A DNA stretch of 64,000 nt from Corynespora cassiicola. Its lineage: Eukaryota > Ascomycota > Dothideomycetes > Pleosporales > Corynesporascaceae. The notes under the pieces are model-generated. The model was given only the letters and a program-made list of their open reading frames with translations. It did not search any database and was not told the DNA's origin. Each line of letters opens with the position of its first letter. The stretch's first letter is position 1. The stretch lies in assembly GCA_022059125.1 (NCBI GenBank), contig JAEUWY010000012.1, positions 1,674,001 through 1,738,000 on the forward strand, given 5' to 3'. Positions 1-64,000 of this stretch are shown one piece after another. The position numbers and the translations under genes are program-made.

Positions 1-690
1 GCACCCCCATACCCCACCCTCCAGCCACTCCCCTCCCCCCTATCCGAGTCCTCCTCCCTAATCAAAAACTTCCAAACCTCCTGCCACACCCTCTGCACCA
101 ACATCCTCGCCCACCTCAACACCGCCCTCTCTCTCCCCCCCGGCTACCTCCCCAACCGCCACGATCTCACCCAAGCTCCCAGCGGCACAATAATGCGCCT
201 CCTCTACTACCCCTCCACCCGCGCCTCCTCAGATTCAGAATCCATCCGCGCAGGCGCCCACTCCGACTACGGCTCCATAACTCTCCTCTTCCGCCTCCCC
301 GGCCAGCCCGGCCTCGAGATCCTCAAAGAAGACGACTCGTGGGCCCCCGTGCCCGTGAACCCGCATCCAGACAGCCTGCGCGATCCCCCCATCCTCGTCA
401 ACATCGGTGACCTGCTGAGCTTCTGGACCAACGGCATGTTGAAGAGCACGGTGCATAGGGTTACGTTTAGCGGTGGGGAGGAGAGGTATAGCATGGCGTA
501 TTTTTGCCATCCGTTGGATGGGGTCGAGTTGGAGGCTGTGCCGAGCGAGGTGATTGAGGGGTATGGCGGGAGGGGGGCTGAGGAGCTGGAGAGGCAGAGG
601 AAGAGGTTGGGGCTGGGGGAGGGGGAGCGGACGGTGTTGACGGCGAGGCAGCATTTGGATAGGAGGCTGAAGATCACGTATGGGATCTAG
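1..690 (+). CDS. 2-oxoglutarate/Fe(II)-dependent oxygenase, 3' part only
   Basis: The reading frame is open from the first base of the window, so this is the C-terminal 229 residues of a gene that begins upstream. It shows the iron-binding and co-substrate signature of the isopenicillin-N-synthase-like oxygenase superfamily. There is an HSD triplet in the segment AHSDYGSITLLF (nt about 259-294), and a distal His followed by RYS in HRVTFSGGEERYS (nt about 454-492), the usual third iron ligand and RxS 2-oxoglutarate anchor. Family members hydroxylate, desaturate or cyclise small molecules in the cytosol. The substrate cannot be inferred here because the N-terminal substrate lid is off the window. 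Codon use is odd: almost every codon ends in C up to about nt 430, then G/T-ending codons dominate to the stop. Confidence 0.9.
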   Translation, partial: APPYPTLQPLPSPLSESSSLIKNFQTSCHTLCTNILAHLNTALSLPPGYLPNRHDLTQAPSGTIMRLLYYPSTRASSDSESIRAGAHSDYGSITLLFRLPGQPGLEILKEDDSWAPVPVNPHPDSLRDPPILVNIGDLLSFWTNGMLKSTVHRVTFSGGEERYSMAYFCHPLDGVELEAVPSEVIEGYGGRGAEELERQRKRLGLGEGERTVLTARQHLDRRLKITYGI

Positions 691-901
691 AGGTGACTGG
701 GGTCCGTGGACTGAATTAAACATGATTGCTGTTGTAATCGTGGTCTAGCTGAGGATACACGTAGCTGAGATGACGCTCATTACGAATCTTCGTGATCCAT
801 CCAACACCGTCCCATGCTTTCTGAACGCCGTGTTCGCTATGCATCCCAGCCCAAATTCAAAAAGTAAAACATATTATAGATCGAACAAGATTAGGACAAC
901 A

Positions 902-3676
902 TCAACCCCTCCTCTTCCTCGATCTGGTGGGCCCAGGCACCTCGCTCATGGAGTCCTTCACTATTCCAATCCCCTCCATGACACTCGTACCCTCCTCTAC
1001 TTTCCCTCCTATAGCCCGAATCATCTGCGCTCTAGCCTCTTGCGCACCTGGCGCATCCCAACCCAGCTCTTGTGAGGGCTGATATTGGATAGACTTTGCT
1101 TTTGTCCTTTCCTCTGCATCGTCTTCGCCGTTCACATCCAAGGAGCCCGTGCGCGAAAGCACATCGTCGGCCGTCGAAGCATTTGAACGCGATGATTGCG
1201 CACGGCCGAGCTGGCGCCTCCGCCTTCGCTTTTCTTCTTCCTTATCGGCGGGGTTCGGCGCTGTTTTGCGATTCGAGAGAAGAGCGGACATTATGCTTGA
1301 GTAGTCCTTTTCCCGTTTCTCTTCAGGCTCCAGAATGCTATCTGGGGGAATGACAGAGTCGGGGCTGGGCTCTTTTCCTAGTCTTGTCCTCCGAGGTGCT
1401 GGTGCTTGTTTGGGAGGCGCATCGGATGTTGAAGTCGAATTGTTTTTCGTGTTGACGTGCGTTGTAGACGCATTCGAGGAAGTCGAAGGGCGGCGCGGAG
1501 AATTTACGCCAGGATTAATATCCTTCAACGGGTAAGAGGATGGCCCATCGAAGATACCGATTGGGTCATCCTGGTCAAGGCTAGAACTGTGAGTGCTGGA
1601 GCTAGTATTTGAAGAAATATCGATAGCTGACGCAGGCGTTGGACCTGCCGAAACAGCTAGCACAAGTGATTGGGCACGCTGGGGTCCAACTCGCGGCTTG
1701 GATACGTGTCTCGCCGTTTGTGCTTTCTTCTGGGCAAGCTTGAAGCTGTCTTCCTTTGAAAGACGAGCAGTAGGAACTTCAGAGTGTGAAGCCCTAGGGG
1801 TTTCTTGTCTCGGCAGTTGAGAGGTTTTGTTCAGTAAGTAACCATCAAACGGCTTCAGTTCACCAGTACGAATGCAATCCCACAGCCATGTAGCGTGAAC
1901 AGCCGGTATACGCTTATCCGCAACAAACTTTGCTTTATCTGGGTTAGGTTTCCAGGAGTTAGAAACCATGACCGAAGTTTTGGTCGATAGGTTTTCATCG
2001 TACGTTGCCCCTAAGCTATTTTAGCAACATGACGCAGCCGATGAGGGGAAAAAAGACATACCCATCAAGGAAATGACCTTGGTCACGTGAAGGAGCTCAA
2101 TTCCTGAAAATGCCGTGATATGCACGGAAAGATTTTCGAACCCTGGATACGTCAGCGCTACAAAAATCTACGAACCCGATGCGTCGGAGGGACCAACCGC
2201 TAATGCTGAGCTTATCAAAAGGCCTACATAGAACGTGTTCTGTGGGGACGACTAGTGATTTTCCATGTAAACAACGTTCGATCCACCAGTTGGTCGCTAC
2301 CGATAGGTGCTCGGCACCACGCGGAAGTGATGTAAGGTCAGTCTGGACGTCGTGCGGCACCACGAGATAGCCTCGCCTGATATCATGCGACTCAAATTTG
2401 TCAAGATTTGCAGCATTATGGATCACGATGGCTCCATTACTATCAAGAACATCGCGTAGGATTTTTGTCTGTCATTTCTGTCAGCAGGGTTCCAGGCGCA
2501 TGTCTTGTTAAATTGCCTACCTTGACTTCATCAAAGCCAAACGGGTAAATTACTCGACCATCGAATATTCCGTCATTCTGGTCGAAGGGTAGGGGTCTGC
2601 GGGAAGGGGCGGCAGGGTCTGCCCTGGGCACATGATCCTGGGACACATCCTCATTGACATGCATAGATGGAGCTTCCCTTTCCGGAGCAGCTTGGAGAAG
2701 GGAATTATCCTCTGTCCATTCGTCTTCTTCATTTCTCTTGCGATCAAAGCTTGCAGAAGTGATGCCGGCCCACAGAGCTTCGCTCTGGCTCCCGAACTTG
2801 GTGCTCGCAGAGCGGCGGAGCTTCCGGCGGAGCGGGTTCTCCGGCTGGCTTACCATGTCACGAGTGCGCTTCCCCAGGGCAGGAGACATGCTCTGCTTGT
2901 CCCACGCACCCTGGCCCCGTTCCTCGGCGGGCATCCGCGGATCAAAGTATGCCTCGTCGAGTGCCATTCCCCGTTCCAGACTCTGCTTGAACCATTCCCA
3001 TGACACAATCTTCATCTTCCAACTGCGGGCATGCTCGTACTTCTTGCCGGCGGGAGTGGCCGCGATCAGGTGGGTAACGCTCTTGGTCAAGTCGCCGTGG
3101 TACTCGGCGCCTTGTTGGTTGACAGTCTCCTGGATAAACTTTCTCTCCTCGGCTGTGGGCCGTCAGCATTTGCATTTGATACCTTGTGGCTGCTAGACGT
3201 ACGGTTGTCAAAGCCGGTAAGGCAGATTTTCAGCCCGTAGAAGGTAGGCAGCCTGTGCTTCTCCTCAAGCGCCGCAACGTCCACGTCGTCCCCCTCCATC
3301 CACACGGCGCGCACTGCCTCGAGCCATTCCGGGCTGAGCACCTTGACGTCCTCCCTCGACTTGGCGACGTAGCGGTACTTTGCGCTGTTGATGCTGCCGA
3401 CGATGAGATGGGTGACGTCCGAGGTGAGATCGAGCTTGATGGTGGCGCCCATCTGCGAGCCAACGTTGGCAAGCGTGGACTATGCGGTGTATCAGCATGG
3501 TGTTGGTTGCGACTGCGGGGAGGACTGTGGACATACGCGCTGCTCGGGGGCGATGGACGTGCAACATAGGATGGTGCCGGCCAGGGGCAGCTGGCCGTTG
3601 ACTGAGCGCTGTGAGAGGGATGTTCAATGGCGTGGGAGGCGGTGGAGGGGCTGTACTCACGGTAGGCCCCGCTCAT
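902..3676 (-). CDS. DPB11: Dpb11/Rad4 (TopBP1) replication-initiation and checkpoint scaffold, four BRCT domains
   Basis: Seven exons on the minus strand join in frame: 3676-3661, 3601-3537, 3479-3203, 3152-2521, 2468-2198, 2142-2062 and 2010-902, giving 816 residues. The N-terminus reads MSGAYLNGQLPLAGTILCC and enters BRCT1 (residues about 7-100). BRCT2 follows (about 106-195, with VSWEWFKQS). After a charged linker comes BRCT3 (about 313-415, with TNWWIERC) and BRCT4 (about 421-510, with HATWLWDCI). The last 300 residues are Ser/Thr-rich and disordered. The family's role is to bind CDK-phosphorylated Sld2/Sld3 at origins and activate ATR/Mec1 in the nucleus. Length and domain spacing match the fungal Dpb11/Rad4 proteins. 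Exon 5 uses a weak donor (GTTGGT), chosen because it restores the conserved start of BRCT4. The first exon is only 16 nt of coding sequence. Confidence 0.9.
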
Positions 3677-5951
3677 GGTGCTTGCTGGCGGCGACAATGA
3701 GGCGGCATGGGGCGCTGGCAGTGTTGACCGCACATGGACACACGAGCAGACACGGACAAAGTCGCGTCGCAGCGCCAAGGCCGGGCCGCACGCGCTGCGG
3801 GGGAAGCCAGATCACGTGATGCATCGTGGGTCGGAGGGCAAGCGAGGTGGCCAAGACGAGGCTGCAAGACCAGGGAGCGCCGCCACAGAGACACACGTCA
3901 CTACCGCTTGAGGAGTGATGGGCGTGATGATGGGCTTGGCCGTGGGCAGGAGGGGCCTGACTGGGCGCCATGAGCGCCGTGGGCGAGATCTTGCTTCTCG
4001 CTCGCCCACGCCGGCTCCACCCACTGCCCACACGCTCAACGACCTTTTGCTCGAAAACAACCACCGTCGCCAACCAGGCCGTGCGAGGCCAGACGGCCAT
4101 GACGCCAGGCCCCGCCGAAAAACCCCCGCGTGCCTTGATATGGCAGTGAAGGGTTTTCAATATTTTTTTTTCCCTGCTCTCCCACTCACTCGCATGACAA
4201 AGCGCAGCATGCAGCAGCAGCATGTCCTGTCTAGCTGCAGCTGCAGCAGCCCCTCGCCGGACTTGCGTATTTCTCAGGCGACCATGCGATCTTCGCAAAC
4301 CTTCACGGCGGGCTCGTCGTCCAGGTCCAATGCCGCCTAATGGAGCACCCCGGCAGGCGATCACTACGCAATGCGGCAGCTTGTCGTGCCCAGTGCCCAA
4401 ATGGGCTCGGGAATAAATCGCAGTCTATGTGATTTGCTGACATTGGCATGTCAGCAACCACGGCAGAAGCAGCAATATCGACGTGCTCGCGCCATGCGGC
4501 CATGCAGAGGCCTGGAGAGATCCGTAGAGGCCTGCCCAGGCCTGCAAGAGCGGTGCGGACAGGCGGCCATCAAAGGGGGCGCCGCAATCAGGAAGGCCAT
4601 CACTTGACCCGGTTCGCAGGCCGTGCTGGCTGCACCGCAATTCCAAAAACCCTTGGCCGTGTCGTCGACGCGGGTGTTGCTGGGCTCCACGGTCTCGACG
4701 CTGATATGGGCTTGTGCCCAGGGTGGCTTAGTCTTGTGTCCTCGTCAGCCGGGCGCGCCCCAGGGCTCAGCAACGCTCAGCGATGCTCAGCGGCCCTCAG
4801 CGGCCGGTGGGGGGGCTCTTGGGGCCTGGTGTTGCGGCGGGGAGCAGTGCTTCCGCGCGGCCTCACAGGAGATGCGGATGGTCTGGCGGCGATCCTGTAC
4901 GATGCTGCAATGGCGCCGACGAGGCCGGCATCCGGACGCTAGACCGCAACGGGCGTGGCAGCAGAGGCGCCCTGCAGTGCCTTGATCTCTGGCTGCCGCG
5001 TATGATGTAACCGGCGTCCGGTGCTTCCTCAGTCATGATGTTTGACACGCTTAGAAACAAGGCGCGTCCACGGTGCTCCAGCAACGGCCTCGACAGCCTT
5101 TGCTTCTTCGGCCTGCAGCCTGCGACGCAGTAATCCTGACGCTTTCATTCCCCTGAGCCAGTCGCAGCCAGCCGTGCGCCGCCCGTCCACGGTCCAGCGC
5201 CTGCAGCCCTCGCGCCCTCTCCCTCCAGCGATCCCCCGCCGCCCTGTGCTCCCCACACCCACTCCGCTCCATCCGCCTCTTCCCTGCGCAATCGTAAACC
5301 GCACCGCCTCGACTCGCGCCCGAGCCCCCCCGTTCCCCCCCGTTCGACTTGGGCAAGCCGGCGAAAGCTTTTTTCGCGACATGCCCTTCGGCCCTGCTTC
5401 GCGCGCTTTTTAACTCGATACCTCCCTGTCAATCGCTTCTCGTTGTCCTGACACAGCAACGCCCATCAGCCAGCGCATACCTCACCGCACAGCACTATTC
5501 CAGACCCAGCAGGGTATCTGCCGCACCCTTCCGCCCCGGGCCTCTGACCGCTCCACCCAAAAAGCACGCCGTGGCATGTGCTTGCAGCCCAGCTGTTTTC
5601 ACTACGATGCCCCAAACCTCGACTTGACAGCCTTTTGACGTGTGTGAGTCCCTGTCTCATTTCCCCTTTCCCCTTCCATGGCGTGGGTCTTTGTCCCGCG
5701 AGATCACCTACCCGCCGCTGCTTGTGCTGCTATCCCTTCCTAAACCGTCACCATGGAACATGGTCATGGTACCGTAGCCAGGGAGCCCTTTGTATCTAGC
5801 CTATCATTTTAGGGAGTGGCACAAAGCATCTCGCTTCCCCCCATCCCCCCGATCTGCTTTGCTTCTTCCATATAACCTGTTCCAACCTCTCCGTCCATGC
5901 ACCAGCGACTCAGTGCCGCTCCCAATTGACCTCTGCTTACTCTCGACCGCC
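3677..5951. other. GC-rich intergenic region between divergent DPB11 and arrestin genes
   Basis: There is no convincing gene in this 2.3 kb. The open frames present are low-complexity, overlap on both strands and show no recognisable domain. The right half (about 5,130-5,950) is strongly CT-rich with few G residues on the plus strand, as expected for a long fungal promoter and 5' leader feeding the arrestin gene. A short phased repeat lies at 4761-4804. Confidence 0.6.
4761..4804. repeat. Imperfect 10-bp tandem repeat (NNNNGCTCAG x4)
   Basis: Four consecutive decamers end in GCTCAG, GCTCAG, GCTCAG and CCTCAG. The 10-bp period is about one helical turn, so the motif falls on one DNA face. It may be a binding-site array or simple slippage; nothing else supports a function. 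Confidence 0.6.
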
Positions 5952-8490
5952 ATGACAGAGTACCAGCACGTGTATACTGACCGCGGACGCCTCTCCTACA
6001 TCCCCGACCATCTCCCCGACCCAACACGCGCTCGCCGAGGACTCTTCCAAGGCCGCAATCGACGACCGCACCGCATTCACATTGCCCACGTTGGCCCCGA
6101 CCCAACCCTATTCCGCCGCCAAACCACCTCCAGTACCAAGTCTTACATGGTTGAAAAACTGGCAGGCCCGAGAGACAACGCAAGGCGTTTTTTGCGCTCT
6201 CTGATCGACACCCACTTCAACTCTCCCAAGCACGAGACCAGCGGCCTCTCCTCTCCGCGGTCTTCTACGAGCAGTAACAGCAGCGCCAACAGCGCCGGCA
6301 GCGCCAGCAGCAGCGCCAGGAACTCCATCGCCGCCCCTTCCTCCCAGAACCGCTGGTCGTGGGCCGGAGGCGACATGCGCCAGAGTCCAAGGAACTCGGT
6401 CGGGGGATCATTGGCTTCGACGGCCGGCCCCCGACCTACCCTCGTCGAAGCCTCTCGATCTTCCGGAAGATCGTCTGCAAAGAGCCTCGTCAACAGCAGC
6501 GTAAAGCCCCTTCCCGAGGAGAAGCCTTTGGCCTCCGGGAATGGAATCAATGTCAACATATCGCTCACCGAGCCTGTACTCTACCTCCAGGGTTTCGAGC
6601 AGACAGATACCTCGGAACGGAGCACGGCTATGCTTCGGGGAACCATGACGTTGCGCGTCACGAAACCTACAAAGGTGAAGGCAATCAACTTGAAGTTCCG
6701 AGGCAAAGCCATCACCAAGTGGCCCGAAGGTATTATATTTGGATGCAAGTATGTCACAATCAACTAACCCGATGCAGGCATCCCGCCCAAAAAAGTGGAT
6801 TTCGAGGAGGTTGACACCATCATGAGCCACACATGGCCATTTTTCAACGCCCAGTTTCCGGGTGCGGAAGCTGGGACTGGCGCTGATCACGTTGAATTGT
6901 TCAAACCCTCGGCAAACTTGCCCGTTCAGAAGGGCTTGTTTGGTAGCTCACCCAACAGCTCATCGACAAACTTGAGTACGAAGGATGCGAAACGCCTGTC
7001 CCTCCAAGTGAACCAGTCCCGAAGCTTCGGGAAGGGCGAATCATCAACGAGCGGGCCGTCGGTGGCACAGAGGGGGTACCGCACCTTCAACCCCGGCGAG
7101 TACCTGTACAACTTTGAGCTGCCGCTGGACAGCCACCTCCCTGAAACCATCGATGTCGAGCTTGGGTCCGTCAAGTACGAGCTAGAAGCCACTGTTGAAC
7201 GTGCCGGTGCGTTTCGCGCCAATCTCATCGGCACCAAGGAAGTCACCCTCATCCGCGCCCCTGCGGAGGGTTCGCTGGAGCAAGTCGAGCCCATCGCAAT
7301 CAGTCGGAGCTGGGAGGATCAGCTTCACTATGACATTGTCATTTCTGGAAAGTCGTTTCCTCTTGGGGCTCAGGTGCCCATCGCCTTCAAGCTCACGCCA
7401 TTGGCAAAAGTGCAATGCCACCGGATAAAGGTGTTTGTCACGGAGAACATTGAGTATTTCTGCTCAAACAAGCGGGTGCATCGAATGGAGCCTGTGCGAA
7501 AGGTCCAGTTGTTCGAGAAGCGGGCAGATGGCCCGGCGACAAGTACGTTCCCTGGAAGTTCGATGCGCATTGTCTCAGGAGGCGGTGTTCCCTACGACCA
7601 GCGAGCGGCAGCTTCAAGGGGAGAAGACGTTCCAGTGCAGGATCCCACCAACTTGTTGGGCGACCTCAGTGGGGACGTCAACATCGGTCCCACGGAAATG
7701 GAGTTCAATGTGCAGCTCCCAAGCTGTCACAATCTGAGGGAGAAGGACAAGCAATCGAGATTGCACTTTGACACGACATATCAAAACATCCAAGTGCATC
7801 ACTGGATCAAGGTACGTTTCCGATTCCCGCGGCTTCTCTGTGCATGAATCTAATCAGCAGCAGATTGTCATGCGTCTCTCCAAGCCAGACAAGACGGATC
7901 CGAACAAGAGAAGGCACTTTGAGATCTCGATTGACTCTCCTTTCCACATCCTTTCCTGCCAAGCCACCCAGGCGAATACTTCTCTTCCAGCCTATTCGTC
8001 TCCGCAGCCATCAGACGGTGATGCCCGAAGGCCCGACTGTGGCTGCCCGGGTGCGCCTGTGCGCCGGACATCACCTACTAGCTTCGTGCCTACACTGAGC
8101 TCGCTTACGGGCAGGTCAAGAGGCGACTCGAATGCTACGATACCGAGCCCTGACCTCGCGCGGCCTCAGGCAGCCCACATTGGCGGCCCGAACGACGCGC
8201 AGGTGCAGAGGCCGATACACCTTCTGCGAGCGCCTTCGTTCAACCCACCGCCATTTGAGGAGGAACAGCCGCCACCGCCGCTTGAGACGCCACCTCCGCT
8301 CTACGAGACGATTGCATCGCCGACCAACGGGCTGGCAGATTACTTTTCCAGGTTGTCGGATGCATACGATGATGACAGCGACGAGGCAAGCTCGAGCCAC
8401 GGCCGGGTCGAAATACCCCTGACGCCGGGAAGCCGTGTCAACAGCAGGAGCATGGACGAACGGCGAACGTGGCTTCCAGTTGGGCATTAA
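5952..8490 (+). CDS. Alpha-arrestin (ART-type) ubiquitin-ligase adaptor
   Basis: Three exons (5952-6729, 6778-7811, 7864-8490) give 812 residues. The start MTEYQHVY is chosen over an upstream in-frame ATG at 5790, because the extra residues are leader-like and the ATG at 5952 follows the CT-rich 5' leader. After a Ser-rich N-terminus, the arrestin N-domain runs from about residue 195 (ISLTEPVLYLQG, then TMTLRVTKPTKVKAINLKFRG). The arrestin C-domain includes WEDQLHYDIVISGKSFPLG, NIEYFCSNKRVHR and, across the last splice, HWIKIVMRLSKPD and FEISIDSPFHIL. A PPLY motif near the C-terminus (nt about 8,295) fits the PPxY signal by which fungal arrestins recruit the Rsp5/HulA ubiquitin ligase to plasma-membrane transporters. 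It is related to the Rod1/Rog3/CreD group, but I cannot assign the orthologue. Confidence 0.88.
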
Positions 8491-10565
8491 CGCGGCGCTC
8501 TGGCCCATATCGGAAACGTGCAAGAGAATGTGTAATGACGACATGAGAAATGTATGGATGGTATGACTGGGCGATTCTGGATTTGACGCATAACGGACGG
8601 GCAGGGAAATGGCATTCTGTTTGTTTTGGTTCGTATTCTTTTGGAGATTACTCCTGGGCGTTGGTTGTAAGGGTACGTTGCTTTACCAGCATGGCCCGGC
8701 GGGCGGCGTTGGTCCAGTTGGACCTATCCTTGATTTTTCTATTCCTTTGGACTGGATTTCCGGACCCGGCAAGCTTGGGAATGCAACCTCAGTCCTGTAC
8801 AGACTAGACTGACTGACGTGTGGTGTTTGCATGGTATTGTTTGTATGTAAGGTGGGGTCAGCATGGGGTTTGTGTACATATTCTGCCGACATGGAAAATC
8901 CCGCCGTAGCGGACTTGTCAAGATCTAGATCTAGTCGCCCCGTTGTTCCTTGATGCAGCCTCACTCTGAAACCAGAGGCAAAGGGATCCCCCAAACAACG
9001 ACTGGCCACCAGCCCAACTGCCACAGGGCACAAGCCTGAGTCATTCTCACCGCATCTGCCGTCTGGCGCGGGCGACCGGTGAGGGGTCTTTAACCGTCAA
9101 AACGGCGGCGGACCGCGTAATTCGCTGACTGATGCGGAGGAATTTTTTTTTTTCCTTTGGCTCGGGTTGCTGCTGGACCCTTCACCGAAAAGTTCAGGGC
9201 TGCGGTTTTGTCATCATGTGACATGGCACCATGCCCAGGATGTCAGCACCGCGTAGCCGCCGTGAGGCTTGCGACGGTAGCCCTTTTGACAGAGCCGTCT
9301 CAACTTCCCCGCGGCCGTCTGCTCATCGAACCGCGCGAGCGGCGGGGCCTGAACGGGCAAGTCGGACGGGGATGAACGCCTCCCTCCCGCCCCCCTCCTG
9401 TCACGGGACTGCAGTTCACGTGGGGAGGGCTGATCCCGATGCGGAGCCGACGGGCAGGCAGGGTGTAGCGAATCGCGAGCGGCAGGCCTTCCGCAGAGGG
9501 GAAAAAGAAGAGCACGGCGGGCAGGGCAGCAGCGTCACTCGCCCGAGGGCCCTTATCATCTGGCCTGCTGTTGCAGACGAGGTGCAGTTCGGAGTCGGAG
9601 GAGCGCAAACGGGCTCTAGTTCGCGCGGAGGTTATTGGCCGGCTGTCTGCGGTGCCATGGTAGCGACGTCAGGCCAAGACTGGGTGCTTGGTGCCCAGGC
9701 GATTGACTTGCGCTAAAACCCTCTGCTCCCGCTGCTTCTTCCCTCAGCGCCGCAAATTCTGCGCTGCAAGAACGTTGCCGCCGGTACAGAGCCTCCTCCA
9801 AAGAGCCTTGCGACGCGCATTGGGGCACAATTGGTTTTCGGTGCCGCATACGCCGCGCGATAAGCCCAGCTTCACCGCGAACGACAAGCGTTGGGAGGGA
9901 TCCATCGCCTGTTGAGCTTCGCATCTTCCAAGCTTTCTCCACGGAACCACGGCACCTGCGACTGGGACTCTGTAAGCTCTTTCAAAATTTCTTCAACCAG
10001 GCTTGGTTTGCTTGTCCTGCTCCTCCTGCATGTACTGACGGGTCCATTTCGTAGACTTGCGCACGCGCATCCCGAATCGTCCTGTCTCCACTCGTCGCGA
10101 GCACCCTCCGCTCCGCCAGGACTGCTTTCGAACCTTGGAAGATTCCAGGGCCCAAACTTGCACTCGAGCCCCCCCGGTTGCCCCATTTGCTTGCTCGGCA
10201 ACTCGTGGCTGCAGCCTACTCGAGACGCGCTTTCAGCCGCAATAAACACACTTGAACCCGCCATTCTGGCACTTTTGGGAGCGGCGACTGGGCGCACCCT
10301 CCATACATGCATCACGTTCTGCATACAACTCCTATAGCGACCGGCCACCCGTCCGGACTCCCCTGTCCCGGCTCCTCCGTCTTTCCCACATAGCATCGTC
10401 TTTCGCCCTCTCCATCTATTCACAACATCTCCCCCAGCGGCTAACTCCGAGCCTCCGACGCCGCAGCCTCACGCTCGCCGTCCACCCCACACCTGACTTG
10501 GCAGAGTCGGTGCTCGAAACCCCGGGCAAATCACACCCGCCGACCAAGTAAACAAATAAAGGAAA
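8491..10565. other. Intergenic region and long CT-rich leader of the antiporter gene
   Basis: No supportable gene. Contents are the arrestin 3' region, a T-tract near 9142-9153, a C-rich to G-rich switch near 9,410, and an increasingly CT-rich stretch from about 9,700 to the antiporter start, typical of a promoter plus 5' UTR. Confidence 0.6.
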
Positions 10566-13500
10566 ATGGCCTGGGATCACTTGTCCATCACCAAGCCGCA
10601 CTTGGTGTACATCATCCTTGGCGGCTTCACCAGCTTGTTTATGCTGTGTTCGTCCATCATCAAGGAGCGCCTGTACATTGGTGAAGCCACCGTTGCCACC
10701 CTTTGTGGCATCATTTTTGGGCCTCATGCTGCCAATCTGATAAACCCCTTGTCATGGGGGAACGTGGATTTGATCACGCTCGAGTTTTCTCGAATCGTCT
10801 TGGTCGTGCAGTGTTTCGCCGTAGGAGTCGAATTGCCGCGCGCATACATGGAAAAACACTGGAAATCCGTCACCCTGCTGCTCATCCCAGTCATGACCTA
10901 CGGCTGGTTGATCACCAGTCTTTTCATCTGGTGGATGTTCGGCTCGCACCTAAACTGGCTTGACAGTCTCTGCATTGCTGCCTGTGTTACTGCCACGGAT
11001 CCTGTTTTGGCTTCGTCCGTTGTCGGAAAGGGCAAGTTTGCGAAGCGTGTGCCCAAGCATCTTCGTGATTTGCTGTCCGCCGAGTCGGGATGCAACGACG
11101 GCATGGCCTTCCCCTTCATCTACCTCGCCGTCTATCTGATTCGCTACCGACCCGACGCTGACAAGGTCTTTTTCCATTGGTTCTGCTACACCATCCTTTA
11201 CGAGTGCATCTTCGGTGCCATCTTTGGAGTCGTGGTCGGTTATGCTGCTCGGCGCGCCATTCGCTACGCCCACGAGCGTGACTTGATCGATCGAGAGAGC
11301 TTCCTCGTCTTCTACTTTGTTCTCGCCCTCTTCTGCGCCGGAGCTGGTAGTCTACTGGGCATGGACGACCTCTTGGTAGGATTCGCATGTGGCGTCGGCT
11401 TTTCGAATGACGGATGGTTCCTCGAAAAGACTGAAGAGTCACACGTGTCCAACGTCATCGACTTGTTGATAAACTTGACCTTCTTTGTGTACTTTGGCAC
11501 TATCATCCCTTGGGAGCAGTTCAACGCTTACGACGTCATTGGGCTTTCGCCTTGGCGTTTGGTGGTGCTGGCAATTCTTGTTTTGTTTTTCCGCCGTATA
11601 CCCATCATGCTTGCCCTCAAGCCCATTATCCCGGATATCAAGACTTGGCGCGAGGCTTTGTTTGCTGGCCACTTTGGTCCCATTGGAGTTGGTGGCCTCT
11701 TCGTGGCCATCTTGGCGAGAGCGGAGCTGGAGACTGAGTCGACAACTCCGCTAGCCGAGCTTCCACCTGAAGGCTTTGAGCATCTCAACATCATTGAGAT
11801 GATATGGCCAATCACCTGTTTCTTGGTCATTACCAGTATCTTGGTCCATGGGTCCTCGATCTCCGTCTACTCTCTCGGCAAGCATATCAACACGCTCACC
11901 ATCTCGCTTTCGTATACGACTGCAAACGAAGACGGTCCAGGATGGATGGATCGACTTCCTCGTATCCAGTCACGCTCCAAGTCATCCATGTCACTTGGGC
12001 GCCGTCCTTCCGAATCGTCGATGGATGAGAAGCAGGAAAATACCGGCCCTGGTCTCTTGCCGGCAATCGGCCTTCCAGGCCAATTCCTACGCCGCCAAAA
12101 GGAGGAAGATAGCTCCAGCCGGGCAAGTTCGCTACGTCCGTCGGCTAGGCGCAGAAAGTGGGACCAGGGGCGAGGCCCAGGTGGACCTATCTCTCAGTCT
12201 GCTATCCACCCCAATAGGAGCTCGAAGGATCCCACTGATGCAATCTCACCTATGCAAGACTCAGATACCCTGGCCGGCGATTCTCCTGAAGGTTCTTCCT
12301 CGGGCAGGGAACGCCAGAAGCGTGGCGAGCCTGAAGAGGAAATCTATCAAGAAGGGCATACCACGGTGATTGAAGATGAGGAAGGGAATGTCTTGGCTAC
12401 TAGAAAGAGCCCCGAGGGCGAATCCAAGGAGACCCGGCAAAGAAAGGACCTCGAGGAAGCACGCCAACTCATGTCTGAAAAAGATGTCGAACACGGTGTT
12501 GCACAGACGGAACATGGTGGCAAGGCTGAACAGGCGCCTGGAAAGGCAGTTGCAGCCGTCAAAGAGGGCGTCGAGACCCACAAATGGCGCAAGCGAATGG
12601 AGAGCTTCTCAGGACGCCATCATCACGAGGGTGAGCCATCGGAACCGCCCAAGGCGCATAAGCCCCCACAGAAACGTGGCCCGGCTCTCGCGTACCAGTT
12701 TGGTAACACGATCATTGTCGAAGACGAGGATGGTGAAGTGCTGAAGAAGTATGATATCCCTGTCGCTCCCAAGGATCGCCCTGGAGTGGATCGCAAGCAT
12801 TCGATGGCAGAGACTGGCGGTCGAGCAATGCAGAGCCTGCGGAAGATGGGAACATATATGGGTATTCCCCATCATGAGGAGGCTGGGCCGTCTGGTACCA
12901 AACCTGAGGATGAGGATGATGACAACAACATTCGTTTCACTGTCGCTGGCGGCCGAAGGATGAGCAAGGCCGAATTCATCCAGCAAATGACGAAGCTTGA
13001 CCCCAAGGCCCGCGAGAAATTTGTGGAAGAGAGTAATCTCCCCGAGCATATCAAGCAAGACGCCAGGCAAGACGCAAAAGATGCCCAGCGCCGACGGGCA
13101 GCATCCTCGGCCAAGGTCCCTCCTGTCGTAGGCGAAGAAGGCCAGGCAGAGATCCAAAAGATCGAATCACCCGCAGCCAACTCTGAAGAGAGAAAGCGTG
13201 GCCCCGAGGGCCTGACCTTGGTCGATAGCAACGAAGAAGACGTCCCCTTCCACTCGGTCCGCCAAGACCTAGCCCGCTACTCGATGGACAACAGTGGCGA
13301 GACTGCCGCCCAGCGCCGCCGCCGCCTAGCCGACGACCCCTCAGGCAAAGCTCCCCATACCCCCGCCACCGACGACGAAGACGAGGACGCAGACGAGGGC
13401 GAAGGCGAATCCCCCGCCGAGCGCCGCCGCCGCCTCGCCGCGCTCAAGGGCTCCACATCCCCCGCCCGCAGCCACGCCCGCTCCTCGTCCCCCGCCTCGG

Positions 13501-13910
13501 CCCTGCCAAAGAGCCGCATGGACGAAGGCGAGACTGCGGCCGAGCGCAAGCGCCGCCTCGGCGCCCTCGGCATGGGCGAGGATGACTCCCCGGCCTCGGA
13601 CTCGGAGGATGAGGAGGGTGGTGACCCGCTCGAGACGGGGCGTGGGACTCAGCACGCTCACGCGCATGGCCATGGACACGGACATGCGGCGAAGAAGGAG
13701 TCGATCGAAGAGCAGCGCAGGATGGCGGCTTCGCCGTCCGAGTCGCTGGCTCCGCCGCGCACGCCGGGGATTAGGTTCGCGGAGCAGCCAAGGATTCCGA
13801 CCAAGGATGAGAGGGCGTTGGAGGAGAAGAGGGAGAAGGAGGAGGAGGAGAAGGCGGATGAGGGTCAAAAGAAGGGGTTTGGAAGGCTGAAGTGGAAGGG
13901 GAAGAAGTAA
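10566..13910 (+). CDS. NHA1: Plasma-membrane Na+(K+)/H+ antiporter, Nha1/Sod2 type
   Basis: A single uninterrupted frame of 1,114 residues with start context AAAATGGCC. Residues 1 to about 440 hold roughly twelve hydrophobic segments. These include ATDPVLAS (Asp145) and ESGCNDGMAFPF (Asn177-Asp178), the acidic ion-binding motifs of the CPA1 Nha1/Sod2 exporters. The family extrudes Na+, Li+ and K+ in exchange for protons and sets salt tolerance and cell pH. The remaining 670 residues form a long hydrophilic cytosolic tail, as in budding-yeast Nha1. Near the end are three copies of a short Arg-rich motif (GETAAQRRRRL, GESPAERRRRL, GETAAERKRRL; nt about 13296-13575) and a His/Gly run (nt about 13650-13690). 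The sequence switches from C-rich to G-rich near 13,580 inside the tail. Confidence 0.95.
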   Translation: MAWDHLSITKPHLVYIILGGFTSLFMLCSSIIKERLYIGEATVATLCGIIFGPHAANLINPLSWGNVDLITLEFSRIVLVVQCFAVGVELPRAYMEKHWKSVTLLLIPVMTYGWLITSLFIWWMFGSHLNWLDSLCIAACVTATDPVLASSVVGKGKFAKRVPKHLRDLLSAESGCNDGMAFPFIYLAVYLIRYRPDADKVFFHWFCYTILYECIFGAIFGVVVGYAARRAIRYAHERDLIDRESFLVFYFVLALFCAGAGSLLGMDDLLVGFACGVGFSNDGWFLEKTEESHVSNVIDLLINLTFFVYFGTIIPWEQFNAYDVIGLSPWRLVVLAILVLFFRRIPIMLALKPIIPDIKTWREALFAGHFGPIGVGGLFVAILARAELETESTTPLAELPPEGFEHLNIIEMIWPITCFLVITSILVHGSSISVYSLGKHINTLTISLSYTTANEDGPGWMDRLPRIQSRSKSSMSLGRRPSESSMDEKQENTGPGLLPAIGLPGQFLRRQKEEDSSSRASSLRPSARRRKWDQGRGPGGPISQSAIHPNRSSKDPTDAISPMQDSDTLAGDSPEGSSSGRERQKRGEPEEEIYQEGHTTVIEDEEGNVLATRKSPEGESKETRQRKDLEEARQLMSEKDVEHGVAQTEHGGKAEQAPGKAVAAVKEGVETHKWRKRMESFSGRHHHEGEPSEPPKAHKPPQKRGPALAYQFGNTIIVEDEDGEVLKKYDIPVAPKDRPGVDRKHSMAETGGRAMQSLRKMGTYMGIPHHEEAGPSGTKPEDEDDDNNIRFTVAGGRRMSKAEFIQQMTKLDPKAREKFVEESNLPEHIKQDARQDAKDAQRRRAASSAKVPPVVGEEGQAEIQKIESPAANSEERKRGPEGLTLVDSNEEDVPFHSVRQDLARYSMDNSGETAAQRRRRLADDPSGKAPHTPATDDEDEDADEGEGESPAERRRRLAALKGSTSPARSHARSSSPASALPKSRMDEGETAAERKRRLGALGMGEDDSPASDSEDEEGGDPLETGRGTQHAHAHGHGHGHAAKKESIEEQRRMAASPSESLAPPRTPGIRFAEQPRIPTKDERALEEKREKEEEEKADEGQKKGFGRLKWKGKK

Positions 13911-14839
13911 GGCTAAGAGGGGTTGGGGGAATCTTGAGGGTAATTTAATTTCTTCTTCTCTTTTTTTTCTTGAGGTATATTGGGAAAGATGAATGTTTCT
14001 GATATTGGGATGTCAGTAGCTGTCTAGATGTGATGTGACATTTTGTGTCAATGGTGGTGGTGTGTTGTGATGGACCGTTTTAGCGTGCATGGGTGGGGAA
14101 ATTTGAGAGTGTGGGTTTTGTGCTTAGAGGATGGTGGTGCATAGCGTGCGTTGAGGGGAATGGAAGAATGCTCTTTTCCTTGGAATGTCTAATATCTAAG
14201 GGGGGGTGTTGTGGTGTGTGTTTTTACCCGGCGTTTTGAGATTTGATTTCTACAAGCCCCGGAGTGTAGATGTGGATGTTGGCTATGTGGGGGGCAGAGA
14301 GGGTTGGTGCAGAATGGAGTCTGTTAAGGAGAGGGTAGCTATAGAGTTTCAGTGTTGCAATGCTTTCTAAGATTAATTGCTTTGTTTGGTCTATTGCAAT
14401 GTGTATGTTGTTCAGAGCCGCGGTAGGAGCAAGGCTGTGTCGGAGATGCAAAGAATGCCAAGTTTGCTGCCTTGGTGATTAGCATAGGAACAGGAGGTGT
14501 GCAGAAAAAGAGTAGGAGAACGGCAGGGGCATTTATCTAATTTTTGGAAGCCATTGTTACGTTGGACTGTAATGTCTCGTTAGAATGATCTTTGGTTTGC
14601 CTGTGTTATTTGTATTATTCTCATGCAAGGCAGACTTCGTGAGACAACGGGACATCGCTTACGCATCACGTGATGAGAATCCTCCCAAGAATCCCACCTT
14701 CAGCCTGATCACTGCTGCCCGAACACTTTTTTCAACAACTGCCCTGTGCTACCATAAGGATTTGACTCTTTGTATCCTAGCCAGTCTGGTCTTCAGGCCT
14801 TCTTTGTCTCTAACTGTTTAGCTGTGCATTCACCGCGCC
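13911..14839. other. Intergenic, T/G-rich then AT-richer
   Basis: No gene seen. The left part is a GT-rich 3' flank of the antiporter. From about 14,450 composition shifts toward the AT-richer kinase island. Confidence 0.6.
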
Positions 14840-16884
14840 ATGTCTGATCATCAATTTCAGCCGGATGACTTTATGACGCTTACAAGATCTCTTCTAGAAG
14901 AAAGAGTAGATTTGATGAGGTCTGTTCAACTGCAAATGGAAATGGTAATCAAAGACCATGCTAAACAATCCACTTGGACTAGGCTTTCTCAAAGCATTGC
15001 TGAACATGCTCGACAACCCAACACACGACTCAACCCACGGTCCAACCGACGGCCCAACCGACGGCCCAACCGACGACTGATTCTACAGGGCGAACATTGT
15101 GAAATTCTTGATCCTTCGGAACTGCCCTATGAACATATTGCAGTACTAGGACATGGCGGTATGGCAATCGTTGAGAAAGTCAAGGACATCCATAGCAGAT
15201 TGGTCTATGCGCGAAAAACCATTAAGATAAACACTGGAACTCTTTCCAAGGTCAAGGAGGCTTACCAGCGCGAAGTGGAAGTCATTAAACGACTCGAATC
15301 ACACCACCATATCATCCGCGTCTTTGCAACTTATCAAACCGGAAGAACATTCGCCATTATTCTAAGCCCTGTAGCAAGCGAAGGGGACCTTGGAAATTTT
15401 CTCGCAAATTTTCGAGAACTTAGAACGGGCAGCTATAAAAGGAAAATGTTGCGTATACTGATGAAAGCTTTTGGATGCCTTTCCAATGGGCTGTCATTTA
15501 TGCACAAAAATACCGTCCGACACAAAGACATCAAGCCACAGAATATCCTCGTCCATAGTGGCTCGTTCATCTTCACTGATTTTGGCATTTCGCATGATTA
15601 TCACAACGACAGAAGTACCACAGAAGGACACCCTGGTGCGTTCACAAGACGATATTGCGCCCCAGAGGTGATCGAATGGGGCCAACGTAACTCGAGTTCG
15701 GATGTCTTTTCGCTCGGATGCGTCTTCCTAGAAATTTTGGCCTCCCGTTTTCCCGGTTTCTTCGCGCCTCAATTTATCGATGAACCTTTCAATATACGTA
15801 TCGATGCAGTTCGATCGAAATTGAAACTGGTGGAAGATTTCGTAGGGAAGCGGCCTCAGTACTCTCTACCGATGGCAATCACAAGAAAAATGCTTTGTGA
15901 AGATCCTGCTGCGCGAGATAGTGCTGCGCTCGTCGACTACAGATTTGGTAACAGGGCCATGCGTTGCAGATATAAGGGCAAGCTAGTCCATTACCATTGC
16001 TATAAATGCCGCAAACATTCTGCAAAAGAGTGTAAGTATCACTCAGCCAGTTACCAAGAAACTTGATGGTGCTTGTATACATATACTAATTTTATATATT
16101 CGTAGGGGAAAGTTATATCGTGTCGCATGCCTCTCAATTGACCTGCCGGATTTGTTCGAAAGCTTTTCCCGGAGACCATGAACTCAAAGTCCATTTTCGA
16201 CAATTCCATGAGAGCTGCAAACTCAGATATCGATGCACATATCCATCGAACCAACAGACTTGCGGAAAAATTTTCGATTCTCGTAAAAAGGCATATACCC
16301 ATATTTCCAGGAAACATATCACGGTGCCCACTGACCAGATCAACTCCTGGAGGGTTCAAATGAATTCTGAACACCCAGATGAGCCTAATCTCTATATTCT
16401 ATATACCCACTACACCCAAGAATGTCGTGAGGTTAAAACATTGAACTCGGACTTGAAAGACGATCCAGAGTCAGAAGATGATTTAGACTTAGAAGACGAT
16501 ACAGATTCAGAAGATGATTCAGACTCAGAGGACGAATCAGATTCAGAAGATGATTCAGACTCAGAGGACGACTCAGATTCAGACTCAGAGGAAGATACGG
16601 ATTCAGACTCAGAGGAAGATACATATTCAGACTCAGAGGACGATACATACTCGAAAAAGACGCAGACTGGAACGATTATTAACTCCGGAGAAAAAAATTT
16701 ACCCTTGAAAGAAAATGGAAACTTAGAATCTAAATCGGAAGACGAGTCTCAATACGGAATCAGAAGACTACTCAGGACAGAGTCAAAGGATGATCCAGAT
16801 TCGGAAGGTAATCCAGATCACTCACAAGGGTATATGAAGGATTCTCCGGATAAATTTGGGGATGAGGATACTAGCAAACGTTGA
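14840..16884 (+). CDS. Protein kinase fused to C2H2 zinc fingers and an acidic repeat tail
   Basis: Two exons (14840-16031 and 16106-16884) join in frame to give 656 residues. The codon spanning the 74-nt intron is Trp398. Residues about 100-365 form a Ser/Thr-type kinase: glycine loop GHGGMAIVEKV (104-114), ARK lysine (Lys126), HKDIKPQNIL catalytic loop (Asp230, Asn235), TDFGIS (Asp247) and APE (274-276). Arg of HRD is replaced by Lys. Exon 2 encodes two C2H2 fingers, Cys411-X2-Cys414-X12-His427-X4-His432 and Cys441-X8-Cys450-X12-His463-X4-His468. A run of Ser/Asp/Glu repeats and a charged C-terminus follow. The N-terminus carries an Asn-Arg-Arg-Pro repeat encoded by 12-bp units near 15,040-15,075. 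Retaining the intron would stop translation 11 codons later, giving a kinase without fingers. Catalysis looks intact; substrate and role are unknown. Confidence 0.8.
16462..16650 (+). repeat. Acidic Ser-Asp-Glu coding repeat (GATTCAGA-type units)
   Basis: Imperfect units built from the codons GAT TCA GAA/GAC and GAC TCA GAG GAC/GAA are repeated through this stretch of the kinase/zinc-finger gene. They encode a run dominated by Asp, Ser and Glu, with many consensus casein-kinase-2 sites. Copy number probably varies between strains because the units are short and near-identical. Confidence 0.85.
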
Positions 16885-18202
16885 CAGTCATGTGTCGGGG
16901 GATAGGTGCCACTTTTAGACGTTTCCAATATTGTTTCATAAAACTCTAAGACTGTTTTTTCTTGTTTTTATGTACTCGTTAGCAGTAATCTGATGTAATA
17001 GGCATGCTTCCACTCTAAAATAAAGAATATGAAAGGTCAATAGCCGAATTAGCAAGACGTACAATACAGAATAAAGACTGGCCCTAGTGTGCATAGGCTA
17101 CGAAACATTAAAATTTGCCCCAGTGGTGCTGAAAATTTTACACCTTATTGCATCCTACTTTGCCTGTCTCAAAACTCTGCTTTATGGATTTCTAGGTAGA
17201 TGGTTGGATTAAAAGATATTGCATAGTACACTATATCTTAATATCTGCAGTAAGTTCTCTAAAGTTTAGTTGCGCAATGTGGGAGAATGACATTTAGTTA
17301 AGTAAGCTAATTGTTAAGCTAACAGAGCATTGATCAGCTGTTAGAAGGACACGCTAGGCACCTAAGCTAGTGGAGGGGTGTATTCTAATCATCTCTCCTA
17401 GAAACGTTAAAATTATTCAAGATTGTCCTTCAAGATTATCACCTGCAGGTGCAAATGCCAGGTTTAGCGAAGGCAGTGTTACTATGATACGCCGCCAGTG
17501 CCCGTATGTTCCACGCAGGATTACCTGGGCTTTCAGCCCATCGCTCAGCCTTTCTTTGCAGCTGTATCAGTTCGGTGTTCTCCTTTGTTATCATTTTTGG
17601 TAACAGGGACAGGTGTAATGGTTTTGGATTCGATGTAAATCGAAGACTATGTAGGTTTATCTAGATTGTGGTGTATGATTATTGTTTAGTTGCAATCTTC
17701 GAAGGAAAGAATCACAAATAACGTGAGCCAAAGTTGGGTACGGTGCAACGAACGGAAAATTCTTGATATAGATATAAACGATGGTGTTCAATTTTTTCAC
17801 TTTTGTGGTGTGACGAATTCTGCAGTAGGCTCGAAGACTGACGGGTATAAGGACGAATGGTCGCGATACAGTGCACATACTTATGGTGCATAAGCCTGTA
17901 CAGATAGATAGCTATACATAGTTATCAAAGAATTAGTAGTTGAGGTCGAGAGTTTAAAGGAGAATATATGATAAGGGTAATGGGTGATGTGCCAGACCTA
18001 ATATGTCCGTAGATCCAGGAAGGGTTAACATTTGATATCGAAAACTCAACAAAGAGAGAAGGTATGGTGAAGCATTAAGATATTCAAGATTCACAGAAAT
18101 GGTATAATAATATGGTAACGATTCGTAGCCCGTCAGCACCCAGCGACGAGAAAAAAAGGCTAAAAAACCAAGGGACTAGATAACATTATAGTTGGTGTCC
18201 AT
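16885..18202. other. AT-rich gene-poor stretch
   Basis: 1.3 kb with no credible gene, clearly more AT-rich than the housekeeping regions. Short frames here have no recognisable domain. It could be old, mutated repeat DNA, but no terminal repeats or transposase fragments are visible. Confidence 0.55.
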
Positions 18203-19892
18203 CTAGAACCTCTTGGTCTCTACTGCGACAGCACCATCCTTGTCGAAGCCCGTAGTCATGACATGAGACTCAACCTTCTCCAGATCAACCTGAGCGACCT
18301 CAGCATTATCACCATCGAAAATCTTAGCAAGCTCCTCAAGAGTCGGGCCCTTGGTTTCGACGTAGAAGAAGAACACGAAGAGGAGTTCGAGGAAGATCCA
18401 GACCTGTATGAGTTAGTAAATGAGAGCAAGAACCTCAGGCATCTATTGCTTACCGAGTAGATGGTGTAGAGCTTCCAGGTCGGCTTCAAGTGCTTGAAGC
18501 CCAGAGGGTTGACATATTGGTTGATGGTCAAAGCGATCTGAACGAAGAAGTTCATGATCATCAAACCCTTGGCACGGATCTTGAAGGGCAAGATTTCGAC
18601 CGTGTAGGCGATGAGCAGACCAGACCAAGCAAGGGCGTAGGCGACGGAGAAGATCCAGATGAAGGCGATGACGGCACGGCCAGCATGAACGCTCTGCGTG
18701 GCCTCCTGCTGGGACGAGCAAATGGTCCAGAGAACGAAGGACATGCACATGGAGGCGGTAGCGGCGAGGAAGAGCGGACGACGTCCGAAGCGGTCAACCA
18801 AGGTGGCGCAGGAGACCGAAACAATAAGACCCAGGATTGTCAAGCCACCGTTGATTCCAAGCTGAGAATCGGCGTCGGTAAGACCAATGCTCTTGTAAAC
18901 GTCGACGGCGTAGTAAGAGACAAGGCCGTTGCCAGACCACTGAGAGAACAGACCGAGAGATGCAAGCAACAGGAGCCTGTACCTGTTTCCCTTGGTCTTG
19001 AAGAAGTCAAGGTACGAGGAAGACTTCTGGTGCAGGAACTCCAGACGAAGGGTTTCCTTGATCTCGTGGTACTCGAACTGAACAGTCGCGTTGTTGGCAT
19101 CACCGTTGGCATGGTAAGTTGCCAAGATATCGAGTGCCTCCTCATTGCGTTCCTTGGAGATGAGCCAACGGGGAGATTCCGGAATCCAGAAAATGAAGCA
19201 GAGCTGCACAATCGAGGGGAAAGCCTGCGTAAGAGATGGAATACGCCAGCACCACTCGCTGTCAATTCGCTTGGTTCCGAAAGTCAACCATGTGCAAATG
19301 ATGGCACCGGCATTCCACAAACAGTTGTAGACGGCGGTGACACGGCCACGATGCTGGGGGTGGCAAATCTCGGTAAGCAGAAGAGGGGATGACAGCTGAG
19401 CCAACGAGTTTCCAAAACCCATGAAGAAACGACCAGCCATGTACCAGTCCAGGTTCTTAGCGGCGGCCTGAACACAGGCGCCAGCTACCATAATGATACA
19501 CCCGATAGCGATGGCCCATTTGCGTCCGAAGTGGTCGGCGATGAAAGGAGTGACGGGGAGAGAGGCGATGGATCCAATAGAGTAGAGAGCGGTGAAGATT
19601 CCGAGCAAATTTCCCTCTGGATTTCCCATAAAGTTGTTGAAACGGTCAAGGATACGAAGATTGTTCAACATGGATCTAAGTGATGTTCAGATAATGTTTA
19701 GCACAGAATTGGGCCGAGAATAGCATACCCATCGTAACCCGTGGTGGCAGAGGCAACACAGATGATGATGCAGTAAAAGTAGAGCTTTCTGAGTCCAGGC
19801 TCTTTCCTCCATTCCACACGCGCGAGGTGAGGAGCCTCAGCTTGGGCAACCTCAACGTCGGCCTGCTTCTGCGCGAGTATCTTCGGGGCCAT
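18203..19892 (-). CDS. MFS sugar transporter (fungal lactose/hexose permease type)
   Basis: Three exons (19892-19729, 19675-18454, 18403-18203) give 528 residues starting MAPKILAQKQ. The protein shows the sugar-porter hallmarks: TTGYDGSML at the end of TM1 (across intron 1), DHFGRKWAI between TM2 and TM3, AGRFFMGFG, PESPRWL after TM6, DRFGRRPLF after TM8, and VETKGPTLEE at the end of TM12 (in the third exon). These proteins carry mono- or disaccharides with protons across the plasma membrane. The TM12-end motif and the N-terminal cytosolic segment resemble the lactose-permease-like subgroup, but substrate specificity cannot be read from sequence. A 300-codon open frame on the opposite strand is a shadow of this gene. 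Confidence 0.93.
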
Positions 19893-20463
19893 CGCGGGTG
19901 ATTGTCGTCGACTGTTCCTTCTGGGCTGGATGGAAAAGAGAGCAGCCTCCAATTGGTAACGGCCCACGACCGGCGAATATAAGTCTGCGAACTGATCGCC
20001 GGGTGTTGAGCAGTAGCAGCTGGAGCTGGGTAAATGAACAAAGTGTCGCAGCTTCATATATATGTTCCCCGGGGCTTGTGCAGACCAGACCGGGGTGGCC
20101 CCAGCATCCAGCACGACGGTTCAGCGGACCGGGTAAATGCACGAAGGTTCATGTGGCGGTCTTGCAGGCAGGCGGCAAGCTGGCGGCAGACTGGCTACAA
20201 GGGGAACAGCGTGAATACCCATGCCTAGAAGGCAGAACAGTCGATTTCCTCGGCGCCGTCTTGACTTCAACGTCGATCATGGGGGCTCACGATCCAGGCC
20301 GGCGCACGGCACGGGCACCCGCGGCCAAGTTCCAGTAACATGTAGATGGACGTGTTGTTTCTGGAGGAAGAACAATAGACGCGTGCAGCAGGACAACAGG
20401 CCCACGAGCCTGGTACACGATTTCAAGCGCGAATGAGATACATGAACCACGTTTATTCCATAT

Positions 20464-20485
20464 TACGAGCTTCTCGAAGCTCGTA
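20464..20485. repeat. Perfect inverted repeat, 10-bp arms with 2-nt loop
   Basis: TACGAGCTTC, then TC, then GAAGCTCGTA. It could extrude a hairpin or bind a dimeric protein. No T-run follows, and eukaryotic terminators do not use such a structure, so a terminator call is not supported. Confidence 0.75.
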
Positions 20486-20778
20486 TAGAAGGCCGTTGGC
20501 CATGCTCAGGGGGTTTCGGTACTGCAAGCGCTCTGTGAGCCTTCGCAGGGTAGGCTATGACCCGTGTCTTTCCCGTCCAAATGCCTCACATGGCAGGCGT
20601 GACTTGCAGAAGTGACATGCCAATGGCATTGGAATGTGCGAGATGGTGTTGAGAAGAGTGGTACTGTCCACGGCGGTTCCTCCTCATGATGGGCGGTTGC
20701 ATGGCAGCACGTGCCAGACATGCTACCCGCCCAGTGGCCGAGCGGCTTGGCGCCTGCCACTAGGATTCTTCAAGGCAA

Positions 20779-20817
20779 GACGACCGCAGACGACCGCAGA
20801 CGACAGCAGACGAGCGC
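20779..20817. repeat. Decamer tandem repeat (AGACGACCGC-like, x4)
   Basis: Four adjacent 10-bp units: two AGACGACCGC, then AGACGACAGC, then AGACGAGCGC. Non-coding; function unknown. Confidence 0.7.
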
Positions 20818-22800
20818 ATCCTTCATGCCCTCTCGACGCCCTCCTATCAACTTGTTTTCCCGCCAAATAGCCTTCCTCCGCTAAAGGCCTGGAACTTCTA
20901 CCCGTGTTGTGCGCCTTTCTGCAGTCCTCCTTGCCGCTATCGCCAACATTTGCCTTCGTCGCGCCGTCGCCTCGCTGGTAGTGGCGGTAATTGCACAGGA
21001 ATGCCGATACGCGGGGTCCCCGCAGGCCTGCAGACTAGCAACACGAGCTATACCTAGTCACGCAGTCGGCCAGTGTCGAGCCAGACCTGCTTGAGGCCCG
21101 GTCCGAGAGACTGGAGCTATCTCGCTTGTTGGGTGGCTGGATTGTGATTCCACCGTCCCACCTCAGCATTGGGTGTCACGACTCACGATTCCTGGAACAA
21201 CCTTTTCACTTCGGAATCCGTCGAGGCTGATCCGGCTTGAATGCACGTTTTGTGACACTGCTTGCTTGTGGTACAACACTGCATGACCTGCAAAGGCAAC
21301 CAGCCCACGGCCTTGGCCAGTCAAGATTATCCCAACACGAGAAGTTGATTGGACATGATGCTTGTCTGTGGTAACTGCTGTGCTAAATTTGAGCGTTGGA
21401 TGTCTTCCACAAATATATTGCATTGAGAAACCTGGGGGCCGGGGTCAAGACGGCTCAACGCACTGGGCTCAAAGGACGCCAAATATCAAGGCCTACAACT
21501 CAGCCTGATGTCCGTTCTCAATATCAGACGCCCTTCATTCTTTCGTGTTTAGAATTTCTGGCTGCAGCGACACCCTTGGCGAATTCTTTAGTCGCCGCTT
21601 AGCATACTTGTCCCGGTCCGATTTTGCCATCGTCCTGCGATGCCAACCCTAGAAAACGTAGAAACTGCTTTTCCAATTTGAATCACGCGATAATCGTACT
21701 GCCATCATAGATCCTCCTACAACCGAATAGCGCTGGAAGATCCCCGCTGAAGCCAAAAAAAAAAAAAAAAATTGGCCCTCGGGCCATGATACCTGGTATG
21801 ATGAGCATCGGCCCTGTACAAGGTCAAAGGTCAGCCCATCATGGCAACTCGCACTAAGAATGGCAATGCCTGATGGTGCAGGAAATAGGAACGACGTAAT
21901 TTTGACATCAAGAGAACATTGTAGGATTAAGGTTGGGAGAGCTTTAAACGTTACGTAAAGCAAAGCATTGAGTGCTAATGATCTGGCTGACGGTAGTACC
22001 TGGGTAGGAATCCGAGTTCGCCAAAACACCTAATTTGTTGGTCGTTATTACAGCCCCAATCGTCAACTGCAACTTCCTCGATTGAAAAGATTAAGGATTC
22101 GAGGATATCCCTAGACCTTCTATGTCAATTCTCCCATCCGAAGGCACTCAGATTTCCAAATTGTCCGCCAACCGCATCTGGCAAACTCGGAAGTGAAATG
22201 GAGTCAGAGGTCAACATTCAATGCGTTTGTAACCGTGGCAAAAATGCGGATGTGTTTCTACACCACACTGGTGACTTGTTCTTTGAATCAAAAGGACTCG
22301 CATAATCCTATCACATCCATCTTCTAAGTATTAAAAGTTCACGCCAATTAGCCTACAAAAAGGAATCCACACAAGGTATCATGCCTATCTACGGACCGTT
22401 TATTAGCTCTCCCTTACATCCGGTAGCTCTAATATCGACAGCCCTACCAGGAAGCTATTCGCGATGATAAGACACCCATGTAATCATGTTCGATCTCGTT
22501 ACCAAAGTTGTAGGCTGTGGATGAGGCGGCATCAATACGAAGCATCACAACCACCATCAATATTTTGCACCCGGTGGCCATCCAACCCATGATCAAAATC
22601 AGAAGCCACTCTATGATAAAAAGAAAAGTCCCACAAACGCCAGCTTCCTGGCCCCCAAGCCCCAACCCGAAGCCTCGCCATCTCGCCTCGCCCTCCAAGC
22701 CTTGGCCTGAATCCAGCACACAGCACACCTCCGACCCTCATCTCGCCTCCGACCCTCCACCGACCCAGACCCAGACCGCGCCTCACGAGCCCTCTTCACG

Positions 22801-22821
22801 AGCAAGCAAGCAAGCAAGCAA
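22801..22821. repeat. (AGCA)5 microsatellite
   Basis: Five tandem AGCA units in non-coding DNA just left of a C-rich to G-rich composition switch. Confidence 0.85.
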
Positions 22822-23590
22822 AACAACAAGCCTGCCCTTCCCCCAACCTAACCGCAGATCAGCCTCGCGCTGTGAGTCCCCAGCTCAAAAAGCGGGCCGC
22901 GGCAGGACCGACCTCGGCCTCGGCCGCGGCTCCCCCATCCCAACAACCGCGCTACAGAACTCTTCCCTCCGCACGCATACCCACACGCACCCCAGCCATT
23001 TCGCACGCGCCATGTGGGGAATTTATCCGGTGGGTGAATGTGCCGCGAGGCTTTTTTGGGATGGGCTCGGGGCGCTTTGTAGCGGTCGGAGTGGCGTGCC
23101 AGCAGGTCTTTGGACCGATACCAAGGCTGCTGCCAAGAGGCGTCAAGGATGCGCAAGCCCGTGGTAGGGGGAAGGCCGAGGACGAAGGGGTGGCAGGCCA
23201 GGACCGAGGAGGTGAGTTTTGGGCTAGGGGGACAGGGAGGGACAGGGAAGGTTTTTTGGGTTTCCATGGTGGGCGATGCAGGATGGCGATGGCAGTATCG
23301 TCTCGCATCTCTTGGGTGAATGTTTGGTGTCAGGGAAATCAAGTACCTGCTGAGGCATTTCCATCCTGATATCTGGACACTCTCCAGAATTTTTTCTTGC
23401 ACTTCAAAAAATACCTTCATTGCACAAATCTACCCGGGGTTTTCGAATCCAACTACTCTTCCAGAGGACCTAGGCATCTAGACCAACTCTACGGATCTAA
23501 TGTGTCGTTCGGGTCGTGTTTGAAGAGGACTCTCTGAACACTCGGGTTGTATTTGAACCAATTCTTATGATCCAACTACCAACTCTCATC

Positions 23591-26500
23591 TCATGGTCGA
23601 TTTCCCCATTCCCTCCACCATTCGAATACCGCAATGCCGCCAGCAGTCTGGACGTTCAGACTCCTTGTAACGCCGACTGTCTTAATCTCAACACACCTAT
23701 CCACCACGCTCAGTACCTCCTTCGGGATCCCACTCTTCTCCGCACCCAGAACAAGTACACACTTCTTTGGCAAAGTGCCAACGCCTTTGCCTCCGCTCTC
23801 CTCTCCCAACATGCCACTGCGATCGGTCTGCTCGATACCAACCACTTCGTACCCTCGTCTTCGCGCAGTAGTTAAGAAATCGGGAACAGTATGAACTTTG
23901 AGCTCATGAATTGGGAAGTGCTTTTCCGAGGTCACGGATGTGGCTTTGAAGTCCTTGTGTCCCATCTTCTTCAAGTCATCGATGTAGAGCGCTTCCAGCC
24001 CAAAAGATTCGGAGATTCGGGACAGACCGCCCAAATTTGTGGGATTGTCAATAAGCGATGCAATGAGAATGACGGAAGCAGGCCGTCTGTTGGCCGCCGA
24101 GGGTGGCCCTTGATGCGGGACAAGAGATGAGACATCGAAGCCGGACTTGGTCTGGAAGTATTGCGATGTTGAATCTGTCGCTGCGGTGGCTGCATATGGC
24201 TCATCTTGGAAAGTACGCCTGAGCGGTACCGAAGTCTCTACGTGCCTTACCACGCCGAGCTCAAGTCGAGCTGAGGGAATTTGGAGTCCTATTGCCGCAT
24301 CTCCGGCATACAAGGAATCGAAGTCCTGCATCGAAACCCGCTGCTGCTCTGGTGTTTCGAGTGAAAGGTAGGTGCCTTGAAATATGTGGGCCAGATTATG
24401 ATCAGCAACAGCGTCAAGCTTTAACGTCCTGATTGTCGATGGAGGTGCGTTGAATTTGTCCAATGATCTAACGTGTGCATTGAGAGCCTGGAATGCCGGG
24501 TTGTTGGTGACGGTTTCCCACTTCATCTTATCCGCTAAATCAAAAGTAATGGGTATTGACCAGTGCGCCTCGTGCCTTACATGCACTTTTTGGCTGGCAG
24601 ATAAGGGTGTGAGTAGTGTCATGAGTCGGTGGGCGAAGCCTTCCGAATTCAGAAATGGGGCAGACAAAACTGCCAACTTGATATAGCTGGCGATTTGTAC
24701 AGGCGATGCCGTGTCTAGGTTGGCGTTGCCAAGGTCTGTCAATATACGAGGTGCTTTTCCAGGAAATCTGTAGTATATGCGGACTATAGTCCACTCCAAA
24801 AGAAATCGATAGCGCGGCCATTGCTCGAGAATGAGCATATGCATGAAGGATTCAAGATACCAGTCAGCCTCGGATTCTGTGATACAAGACTCGGAAAGCA
24901 ACAGCAGCGATTGGAGCTGAAAAACATCTTTCCACTTGCTGATGATAGGTACCGGCGGCTTTTGTGACCTCCAAGGTTCGATAATTTGCCTCATCACCGA
25001 CTTGGCCACGTCCAGCTGAGCTTCGGGGAAACGGTTGAGGATGTCGATTATTGCAGCATACGCGTGCCATTCTCGTTTCCCGTAATAAGACATGTAATTC
25101 CGATGCGGGAGGTGTTGTTGTAGTTTTTGAGCGGCGACAACCTCGAAGAGGAATTCCTTTTTTGGAGAAGGCGGGTTCTCGGTATACCGAGTGAGCAATT
25201 CCTCAAACGGAAGGATGCTGAGGATTTGTGGATCGGCAAAGCACGCTCGGCGGAGCGAGATGGTCAATGTCGATAGAAGGTAAACCCTGCCATCTGACAG
25301 TCTCTGTAGGTGTTGCATAGCTTTTGTGAGGAGATCGGTAAGCGGGCTATCTCCGCCTTCCTCCTGTGCTCTTACATGCTCTTGTATTGATAGGCGGATA
25401 CATGATGGATGGAAGAACAAAGGAGGGATGTTGATAACTGCGCGACGATGGAACTCTTGTCTATCTGCCTCCTCCCAAAGTGCGTCGAGGATGTCGTAAA
25501 GCTCTTTGGATTGAAATGATGAAGGAGCACCCTTGTCTAATATGGTCACGACCACTTTGCATGCTTGCGCAAAGCTGCTTCCCTGTATTGTAGCTTGTTG
25601 CGAAAGGTTGAGCTTCTCAAAGAACTGCTGCAATGAAGGTAAGTCGCTTTTTGTTAGTTCAGATATCAAAGGTTCGTTTAATGAGCTTGGTGCACCACTA
25701 GGGCTGTACTTCTTCAGAAGAGCGGTCCTCGCGACAAGTATATCGTACCCTGGAAGGTCTACCAGTGATACAGATTCAGATGCCAGGTCGCAAAGCTGAG
25801 CGCAGTACATGACGCAAAGATCGTTAGCGATCTCAGGCAGACCAGTAATGCGTGAAAACTGGAGGACTAGCTCCACACCCGGGGTATCTAGCCGTGTTGA
25901 TTGGGCTTCCAGGCCTGCGATTAGCCCCTGGAGGATATAAAGGACCGATGGCTGGAACATCTTGCCCCCAGTGCTGAGGATATATCGCAGGATGCTGGAC
26001 AATAGATTTCGACGCGCAGTGTCTGATGGCACGACTACAAAAAACCTGGAAATGAGATCAGCAAGGGCATCTCCATGTGCACAAACAGTGCTGGTTTGCG
26101 TGGACATCAGAGATGAGGTGAAGAGGCTTCCTTGAGTGCCCCACGGGAGGAAGCCTTCAACCAGAAACTCCGTGTGATTGGCAATCGAACCATGCTCTTT
26201 TATAGCATAGTCAATGTACCAGCCTCCAATCTGCTTTCGGATACCGTCCTGCACTTTTGGATTGAGAGCGGTAGAAAGTAGGGTTGTGGTCCAGCCTGAA
26301 GAGATCAGAGATCCAGGACCAAGCAGGTTGGTCAGTTCCGGTAAGCAAGCTTGCACCTGGTTTGGATATCTGTCCAGGACTATCGTTTCAAACAGAGTTG
26401 AGTACCGGTCATATTGTTTCAGATACTCAGGCTGTCGTGCAATCTCCATCTCCATTAACGGTGTATTGATATTGTGCCGTGAAAGTACCAGTGACTGTTT

Positions 26501-27526
26501 GAGAACCCCCAGGCAATACTTGCGCTGATCACCGAACCCTGTCAGAAGTCCCGCGCGAAGTCTCTGCCAGTAGATAGGATCGTAGATTCCCTCAATATCT
26601 GTGCCCTGTGCAGCTGCATGGCTAACCCACTGGAACCAGGTCCGAAATGCCTTGCTGGACGATGCAGAAAAGTAGTCGGAGGGAAGTTCCGCGAACCGGG
26701 TCCACAGTTGCTGGTGGATAATTTGCGTATCAAGTTTTGCTCCTGTCTTTGGGTCATGAAGCAGCCAGGAGGGAGTCTCCTCACCATGTGGGCGTGCGAC
26801 GGTTACTGGATGACCTAGCAACGCGAGTAGTGAAGAAAGCGTATCGTGACAGGCGTCATCCAAGCCTTCCAGTCCAAGAAGATTGAGGATAATTTGGGGC
26901 CATGTGGGTGTGATCAAGTGCTTATAGGTTGGCGGAAGCCAGTAGGAACATTTTGCAAAGAGCAAGTAGGCCGCCGCGTTGGAAACAAAGATATCGCGAG
27001 GAATATCACGTCCTTGGAAACTAATCTCTTGCAAGTTACTTCTGGGGCCGGTGTTGAGGATCTCCAGGTAGCTGGTAAAATAGTCCAACAGCTGCCAGCC
27101 GAGCTGGGAATTGCTCAAGCACGCTTCGGCAAGATTATAGAGGTGCTCTGCATCCTCGGACTCCTTGGGGATATGTTCTACGATCAATGCTCCAAGCCTC
27201 TCATACGGTGAAATGTCCTCCTGAACAGACGGCAGCAAACGGATGACGGTGCGCAGCGTGTCCAAGTCGAGCCTGGCTGAGGGGGCCTCCAGCTGATTCC
27301 AGTAGTGCTCGAAGGCGGACTTCCGGGCCGCTGCATCCAGGAATTGGAGGACATCGGTCCCCGCTGGAGCATGTCCGGCAACCATGGTAGGGAAGGGTTG
27401 GCGAGGCGAAGCGTGCGCGCGTGGAATGTCCGTAGAGACGGTTGCTAGGAATGTTCGGAGGCGCTCCGCAACCTTCTCTTCGCAACGCGCGCGCTCACTT
27501 GTCACCAAGCAATCACTCACGGCCAC
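23591..27526 (-). CDS. TRM3: tRNA (guanosine-18-2'-O)-methyltransferase, Trm3/TARBP1 type
   Basis: One intronless frame of up to 1,311 residues. An alternative ATG at 27385 (MVAGHAPAGTDVLQF) would give 1,264 residues and is equally possible. The first 1,100 residues are helical HEAT-like sequence without an obvious motif, as in yeast Trm3 and human TARBP1. The C-terminal 180 residues are a SPOUT (SpoU) domain. Motif 1 is NPTNLGGLSRISESFG. Motifs 2 and 3 are VLVLGAEKSGIP and VGVTRSLNVQTAGGIAVFEW, which form the knotted S-adenosylmethionine site. The enzyme 2'-O-methylates G18 in the tRNA D-loop. It is divergently arranged with the kinesin gene across a short shared promoter. Confidence 0.93.
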   Translation of the reverse strand: MAVSDCLVTSERARCEEKVAERLRTFLATVSTDIPRAHASPRQPFPTMVAGHAPAGTDVLQFLDAAARKSAFEHYWNQLEAPSARLDLDTLRTVIRLLPSVQEDISPYERLGALIVEHIPKESEDAEHLYNLAEACLSNSQLGWQLLDYFTSYLEILNTGPRSNLQEISFQGRDIPRDIFVSNAAAYLLFAKCSYWLPPTYKHLITPTWPQIILNLLGLEGLDDACHDTLSSLLALLGHPVTVARPHGEETPSWLLHDPKTGAKLDTQIIHQQLWTRFAELPSDYFSASSSKAFRTWFQWVSHAAAQGTDIEGIYDPIYWQRLRAGLLTGFGDQRKYCLGVLKQSLVLSRHNINTPLMEMEIARQPEYLKQYDRYSTLFETIVLDRYPNQVQACLPELTNLLGPGSLISSGWTTTLLSTALNPKVQDGIRKQIGGWYIDYAIKEHGSIANHTEFLVEGFLPWGTQGSLFTSSLMSTQTSTVCAHGDALADLISRFFVVVPSDTARRNLLSSILRYILSTGGKMFQPSVLYILQGLIAGLEAQSTRLDTPGVELVLQFSRITGLPEIANDLCVMYCAQLCDLASESVSLVDLPGYDILVARTALLKKYSPSGAPSSLNEPLISELTKSDLPSLQQFFEKLNLSQQATIQGSSFAQACKVVVTILDKGAPSSFQSKELYDILDALWEEADRQEFHRRAVINIPPLFFHPSCIRLSIQEHVRAQEEGGDSPLTDLLTKAMQHLQRLSDGRVYLLSTLTISLRRACFADPQILSILPFEELLTRYTENPPSPKKEFLFEVVAAQKLQQHLPHRNYMSYYGKREWHAYAAIIDILNRFPEAQLDVAKSVMRQIIEPWRSQKPPVPIISKWKDVFQLQSLLLLSESCITESEADWYLESFMHMLILEQWPRYRFLLEWTIVRIYYRFPGKAPRILTDLGNANLDTASPVQIASYIKLAVLSAPFLNSEGFAHRLMTLLTPLSASQKVHVRHEAHWSIPITFDLADKMKWETVTNNPAFQALNAHVRSLDKFNAPPSTIRTLKLDAVADHNLAHIFQGTYLSLETPEQQRVSMQDFDSLYAGDAAIGLQIPSARLELGVVRHVETSVPLRRTFQDEPYAATAATDSTSQYFQTKSGFDVSSLVPHQGPPSAANRRPASVILIASLIDNPTNLGGLSRISESFGLEALYIDDLKKMGHKDFKATSVTSEKHFPIHELKVHTVPDFLTTARRRGYEVVGIEQTDRSGMLGEESGGKGVGTLPKKCVLVLGAEKSGIPKEVLSVVDRCVEIKTVGVTRSLNVQTAGGIAVFEWWREWGNRP

Positions 27527-27861
27527 GTCGCTATCGTCCTGTTGCGGTGTGGAGAAATATTCGTTGTCGGCGCTTCAAATTGGTCTGTGTGTGCGTCTTG
27601 GCGGTGACGTCGGCAATCGGCCCCTCCGCGTAGCAACCGCTGTGTTGACATTTGTCCGGAATAGGCCAAGCGCACCCCCGGCGCCAGCTGCTGTGGATAC
27701 CGACCTGGAGTATTCCGATGCACCGCTTCGACCTCCTCCGTTTGCAGTCAGCACGCGAATATCTTTACTCGCTGCTCCAGGAGACAATGGATCCGCGCAT
27801 GTACTCGAGTTTCCACGCCACTTCTGCCTCAGCGCCCTCGTTGCGCGCACCCGAACCCTTC

Positions 27862-29698
27862 ATGGCGCCGCCACCTGGTGTCGACGACCCTGGCAACGTC
27901 AAGGTTGTCGTACGATGCAGAGCCTTTCTAAAGCGAGGTGAGATGGAAATTGGAAAAAAAGAAAATCGCAAAAGTTCCTGCTGACAGCGTGTAGAGCGTG
28001 ACAAGGGCGCCCACTGTCTCATTCGCATGGACCCGGCGACCCAGAAGACCACACTCCTCGCACCTAACGATTTCGATGCGAACCCCAACTCGCGAAAGGT
28101 CTACGAGGACAAGGAGTTTTTATTCGACAAGTCGTTTTGGTCGCACGACGAGGAAGACCCGCACTATGCACACCAAGAGGATGTATACCGGTCGTTCGGA
28201 GAGGAGTTCCTCGACCACAATTTTGCGGGATACCACACGTGCATCTTTGCCTATGGCCAGACGGGCTCGGGAAAGAGTTACACGATGATGGGCACGCCGA
28301 ACCAGCCTGGCTTGATCCCCCGAACTTGCGAGGAGCTGTTCGAGAGGATTCGTGAGGAGCCCACGCCCAACACCAGCTATCATGTCCAAGTCTCGTATTT
28401 CGAGGTCTACAATGAGCACGTGCGGGATCTGCTTGCCCCACGCACCACTCCACCCGTCTATCTCAAGATCCGCGAGTCACACAAAGATGGAGTCTATGTG
28501 CAGAACTTGACAGAGACCGAGGTCAAGAACTACGCTGATGTCGAGCGCCTGATGAGGCAAGGCGATATGGTAAGTCTAAAAAACTCAACATTCTATCGAG
28601 TCCTTGCTCACACTATCACAGAGCCGTACAGTCGCTGCCACCAAGATGAACGATACTTCCTCGCGCTCCCATGCCGTCTTCACGATTCGTCTGAAGCAGA
28701 TCACGCACTCTCTCATGACTGACGAAACGATCGAGCGCACTGCCCGCATGCGATTGGTCGATCTCGCTGGTTCTGAGCGTGCGAAATCTACCGAAGCAAC
28801 TGGTCAACGATTGAAGGAAGGTGGCCAGATTAATAAATCCTTGACTACTCTCGGTCGTGTCATCGCAGCACTTGCTGACACGCGGAGACACAATGGGAAG
28901 AGCCGGCGGTCGAGAGAGGTCGTGCCATACCGAGACTCGGTCTTGACTTGGTTGCTAAAAGACAGCCTTGGTGGAAACAGCAAGACTGCCATGGTAGCCT
29001 GCATTGCACCCTCTGACTACGATGAGACTCTCTCGACGCTCCGGTACGCAGACCAGGCGAAGCGCATTCGGACGCGCGCCTCGGTCAATCAGGATTGCAT
29101 GTCTGCTGCGCAGCGTGATGCCCAGATACAGGAGATGGCCGAACAAATACGGTCATTGCAGGTCAGCGTCAATGCTGCTAGCCAGCGCAAGAGGGAAGAA
29201 GCAACTGAGTTGGAGGAGTACCAGAGGCAAGTGTGCATGATGCAGCGACTCATGGAGGAGAATCGTCAAGTCTCCGACTGCAAGATCAAGGCTCTCACGG
29301 GAGAAGTCGAGGAACTTCGTCCGCTCAACGCTGCTCTCCGTTCCGAGATCGAAACTCTCCGTCGCCACTTGGCACTTGCTCTGGGCGAGCTCAAGAATCC
29401 TATCGTCCTACCTCCACCCGTGCCGGGCTCTCCTGACTTTGAGGCGGATGAGTTCCTCCTTAATGGCAAGCGTGGACTGGATGGTAACGATAATCCTATC
29501 CCCATCCATCCTGATGATGCTAGCGAGGATGACTCAGACTCAGGATATGATGAAGGCGACCACGACGAATTCGCTGAAGAGCTGCACAACGAAGCCCAAG
29601 ACTTCCTCAATTCGTTGGGGCTTTTCAGGAAGAAGGTCGGCAGTGATGTTGAGCGTTTTGGCACAAGGCAGGCTCTAGACGAGCTTCTGCGCCACTGA
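27862..29698 (+). CDS. Short kinesin-3 motor (UncB / NcKin3-like)
   Basis: Three exons (27862-27937, 27995-28569, 28622-29698) give 575 residues from [19 protein letters not shown]. An in-frame ATG at 27787 could add 25 residues. The motor core is complete: P-loop [10 protein letters not shown], switch [12 protein letters not shown] (across the third exon start), switch [10 protein letters not shown], and the microtubule-binding [18 protein letters not shown]. The kinesin-3 neck [17 protein letters not shown] follows. A coiled coil covers residues about 370-470 and the C-terminus is acidic. No FHA or PH domain is present, unlike full-length Unc104/KIF1. This matches the truncated kinesin-3 class of filamentous fungi (Neurospora Kin3, Aspergillus UncB) in organisation, though I cannot confirm orthology. 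It should be a plus-end microtubule motor. Confidence 0.88.
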
Positions 29699-30034
29699 AC
29701 GAATGATGCCTAAGGCTTTGCACTTGAATGAAACTTGATGGCGAACGATGCTGGACACGTGGGCGTGTGCGTTGGGTATGAAATTGGGTCGGGTCACGAA
29801 TGCATTAAGCGTTGGCGTATTGGTCTGGGAATGCTCTGAGGAGTGGTGCTTCGGCGAAGTATATAGGTATATAGCTATAATAAAAAGAAACAAGCCAAGA
29901 AAACACCTGCCCACAACCTATCTGATGTGTGAACGGAGGACGAGCTTAAGCACGGACCACCCTCTGAGTTCAACTTCCAAGCCGCAACTCCGCCAGTCAA
30001 CCTCATGATACCCCTCTAGCGCACTACGACTGAA
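29699..30034. other. Short intergenic region between kinesin and VPS16
   Basis: No gene. It holds the kinesin 3' flank and the VPS16 promoter, with a TATAGGTATATAG stretch near 29,862-29,876. Confidence 0.6.
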
Positions 30035-32690
30035 ATGTCGAAGCCGACGGCCAATTGGGAAAAGGTTGGCGACCGGTTCTATCGCAAGATCCAGCTCTAC
30101 ACGGATGTGTTCGATCAGGATCTTGAGCTCGAGAACTACAATGTGGTGGGGGCCCCGTACAGCGGTGCTGTAGGTGTGTACCTCCGCCTGCCACGACGAC
30201 ACAAACATTGACATGTGCAGCTATCTACCGTGATGAGGACAAGATAATTACATACCGCGGCCCGCAGGCCTCGCGATCGAGCATCGACATATACAGTTGC
30301 GCTGGCAAACTGATCCGGCGCATCAACGTATGCTTCGCAGGCACCCACCGCGCGCCACCGCGTCGCTAACGTATACAGTGGGACAAGGGCACTATAAAGG
30401 GACTTGGCTGGTCAGAAGATGAGAAGCTCTTGGTTGTGACCGAGGACGGTACTGTCCGCTGCTATTATGACCTCCAAGGAGACTTTGTTCCCTTCACACT
30501 CGGTCATGTATGGCTGCCTGACGCAGAATGGGAGGCGTCGCTAATACAGTGTAGGGCGCAGAGGAACATGGCGTACAGTCGTGCAAATTTTACGGCTCAG
30601 GCTTCGTTGCTCTCCTCGGAAATAACCATCTCGTCTCGGTATCATCGTATACGGAACCACGACCGAAACTCCTCGCGATCCCTCCTTCAGATCCCATAAT
30701 ATCATGGTCGATAATACCTCCCGCATACTCTCTGTCTCGTTCTGTCGAGGTAATTTTGGCAATCGACAAGACGCTCTATGTTGTCGACGCGACTGAAGCA
30801 GAGGACCGGAACTTCGATGCTGGTCCCTTCAGGCATATCAGCGTCTCTCCCAAGGCAGAATTCCTTGCCTTCTACACAGACGATGGAAAGGTCTGGGTTG
30901 TCAGCGGAGATTGGAGCGACAAGTTGAGCGAGTATGATTCAAAGGTCAAGACGGTGCCCAAGGACATGCAGTGGTGTGGTTCGAATGCCGTTGCGCTAGC
31001 ATGGGAAGACGAGGTTCATTTGATAGGACCAAGGAGTGCGGCCACCAAATTCTACTACGATGCGTGGATCCATCTAATACCCGATGTGGATGGCCTTCGG
31101 CTCCTGACCAACGAGGTCTGCGAGTATCTCCAGAAAGTTCCAGACGAGACGGTGGATGTGTTCAGGTTAGGCTCGGATTCACCAGCGGCAAACCTACTCG
31201 AGGCATCGTCATTGCTCGATCAGAAGTCGCCAAAAGCAGACGATCTGATCCAGCTTATTCGACCATCCTTGGCTGACGCGGTCGACACATGTATCAAAGC
31301 GGCGGCGCACGAGTTCAACATCCACTGGCAAAAGACATTGTTGCGTGCGGCATCTTTTGGAAAGTCTGTGTTAGACCTCTACTCCTCCGACGATTTTGTG
31401 GATACCTGCGATACCCTCCGCGTGTTGAATGCTGTCCGCTTCTACGAGATTGGATTACCCCTGAGTTATGACCAATATCGACGACTCACACCTGAAAAGC
31501 TCATCGAGCGCCTGACGAATCGAAATGAATATCTTCTTGCTCTACGTGTAGCAGAATATCTCCATCTCCCGACTCCTCAGATCCACGGCCACTGGGCCCA
31601 ACAAAAGGTTCGCGTGTCAACCGACAGCGAAGAGGAGATCTGCAACCTTATTGTCAAGAAGTTGCATGGAAAGCCGGGTATATCCTTTGAAGAGATTGCT
31701 CGGGCAGCTTATGATGAAGGTCGCGTGCGCCTGGCTACTGAGCTGCTCAACTACGAGCCTCGTCCAGGCAAGCAGGTCCCTCTTCTTCTTAACATGAAAG
31801 AAGACACCATTGCTCTCGATAAGGCAATAGAGTCTGGAGACACAGACTTGGTTTACCATGTTCTACTTCATCTCCGCAAGAAGCTTCCACTAGCATCTTT
31901 CTTCCGCGTTATCAATAGCCGCCCTGTTGCGACCGCCCTCGTTGAGTCATCTGCTCTAGACCAAGATCGCGACTTGCTCAAGGACCTCTACTACCAAGAC
32001 GACCGCCGCCTCGACGGCTCCAACCTCCTCCTCTCCGAAGCCCTCTCCCAACCCTCCTTATCCGCCTCCCTCGACAAGCTCAAACTCGCCTCAAAATACC
32101 TTTCCGACTCGCGCGACACCTCGGCAACCTTCCAGCGCACCGCCCTCGACGACGCCCAAAAGCTCCTCCGCCTCCAAGAACAATTCGAAAAGGACCTCGG
32201 CCCCCGCGAAAACGTGCCCGGCACCGCTTCCTCCTCCTTCATCGGCCTCTCCGCCCATGAGACAATCTTCCAGCTCCTCCGCCAGGGCCACAACAAGCGC
32301 GCCCAAAAGGTCCAGTCCGAATTCAAGGTCCCCGACAAGACGTACACGTGGCTCCGCCTCCGCGCGCTCGTCAACGCGCGGCACTGGACGGAGCTCGAGG
32401 AGTGGGCAAAGCAGAAGAAGAGCCCCATTGGCTGGGAGCCGTTCTTTAATGAGGTGTTGTCCGCGGGGAATACGCGCGTGGCGAGTGTTTTTATCCCCAA
32501 GTGCACGAGCTTGAGTGTGGCGGAGAGGGTCGAGATGTGGACTAAGTGTGGGCTGTTGGTTAAGGCGGCTGAGGAGGCGTTCAAGGCAAAGGATAGGGGA
32601 TTGTTGGAGGATGTGAGGGACAAGGCGTCTGGGAGTGCGGCGGTGGAGGTGGAGAGGCTGTTGGGCATGTTGCCGCAGGGGCGGAGGTAG
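30035..32690 (+). CDS. VPS16: Vps16, core subunit of HOPS/CORVET tethering complexes
   Basis: Four exons (30035-30173, 30221-30327, 30379-30507, 30555-32690) give 836 residues, the usual Vps16 length. The N-terminus MSKPTANWEKVGDRFYRKI leads into the Vps16 N-terminal beta-propeller region (to about residue 410: GLGWSEDEKLLVVTEDGTV, then HISVSPKAEFLAFYTDDGKVW). The alpha-solenoid Vps16 C-terminal domain follows (about 510-830: EEIARAAYDEGRVRLATELLNYE, with conserved RLRALVNARHWTELEEWAKQKK). Vps16 bridges Vps33 to the class C core on endosomes and the vacuole, and is needed for SNARE-mediated fusion. Base composition flips from C-rich to G-rich near 32,400 inside the gene. It converges with the hydrolase gene 180 bp downstream. 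Confidence 0.96.
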
Positions 32691-32870
32691 AGGGGGGAGG
32701 AGAGCTTGGTCAACCTTGTCGAGCTGTCAGTCAGTCAATGATTATAGGAGATAATAAATACTATGTGGCAGTGCGGATAAAGTTCAAGTTTCAAAGATTC
32801 CTATTGCTACACGAAATTCTATACAATGCTTCTTGCCGGTAGATTGCCTGGCAGACATCAATGCTTTTTT

Positions 32871-34355
32871 TTACGCGCTGGTCCTCTCAAGCACCTCGGC
32901 GACCTTCTCCCTCACACCCTGCTTGCCCTCATATCGCTCCAAGAGCGTGGCAATCGCATCCTGAACACTCTGTCCCGTCGTCTCCCTCATGATCTCATCC
33001 TCACGCGGCAGCCCGATCCAGCTGTGGGGGTAATCGTTGTAATCGCGGTCGCTGATGAGCTGCAGGGGCTGTGCGCCTTCCTTCGTGGCGAAGAACTCAG
33101 CCACGTCCTCGCGGGAGACTTCGTCCAGGGTGTTGGGCTTCCAGTTGGGGCGCTCTTTCTTGCGCTCGATGAGGCGGGCCGTGACGCCCTCGACGAAGTC
33201 GGGGTGCGCCATGAAGCGCGAGGCGATGTCGTATTCGCGCTGGAACGTCTCGGAGATGGACCAGCTGCGGCCAACACGCATTTGGGTTAGGGCGACAGCG
33301 ACGGCGACGGGGGAGCGCGTGTGGAGGGTATCGATGGTGCTCTGGGCCCACGTCTTGAGGGGCTCGGAACTGTTGCTTGAGGTCTTCACCTCCTCGAGGG
33401 ACTTGAGGATGCTTTGCACCGAGGGCTGGTCCTGGTGGAAGACGCGGTCAATGGTCGACCTGAGCTCGCCCGAGATGGCGGGCTTCTCGGAGGGGAGGCC
33501 GGTAACGTATTCTTCGATGGTGGCGTTGATAATCTTGAGACGCGCATCCAGCTCCAGGTAATCAGGGAACTGAAGCTCAGCGAGACGCGATTCGAGAGCC
33601 TGGAGAGAAGAGCTGTGGATGTAGTGCGTAGCGATGCCATGGTAGAAGGCATCGACTCCCCTAATCTGCTCAGAAGTGAGCGCAAGGTAGGTTCCCATGC
33701 CACCCTCCATGCGAGGAAGGAAGAAAGAAGCGCCAACGTCGGGGAAGAAGCCGATGGTGGTCTCGGGCATGGCGAAGACGGTGTTTTCAGTTGCGATACG
33801 GAATGGGGCGTGAATGGAGAGCCCGACACCACCACCCATGGTGATACCGTCCATGAAAGCCACATAAGGCTTCTGGTATGTCGCAATCAGGTGGTCCAGC
33901 TTGTATTCTAGGCCAAAGTAGTCTGTGCTCTTCTTTTGACCCTCCGCGCCCGTCTGGTTCCACTTTGCGAGGGCCGCAACGTCTCCTCCGGCGCAGAATG
34001 CGCGTCCCGAACCCTTGATTACCACGACACCAGCCAGTTCTGATTTGGACCATTCCTGAAGGCGAGGGATGATCTTGCGGGCCATAGAGCCGTTCAGCGA
34101 GTTGAGCTTCTTAGGGCGGTTGAGTTCGATGGAGCGAACTCCGTAATTGTTCGAAAAGACGACATCGTCGGGATCATCCTCGGGCAGGGGGGCGAATTGG
34201 TTTTGCGAGGGCGTTGAGTACTGCATCTTGGGTTAGCATTGAGGGTAGGATTGGGATTGGGATTGTGCCCTTGGGACCCGGCAATGGATGGAGGGGCTTA
34301 CCGCTCTGGTCCCGCTCAGCCAGGCGGGCTGTGTGATCTTTGCGCGCAAAGGCAT
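32871..34355 (-). CDS. EHD3: 3-hydroxyisobutyryl-CoA hydrolase, mitochondrial
   Basis: Two exons, 34355-34302 and 34226-32871, giving about 470 residues. The acceptor may lie 6 nt further in (CAG before 34220), which would drop two residues. The first exon supplies MPLRAKITQPAWLSGTRA, a basic, hydroxyl-containing mitochondrial presequence. The enzyme is a crotonase-fold member: the oxyanion-hole segments are VVVIKGSGRAFCAGGD and GITMGGGVGLS, and the catalytic-glutamate segment is MPETTIGFFPDVGASFFL. The C-terminal HIBCH extension (SRFMAHPDFVEGVTARLIERK, NWKP) separates it from enoyl-CoA hydratases. It releases 3-hydroxyisobutyrate from its CoA ester in valine catabolism. The gene is divergent from mitochondrial EF-Tu. 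Confidence 0.93.
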
Positions 34356-34863
34356 GGTGCAGGTCGAGGTCCGCGAGACCCAGCTCAACGGTGCCGCTGT
34401 GCGTCTGAGAGATGTGCGGAGAGACATGTGTGTAGAGAGGGGGTGCGTTGCAATGCTGCCGTGATGCAACTTTTGAAGGCCGGCCGACGGCAACCTCGGG
34501 TATCCGCAGAGGCAGCTGATGGTGCAATGGGCGTGTTCCTAGGCTCAATTGGATCGGAATAAGCGGCGGCGGATACTGCAGGGCGAGACTCGACGACAGC
34601 ACGGCTTGCAATGACGCAGGAAACTTTTCCCGCGGCCGCCTCGACGTCCCCCGAAGCTTTGGAGCTGGCGCGCAGAGCTCGGACGTCGACCACGTGACGC
34701 GTGCAAGGGCCGCCGCGTCCGTCCAACCGTTCTATTCCCAGTCAGCAAAATTTCGCGCGTCGCCCCGAACCACCTCTCCAGTCCGCTTTCTCCCCATCCC
34801 AATTGACTGCATCCTTCCTTCTTATTCTTGTCTTCGTAGCTCCACCTTTTAATCACATCCACA
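34356..34863. promoter_or_regulatory. Bidirectional promoter of two mitochondrial-protein genes
   Basis: 508 bp separates the start codons of the divergent hydrolase and mitochondrial EF-Tu genes, so both promoters must lie here. The right side (34,740-34,863) is CT-rich and leads into TUF1. No TATA box was evident. Shared control is an inference from the arrangement. Confidence 0.55.
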
Positions 34864-36353
34864 ATGTCAGCTTTCGCGCGGGCTTTCTGGCGGACGTCGC
34901 GCAATGCGCTCCAGTACCAGAGGGGCGTCAACCCTATGCAGCAGGCTCTGGGTGCTCAGGGTGCCTCGAGATACGTCAACGGCGTGAGGAACTACGCTGC
35001 CGTCTTCAGCCGTGACAAGCCCCACGTCAACATCGGTATGCTCCGCTGCAGCTCCGAAAGCCAAATATAGTAGCTAACTGGCACAGGAACCATTGGTCAC
35101 GTCGATCACGGCAAGGCATGCGCTGCTCCTTCGCATCCCAACCTCAACCAAACTAATAGTCTCCCAGACCACCCTCACTGCCGCCATCACCAAGCGTCAG
35201 GCCGAGAAGGGCTTCGCCAAATACCTCGAGTATGGCTCCATCGACAAGGCCCCTGAAGAGCGCAAACGTGGTATCACCATCTCCACTGCCCACATTGAGT
35301 ACTCGACCGACAACCGCCACTACTCCCACGTCGACTGCCCTGGTCACGCCGATTACATCAAGAACATGATTACTGGTGCTGCCAACATGGACGGAGCCAT
35401 CATTGTCGTCGCCGCCTCCGATGGTCAGATGTAAGGATTGGTCTGCATGTTGAGGTCGGAACAGCAGCTGACGGATAGATAGGCCCCAGACCCGTGAGCA
35501 CTTGCTTCTCGCCCGTCAGGTCGGTGTCAAGAAGATTGTCGTCTTCGTCAACAAGGTCGATGCCATTGAGGACAAGGAGATGTTGGAGCTCGTCGAGATG
35601 GAGATGCGCGAGCTGCTCTCCAGCTACGGCTTCGAGGGTGATGATACTCCCATCATCATGGGTTCCGCCCTCTGCTCTATTGAGGGCCGTGAGAAGGAGA
35701 TTGGCGAGCAGAGGATTGACGAGCTCCTTGAGGCTGTCGACACCTGGATTCCCACCCCTGAGCGTGACACTGACAAGCCCTTCCTGATGGCTGTCGAGGA
35801 TGTCTTCTCCATTGCTGGTCGTGGCACCGTCGCTTCCGGTCGTGTCGAGCGCGGTATTCTCAAGAGGGACACTGAAGTCGAGATTGTTGGCAAGGGTGTC
35901 GCCCCCATCAAGACCAAGGTCACCGACATTGAGACCTTCAAGAAATCCTGCGAAGAGTCGCGTGCTGGTGACAACTCTGGTCTTCTCCTCCGTGGTATTA
36001 AGCGCGAGGACGTCAAGCGTGGTATGGTCATCGCTGTCCCTGGATCCGTCAAGGCCTACAAGAAGTTCTTGATCTCCATGTACGTTCTCTCCAAGGAGGA
36101 GGGTGGCCGTCACACCGGTTTCACCGAGAAGTACAGCCCTCAGATGTTCCTCCGTACCGCCGACGAGTCCTGCCACCTCACCTGGCCGGAGGGTACCGAG
36201 GACGCCTCCAGCAAGATGGTCATGCCCGGTGACAACGTCGAGATGGTTTGCGAGCTCTTCCAGCCCCACGTTCTTGAGCAGGGACAGCGCTTCAACATGC
36301 GTGAGGGTGGCCGCACCGTCGCCACTGGAATTGTTACCCGCATCTTCGAGTAA
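34864..36353 (+). CDS. TUF1: Mitochondrial translation elongation factor Tu
   Basis: Four exons (34864-35035, 35087-35115, 35168-35430, 35483-36353) give 444 residues. The first about 45 residues ([16 protein letters not shown]...) are a basic mitochondrial presequence. The GTPase motifs are G1 GHVDHGKT, G2 RGITIST, G3 DCPGHADY, G4 NKVDA and G5 GSALCS. EF-Tu domains II ([13 protein letters not shown]) and III ([12 protein letters not shown]) follow. It delivers aminoacyl-tRNA to the mitochondrial ribosome. Two oddities stand out: exon 2 is only 29 nt, encoding [10 protein letters not shown], and intron 2 (35116-35167) begins with GC instead of GT. It splits the P-loop exactly between Lys and Thr, which fixes the junction. 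Confidence 0.96.
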
Positions 36354-37089
36354 ACGGCCCGCGACGCTCAAACAAGAATAAAGTCTGTAAAATAATGAAA
36401 GGCGCTGGATTAAGGGGGAAAATCTTTCGCTAGAAATGTAAGATGAGTACGGATATGAAGGCCTCTTTTTTTTAACGAAGGAGACACATTGTCCGACTGT
36501 ACAACAAGAATCCTTGGCCTGGTTGGCCTTGTACATGTAGCCACCCCGCTCTCCGCTTCTGGCCCACTTGTCTCTTCACATCTGTATTTTAACGCCGGTC
36601 TTGCGGCTCTGCGGTGGGATTCATGTATGTCTAGGCCATGGGCGGCGCTGAGAAATGAAACAACAATCTGAACTCTTACCCACTTGCAATATCAATGTGA
36701 TTTTGTAATGCACTGCTAGGTGCTGTGTACTCTAGCTCCAACGCGATGTAAACAGGCACTGTATAGCCAACTCGTTCCATTCAGAGCGCGGGCGTGTGCC
36801 ATGAACCCATAATTCGTATCAACATGACTATTCCACAACACCGCTGTGCAGAAGAGCACGCCGCAGCCCAGTGCCGTGGACTTGCCCCTAGACCAGAATT
36901 CGCACAGGGCATGCCTTACCAAAGCGGTAATACGCTGACGATAGCACATCCTCGCCACAAACACCAGTTCCCCGCTGAAGCGAGCACTAAAAAAGGAGAA
37001 CCCCTCGCCATGCAGACAACAAATCATCAAAAAAAGAATATGTGTAGAGAAGCGAACCGAAAAACAATTGCTGAAGATAGGAGCCGGAG
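36354..37089. other. Intergenic region between convergent TUF1 and the RFTS gene
   Basis: No gene. It holds the 3' flanks of both neighbours, with AATAAA-type signals close to the TUF1 stop (near 36,376). Confidence 0.6.
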
Positions 37090-39279
37090 CTAGATACCAC
37101 GGTGAACGGACTGGGTCTGAAGTGCCGCAGCGGCAGCCTCGAGAGAGGAAGATGGGAAGAGCGGATCTTGTTGGTCAGCCATCTCACGAATCCTCTTGAG
37201 GAGATTGCTATTCCATATTAGCCCTCGGGTCTTGTGGCTTACTCGGAGTGATACTTACTTGACTGGTAACCGAAGCCTCTCCTCTTCCCGTAAGAGAATG
37301 CCTACCTCTTTGTGCCTGCCTTTAGCGTGATCTTCAAAGTGCTCTGTAATTAACTGCTGCCCGACTTCTGTCGAAGCACCAAAGATCTTTTGCGAGCAAC
37401 CATCAACAGTACATATCCAGGAATCGCGTGGGCCATTAGCTTCGTAAGTTGGCAGTGGTGTGGTGATGATTGGTACAACCAGCGCAGGTTTGGTTGAGCC
37501 ATCGTCGGCCTTTGTACCGTTGGGGCCGTTCGGATGATAGCGGAGAGGAAGCGTTGCGTCGCCGTCTGCCTCTTCATCTTCATTCTCTGTTGACGGCGGG
37601 GACTCTGGCGTGAGGGATGAACTAGCCGCACGTTTCCGTCTTCCCTTTTGCTCCTCATAGTCGGCTGTCTCACTGAGCTTGCGCTTTCCGTTTCCAAGCG
37701 ACAATGCCTGCGTAGGAGTGTCAATCTCGACTTCGCTCTCCTCAGTATCCATAGGTTCAGCCTGAGAAGTTGTGTTTTCGGAATCTGATGTGTTTCCTGC
37801 AGTATCTGGCCGTTTGCCTTTGGCAACGCTCTTCCCCTTTCCCGAGAATTTCCCACTCTTCGGTCGCAGGATCGATAGCCGTCCCTTTGGCTTTCGAGAG
37901 CGTTGTGGCCTAGGTGTCGCGACTGCCTCCTCTTCCGAAGATTCGGAATCGTCACTGCGTTCATCTTTGAAAGAACTGTGGACTCTTCTGGGCTTCAGTT
38001 CGATTCCTTCCGCCCTTCTGATCTCAGTGGCTGCTAAATTGTGGCCGGCAGCGAGCTCCCGATAGATAGGTTCCTCGGTAAAGAATCGTATGCTTTGCCG
38101 CCGCGGGTGATCCATCATGTAGCAAAGGTTCTGTGCATGTACTAGTAAATAATTTCGTGCAACCTCCAGTTCATCGATTTCGTAGCGTCGAACGACGAGT
38201 TTTGCAACCCGCTCTACGGTGATATGCCCTTGGCCTTTGCGGAGCACACGGTGGTTTACAGCTTTCTGCATAAACTCAAAGAGCGCGGCTGCTTCCCACC
38301 AGTTGTCATCCTTTTTGGGTGCTTCGCTGATATTTGCGTCTTGCGCCTTGCCGCGTGAACGTGCCTTGGGCGGGGCAGCCGATGACAATGAGTTGGAGAC
38401 CTTTTTAGCAGGCTGCTCGAAACGTCCTTCTTTGCGCGCTTTCGCTGACTCGAAATCTTTCTGTTTGAACTTGTTAGAAATGCAAGTAGCGCATATTGTG
38501 GACTTCAACCTACAGGGCACTGCCGTTTGAAATACTGGTACAGTGGCGTGTTGCTCCATCCAATTCCTTGTGCCCGGTCCAGAAAACTCATGAAAAGGAA
38601 GGCGCGGTGTTTGTGGAAGATTTGCGCAGCAAGATCCGGGTCGGCGCACGGAAATCGTTCGTCTTCAGCATACTATCATTGTCGTCAACGCCTGCTTCGT
38701 GCCAATCCATGCGCACTTACTTCTTGGAAAATCAGTTGCGCACTAGGGCCTCCACCCCGCTTCCTAGGCTCATTATAGATATCAGAAACAAAGTACAATA
38801 TCTCTACAGCCTCAACCATGTCGTTATAGATGTCGCTATAGCTCGGAGAGGGTGATAATTCGAACCAGCCAGCCTCGCCTAGCGCCCATATCATCAATTC
38901 ACCATCGGTGGATTGGCCGTAGGAGAAGCGTGTCACGTTCGTGATTTGGATATCGAGAGGCTTGAACGGTTTCTTGATCACTGTGGTACGTCGCAATCAG
39001 TGGTTGAGCGTCTTCGGTTGTGAGCAGTTGAGCTCGTAAGTCACGAATCATGACTTCGGGGTATGAAGACGTACAGTATTTGGACTGCCTTTTCGTTGAT
39101 ACTTCCAGCCTTCCCTCTACGCGCAGAGGAATATCTGCGTACGCAGCGAGTAGGCTTGCCGGCTTGCCATTCTTTTCGTATACCACTTGGGCTTCTTTTA
39201 GCAGGAAGATCTCGTATTCGTCTGGGTCGGATATCGAAGGATCGATGGGCTTCAGCACCTCGAGTTCGGACGTAAGCAT
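37090..39279 (-). CDS. RFTS-domain nuclear protein (candidate Raf2/DIM-7-like heterochromatin factor)
   Basis: Five exons (39279-39075, 38980-38721, 38672-38514, 38460-37259, 37207-37090) give 647 residues. The N-terminal about 220 residues match the replication-foci-targeting-sequence fold of DNMT1: a beta-strand region (IKKPFKPLDIQITNVTRFSYG), then MIWALGEAGWFELSPSPSYSDIYNDM, then the helical part with FHKHRAFLFMSFLDRAQGIGWSNTPLYQYF. A basic, Ser/Asp-rich disordered middle follows. The C-terminal finger-like segment WICTVDGCSQKIFG...HFEDHAKGRH has the spacing of a C2H2-like zinc site. No methyltransferase domain is present. Fission-yeast Raf2/Clr7 of the CLRC complex is the known RFTS protein without a methyltransferase; Neurospora DIM-7 occupies the equivalent role. 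Orthology is an inference. Confidence 0.75.
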
Positions 39280-39714
39280 GGCGAGTGAATGATGAGACCT
39301 ATGCGCATGTTGTGGCAAGACCAAATGCAGGCGGGGTTGTATGCAAAGGATGAAAGTGAAAGCCGCGGGCTAAAGGCGAGGCTGTCGCGAAGGCGGGCGC
39401 GATGAGTCCCGCAGGCGGAGAGACGCGACAGGGACGTGCATAAGCCACTTCTGATTGGCTGATCCGTCTTATCGATACAAAAGTCACGTGTGGCACCTCG
39501 GAGACCTCGGGAGGGGTCCAGCCACCCGTGCCACCATCACAATATCATCTCCTGTTTCCTAGCGGGCCCTCTAGGTTGGATGTAGTTTAGTGTTCCCCGA
39601 GTACATATATAGTTTTGTAACCCCTCAAACCCTGAACACATCAATCATCAATTTAACCTAATACTGTTCTGCGTATTCTTCATTGAGTCATCAAACACCA
39701 CATAATATTATGAT
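39280..39714 (+). promoter_or_regulatory. Intergenic region with TATA-like promoter of the HET gene
   Basis: 435 bp between divergent genes. TATATAG at 39606-39612 lies 103 nt before the HET-gene ATG, and is followed by a pyrimidine/adenine-rich leader without ATG. The left side would serve the RFTS gene. Confidence 0.5.
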
Positions 39715-42064
39715 ATGGAAGACGATTCTGCGAGCGAAGCGGGCCTTCAAATAGACCCTAGCGATACCGAGCTTGTACCTTTGGTTTGCGATGATGAGGT
39801 TGAGCTGTATGCGTCCTCTCATGTTTGCTCAGACTGCACAAGAGCGCTTCGTTTTGCCTTTACTTGGGTGGGGAATGAAGATGATGACTTGAGCGAAAAC
39901 AATGTAGATTCCGATGTCGCGTCGGCTTGGGACTACTCTCCAGCCGCAAGTCCTTGCTACTCTCCAACCTCTCCAAGAAGCCCCCACCATTCTCCAACCT
40001 CTCCAAGAAGCCTCTGCTACTCTCCGACAAGTCCCCAGTATTCACCAGTAAGCCCACGCTACTCGCCAACAATGCCTACAAACGAACCAGCAAGCCCTCA
40101 TTCGACCACATCTGCAAGATCGCGGTCACAGTCAATACACCCTCAGTTCCCCAAGCCATCCCGTTTTTCCAAAAGGAAATTCCACATCCTTACCCGGGAG
40201 GCTTTTTTCCGGTCCACCAATGAAGGCTGCGCTATTTGCATCAAGATCAACATACAGATGCTGCAGCATCAAGCTTCTTCGGGTTTGGATATAGAACGCG
40301 AAGATGAGGAAGTCTATACGTTTTTTGATATCACCGAGACTACACAATTATCACTCTGTATTTATTTCGGGACACCAACAGGATCCAAGGAATTAATCGC
40401 TTCATTTGAATTAGAACCAACTGGTAAGTAATTCTTTTTGCCTTTTTTTCTTCCATTGACCACTGTGTGTAGACTTAAACTTAGAGATGGCTTCGCCTCA
40501 TGTTGAAAAGACCATCAATCTTAATTCAGCGTGCAAAATGATGGACCGTTGGCTGAGAGATTGTGTGGATACGCATGACGTTTGCCGAATCAGACCTTCA
40601 ACAAAACAACGCCCCACTAGGCTTCTCTACTTAGGATTGGAAGAGTCCATGGTTCGCTTAGATACTGCCGAAGCGACTGGCTTTCAGCACCCATATATGA
40701 CTCTAAGCCATTGTTGGGGTGATGCCGACATCCTCAAACTCACCTCTGAAAGCATGGAAGAATTCAAGCGAGGGTTGCAGGTTTGCAGGCTTCCAAAGAC
40801 ATTCCAGGATGCCGTAGCGGTTGCTAGAGGACTGGGTGTGTACTATCTTTGGATCGACTCTCTATGCATCCAACAAGACTCCACTCGAGATTGGCAAATA
40901 GAATCCAGCAGAATGTACATGGTGTATGCTAACAGTATATGCAATATTGCCGCTGCAGGTGGGAAAAACAGTCATAGCGGTTTGTTCAAAAGTCGCTCGG
41001 AATCGCATCTACTGGCCTTCCGCCCCGCCTCTGTATACGTAAGATTATCCGAAGGAAAGTTATTCCAACCATACAGCATAAAGAGCAGTGCAATGGAGTA
41101 CGATGACTTCTTCAGTGCTCCTCTACTCAAGCGCGGCTGGGTTATGCAGGAGAGATTTACTGCACCTCGGGTGGCTTACTTCGGCCAAGAGAATCTATAT
41201 TTCGAATGTCACTCCGGTCTTAAATCGCAGTCATCGCCAGATGGCCTTGACATCCAGCAGCCCGCATCCATGATAAAAGCCACCGCAAATTTAACACTAC
41301 AAAACTGCACACGGATCTGGGAAACCTTGGTCGAAAGCTATACGAAAATGAAGCTCACCGTAGACACCGATATCTTTGTAGCCTTATCGGGTATCGCCAA
41401 ACGGTTTCAGGACGTGAACAGAGACCGATATGTCGCAGGTCTTTGGGAGAAGGACATTCTACGCGGTCTCTGTTGGTACACTCGTTTTCCAGCGCAGAAA
41501 GATCCAGCTGCTGTATATCGCGCCCCTTCTTGGTCATGGGCTTCGATTCGTGGGCCTGTTGCATATATGGAGAAGCAGCAACAAGGGCCAATATCACTTG
41601 CTAACGTGAAAAGCTTTGATGTTAGTCTAGCTACCAGTGATCCAACTGGAAGCATTCTAAATGGAAGCATCACTTTGCAGGGTGGAGTGTACAGGATGGA
41701 AATCCAGAATGATATCAATGAAGAAGAAAAACTTTTCTACAAGGGAAAGAACCTACTTCGCTCAAGCCGAATGTGGCAGCTCGTCGAGGAGGATTATGTT
41801 CGCGAACCAGATAAGACGCGTGAGACATTCGTCTTGCCACTTTGGAGGAGTATTCAGCACTCATACAGCGCTACCGAAGGAATCCTACTGCAGCCTAAAA
41901 GTGGAGGCCATGGCGAGTACCAGCGCACTGGTTACTTCTCAGTTTACGAGTACGGGTTCGATGGCGATTCCAAACTACTAGATTATCTTGCCCCCCATTT
42001 AGATCCGGAGATCCCATGCTCAGAATTTGATAGAGAGAAGGGCCACACAATCATCATTACATAG
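39715..42064 (+). CDS. HET-domain (heterokaryon incompatibility) protein with RNA-polymerase-II-CTD-like N-terminal repeats
   Basis: Two exons (39715-40423, 40473-42064) give 766 residues. The HET domain covers about residues 311-465. It has the signatures [40 protein letters not shown] (shown here as consecutive landmarks around nt 40,795-40,880), [11 protein letters not shown], and downstream [12 protein letters not shown] and [10 protein letters not shown] proteins trigger programmed cell death after non-self recognition and may be TIR-related effectors. The N-terminus is unusual. Residues 74 to about 121 contain [28 protein letters not shown] and YSPTMPT, which resemble the Rpb1 C-terminal heptad. 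A small Cys-containing segment (HVCSDC, then CAICIKI) flanks it. The C-terminus (residues about 560-766) is typical of HET proteins and has no named domain. The gene lies in an AT-richer accessory stretch. Confidence 0.9.
39934..40077 (+). repeat. CTD-like heptad repeat coding region with a 30-bp tandem unit
   Basis: Two neighbouring 30-bp units encode [Y/H]SPTSPRS-x-x and share nearly all bases. Three YSPxxPx heptads follow, encoded by different synonymous codons. The first part thus looks like a recent DNA duplication, whereas the later heptads look older and retained at protein level. Confidence 0.85.
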
Positions 42065-43689
42065 CTTGTAGACTTCATTACTGCATCTCCCATATCGTCA
42101 ATGGGGTAGTCAAGATTTGGTTTGAAGAAAATCGTCAAATGTGTTGAGGTGGGGTTCCACCGTTCGTGATCTCGTAACACAGAGATATTGGGACGTTTGA
42201 AGAGCTACAAAACAGCCTTTGCAAGGAAAATTACTTCCATGAAGTACTTCGTAGCTTTGATTTCAGGTCTTGTATTCTGCTTATTTCTTGATGATATGGG
42301 CAGTGGTGCTATTGTGATCATACCGCACCTCCACCAGTCGATTAGAGTATTGTGCATTGTCATCTATCCGCTTTCAAGTACATAGCTAAGCCATCACTAA
42401 CTATCCTACACCAAAATCATCTGACTATGAAATTACCTAGCTAAGTTGTTAGAATAGTGGCTCAGCAATCGTTTTGTGGCAATTTTTGCATGTCCTCGCC
42501 CTTAAGGCTATCTATACAGCGCCATTGGCGAATTTTTGAACTGTCAAAGTAAAAGTTCACATCTTAAAAAAGTACAGGAATCAACCAGGGAAAAAACTAC
42601 ATAAGAATATTCAAAACGTGGAAAGATAGAGTACACCACACTCAAAGGGCGAGAATTTACTCGTGACATATTTCAGGTCAGGACTCAATACAGGATAATG
42701 TGCCAAAATCAGGGGAAAAAAGAACCTATAGAGTATCTCAAATAGCAGCAATCACGATTAGATTTCAATGATTAATTGTGAAACCAGCAGCGCGCTATTT
42801 ATATATTTAAACAACGCGCTAGATATTTGAGCTGAGGGAGAGGGGGACCCATAGAAGGTGAAAAATCTAGGGAGGTGGCCCTTGGTGAGGAGTCGGACTT
42901 CAGTACCGTCGAATTAAAAGAATAAAAAACCATGAGATATTCCCATGATGGTCAATAACCTACGGGATACTAACATCAATGTCTCGACGATTGTGGTCAC
43001 GATACAACAGCTTTTGTACTCGTTCAAGTCATTCACAAGCAATATCGCTGCGAAATGTAGTGGTCACAACAACATGAAGTGCATAAAATGATGGTACTTT
43101 TCCAACCCTTCATGGCTTTTTTAAGCATGTGTACGCATTGGTCATCTAATAAGAAAAAGTCAATACTGTGGCCTATCCTCTGGCCTGTAGGAGGCGTTTT
43201 TCGGCAACGAGGTATTCCGACGTTCCGAGCCTTTCGGAACGACCCCATGAAATAGCCCTGTTGCACCGGTCCGATGTCGGTTGTCGACGATAAGGAAAAT
43301 GATTGCCAGTGATGAGCATCTTAAATGCCCCAATTTTTTCTCTACATGAGCCCGAGCCGCGTCATTCCTTGCTTAACCGATTAAGTATCCCGCTCTGGTC
43401 AGGTACAATCTTGGCTTGGCTCTACCCATCAACGGTTCAATCGGCCTGCTTCGTCGGTCATGGGCATTGGCAACCGATGCTGATAATCAAATGCCCCCGA
43501 GACTGCATTTGGAAGGTGTATGAGGGCCAAGACATTTCCTCCTCTCTTGGCTGCATAGAATGGTCGTAGCGCCTTGGGCGAGGCAACACCTTCTCGTTCA
43601 TTCATCCGAAATCTTCGGAACTATAAGAAAGCCCGTCGCGTTGATCATGGAGGTTTTCGACTACCGACAACCGGGCTCTCGTTACCACC
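42065..43689. other. AT-rich gene-poor stretch downstream of the HET gene
   Basis: 1.6 kb with no credible gene, AT-rich from about 42,380 to 43,200 and with many short stop-containing frames. The last few hundred bases serve as promoter for the carboxypeptidase. No terminal repeats or transposase remnants were recognised. Confidence 0.55.
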
Positions 43690-45445
43690 ATGGCTCCTAC
43701 TGCTGTCTTTCTTGCTGCAGCCGCTGCATTGAGTGGTAAGGCCTTTGCGCAGACAAAATATGGCGAGAACCACGTTCGAGTGAACTTTGACTCGGACATT
43801 GTCGAGCAGGGAGCTTTTCCTGCGCCGAACGTGACTCTGCTTAGCCCTGCATTCTCGTCGAATACCAGCTTTTCTCCAGGGTGGTTCAATGGCTCCGACG
43901 GCGCAACCAGTCAAGCAACATTGAGTAAGCGCTGCGACGGCGAGAACGCTTCCATTTTGGCTGACACACTATCCAGACTCTTTTATTCAGGCAATTGCTG
44001 CTAAGAACCCATCATGGGCATCATATCGCACCGCTGAATTTCTCTCGGAGGAGGGACGTTCGTTCCCATACGCCTATCTCTCAAGCGCGCAGAATGCGAC
44101 AAGCGCCGGCAAGCTGAGGGTTTGGCTACAGGCCAGCGTACACGGAAACGAGCCTGCCGGTGACGAGGCTTTGTTGGCTTTGCTAGGAGCTTTGGACGCA
44201 GACCAGGAGTGGGCAGCAAGTTTCCTTGAGGCCCTGGACATCATTGTACTGCCGAGGTACAACCCTGATGGAAACGATTGTGAGTATAATAAACACCAGT
44301 TGGTCTGATGCAAAACACTAACTCCGAAACTATAGACTTCCAGAGGACATTGGCGACGAACTTCGACCCCAACAGGGATCACACAAAGTTGATGCGTCAG
44401 CAGACGCGCGACATCAAGGAACTCTTCAGCACTTTCTCCCCACATATTGCTGTTGATCTGCACGAATACGGAGCTGCCACTCGTTATGCGGGCAACTACA
44501 GCAATGCTGCCGACGGAATGTTCAGCGCTGCAAAGGTAAGCATACCCTCCTGAAGTTTATATTCGTATCTGACAATTTCAGAATTTGAACATTCATCCTG
44601 CAATCAGGAACCTGAGCGAGACGGTATTTGCGCCGGCTATTGATGATTCGTTGGCCTCCAAAGGCCTTCGCGGCGAGCCATACGTGACCGCGTCCTCATC
44701 AAGCAGCCCTGTTCAGTTGAACGAGGCTGGCACAGATGCGAAGATTGGAAGGAATGCAATGGGCCTCACCCAATGCGTCACTTTCCTTACTGAGACCCGC
44801 GGAATTGGAATCGCGAACCAGAGCTACAAGAGAAGAACCCTTGCCGGCCTTCAAATGGTCCTTGGTGTTCTTGAGACAGCTCGTGACCGCAAAGAGGAGG
44901 TCTACAGCGTCATTGAGGGCGCGATTGAAGAGTTTGTTGGATCCTCGGAGGAAATTGTCATTACCGACTACACAGAGTACAGTAACCGCACCTTTTCCAT
45001 GGTGGACCGACAATCGGGAGAGGTCGTTCAGCTTCCTGTCCAATTCGCTAGCACGACTCCCGCCACGGCAAACCTCACTCGCGCAAGGCCGGAAGGATAC
45101 GTTATTCCCCGCGCCTGGTCTGACCTGGCAGAAAGGCTTCGTGTTTCCGGCTTGGAGGTTGAGACCCTCGCTGAAGGCTTCAAGGGCGAGGTTGAAGTGT
45201 ACAACATCACAACCTCTGTACTGGGACGCTCGTATTATGAGGGCCATGTCCTCAACACCGTCACGACTGAGACTCTGAGTCGCACGGTTGATCTGCCTGC
45301 GGGAAGCTTCTTCGTCCCTACGGCACAGAAGAACGCTGGTCTCGCTTTTGTGACTCTCGAGCCCGAGAACATCGACTCGTACGTTAGCTTTGGCATTGTA
45401 CCCATGGAAGTCGGTGACCTTTACCCTGTCTTCAGGAAGATTTGA
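43690..45445 (+). CDS. Secreted M14 zinc carboxypeptidase
   Basis: Four exons (43690-43924, 43977-44279, 44336-44535, 44582-45445) give 533 residues. [20 protein letters not shown] is a signal peptide. The M14 zinc site is [13 protein letters not shown] (His and Glu ligands) with VDLHEYG (third His). The substrate-binding segment [19 protein letters not shown] crosses intron 2, and the catalytic-glutamate region is FLTETRGIG. It should remove C-terminal residues from peptides outside the cell. The exon 2 acceptor at 43976 was chosen because the next AG (after TTATTCAG) would bring a stop into frame. The catalytic domain is followed by an extension of about 200 residues of beta-type sequence with no recognised domain. 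Confidence 0.88.
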
Positions 45446-45926
45446 AAGCACGGAGTATACTCATCAATGTATAAAACATAATCAGCTTTACAGAAAGAAT
45501 TTAATTTAAGACTGCCGTTCCTCATGAGAGTTCCTCAACCCATGAATGCGTGAATTCTAACGTGTGAAAAGGCCGGGCACATGTAGAAGTGGCAACGGGG
45601 TTTTATGGATAAAGTAAACCCGACACCCAAGGTTCAAAACGTGGCTAACCTCAGCCTCTAAAGGTTCCTGCGTCTGACGGTCTGAGGCTATGCCAAAACG
45701 GGGCAAAAACATGTACACAACGCAACTTGCGAAGAAATTCGCTCACTCCGCAGGACATTTATTTGGGAGTCTATAAACCAATCGACTACAACCACCAAAC
45801 ATTAAACCACCAGCAAGCCAACCAGCAAAGCACGTGCAGCGCCAAAGCGCGCGCCCCCCCCCTCAACTCTCTCGCGCGCCTCCATCCATCCATACCTTCC
45901 ACTTTTGCCCTCCATCCCACCAAGAA
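45446..45926. other. Intergenic region upstream of the FAD oxidoreductase
   Basis: No gene. The right part is very C-rich and contains the start of a C-rich to G-rich switch that continues into the next gene. One CCGCA pentamer lies at 45748-45752. Confidence 0.55.
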
Positions 45927-47546
45927 ATGGGCGCCCTCATCTCCACCCTCCAAACCACCGCCCGAGGCCTCAAATCGATTTTCGGAATCATATCCTCGCT
46001 GACGACCGAATTCAACGCCGCCCTCGTCCGCGCCTCGCTCTCCCCCGGCCTCCCTACCCCAACCCCCACATCCCCATACTGGCTGCACGACCCCCCATTC
46101 CCGGAGCTGACCAAGATCCGCTCGTCGGAGAAAGAGGGGGGATTGCCGCGCGTGGTCGATGTGGCCATCATCGGGTCGGGCATCGCGGGGGCGGCGGTCG
46201 CGCGGTCGCTGCTGCACGAGCAACGGCGGCTACGGCGGCGCAAGAATGTCGTTAGCGAAGGCTCGAAAGAGGGGGGCAAGGTGATTGTTTTTGAAGCGCG
46301 GGACTTGTGCAGTGGGGCGACGGCGCGGAACGGCGGGCACATCAAGCCCACGCCCTACGAATCCTTCTCGCGCTTCAGCAAGATGTTTGGCAGAGAGCGA
46401 GCGGCGGCTCTGACGAGGTTCCAGACGCGCCATGTCGAGTGCCTGGTCGGGCTGTGCGAGGAGGAAGGGATTGGCGTGGCGGAGGCGCGGGAGGTGGAGA
46501 CGGTGGATTTGTATCTTGACGAGGAGAGTTTTTGGAGGAGTTGTGCCAAGGTGGATGAGGCGCGGAGGTGGATCCCCGAGGTCGAGACTGCGGTGTTGAA
46601 TGCGAAGCAGGCGAAGAAGGAGGTGGGTGTGAATGATGGGGTCGTGGGCGCGATCAAGTATCGCGCAGGGGCAATATGGGCGTATCGCTTTGTCGTGTCC
46701 ATCTGGAAGCGCCTTCTGGACGAGTTCCCTGATACCCTGCTTGTCGAAACGAATACGCCTGTCCTCTCCCTGCGCGCATCCGAGGGCAAGGCAGCAGGTT
46801 TCCCATATGCCATCGAAACTCCTCGCGGCACTGTACTAGCCCGTCATGTGGTCCACGCTACAAACGCCTTTGCGAGCCACTTGGTGCCCGGATTGCGACT
46901 CAAGATTACTGGAGTAAGAGGCCACATGTCTGCTCAACGCCCAGGAGACAAGTTTCCCCACTCGGGGGGGAAACGATCCTGGAGCGTGGTCTATGGCGGG
47001 GGCTTCGATTACGTATCGCAAAGGCCATCAGCACCGGACCACCATGCTGGCGACGTCATGCTGGGTGGTGGATTCATGCGCTCATTGAAACAAGGCGTGG
47101 ACCAAGCTGGTCTGTACGACGATGGCACAAAACTTGACCCCTTGTCCGTGGCCCATATTGCGGGAATTTTTCCTTCCATCTTCAGCCCCAATTGGGGCCC
47201 GGGTTCTCATGTAAAAGATGTGTGGACCGGAATATTAGGCATGACAGGAGATTCATTGCCTCTGGTGGGGAGGCTTGACGAGAGGTTAACAGGCCGAAAA
47301 ATTAAAGACACTACATCAAGGCACGGGGAATGGATCGCGGCAGGTTACTCTGGAGAGGGCATGGTATGGGCATGGCTCTGTGGGACTGCCCTGGGCATCA
47401 TGGTTGCTGGAACCGAAAAAGAACATTTAGAAGAAGTCCCAGGCAGGCCTGGAGGAAAACTGGCGGATTGGCTCCCTCGCGAGCTCCTGATATCGCCATC
47501 AAGGTTGCGAAGCGCGGATTTTTCCAACTTGACTGACGAGGTGTAG
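45927..47546 (+). CDS. FAD-dependent oxidoreductase of the D-amino-acid-oxidase (DAO) family
   Basis: Intronless, 539 residues from MGALISTLQTTARG. An upstream in-frame ATG at 45834 would add 31 low-complexity residues and is less likely. The Rossmann dinucleotide-binding motif is VDVAIIGSGIAGAAVARSLL (about residues 76-95), with the acidic strand end VIVFEARDLCSGATARNGGH typical of DAO proteins that oxidise amines or amino acids. The C-terminal FAD segment is GEWIAAGYSGEGMVWAWLCG. The nearest functional relatives by motif are gamma-glutamylputrescine-oxidase-like enzymes; the substrate is unknown. The gene converges with the Baeyer-Villiger monooxygenase (195 bp between stops). The first about 190 nt of coding sequence are extremely C-rich and the next 500 nt G-rich. 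Confidence 0.88.
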   Translation: MGALISTLQTTARGLKSIFGIISSLTTEFNAALVRASLSPGLPTPTPTSPYWLHDPPFPELTKIRSSEKEGGLPRVVDVAIIGSGIAGAAVARSLLHEQRRLRRRKNVVSEGSKEGGKVIVFEARDLCSGATARNGGHIKPTPYESFSRFSKMFGRERAAALTRFQTRHVECLVGLCEEEGIGVAEAREVETVDLYLDEESFWRSCAKVDEARRWIPEVETAVLNAKQAKKEVGVNDGVVGAIKYRAGAIWAYRFVVSIWKRLLDEFPDTLLVETNTPVLSLRASEGKAAGFPYAIETPRGTVLARHVVHATNAFASHLVPGLRLKITGVRGHMSAQRPGDKFPHSGGKRSWSVVYGGGFDYVSQRPSAPDHHAGDVMLGGGFMRSLKQGVDQAGLYDDGTKLDPLSVAHIAGIFPSIFSPNWGPGSHVKDVWTGILGMTGDSLPLVGRLDERLTGRKIKDTTSRHGEWIAAGYSGEGMVWAWLCGTALGIMVAGTEKEHLEEVPGRPGGKLADWLPRELLISPSRLRSADFSNLTDEV

Positions 47547-47741
47547 TGGGATCGAAAGAGTCCAGGTGCAAGAATATGAATATAATGGCATTAACGGTTA
47601 TCATTATGGGCAGTCGTACGCTGCAGGACGCTACAGCAACTAGATGTCGAGGTTACGTAAAGAACGTGCCAAAGAAAACAGAATGCTAATACACAAAAGC
47701 ACAATTGGAGAGATGTCCTCAGTGACAGTACTGATCCTCGC

Positions 47742-49864
47742 TCAGGCCTTCACTAATTCGAACCCCTTCCAAGTGTCCAAAGCATCGCGGATTTCGACAA
47801 CATAATTTGGGATGCCACCTGGGTGCATTAGTTATTGTTCAATTTCGCAAATCTGCAAATACACGTACCGGCATAATTAACCTGTTCGAAAGCCTTACCA
47901 GGCATGCTGCCACCCATATAGGTACTCTTCGTGGTCGGGAAGAGTGTCGCATCGCTCAGGGCATTGATTCGCTTCTTCCACTCCAGGCTCGCTTCCTCAG
48001 TGGGGTTGATGTACTTCAGGCCCTGCCTATTCGCCTTCCTGATCGCATCAACAACCCAACGGCCCTGGACTTCGACGGTGGACGGTCCATTGGAAAGTAG
48101 AGTGGGTCCATGAGGGCCATAGAGATGGAACATGTTGGGGTAGCCGGAGATGGTGGTTCCAAGGTAGGTGTACGCGGCTTTGCGCCATTCGTCTTTCAGG
48201 GCAGTGTTCTTGATGGACTTGAGACCCATGTTGGTCATGCCGCCGGTGGTGATATCCTATGCAATCATCATTACCACAAGCCCTTTAACTTAGATTCAAA
48301 AAAGACTTACAAATCCAGTGGCAACAGCGATCACGTCAAACTCATAATGCTCGCCATTCTCGAGTTTGATACCAGTCTCGGTGAACTCGGCAATCGCGTT
48401 GTCCTTGATGTCGATGATATCCACGTTGGGGCGATTGAATTGTTCGTAGTAGGTCTGCTCGAGACATGGGCGCTTGACACCGAAATAGTGGGGCATCTTC
48501 AGTGGTGCGAGAATATCGCGTTTTCGTGGGTCTCCAATGCGGTTTCGGACGTTCTTTGCCCAAAAGTTGTATGCTTCTTGATTGGCCTCGGCATCGACGA
48601 GCATCTGGCAAGATAAGTCGTTGGCATAGTCTGTATGAAGGAAAACGACTAGGATCAAGAATACTTACGTCCTTGTAGTTGCCAAGCCAGAACCTAAAGC
48701 CACCATGGTCCCAGAGCTTGTGGTAAAATGCCTCCCTCTCCTCTGGGTCATCATCAAATGTATTCTTCTCATGCATGCCATAGAAAAAGCCGCCAAAGCA
48801 TTTCTCACGCAAGTCATACAGTCTGTAGTACCAGTTCTTATCGCGGTTCTGCTCTTCGGGAGTAAGGTTGCGTTTGCCCATGGGAACCGCAAGATTGGGA
48901 GTGCGCTGGAAGACCTTCAAGTCCTGCACGACTGGCGCAACTTCCTGAATAATTTGCACTCCAGAAGCACCGGTACCGATGACGGCTACTCGCTTGTTCT
49001 TGACATCGACGCCTGCGGTCTGTTTAGCAATGACCTCTGTATAATGAGTGGGATGCGAAAGCATACCTTCCTCTGGCCAGAACGAGGAGTGGTGGATAAC
49101 GCCTTTGAACTTGTCCAAACCCTTGAAATCGGGAATATACCGCTTACTGGCAAAGCCCGCTGCGACAATCAAATACTTGGACTTCGCCAACCGCCCATCC
49201 TCAGTCTTGACATGCCACTTGCCCTCGTCCGTATGGAACTGCGCACCCACCACCACCGTCTCAAAAGAGCAATCCTTGCTCAAATTCAAAACACTGTCAA
49301 CATGATCAAAGTACGCCCTCAACTCCTTGTAGTCGGGATAATTGGTCGACCAATTCCAATCCTTGTACGCCTCCGGCCACGAAAACTGATACTCGGGGAC
49401 TTCGGAGTCGACCCTCGCCTATATGTATCCAAACACGCGATTAGTAAACTGGCCCAGAACCAAGGAAACGGGAGTTTAGTAAACGATGCAAGGCACAAAG
49501 CGCAAAACAGTGGAGAACGAATGGCGCAACGTACTCCAGGGTACCGGTTCCAGCGCCAAGTTCCTCCAAACGAGGTGCCGGCCTCGTAGATGACGGCCTT
49601 CAAACCTTGCTCGCGGAGCGTCTTGAGGCAAAATACTCCACCTGTTTAGTACCCTGATGGTTAGCGAACGCCGGCGCATGGGGATGACAGACGCAGGGCA
49701 GAGGGTACGAGGTACGTACCGAATCCTGCGCCGACGATCAGGACATCGACGTCCAAGTCGTCATTGTAAGGGTATTCGGTTCCGCGTCGCCGGGAGTATT
49801 CCTTGAGCTCCGTATGCATGTTTGGGGGCAGGGCAGGGGTCTGGGTCACGTTGTTGCCGTTCAT
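47742..49864 (-). CDS. Flavin-containing Baeyer-Villiger monooxygenase
   Basis: Six exons (49864-49720, 49641-49535, 49418-48669, 48604-48311, 48256-47869, 47818-47742) give 586 residues. The FAD motif is VLIVGAGFGGVFCLKTLRE. It is followed by GTSFGGTWRWNRYPGARVDSE, which carries the conserved GGTW and the Arg-Asp-Ser of this family. The type I BVMO fingerprint FKGVIHHSSFWP matches FxGxxxHxxxWP exactly (nt about 49,060-49,095). The NADPH motif is VAVIGTGASGVQ, and the second fingerprint region is VIAVATGFDITTGG. The enzyme inserts oxygen next to a ketone carbonyl to give an ester or lactone, using NADPH and O2. It is divergent from an esterase gene and two genes from an AlcR-type regulator, a context suggesting ketone catabolism. 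Confidence 0.94.
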
Positions 49865-50705
49865 GGTGGCGATTTTGACAAGGCTGTTTCAAGTACTGGT
49901 GATATATGGTGATATATGGTGCCATGGTCGTATGATACTCATATTGTATTTATAAAGATTCTCTCCCAGACTTTGGTTCTCCTCAATTTGCAAGACACTG
50001 ACTCCAATGCTGTGTACTGCGGTTCACCAGGGATGAACGGACCCGGCGAGGAGGTAGACGGAACCGCGAGTACGAAGACAAGAGGTTCTCCGCAAACACA
50101 CCCATGTTGAAGGCGTACACGTCAAAGAGGGGGATACAGCGTCACGCGAGCCACAGCTTCCGGCGGTGGAAAGGCAGTTTGTTCGAGTCGCTGAGGTTGG
50201 CTTGGGAGCAACAGCGCGATTGGGTCGGCCAAATGCCTTTCCGTTACGAGGTAGCTAGCATTGCTTCAGAAGAGGCACTCTGGCCTATCGTCAATCTGTG
50301 TACGCCCAACGTCTATACAAAGATGGCCAGGGAGGTGTCACACCCACACGACAGATTAGGAAGTCTTACTAAGCTCTCTCCCGTGTCCTAAAAGGGAAGC
50401 GTCTGGAAGAGGAATAGCGTGCGCTTCCCCCGCTTCTCTTGCGGAACCGCACCTCGGAGCCGTAATGCAGAGGAACCGCGGGCTGCTCGCCACTTTGCTG
50501 AAAAGGGAGCCGGCGCAGAGGGGTTTGCATGCTCCCCTGCAATTGATGACGCGACATTGCGGAAGCTGGGCTTAGCGGAAAACTTCCAAACATAGGAGCT
50601 TTTGGATTCAAATACCTTTGATCTGAAGCCTCAATTGAGTGTCGTAGTTGGTGCTGTAGCTAATCGGTAATTTCTAGTAATACCCATTTACTCGCTGATC
50701 TGACA
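49865..50705. promoter_or_regulatory. Divergent promoter of the BVMO and esterase genes
   Basis: 841 bp between two start codons. TATATA-containing decamers (GATATATGGT x2, 49901-49920) lie about 40-55 nt before the BVMO ATG on its strand. Pentamers matching the AlcR half-site (T/A)GCGG occur at 50090-50094 (as CCGCA), 50440-50444, 50447-50451 (as CCGCA) and 50558-50562. About 1.6 would be expected by chance in this length, so only the paired site stands out. Confidence 0.5.
50440..50451. promoter_or_regulatory. Candidate AlcR-type operator, TGCGG-N2-CCGCA
   Basis: Perfect inverted repeat of the TGCGG half-site with a 2-bp spacer, about 255 bp before the esterase start and 575 bp before the BVMO start. 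The Aspergillus regulator AlcR is known to use (T/A)GCGG cores in repeated arrangements, and a homologue is encoded 2 kb away. Binding is inferred. Confidence 0.4.
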
Positions 50706-52056
50706 ATGTCTCTCTCCGCCGAAGCGACCAAAAAACTCGAACAGACCGTCGATGCAGCCTGCGCGGACCCCAAGACCGATATACCTGGTGTGAGTATTGT
50801 GGTTGTGGGCAAAGATGGAAAGGAGCTTTTCGCACGTTCCGCCGGCAGACGAGGGGCCTCCAGCTCTGAGCCAATGACGCTCGACAACGTCTTTTGGATT
50901 GCCTCTTGCACCAAAATGGTCGCCGGTATTGCAGTCATGCAGCTTGTCGAGCAAGGCAAGTTAAACTTGGATGATGGAGATCAATTGGAGAAGTTGTGCC
51001 CCGAACTGAAGGATATCAAGGTTCTGCAAAAGGACGGAACTTTGGTAGAGAAGAATAAGAAGATTACGCTCAGAATGCTTCTGAGCCACACTGGTACATA
51101 ATTTCGTTACTTACCTTTGATTGCCTTGTCGCAGCCTCTAGACTGACCACGCTGATAGCCGGCTTCAGCTATACCTTCTTCAACGAGCAAGTGCGCGACT
51201 ACAGCCATCCAATTGGATACGACGAGTTTTCCGGTCATATCAAAGACATTATTCAACCCCTGGTGCACCAGCCGGGAGAAGGTTGGGAGTATGGGGTCAA
51301 CATCGATTGGGCAGGTTTGGCGCTGGAGAGGACGACGGGTACTTCCCTTAACGAGTACCTTCACAAGCATGTCTTCAAACCGTTGGGATTAGAGAGCATC
51401 TCAATGTTCCCGAGTGAGGAAATGAAGAAGAACCTGGCGCTCATGAATCATAGGAAGCAAGACGGCTCGCTCATAGTCCGTGACCATCTCTTACGGAAGC
51501 CATTGGTGGTTGAGGCCGCAGAAGTATCAAGTGTTCTAAACAGTGGAGGTGCAGGGTGCTTTGCAAAACCCTCCGACTATGGACGTAAGTGTTAATGCGT
51601 TCCGCTAAGTATATTTTTTGACGTTGACGATTCTTAGAAATCATCGCCACCCTCCTGAATGATGGCACCTCGCCCACAACAGGGGCTCAGATCCTCAAGA
51701 AATCTACAGTTGATGAGATGTTCAAAAACCAAATCCCTTCGTTCCCAAATTTTGCGCGGCAAGGTATTCCGGCCGCGAAGCCCGATTTGACAAATCCAAT
51801 ACCCGAGGTCTATCCCGTGCCAGGGAACCCCCCTCAAGGTTGGGGGCTCACTTTCATGCTCAGCAACGGCAGTGTTACGGGGCGATCGAAAAGCACCGGA
51901 TTTTGGGCTGGCCTGCCCAACTGTTGGTGGTGGTGCGATCGTGAGAAGGGGGTTGGCGGCATAGTATGCACTCAGATTCTTCCTTTTGCAGACGCCAAAG
52001 TCTTGGGGCTTTGGTTCGATGTCGAGGGACAAGTTTACAAGGCTCTCGCTTCTTAA
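50706..52056 (+). CDS. Beta-lactamase-fold serine esterase (class C / EstB-LovD type)
   Basis: Three exons (50706-51093, 51159-51584, 51638-52056) give 410 residues. The nucleophile motif SxxK is present as ASCTKMV (nt about 50,901-50,921), and the catalytic tyrosine motif as YGVNIDWAG. The protein lacks a signal peptide. Fungal relatives are carboxylesterases and acyltransferases (LovD family) rather than true beta-lactamases. The start MSLSAEATKKLEQTVDAAC is well placed at the head of the family alignment. Located head-to-head with a Baeyer-Villiger monooxygenase, it is a natural candidate to hydrolyse the ester or lactone that enzyme makes; this pairing is an inference. Confidence 0.88.
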
Positions 52057-52765
52057 AAGATAGCCACTATGGGAAATTCAAATGCGTTTCCATTTGAACA
52101 TCTTGAGCAAGGGGGTTGCCCGTGCCACACATTGGTGAAGGCCTCGAACAGAGCCCGATTATTCAGTCGCAGCCATGCCCATGCAACGTGGGCATAAAAT
52201 AAGGTTTAGTACCAATGCGGCGAAGGTTTCGGGCGTTCGAGGGACGTTCTGCGAGGGAAAAAAAGTTTCTCGCGACGCACAACCCATCCGATGGCAAGAA
52301 TAGCTACAGGGTGATGATCTCTCGGAAAGATGGGGAAGGGAGGGGCGAAGCCTGAGCAAACAAATCACCAAGCAAGGGGTCTTGTGATGTGTCAGTCCCA
52401 AACGGAAGAGCAGGAAGGAAACGGGTAGCCCATGCGTAGCTAATGGTGCGGGTTTCAGAGAAGCGCCGACGGTTCGTCCGGACGCGATCCGCGAGGAAGT
52501 TGATCGTTTTTTGGCGAAAGGGGACTCGTCGCTTGCGAGGCCATGGAAGCTGACGTGCAACTTGAGAGTTTCCCGTTAGCAAAAACAGGGTTGGCCGTCG
52601 CGCGGTGTACTAGTAGGCCTTCCCCGCAATAACCATGTGGAGCTAGTCTGACACGAGCAGCGGGGTGCATATTAGCATCGGTACGAATCACAGCTCCGTC
52701 TCCAGCGTCGTAGGACAGTCTCACTCCCTTATCCTATTTTCGACTTCAAATCCCGTTCTGCAGCC
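52057..52765. other. Intergenic, promoter of the AlcR-type regulator
   Basis: No gene. AlcR-type pentamers occur singly at 52216-52220 (TGCGG) and 52624-52628 (CCGCA), compatible with autoregulation but close to chance expectation. Confidence 0.5.
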
Positions 52766-55665
52766 ATGAATTTCGTGGATGTCCAACCCAAATCTTTCCT
52801 GGACTATGCGTGGACGACGCCCTCTCCAGCGCCGGCGAGCACCGCGAAACCTTCTAAAACTAGCAGAAAGCAGAACCGGTGCTGCGACCAGTGTCGGAAA
52901 GGGAAGAGGGCGTGCGACGCCGCAATCTTAGAGGATACGTTACTGGACGCCAGCGGGACGTCCGCCAGCAACCCAACCGTTTTCCACTACAGCGGTGAGT
53001 TTGCGCGAATCTGGGATGGAGGCCGTCGATTATAACTGATGGCGCAGATAACTTTGGTCCCCTCGCTCCGTGCAGCAATTGCGAAAAGACCAAGAAGAAC
53101 TGCACATTTGAGTGGTTACGGTCGCAACGATTATCGCAAGCGACGCCTCCATCGAACACTGCGCCCCCGCCAAAGCGACGCCGAACACAGAGCAATTCTT
53201 CGAACAATTCGCACAATCGTGTGGAGGGTGTTCGACAACAGGCGAGGGAGGCCAAAGCCCCGCAACCTGCAGTTTTGCCGGATACAGCGGATGGTGGAGA
53301 CTTTGTGTCACGAACAACACCCATCGAGTACGGAGTAACATTCGCTGATTTTCCCGGCGGTATTCCTTCGTTCGATTGGAGTATTCCAAGTATGTTCCCG
53401 ACCGACCACACAGGTCTTGGCAGTGGCGGCATAGTTCCCAGTGCTGTGGACAGTCTGGATTCATTGAGCGAAATGATTCAAGACGATGAGGAGGGCACCC
53501 CACTTGATCGTGATTCTGGTCACGGATCGTCTGTCGATACATGTTCGGAGACCATGTCTGAAAGTCCGGATGCAAGCCCGTTTACAGGCGGGCCGCCCGC
53601 AGCCGTAAAGGCTGAAAAACATGTCAACGGGAACGGAACAGTAGCACGTCTGCCGCACAAGAAGAGGCGTCGAAGCACTTCTAGTGCTCTTTCTAATGGC
53701 GCGTCTTACCCAGCCTTGTCTTTGGCGAGCAATTTCCTCTCAACCACGAACAACACGTTTTTGACCGAGGGCCTGCTCAAGATATACCATGATAGTTTCG
53801 AAAACGCACTTTCCTGTTGGCTCACCGAACGGACCTGCCCTTACAGCAAAGGCTCCGACCTCTCTCTTGCAAATGACACCGGACCAGACTGGAATCGCAT
53901 ATACCATCGCGTGTTCCGACTTGATCGCCTGGCATCATCGGTACGAGGAAGGAACCTTAGTTTTGCCGAAGACAAAGCCGCTTCTAAAGCTCTCAACTTG
54001 GCCATCTTTTCGTTCGCGACCCAGTGGGCTCAGTCGGGCGAGCGGAGCAAATCAAAGTACCCATTCCACAACAGCGGCATCGATGAGAAAAGCTATGCCT
54101 TCACCGGGGAGTCTGGTGGAACGGACTTTGATCGCAAGCTCCAAATTTCTGCCTGGCACGAAGCACGCATGGCGTTGCAAAGCGCATCTGAGATTGAATC
54201 TTTCCGCGTTGTCTTGGCGCAAATCGTGTTCTCCTTGACTCAAAGACCCATTGGACCGGAGGAGACCAACGGCAAAGACGTCAACAAGCCTTCCATGGAT
54301 GCGGCAGATGTGCCAGCGGGAGTGCACTGTGGGGAAGACGCTACCTTCGAAACAAACCAGTCGGAAGACAAGGAGATGGCTGAGTGTGAGGACCTGCTCT
54401 CTAAATTGAACCTTACTATTGATGGAGAAGGACCGCCGGTTCATTTAGAGCAAGGACTACGGCTCATTCACTCCCTCCGATCCCGAATGACCATGACCGG
54501 AAACGGATTCCCCCGGCCGAAAGCCTCGCCGCGAAATGCGAAACAAACCCGAATGACCCCGAACAGCCTCGATGCCTCCGATCGAGCCACTGTTGATCTT
54601 CTCTTTTGGCTTGGCGTCATGTTTGACACGTTGTCATCTGCTATGCACAAGCGCCCGCTAGTAGTGTCCGACGAGGATAGTGACATCTATTCGAATGAGC
54701 CAAGACCCGCACAAAACGAGACATGCAATGGAAAGCCAAGCACCGATGCAGTTGCAATTGCGCCGGCCCCGACCGAAGGTCTGTGGGATAACTACCTGTT
54801 CGCTCGGCAGCGTAATCGTCTCCAGGGAAATCCTGTGAGGTGGCCCTGCTCGTTCGACCAGGCAGCGTCACTCTTATGTGATGCAGCCCCTGTCAAGGTG
54901 CTCCTCTTCCGAAAGGTCACGCGCATCCAGACGCTCCTTTCACGGAATGCACGTGGAGAAAGAGTTGAGAAGGCCATCAGGGATGCTTTGGATGTGTACG
55001 CCCACTGGGAGAAGCTCTATGCGCCGTTTATCCGAGATTGTATCGACAAACACGATCGCCTCCCCTCTCGGATCCAGTCCTGGTATATATGTCTGACAGG
55101 CCATTGGCATCTGGCGACATTGTTGTTGGCCGATTTGATCGAGATTGTCGACGACTCGGAACTGAGTACGGAGGTGTGCCGCAACAATCGTATGTCGTCC
55201 GCGTTTGTGGCCAACTTCCGTGAGCGGAACTGCTACTCGCTCTCAGATCTTGCACGATGTGCGTGTCCCCGCGAGGATGCATCCTTCCCGAATTCGAATG
55301 AATTCCATTTTGCGGTCAAGCAGGGAGCACTCTTGACGGAGCCATGGACGGCGGTCCTCATCCGCGCATTTGCAACCGCTGGAGTGATCTTATTGGAATC
55401 AGAGACGCCGCCCAATTCGACTAGTCCGGATCCTTTCTATCAAGAACAAAACTTCCGGAAGGCTGATGATTGCGTCAAGGCGTTGTGGTACCTTGGAAGA
55501 AAGTCGGACATTTCCCTGTCGGCGGCGAAGATCTTGGGCGATGCGCTCAAACAGAGACGGAAAGGCGTTGATGAAAAAGTGAATGATATGAGTTCTTTCT
55601 TGGAGGCGGAGCTGTGGGAGGGTTTCGAGGAGATGCATGGAGCTTTTGGCGTTGAGTGTGTTTGA
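52766..55665 (+). CDS. alcR: AlcR-family Zn2Cys6 transcriptional activator
   Basis: Two exons (52766-52994, 53048-55665) give 948 residues. The zinc cluster is CDQCRKGKRAC, then a long loop, then CSNCEKTKKNC followed by TFEWLRSQR. This is the hallmark of Aspergillus nidulans AlcR, whose cluster is also asymmetric. Similarity continues through the whole activator: YHDSFENALSCWLTE, LFWLGVMFDTLSSAM, KRPLVVSDEDS, RWPCSFDQAASLL, LPSRIQSWYI and LGRKSDIS are all close to AlcR segments. AlcR activates ethanol-utilisation genes (alcA, aldA) and itself. Here the loop between Cys3 and Cys4 is 34 residues, against 16 in A. nidulans, and the intron falls inside it. It could be the orthologue or a paralogue with new targets; its neighbours are not alcA or aldA. 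Confidence 0.92.
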
Positions 55666-56908
55666 AAGGCCAGGGGAGAGGACAAAAAGTTTTCAATCAC
55701 CTTCTGATCACGCAACGTGCGATGATCCCGTCTGTCGCTACAGCTGCCCATGCTGAGAGCCACGAAGCATCGATGAGGAGTCATGCAGGTCGATTGGAAG
55801 TGAGATGGATGAGGTGATTTGGGAGAGGGAGTGCGCCATTCAGACTTGGAAGGCACGCTAGCGGCCAAGCATCACATGCGCACGCGATCCAGTTCGCAGA
55901 AGCAATTCCGCGTAAATTCTCCGTGAAAAATAGGGTCAGCCAGTACAGCTCTACCATGTCCGGGGAAGACTGCTTGGCATAGGCTATGATTGCGCCGCTG
56001 TGTGGGATGAGGTATGGTAGGACAGACAAGGGCACCACGAGAGCTGTGAGTACAAATTGTAAATAATGTTTTTTAATTCCATGTTAGTACTTGGGTATGG
56101 CGTATTCCGAGAAATAATACCTTAGGTGCGATCAGTCCTTGGTTGGCATGGCCTCATGCTTTGGCTTCGCGGTCACTGATTCCTCCTTTCCCTACGGTAC
56201 TGGGCGCCAGGCATTCGCATACCAGATGGTCCTGGGGGACTCGTATATGCATTCTCAATCAATCGTCAGAGTCACGAGCATGGTGAGCACATCCAGGAGA
56301 TCTTTGATAATGACGTCACTCTTCCGATTACGACCAATCCCTCTTACCCCCAAGACTCGGAACATTAAGAAGGCAACGGCCAGCGTCACATCCAATCATG
56401 GAAGATACAAGCTTTGCAACGTGGAAGTCCTGCATGGCTCACCACGCCGCTTACGAAGGTTTCGAGGCCACCAGCTGCAGAACGGTCGAAACGGGAATTG
56501 TGCGGACGTCATTCCGCGAGCTTCCCGAATGTCGGGTAACATCAACGTCTGGAGTTGCTGGACAATGCAATGACTGGGCTCGCGTGTTGCAGGCTGATTA
56601 TAGTGTTCGGTCTTCGTTCTCGGCTTTGGGATTGGATTCGTTGGTCAGGTTTCACTAAGAGGGACGAGCAGTAATGTTGAGATGACGACGTCAGGCCAGC
56701 CAGCCAGGGCCCTTATGAAGCCAGACCTCACATCACATATATCCCCCATCTCTTTAAAGTGTCTTACTCATTGGCAAAATTTTGTGCTGGTTCCATCTTT
56801 CAAAGCTGTTACCAACACAGACCCCCAGTCCGCCAGTCCTCTGAGCCATTGCACGTCTGTCCAGCCTCGCACATATACAGCGCCGACCCAAACCGTCCCG
56901 AGTTACAG
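55666..56908. other. Intergenic region with no recognised gene
   Basis: 1.2 kb. Short frames on both strands lack domains and codon bias. CATATATCCCCC near 56,734 precedes a possible small gene. Confidence 0.5.
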
Positions 56909-57148
56909 ATGAGGTTCTCTTCGGATCACGATTCCAACACCTACCGGCCTGCCCAGCCGGATGCTGAATATGCCCAGCGAGACGAAACATCCGTCCAGTC
57001 ACCCATAGCCTACACCACCAGCGGGAACCCAGCTTTTGAATACCATGCGGGAAAAATGCTCCAGAAGAAGAACAGCAAAAAGGGCAGGAGCAAGGAACGA
57101 ATCAAGTCATTCTGCGAAAATCTCTTGGGTCGGTCTAACAGTGGATGA
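56909..57148 (+). CDS. Possible small hypothetical protein
   Basis: A 79-residue frame, MRFSSDHDSNTYRPAQPDA at its start, hydrophilic throughout. It has a Lys/Arg-rich segment (KNSKKGRSKERIK) before a short amphipathic end (FCENLLGR). No signal peptide, membrane segment or known domain. A TATATA-like element and a pyrimidine-rich stretch lie 130-180 nt upstream. Small proteins of this build are common in filamentous ascomycetes. The frame also stays open 50 codons upstream, so the start is uncertain. It may not be a gene at all. Confidence 0.35.
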   Translation: MRFSSDHDSNTYRPAQPDAEYAQRDETSVQSPIAYTTSGNPAFEYHAGKMLQKKNSKKGRSKERIKSFCENLLGRSNSG

Positions 57149-57510
57149 TGTTTGGAGCGGAACTCTTGTCAGATGTGTTTGGTCTATGGATTACCAACCC
57201 AATGCTGAACGCCCCATGGAGTATCGTACAAAGTCTGTTCGTAACTTTAATATCAGTTGACTGATTTTATAATGACCTATGAGCACGGTCGGTAGAGACT
57301 CTAGCAAGGCCTATCATTTGATGAAAACCTGAAAGGATCTTGTTCCGCTGTCGCCATGTATCTGTTGCCCTGCCCGATCGACTCGTAGTGCTAGAGGGCA
57401 TATGGACAATACATCAGACGAACCATGGCTGCTTCATATCGGCGCTTGCATGAAGTTGACAAAGTAAATACACGCCCGACATACCGCAATTTCAATCGGT
57501 CCACATGAAA
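57149..57510. other. Intergenic region, 3' flanks
   Basis: No gene; AT-moderate sequence between the possible small gene and the convergent nuclease gene. Confidence 0.55.
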
Positions 57511-59645
57511 TCAAGTCAAATCTATCATCTCCACTTCCTCCAAGTTCCTAGTAGAACGAGGAGTCGATTTGGAAGCGTTCTGGATTGTCGTTAACTTCGT
57601 CGCTATGGAACTCGAGCTTGATGAGCGGATTGTGACATCATCATGAGTGTGATTGTTGAAATGCTTTAGACGTGCCGAACGTATACTAGCGGCATCTGCC
57701 GATGGTGATGTAGGTTGTGCCACATGATGTTCATGTAAAGTTCCGGCCCTGGCCTTCGATATGACGGGAGTTGATTGGTGGCCTGGTTTTCGGAACGGGC
57801 TCTCGAATGGGGAACTGCCATGTTGCTTATGTGTTTGCAAACTATGGCCAGCCTGCATCGAGAGTGGCGATAGTAGCGGCCATGCTGGATTATCTCCAAC
57901 ATTCGAGTGTCTGGCTATAATGTTCGTGGCGCGGAAATTGCTTACTGTGATGAATGTTTCTGCTTTTTCTAATCGTTCAATTGCTCCGAAATCATCAAAA
58001 TCTGATTCTATGTCCGATACGCCGCTATGAGTGGCTTTCCTGGAATTGATCTGAGCAGGCAGGGCTTCATCATCAGACACGAGGTCAACCACTGATGTCG
58101 ACGAGAGGGTGATCCCTCTTGTAGCAGGCTTGTCAGATTCAATTTCTGGAATAGGCTGGCCGGCTTTTGCTCTGCGCTTTTTTGGTCCCCTGGCTTGTTT
58201 CGGTGGCTCTTCATTGTGATCAGTCATCTCAAGCTTTCGCTTCCGTCTATTCTTGGGTTCCGACGCTGGCGGGTCGAGGACCTCGGCAGGAAGATATTTT
58301 CGGAGAAGATGATTAGGAAAAGCTTCCCACTCTTCGCGATGGTCGCCATCAAAAAGCTGGTCTGTGCGACCAGTCCAATATCCAGTTCGATCTCCTTCAA
58401 AGTCTTGCCCGGATAAAGTAGTAAGAGGGAATGGGGAAAACGTGATTTTTTGCACAAAGGCTCTCTCAGTGCCCTCATCAGCCCCCTTTTTCGCTCTTCG
58501 TTTTGTGATTTTCACGTCGTAAGGGTTTCCTTCGTGGCGAACAGCTTCCGGATTTGCCAAAGCTCGAGTCAGAAGTACAGGGCCTACCCAGTGCATATAA
58601 CCCCGTCCCCATATATTGAAGCGAGAGCTAGTAAGGTTGAGTAGATTTATCTCGTCGATGGGTTGATACCAGCCATGGCGGAGACTACGTAAATTCCGCA
58701 ACTGGTCGTCCGTAGATATCGTTGGCTTGTTGTATTTGTTGAGTGTCTTAAGGTCTGGATAGTCGAATGGAACAAGGCCATGATATTTTTTCGGCATCCA
58801 GCTGACAAACTGCTCTCTCCAATCGACGCAATCTTGCTTAGTCCTACAGCGACAGAGAGATGTGCCGAGGCCGGCCTTAAGAGCCTGTATGGCGAGTGTA
58901 GGCCCACATTTCTCCAATCCCTTGGTGTCGTAGTCCCCCCCGCAGAGCATCGCAAAAAGGACAAGACCTTCTCGGTCGAATCCGTGCTGCCGGACGATGT
59001 CTGCCCTTCGTATCACTCTGACACTGGTGCCGCTTTTCTTTGTGTTTTCCTTCGAGCGATCTGTAGATCCCTTCTGCTTCGACACCCTATCATCCCTAAT
59101 GAGTAGGCTGCAACCAAACATGAGTGTGTCGCTATCCTGAGACCAAACCGCATCAACGATCCCCAGTTGCTGTAGCCTTGCGCACTCTGCCTCACTCTCT
59201 CCAGGTGCTTCATGATATGGAATTCGAAAATGCCGGAGCATCTCTTTTAGTAGTCTCAGGCTCTCATAGTCAATCCTACTTCCTCCAATTCTTCCGCGTT
59301 TCCATGGTCGTGACGGGCCGTCGAATACAAACAGCAATTGTACGTTGTACGTCAAGAGGCGGCAGATTCGCCAGAAGATAGCTTTTTCAATCCCTTGAAA
59401 AGCAGGTTCATTGGATTCTGATCATCTACGTATCAGCATGGTTTTACACTTGCGTTCCGTGTAAGCTCACTTTGCCGGATGAGATAGACCTGTTGCGATG
59501 TCAGGTTGTTGAATCGCCAATCTGCTTCATCGACAGCGATGCGTAATGGCCTCTCATGCTGATTATAATGCTCTTCAGCGAGTTGCGCGAGAGGAATGGT
59601 GCCTTCTTCGGTCTTTATCATATCCCACAACGCCGGTATCCCCAT
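57511..59645 (-). CDS. XPG/Rad2-family structure-specific nuclease (GEN1/Yen1-like)
   Basis: Two exons (59645-59471, 59417-57511) give 693 residues starting MGIPALWDMIKTEEG. The N-terminal XPG domain has the first metal-binding acidic residues in AVDEADWRF, then LLFVFDGPSRPWKR. The internal XPG domain has APGESEAECARLQ (paired Glu), VWSQDSDTLMFG (DxD) and CGGDYDTKGLEKCGP (the helix-two-turn-helix entrance). All catalytic acids are therefore present. Absence of a PCNA-binding motif and of a long XPG spacer argues against FEN1, EXO1 or XPG. The arrangement fits GEN1/Yen1 Holliday-junction resolvases. The C-terminal 280 residues are disordered, with basic KKRR clusters that may be nuclear-localisation signals and CDK-type sites. 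Confidence 0.82.
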
Positions 59646-60467
59646 CTTCAGTCTGGCTGCTCAGGGAGCGCGTGAGATGAATCAAGAGCTTAGCAGTAAT
59701 GACAGATATACGGCACTGAGGTGTCCGCAGTTATTCATGGAAGAGGGTGCGGGTAGCCAGACGTGTAGACTACGTACTCGACTTAGGGTTGTAGATGCGC
59801 TGGCTGGCTGATGGGTGACGCGCGACACCAGCCTCTACGGTCCTGAGTCTTGCCAAGCCATCGACGCGTCGCCATGTGATCTTTATCTCCGACGCGACCC
59901 GAGGGCCTGTAACCCTCCATTCACCCCACAGATAGACAAGATAATAAACACTTCTGGTTTTTTTTTCAATTGCCAGCCATTCAAGAGGATCCCTGGAGAT
60001 AGATGGAATGCTCCCATATGTCCCTGGCGCATCCGATTCAGCACCTGGTCGGACCCGATATTGCCGAACCATCTCCGCCAATGGCAGTCGTCACGATATC
60101 ATCTGCTCAGTCATCCTATCCCCTGTGGTTGCAACGTCAATGGCTTCGACCTGTAATCGCATTCTCATCCGATGGGGCACGATCATTTGCGGGTGTCAAG
60201 ACGTGATTTATCTCTATTTGGCAAAACTCTTCGGCGAATCGGATAGGCAAGCTATCTGCATTCATGTGTAGCCCGCATGAGCAAACCTTATTCACCCACT
60301 TACTCAACATTGGTCCTACCAGGGCTTCTCCAACTTTATGGAAAATGATCTCATCATTGGCGGAGCTTCGCATTGGGAAGCGGGGCTGGTATAAAAGGTT
60401 CGGGCAGCTGAGAAGGTTTGAATGAAGCAGAAGCAATCAACACCTGCATAGTTTTGCTACAATCACC
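59646..60467. other. Divergent promoter region of the nuclease and catalase genes
   Basis: No gene recognised. The catalase TATA box lies near the right end. A T-run (59,959-59,968) is the only other notable feature. Confidence 0.55.
60390..60396 (+). promoter_or_regulatory. TATA box (TATAAAA) of the catalase gene
   Basis: TATAAAA lies 72 nt before the catalase ATG at 60468, a typical spacing for a highly inducible fungal gene with a short leader. Confidence 0.65.
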
Positions 60468-62284
60468 ATGGCCCAAGTATGTCAATTCAGTCACTATCAA
60501 AATATCGGAACTAATCAGATATCAGCCTCTCGATAAAAGAGTTTATACTCTCGCCGAAGGTACCTTCAACATCACTATCTCTCCATCAGTGATCTAGTAA
60601 GGTTTACTGTTGAATAGGGCGTCCAGTCCAGGATGTAGCCAGCTCGACGGTCCTCAAAGGCTCCACACAGCGTGGCGGGGGGCTCGCCCTTTTATCGAAT
60701 ACTCAATTGATTGAGACTTTGGCCCATTTCCCCAGAGAACGTATCCCAGAGAGGTAAGCTGCGAGAAAGATACAGATACTTCAGTATCGTTGACCCGTTG
60801 ACCTCGTCCAGGACTGTCCACGCCAAAGCTGCAGGTGCATGGGGTGAATTTGAGGTCACTCACGATGTCACCAACATCACTTCCGCCGACTTCCTTAGCA
60901 AGGTCGGCAAGAAGACCCAGGTGTTGATGAGAATCTCTACCGTCGGCGGCGAAAAGGGCTCTGCTGATACCGTCCGTGATGTCAGGGGGTGGGCTATGAA
61001 GTTCTTCACAGACGAGGGGAACTACGATTTGGTCGGCAACGATCTTCCGGTGTTCTTTGTCCGTGACCCCATCAAGTTCCCGTCGTTGAATAGGAGTCAC
61101 AAAAAGCACCCTCAAACCAATGTACCCGATGCGTCAATGTTCTGGGACTTTCACAACAACAACCAAGAGGGTGTCCATGCCCTTATGCACCTGTTTGGCC
61201 AGCGTGGAGTTCCAGCTTCCTTGCGCCACATCAACGGCTACGGCGTGCACACCTTCAAGTACGGCAATGTCACAGATGGAACATTCAAATACGTCAAGAT
61301 TCACTTCAAACCGGACGCCGGCATCCAAACTCTCGATGATGCCGAAGCCACCCGTCTGGCTGGGGAGGAACCTGACTATCACGTGAAGGACATGTACAAC
61401 GCCATCGAGAAAGGCGATTTCCCCTCATGGACAATGTATCTCCAGGCAATGGACCCAAAGGACGCGGAGAAGTATTACGTCAATATATTTGATCCAACGA
61501 AGATCTGGCCTCACAAAGACTGCCCACTAATTCCTGTTGGCAAGCTCACACTCAACAAGAACCCGAATAACTACTTCGCAGATATTGAGCAAGCCGCCTT
61601 CTCGCCCTCAACCATGCCCCCTGGCATCGGGCCGAGTGCTGACATCATGCTTCAAGCGCGAATGTTCTCGTATCCTGATGCGGCAAGGTATCGAGTTGGA
61701 CCGAATTATCAGCAACTTCCGTGCAACAAGGCAAAGTATGTGTATACGCCCTTCCAACGTGACGGACCAGCACGGATAGATGGCAATTACGGGAGCGACC
61801 CAAACTATGGTAAGCCACAATTTTGGTTGAACAATGTTGCCTGCCAATTCATTGCTAATACATACCAGTTCGATCATCGTTTCTTAAGGCGAAAACTAAG
61901 GAAGTTGACGTTGCACACGACGAATGGGTTGGCAAGGTCGGGCTATGGAATGCTGAAGTTTCAGACGACGACTTTGTGCAGGCACGTGAGCTGTGGAAAA
62001 TCTTCCTGGAGCAGGGTAACGACCGGATTTTCATCAACACCCTCAGTGGTAACCTGAACAAAGCTCTGCCCGAAGTACGAAAAGAGTCGATCAGTAAGCC
62101 ACGATCAGCTCCTACGCATATTTATCACGTACTAATCTGCTCAGAAATGTTCGCAAAAGTCGATGCAGAAATCGGGAAGAGGCTTGAAAGTCGTATCGAA
62201 GAATTGCAGGCCAGTGGCAACAAGACGAAGGAACATGTCAAAGGTCCGTATGGCCTGATGGAGGCGTATGGCGGCGGCTATTAG
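60468..62284 (+). CDS. Small-subunit haem catalase
   Basis: Six exons (60468-60476, 60526-60559, 60618-60753, 60812-61809, 61869-62093, 62145-62284) give 513 residues. The catalytic His lies in RTVHAKAAGAWGEFE, the active-site Asn in VGNDLPVFFVRDPIKFP, and the proximal haem Tyr in RMFSYPDAARYRVGPNY, all intact. It decomposes hydrogen peroxide to water and oxygen. Length and the lack of a C-terminal flavodoxin-like domain mark a small-subunit (clade 3-type) catalase. It ends in AYGGGY, so there is no classic C-terminal peroxisomal signal, and no secretion signal either. The first coding exon is just ATGGCCCAA. It was inferred because the conserved start PLDKRVYTLAEG needs an upstream Met and phase agrees. 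Confidence 0.93.
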
Positions 62285-62544
62285 CGCCTACAATTCTGGA
62301 CCATGGTCTTTTGCTATCTAGTTCGCGGAGAGTTGATATTAATGAATCCTTCGAGTACCACTCCGACGGGTACACTTGTTTTTCGTTTTTCGTGCTGCAT
62401 ATTGCGGCGTAGCCGTCGCATCCAAGCCGGGCGGATCCCGCAATATGCTTATCTCTAACCGAGCCAGGCTCTCCCGTACATCACATAAAGATCATCCAAT
62501 ATTTGCCTTACTCCTGAATTGCATGCATCATTCCCTGAACAATA

Positions 62545-63234
62545 ATGCCGCTCAAACTTCTCTCCGCCGAATATTCGGACATGCGCGAGCTCATGGAAGT
62601 CATGTATGCTGCTTGCTCCGATCCCCGAGATCCTTTCGTTGATCTTTGCATGCCAAGTCTGGGCGAATGGTCCACCTCAACGATAGATGAAGGTATAGAT
62701 GAGCTTGCAAAGAACTCTCTGGGGGTATGGAAGTTGTCGGAGACAAAAGTTTGGATGAAAGTTGTGGATGAAGAATCGGGCAAGATTGTCAGGTATGTAT
62801 TCATTGTAAATTGATCGCATTTATATCTGAAACAGAATAGTGTCACTAAATGGGAGATTCACGAGAAAAATCCATTCGAAGATGGTATGCCGCATATTGA
62901 AGCTAAATGACTTCCGGAAGGCTCACGGCTACGTGAATACGCTGAGTGGCTGATCAACTGGCGATACGGCCAAGCTGCCGAGCGATGCTAGTGCCCACAT
63001 GTTTGTACGTATACTCCATTTCATCATGGACCTTTGGCCTGAAGTATTTTGATAGGGCTCGATGCCTGTGTAACGACACCATCAGCTCATAAACAAGGAG
63101 CTGCTTCCCTAGCACTACAATGGGGTGTGGATAAAGCAGATGCAATGAACGCCAAGGCTTTCATTGAGGCTACTGTAGATGGAGCACGATTGTATGAGCG
63201 ATTTGGATTTGTGACGAAGCAGATAGTGAATTGA
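62545..63234 (+). pseudogene. Decayed GNAT-family N-acetyltransferase
   Basis: Three exon-like blocks (62545-62792, 62841-63004, 63056-63234) with plausible introns reproduce a GNAT protein of the fungal type. There is an N-terminal strand/helix, then SVTKWEIHEKNPFEDG, then the acetyl-CoA-binding region in degenerate form (LDACVTTPSAHKQGAASLALQWGVDKAD), and the ending GARLYERFGFVT. Within block 2 the frame is broken by TGA at 62908-62910 and TAG at 62989-62991, in sequence that otherwise still reads as protein (LPEGSRLREYAEWLINWRYGQAAE between them). The first stop sits where family members commonly have Trp, so TGG to TGA is likely. The pyrophosphate loop (Q/RxxGxG/A) is also eroded. Described as broken; no function expected. 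Confidence 0.7.
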
Positions 63235-64000
63235 AAAAGGATGAGATAGAAGCCGATGATGAGTGGAGAAGAATCGCGGAATAGTGCCCTCTTGTGTACA
63301 GGTGGATGGAGCGAGAAAAGAGAAGCAGCGTTCCTTCCACATGGACCAAATTATCCCAGAAAAGTTAGCTCCGAATCCCTACGAGGGATCTGCATGAGGT
63401 CTGCTGCTCAATTGATGGAGTATTAATTTTCAATTACGCTTATCTTTTGCGAATCTTTCAACCATGCTCCCGCTTGCTGCAACTACTCCCCGACTTATGG
63501 ATCGCATATCAGTCCTCAAATTAATCTTTTCACCGTTATATAGGAACTTACATGCTTCAACTTTCTGTCAGACTATTTTATTGTCGGTTTAAAGGCTAGA
63601 AAGCGCCGTATCACTCTATCTAGAGAGCTAACGACTAGTTTTTCTACGTTGTCTCCGTTGCCTAACACAAGTTAAGGTCATTGCCTACACAGCTGCAAGC
63701 TAGATTAGTTAATGCATTTTTGACTTTATTATATGCAGAAGAAATCCCCATGAACTTGATAATAGAATCCTTGTATATAGTTCGATACGTTGTTACTCTA
63801 CCGAAAGATAATCGAAGAACGTTCCCTATCTAAACTATTCTCGTGATTGCAACGGATGATATTGCTGCTGAATAAATTGGGAGGGGCCCATTTCACCTAT
63901 GATTAGAGGCTTCAGGCCTTTGCCCCCAAGCTGTCGCCTCTCCGATTAACTCACGCTCTTCTGAATGCATCGATATCCTTCGACTGACATTAATTTCCAT
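63235..64000. other. AT-rich non-coding end of the window
   Basis: No gene seen. AT-rich throughout 63,400-63,860, resembling the other gene-poor stretches. Confidence 0.5.

What the first reader, a model, noticed from the sequence alone, without database searches (positions are those of the whole stretch)
47742..55665. AlcR homologue sits beside a Baeyer-Villiger monooxygenase/esterase pair: a possible ketone-to-alcohol catabolic module
Seen: a BVMO with an exact FxGxxxHxxxWP fingerprint, a head-to-head beta-lactamase-fold esterase, and immediately next a full-length AlcR-family activator. Known: BVMOs turn ketones into esters, esterases split these into alcohol and acid, and AlcR in A. nidulans drives ethanol use and responds strongly to butan-2-one, whose BVMO product would be ethyl acetate. 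Inference: the three genes form a route from a ketone through an acetate ester to ethanol plus acetate, with the ethanol step under the same regulator. This would give the ketone response of the alc system a metabolic reason.
Basis: partly seen in the sequence, partly recalled or inferred. Interest (0 to 1): 0.86.

Follow-up and report, generated by a model that had tools for sequence, protein, structure and literature searches.

The report
Ketone-breaking gene pair beside ethanol regulator
In a mould, two enzyme genes that could together turn ketones into an alcohol plus an acid sit next to a relative of the classic fungal ethanol switch AlcR, and comparison with other fungi suggests that the esterase tends to stay near that switch even where the ketone enzyme is not seen, so the link may be about splitting esters more than about ketones.

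Summary
Observation confirmed. The regulator is 100% identical to a Corynespora cassiicola protein. Shared contig is linkage, not proven adjacency. In 12 of those 13 species no named BVMO row is among the 120 best hits, so the esterase looks like the steadier partner of alcR. The shared BVMO/esterase promoter has clustered WGCGG half-sites and TGCGGAACCGCA, a perfect inverted repeat of the half-site; the tested ADH, ALDH and alcR promoters show no significant pairing, so regulatory evidence is only suggestive. Butan-2-one as substrate is untested. Verdict: a real, partly conserved candidate module for making alcohol from esters or ketones; AlcR control unproven.

The parts
47742..49864 (-). 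Type I Baeyer-Villiger monooxygenase gene; exons 49720-49864, 49535-49641, 49067-49418, 48669-49012, 48311-48604, 47869-48256, 47742-47818; 568 aa
   Evidence: model, GT..AG introns, fingerprint; PDB 6y48, 848 bits with the 586-aa model; 89% to Zopfia P0121
49865..50705 (.). Shared divergent promoter region of BVMO and esterase, 841 bp, 7 WGCGG half-sites, 4 pairs within 30 bp
50440..50451 (.). TGCGGAACCGCA, perfect inverted repeat of the half-site TGCGG with a 2-bp spacer
   Evidence: 1 in the window, 0.02 expected; 8 places in the genome; 180 places of WGCGGNNCCGCW
50706..52056 (+). Beta-lactamase-fold serine esterase (PF00144); exons 50706-51093, 51159-51584, 51638-52056; 410 aa; Ser67-x-x-Lys70, Tyr174
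52766..55665 (+). AlcR homologue, Zn2Cys6 activator; exons 52766-52994, 53048-55665; 948 aa; no other match at E<=0.001 in the genome

Best explanation
A catabolic module that feeds alcohol to the alc system. The BVMO (identified by sequence) would oxidise a methyl ketone to an alkyl acetate; the esterase (identified by sequence) would split it into a primary alcohol plus acetate; alcohol and aldehyde dehydrogenases elsewhere in the genome would finish the route; and the aldehyde formed would activate the neighbouring AlcR homologue, which would in turn activate esterase and BVMO through WGCGG sites in their shared promoter. The esterase is the steadier partner of alcR; the BVMO is a wider-spread partner of the esterase that adds ketones to the input. 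Shown: genes, orientation, linkage in other species, motif content. Inferred: substrates, coupling of the reactions, AlcR control, loss of the BVMO elsewhere.
For: Gene identities. Esterase and alcR on one contig in 13 of 16 comparable species, including contigs of 65.6, 202 and 308 kb and consecutive tags NX059_010959/010960 in Plenodomus lindquistii. BVMO and esterase on one contig in 15 of 18 comparable species, including contigs of 51.7 and 86.6 kb and consecutive tags MPDQ_006719/006718 in Monascus. All three on one contig in Zopfia. The esterase tree groups the 12 alcR-linked rows with Corynespora, Zopfia, Clohesyomyces and Rhizodiscina (96/85). Half-site clustering: 4 pairs against 0.40 expected, p=0.005 by Markov simulation; 2 of 1196 background windows (both from one locus) and 0 of 365 GC-matched ones as high. 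Zinc-cluster cysteines and arm residues of the AlcR family conserved. The ALDH promoter has a nominal excess of single half-sites (14, p=0.021).
Against: Half-site pairs are not significant in the promoters of the best ADH (p=0.16), the ALDH (p=0.11), an acetate-transporter-like gene (0 pairs, start only approximate) or alcR itself (0 pairs), so the test has no working positive control here. The number of half-sites alone is weak (7; p=0.07; 87 of 1196 windows as high). The inverted repeat is not enriched genome-wide (180 against 201 for the reversed control; the exact 12-mer 8 against 9), and no alc gene was recognised by eye beside the other 7 copies. WGCGG ranks third, not first, of 256 W+4 motifs. 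Parastagonospora nodorum tags (172920 and 080580, different strains) suggest that alcR and the esterase are apart there. Alternaria arborescens has BVMO and alcR rows on different contigs.
Confidence: 0.42

Rival explanations
1. The BVMO-esterase pair is a functional unit for larger or xenobiotic ketones (for example long methyl ketones or steroid side chains), and alcR is only a neighbour kept by descent.
For: In 14 of the 15 BVMO-esterase-linked species no alcR row is listed (the alcR list shows only 120 of 369 hits). Several homologues carry the name 'steroid monooxygenase (CpmA)'. BVMOAFL838 converts C8-C12 2-alkanones. Chromosomes of this fungal class tend to keep their genes while shuffling order (mesosynteny, recalled), so large shared contigs are weak evidence of adjacency.
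Against: Linkage on short contigs and consecutive locus tags; esterase and alcR share a contig also where no BVMO row was seen; half-site cluster in the shared promoter.
Confidence: 0.35
2. One reading: butan-2-one to ethyl acetate to ethanol plus acetate, giving the ketone response of the alc system its metabolic reason.
For: The chemistry fits the enzyme classes; the bacterial MekA/MekB and AcmA/AcmB pairs are recalled to do this (paper not held). Alc genes respond to 2-butanone (PMC5371717 passage).
Against: Butan-2-one is described as a gratuitous or non-physiological inducer. In the A. nidulans alc cluster, alcP is listed as SMP-30/gluconolactonase-like and alcS as acetate-transporter-like; for alcO, alcM and alcU I saw no family, so a counterpart there is not excluded. 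Esterase-alcR linkage is seen without this BVMO.
Confidence: 0.12
3. The regulator is AlcR by descent but controls another pathway in these fungi, so nothing about ethanol can be carried over.
For: Only the DNA-binding domain could be compared with A. nidulans AlcR; its inter-subdomain loop is 34 residues here against 16; the best ADH and AldA matches are unlinked and lack significant site pairs.
Against: Arm residues and all six cysteines conserved; no second copy in the genome at E<=0.001.
Confidence: 0.2

Closest known systems
A. [quoted passage not shown]
   Same: An AlcR regulator next to a hydrolase-type gene; DNA-binding domain 50% identical in the alignment
   Different: No ADH match beside alcR in the window; the neighbour is a PF00144 esterase, not the SMP-30-like alcP; a BVMO is added
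Bacterial methyl ketone modules mekA/mekB (Pseudomonas veronii) and acmA/acmB (Gordonia), recalled, paper not held
   Same: BVMO plus esterase, ketone to acetate ester to alcohol plus acetate
   Different: Here a fungal BVMO clade (one distant bacterial locus in the scan); esterase of the beta-lactamase fold; candidate regulator a Zn2Cys6 protein; substrates unknown
Solved fungal-type BVMOs 6y48 and BVMOAFL838 (5j7x)
   Same: Type I BVMO, 848 and 558 bits over nearly the full length
   Different: Genomic partners of those enzymes not examined; activity of the Corynespora enzyme untested
LovD and Pc15g00720 (6kjc) class C beta-lactamase-like enzymes
   Same: PF00144; SxxK and active-site Tyr region aligned
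   Different: Only about 122 bits; natural substrate unknown

Membership tests
Type I Baeyer-Villiger monooxygenase | FxGxxxHxxx(W/Y)(P/D) fingerprint | tested here: met
   FKGVIHHSSFWP, residues 188-199
Type I Baeyer-Villiger monooxygenase | Two Rossmann GxGxxG motifs | tested here: met
   GAGFGG and GTGASG
Type I Baeyer-Villiger monooxygenase | Ketone to ester activity | not testable with these tools
   needs purified enzyme
Class C beta-lactamase-like esterase (PF00144) | PF00144 over the curated cut-off with SxxK | tested here: met
   145.4 bits against cut-off 27; SCTK at 67
Class C beta-lactamase-like esterase (PF00144) | Hydrolysis of alkyl acetates | not testable with these tools
   PDB relatives include transesterases and peptidases
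AlcR | Six cysteines CX2CX6C...CX2CX6C and the basic N-terminal arm | tested here: met
   only PDB match up to E=0.1 is AlcR 1f4s, E=2.4e-5; R34, Q36, N37 invariant in 13 rows; the role of the arm is recalled
AlcR | 16-residue loop between the zinc subdomains as in A. nidulans | tested here: not met
   34 residues; a long loop in all 12 homologues aligned. I count this as a lineage difference, not as exclusion
AlcR | Linked to alcA as in A. nidulans | tested here: not met
   best ADH match on C13, alcR on C12; ADH matches on C12 are more than 500 kb away
AlcR | Needed for growth on ethanol | not testable with these tools
   needs a deletion strain
Ketone catabolic BVMO-esterase module (mek/acm type) | BVMO and esterase genes adjacent | tested here: met
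   linkage in other fungi
Ketone catabolic BVMO-esterase module (mek/acm type) | Induction by ketones through a linked regulator | tested here: inconclusive
   half-site cluster only

The most novel reading that the evidence does not exclude
In these fungi AlcR is primarily the regulator of an ester/ketone-to-alcohol pathway, and the strong response of the A. nidulans alc system to butan-2-one is a relic of an ancestral AlcR circuit in which ketones, or the aldehydes derived from them, were genuine inputs.
Probability: 0.13. Interest if true: 0.75.

Novelty: new variant of a known kind. Interest (0 to 1): 0.5.

Why it matters
The alc system is among the best studied fungal regulons (so described in the PMC1794588 passage) and its promoter is a standard expression tool, yet the biological reason for its response to a ketone is, to my knowledge, open. 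An enzyme gene that stays linked to alcR across many species gives a concrete candidate for an ancestral input and a direct test. The BVMO-esterase pair, linked from Dothideomycetes to Dipodascopsis (a Lipomycete), also suggests a natural partner for fungal BVMOs, whose physiological substrates are called widely unknown (abstract of PMC4498894 in the listing).

Tried and rejected
Raw WGCGG counts were not convincing (7 in 841 bp; p 0.07 by simulation; 12.5% of sliding windows of the 64-kb window, 87 of 1196 genome windows and 9 of 365 GC-matched ones as high); only the pair statistic, chosen after seeing the sites, was. Pairs in the alcR promoter: none. The other 7 genomic copies of TGCGGAACCGCA were inspected by eye from open frames only, without a family search; an alpha/beta-hydrolase-like frame (L041) and a GMC-oxidoreductase-like frame (L046) lie near two of them, neither clearly driven by the site. 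That alcP of A. nidulans is this esterase was considered and rejected: it is listed as SMP-30/gluconolactonase. A scan of bacterial and archaeal genomes for this BVMO clade by two conserved peptides gave one distant locus (31%), so no bacterial gene context was compared. Paper searches: AlcR with Baeyer-Villiger and esterase gave one aflatoxin review, seen as a listing; 6Y48 with Baeyer-Villiger none; the inverted-repeat letters nothing on AlcR among the 15 listed of 250. That TGCGGAACCGCA equals an A. nidulans alcA target, and that the half-site is WGCGG, are recollections that no call confirmed.

Not done with what was fetched: L023-L026 (other ADH loci, a 45% esterase paralogue on C10, a 59% BVMO paralogue on C2) were never analysed. 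No structure was predicted.
Full report
What is there. The window lies in a 44.35-Mb genome of 23 contigs. Its regulator is 100% identical over 948 aa to the deposited Corynespora cassiicola (strain Philippines) protein BS50DRAFT_588759, so the organism is that species (order Pleosporales) or very near it; the contig lengths differ (2,316,887 in the listing, 2,554,010 here), so it is another assembly. Three genes occupy 47742-55665: a BVMO on the minus strand, and on the plus strand a PF00144 esterase and an AlcR homologue. The BVMO model was corrected: an 18-residue insert relative to the solved structure 6y48 fits an in-frame 54-nt GT..AG intron, leaving 568 aa. The fingerprint FKGVIHHSSFWP is exact.

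The regulator. Pfam gives no hit at E<=0.01, but among the PDB chains the only match up to E=0.1 is the AlcR DNA-binding domain (1f4s, E=2.4e-5), and the genome has no second match. In an alignment of 12 homologues with that domain, all six cysteines and the arm residues R34, Q36 and N37 are invariant. The loop between the zinc subdomains is 34 residues against 16 in A. nidulans. Beyond this domain I could not compare it with A. nidulans AlcR.

Linkage in other species. Gene order in other fungal genomes could not be searched, so I used exact contig lengths and locus tags in the protein listings as markers (each showing the 120 best of 369, 7634 and 1588 hits). Left out: all unnamed (metagenome) rows; second alcR rows of Bipolaris maydis and Pyrenochaeta; four Diaporthe BVMO rows and one of Paecilomyces variotii; and many named esterase rows (Aspergillus, Penicillium, Fusarium, Xylaria, Verticillium and others) in which I saw no species shared with the other two lists. 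Esterase and alcR: same contig in 13 of 16 species. The misses are Ascochyta lentis (two strains, M3J07_002279 and M3J09_002287, so possibly close), Parastagonospora nodorum (two strains, far-apart numbers, likely a real exception; its esterase falls in the alcR-linked group of the tree) and Bimuria (its listed esterase falls in another group). BVMO and esterase: same contig in 15 of 18 species; the misses are Paecilomyces lecythidis, Rasamsonia byssochlamydoides and Sarea. Paecilomyces variotii was not paired because its rows are from different strains; counted as a miss it would make 15 of 19. Only two species are in both the BVMO and alcR lists: Zopfia (same contig) and Alternaria arborescens (different contigs).

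How strong is that. Sharing a contig is not adjacency, and chromosomes of this class are recalled to keep gene content while shuffling order. The weight rests on short contigs (Polyplosphaeria 65.6 kb, Pyrenochaeta 202 kb, Setomelanomma 308 kb for esterase-alcR; Neonectria 51.7 kb, Lepidopterella 86.6 kb for BVMO-esterase) and on tags (Plenodomus lindquistii and Monascus consecutive; Cirrosporium and Thermoascus crustaceus two apart). A listed length is that of the longest contig of a 90% cluster, so a row may stand for more than one strain.

History. In a maximum-likelihood tree of 44 esterases (midpoint root) the 12 alcR-linked rows group with Corynespora, Zopfia, Clohesyomyces and Rhizodiscina (96/85). 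The other BVMO-linked Dothideomycete rows (Lophium, Lepidopterella, Delphinella, Lineolata) fall in a second group with rows of other classes, and so do Bimuria and Alternaria burnsii; an old duplication of the esterase is therefore not excluded. A simple reading is an old BVMO-esterase pair, alcR linkage gained within Dothideomycetes before Zopfia (unplaced in the class), Polyplosphaeria and Corynespora parted, and later absence of the BVMO in many lineages. The absence is inferred: only 120 BVMO hits are listed, the lowest at 64-67% identity, whereas Zopfia is at 89% and Clohesyomyces at 79%. Unexplained: no C. cassiicola BVMO or esterase is named among the listed proteins although the regulator is.

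Promoter. The 841-bp shared promoter holds 7 WGCGG half-sites (3.5-3.7 expected, p about 0.07) but 4 close pairs (0.40 expected, p=0.005; 2 of 1196 overlapping background windows, both from L037, and 0 of 365 GC-matched ones). One pair forms TGCGGAACCGCA, found at 8 places in the genome (reversed control 9); the general form WGCGGNNCCGCW is at 180 places (control 201), which makes 0.003 expected in a stretch of this size. The statistic was chosen after seeing the sites, WGCGG ranks third of 256 comparable motifs, and the best-ADH, ALDH, transporter-like and alcR promoters show no significant pairing, though the ALDH promoter has 14 single sites (p=0.021). I treat it as a lead.

Chemistry. BVMOAFL838 (5j7x, 558 bits against 848 for 6y48) makes alkyl acetates from C8-C12 2-alkanones (PMC4966971, abstract and passages). 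If the Corynespora enzyme is similar, the pair would give acetate plus a primary alcohol, whose aldehyde could induce AlcR; acetaldehyde is the stated effector in A. nidulans (PMC10526403, passage).

Verdict. The interpretation needs a shift: esterase-alcR looks like the steadier link, and the BVMO is a wider-spread partner of the esterase that was not seen in most alcR-esterase species. AlcR control and substrates remain to be shown.

Noticed in passing
window 57511-59355 (-): XPG/GEN1-like nuclease frame (PF00867), the next long frame downstream of alcR, on the opposite strand, 1845 bp away.
   Followed up: no
window 45834-47546 (+): FAD-dependent DAO-type oxidoreductase (PF01266) convergent with the BVMO, 195 bp from its stop.
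   Followed up: no
window 60711-62054 (+); also 40460-42058, 30555-32684, 32874-34229: Catalase (PF00199, 525 bits); HET-domain frame; Vps16; and an ECH_2 enoyl-CoA hydratase/isomerase-family frame on the minus strand.
   Followed up: no
window 14001-18000: GC drops to 0.40-0.46, lower than the 2-kb stretches on either side (0.596 and 0.511).
   Followed up: no
G000:C1:52054-53687 and C1:73239-74872: Two aldehyde dehydrogenase copies with identical scores in inverted orientation about 20 kb apart near a contig end, suggesting a recent inverted duplication.
   Followed up: no
G000:C16:81381-139400: A BVMO (44% to the window's), a Gpr1/Fun34/YaaH gene and a GMC-oxidoreductase-like frame near one copy of TGCGGAACCGCA lie within about 60 kb.
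   Followed up: partly
P0121-P0125, P0127, P0128 and others: Many fungal BVMOs of this clade carry the name 'HK97 family phage prohead protease', an evident annotation error that has spread.
   Followed up: no
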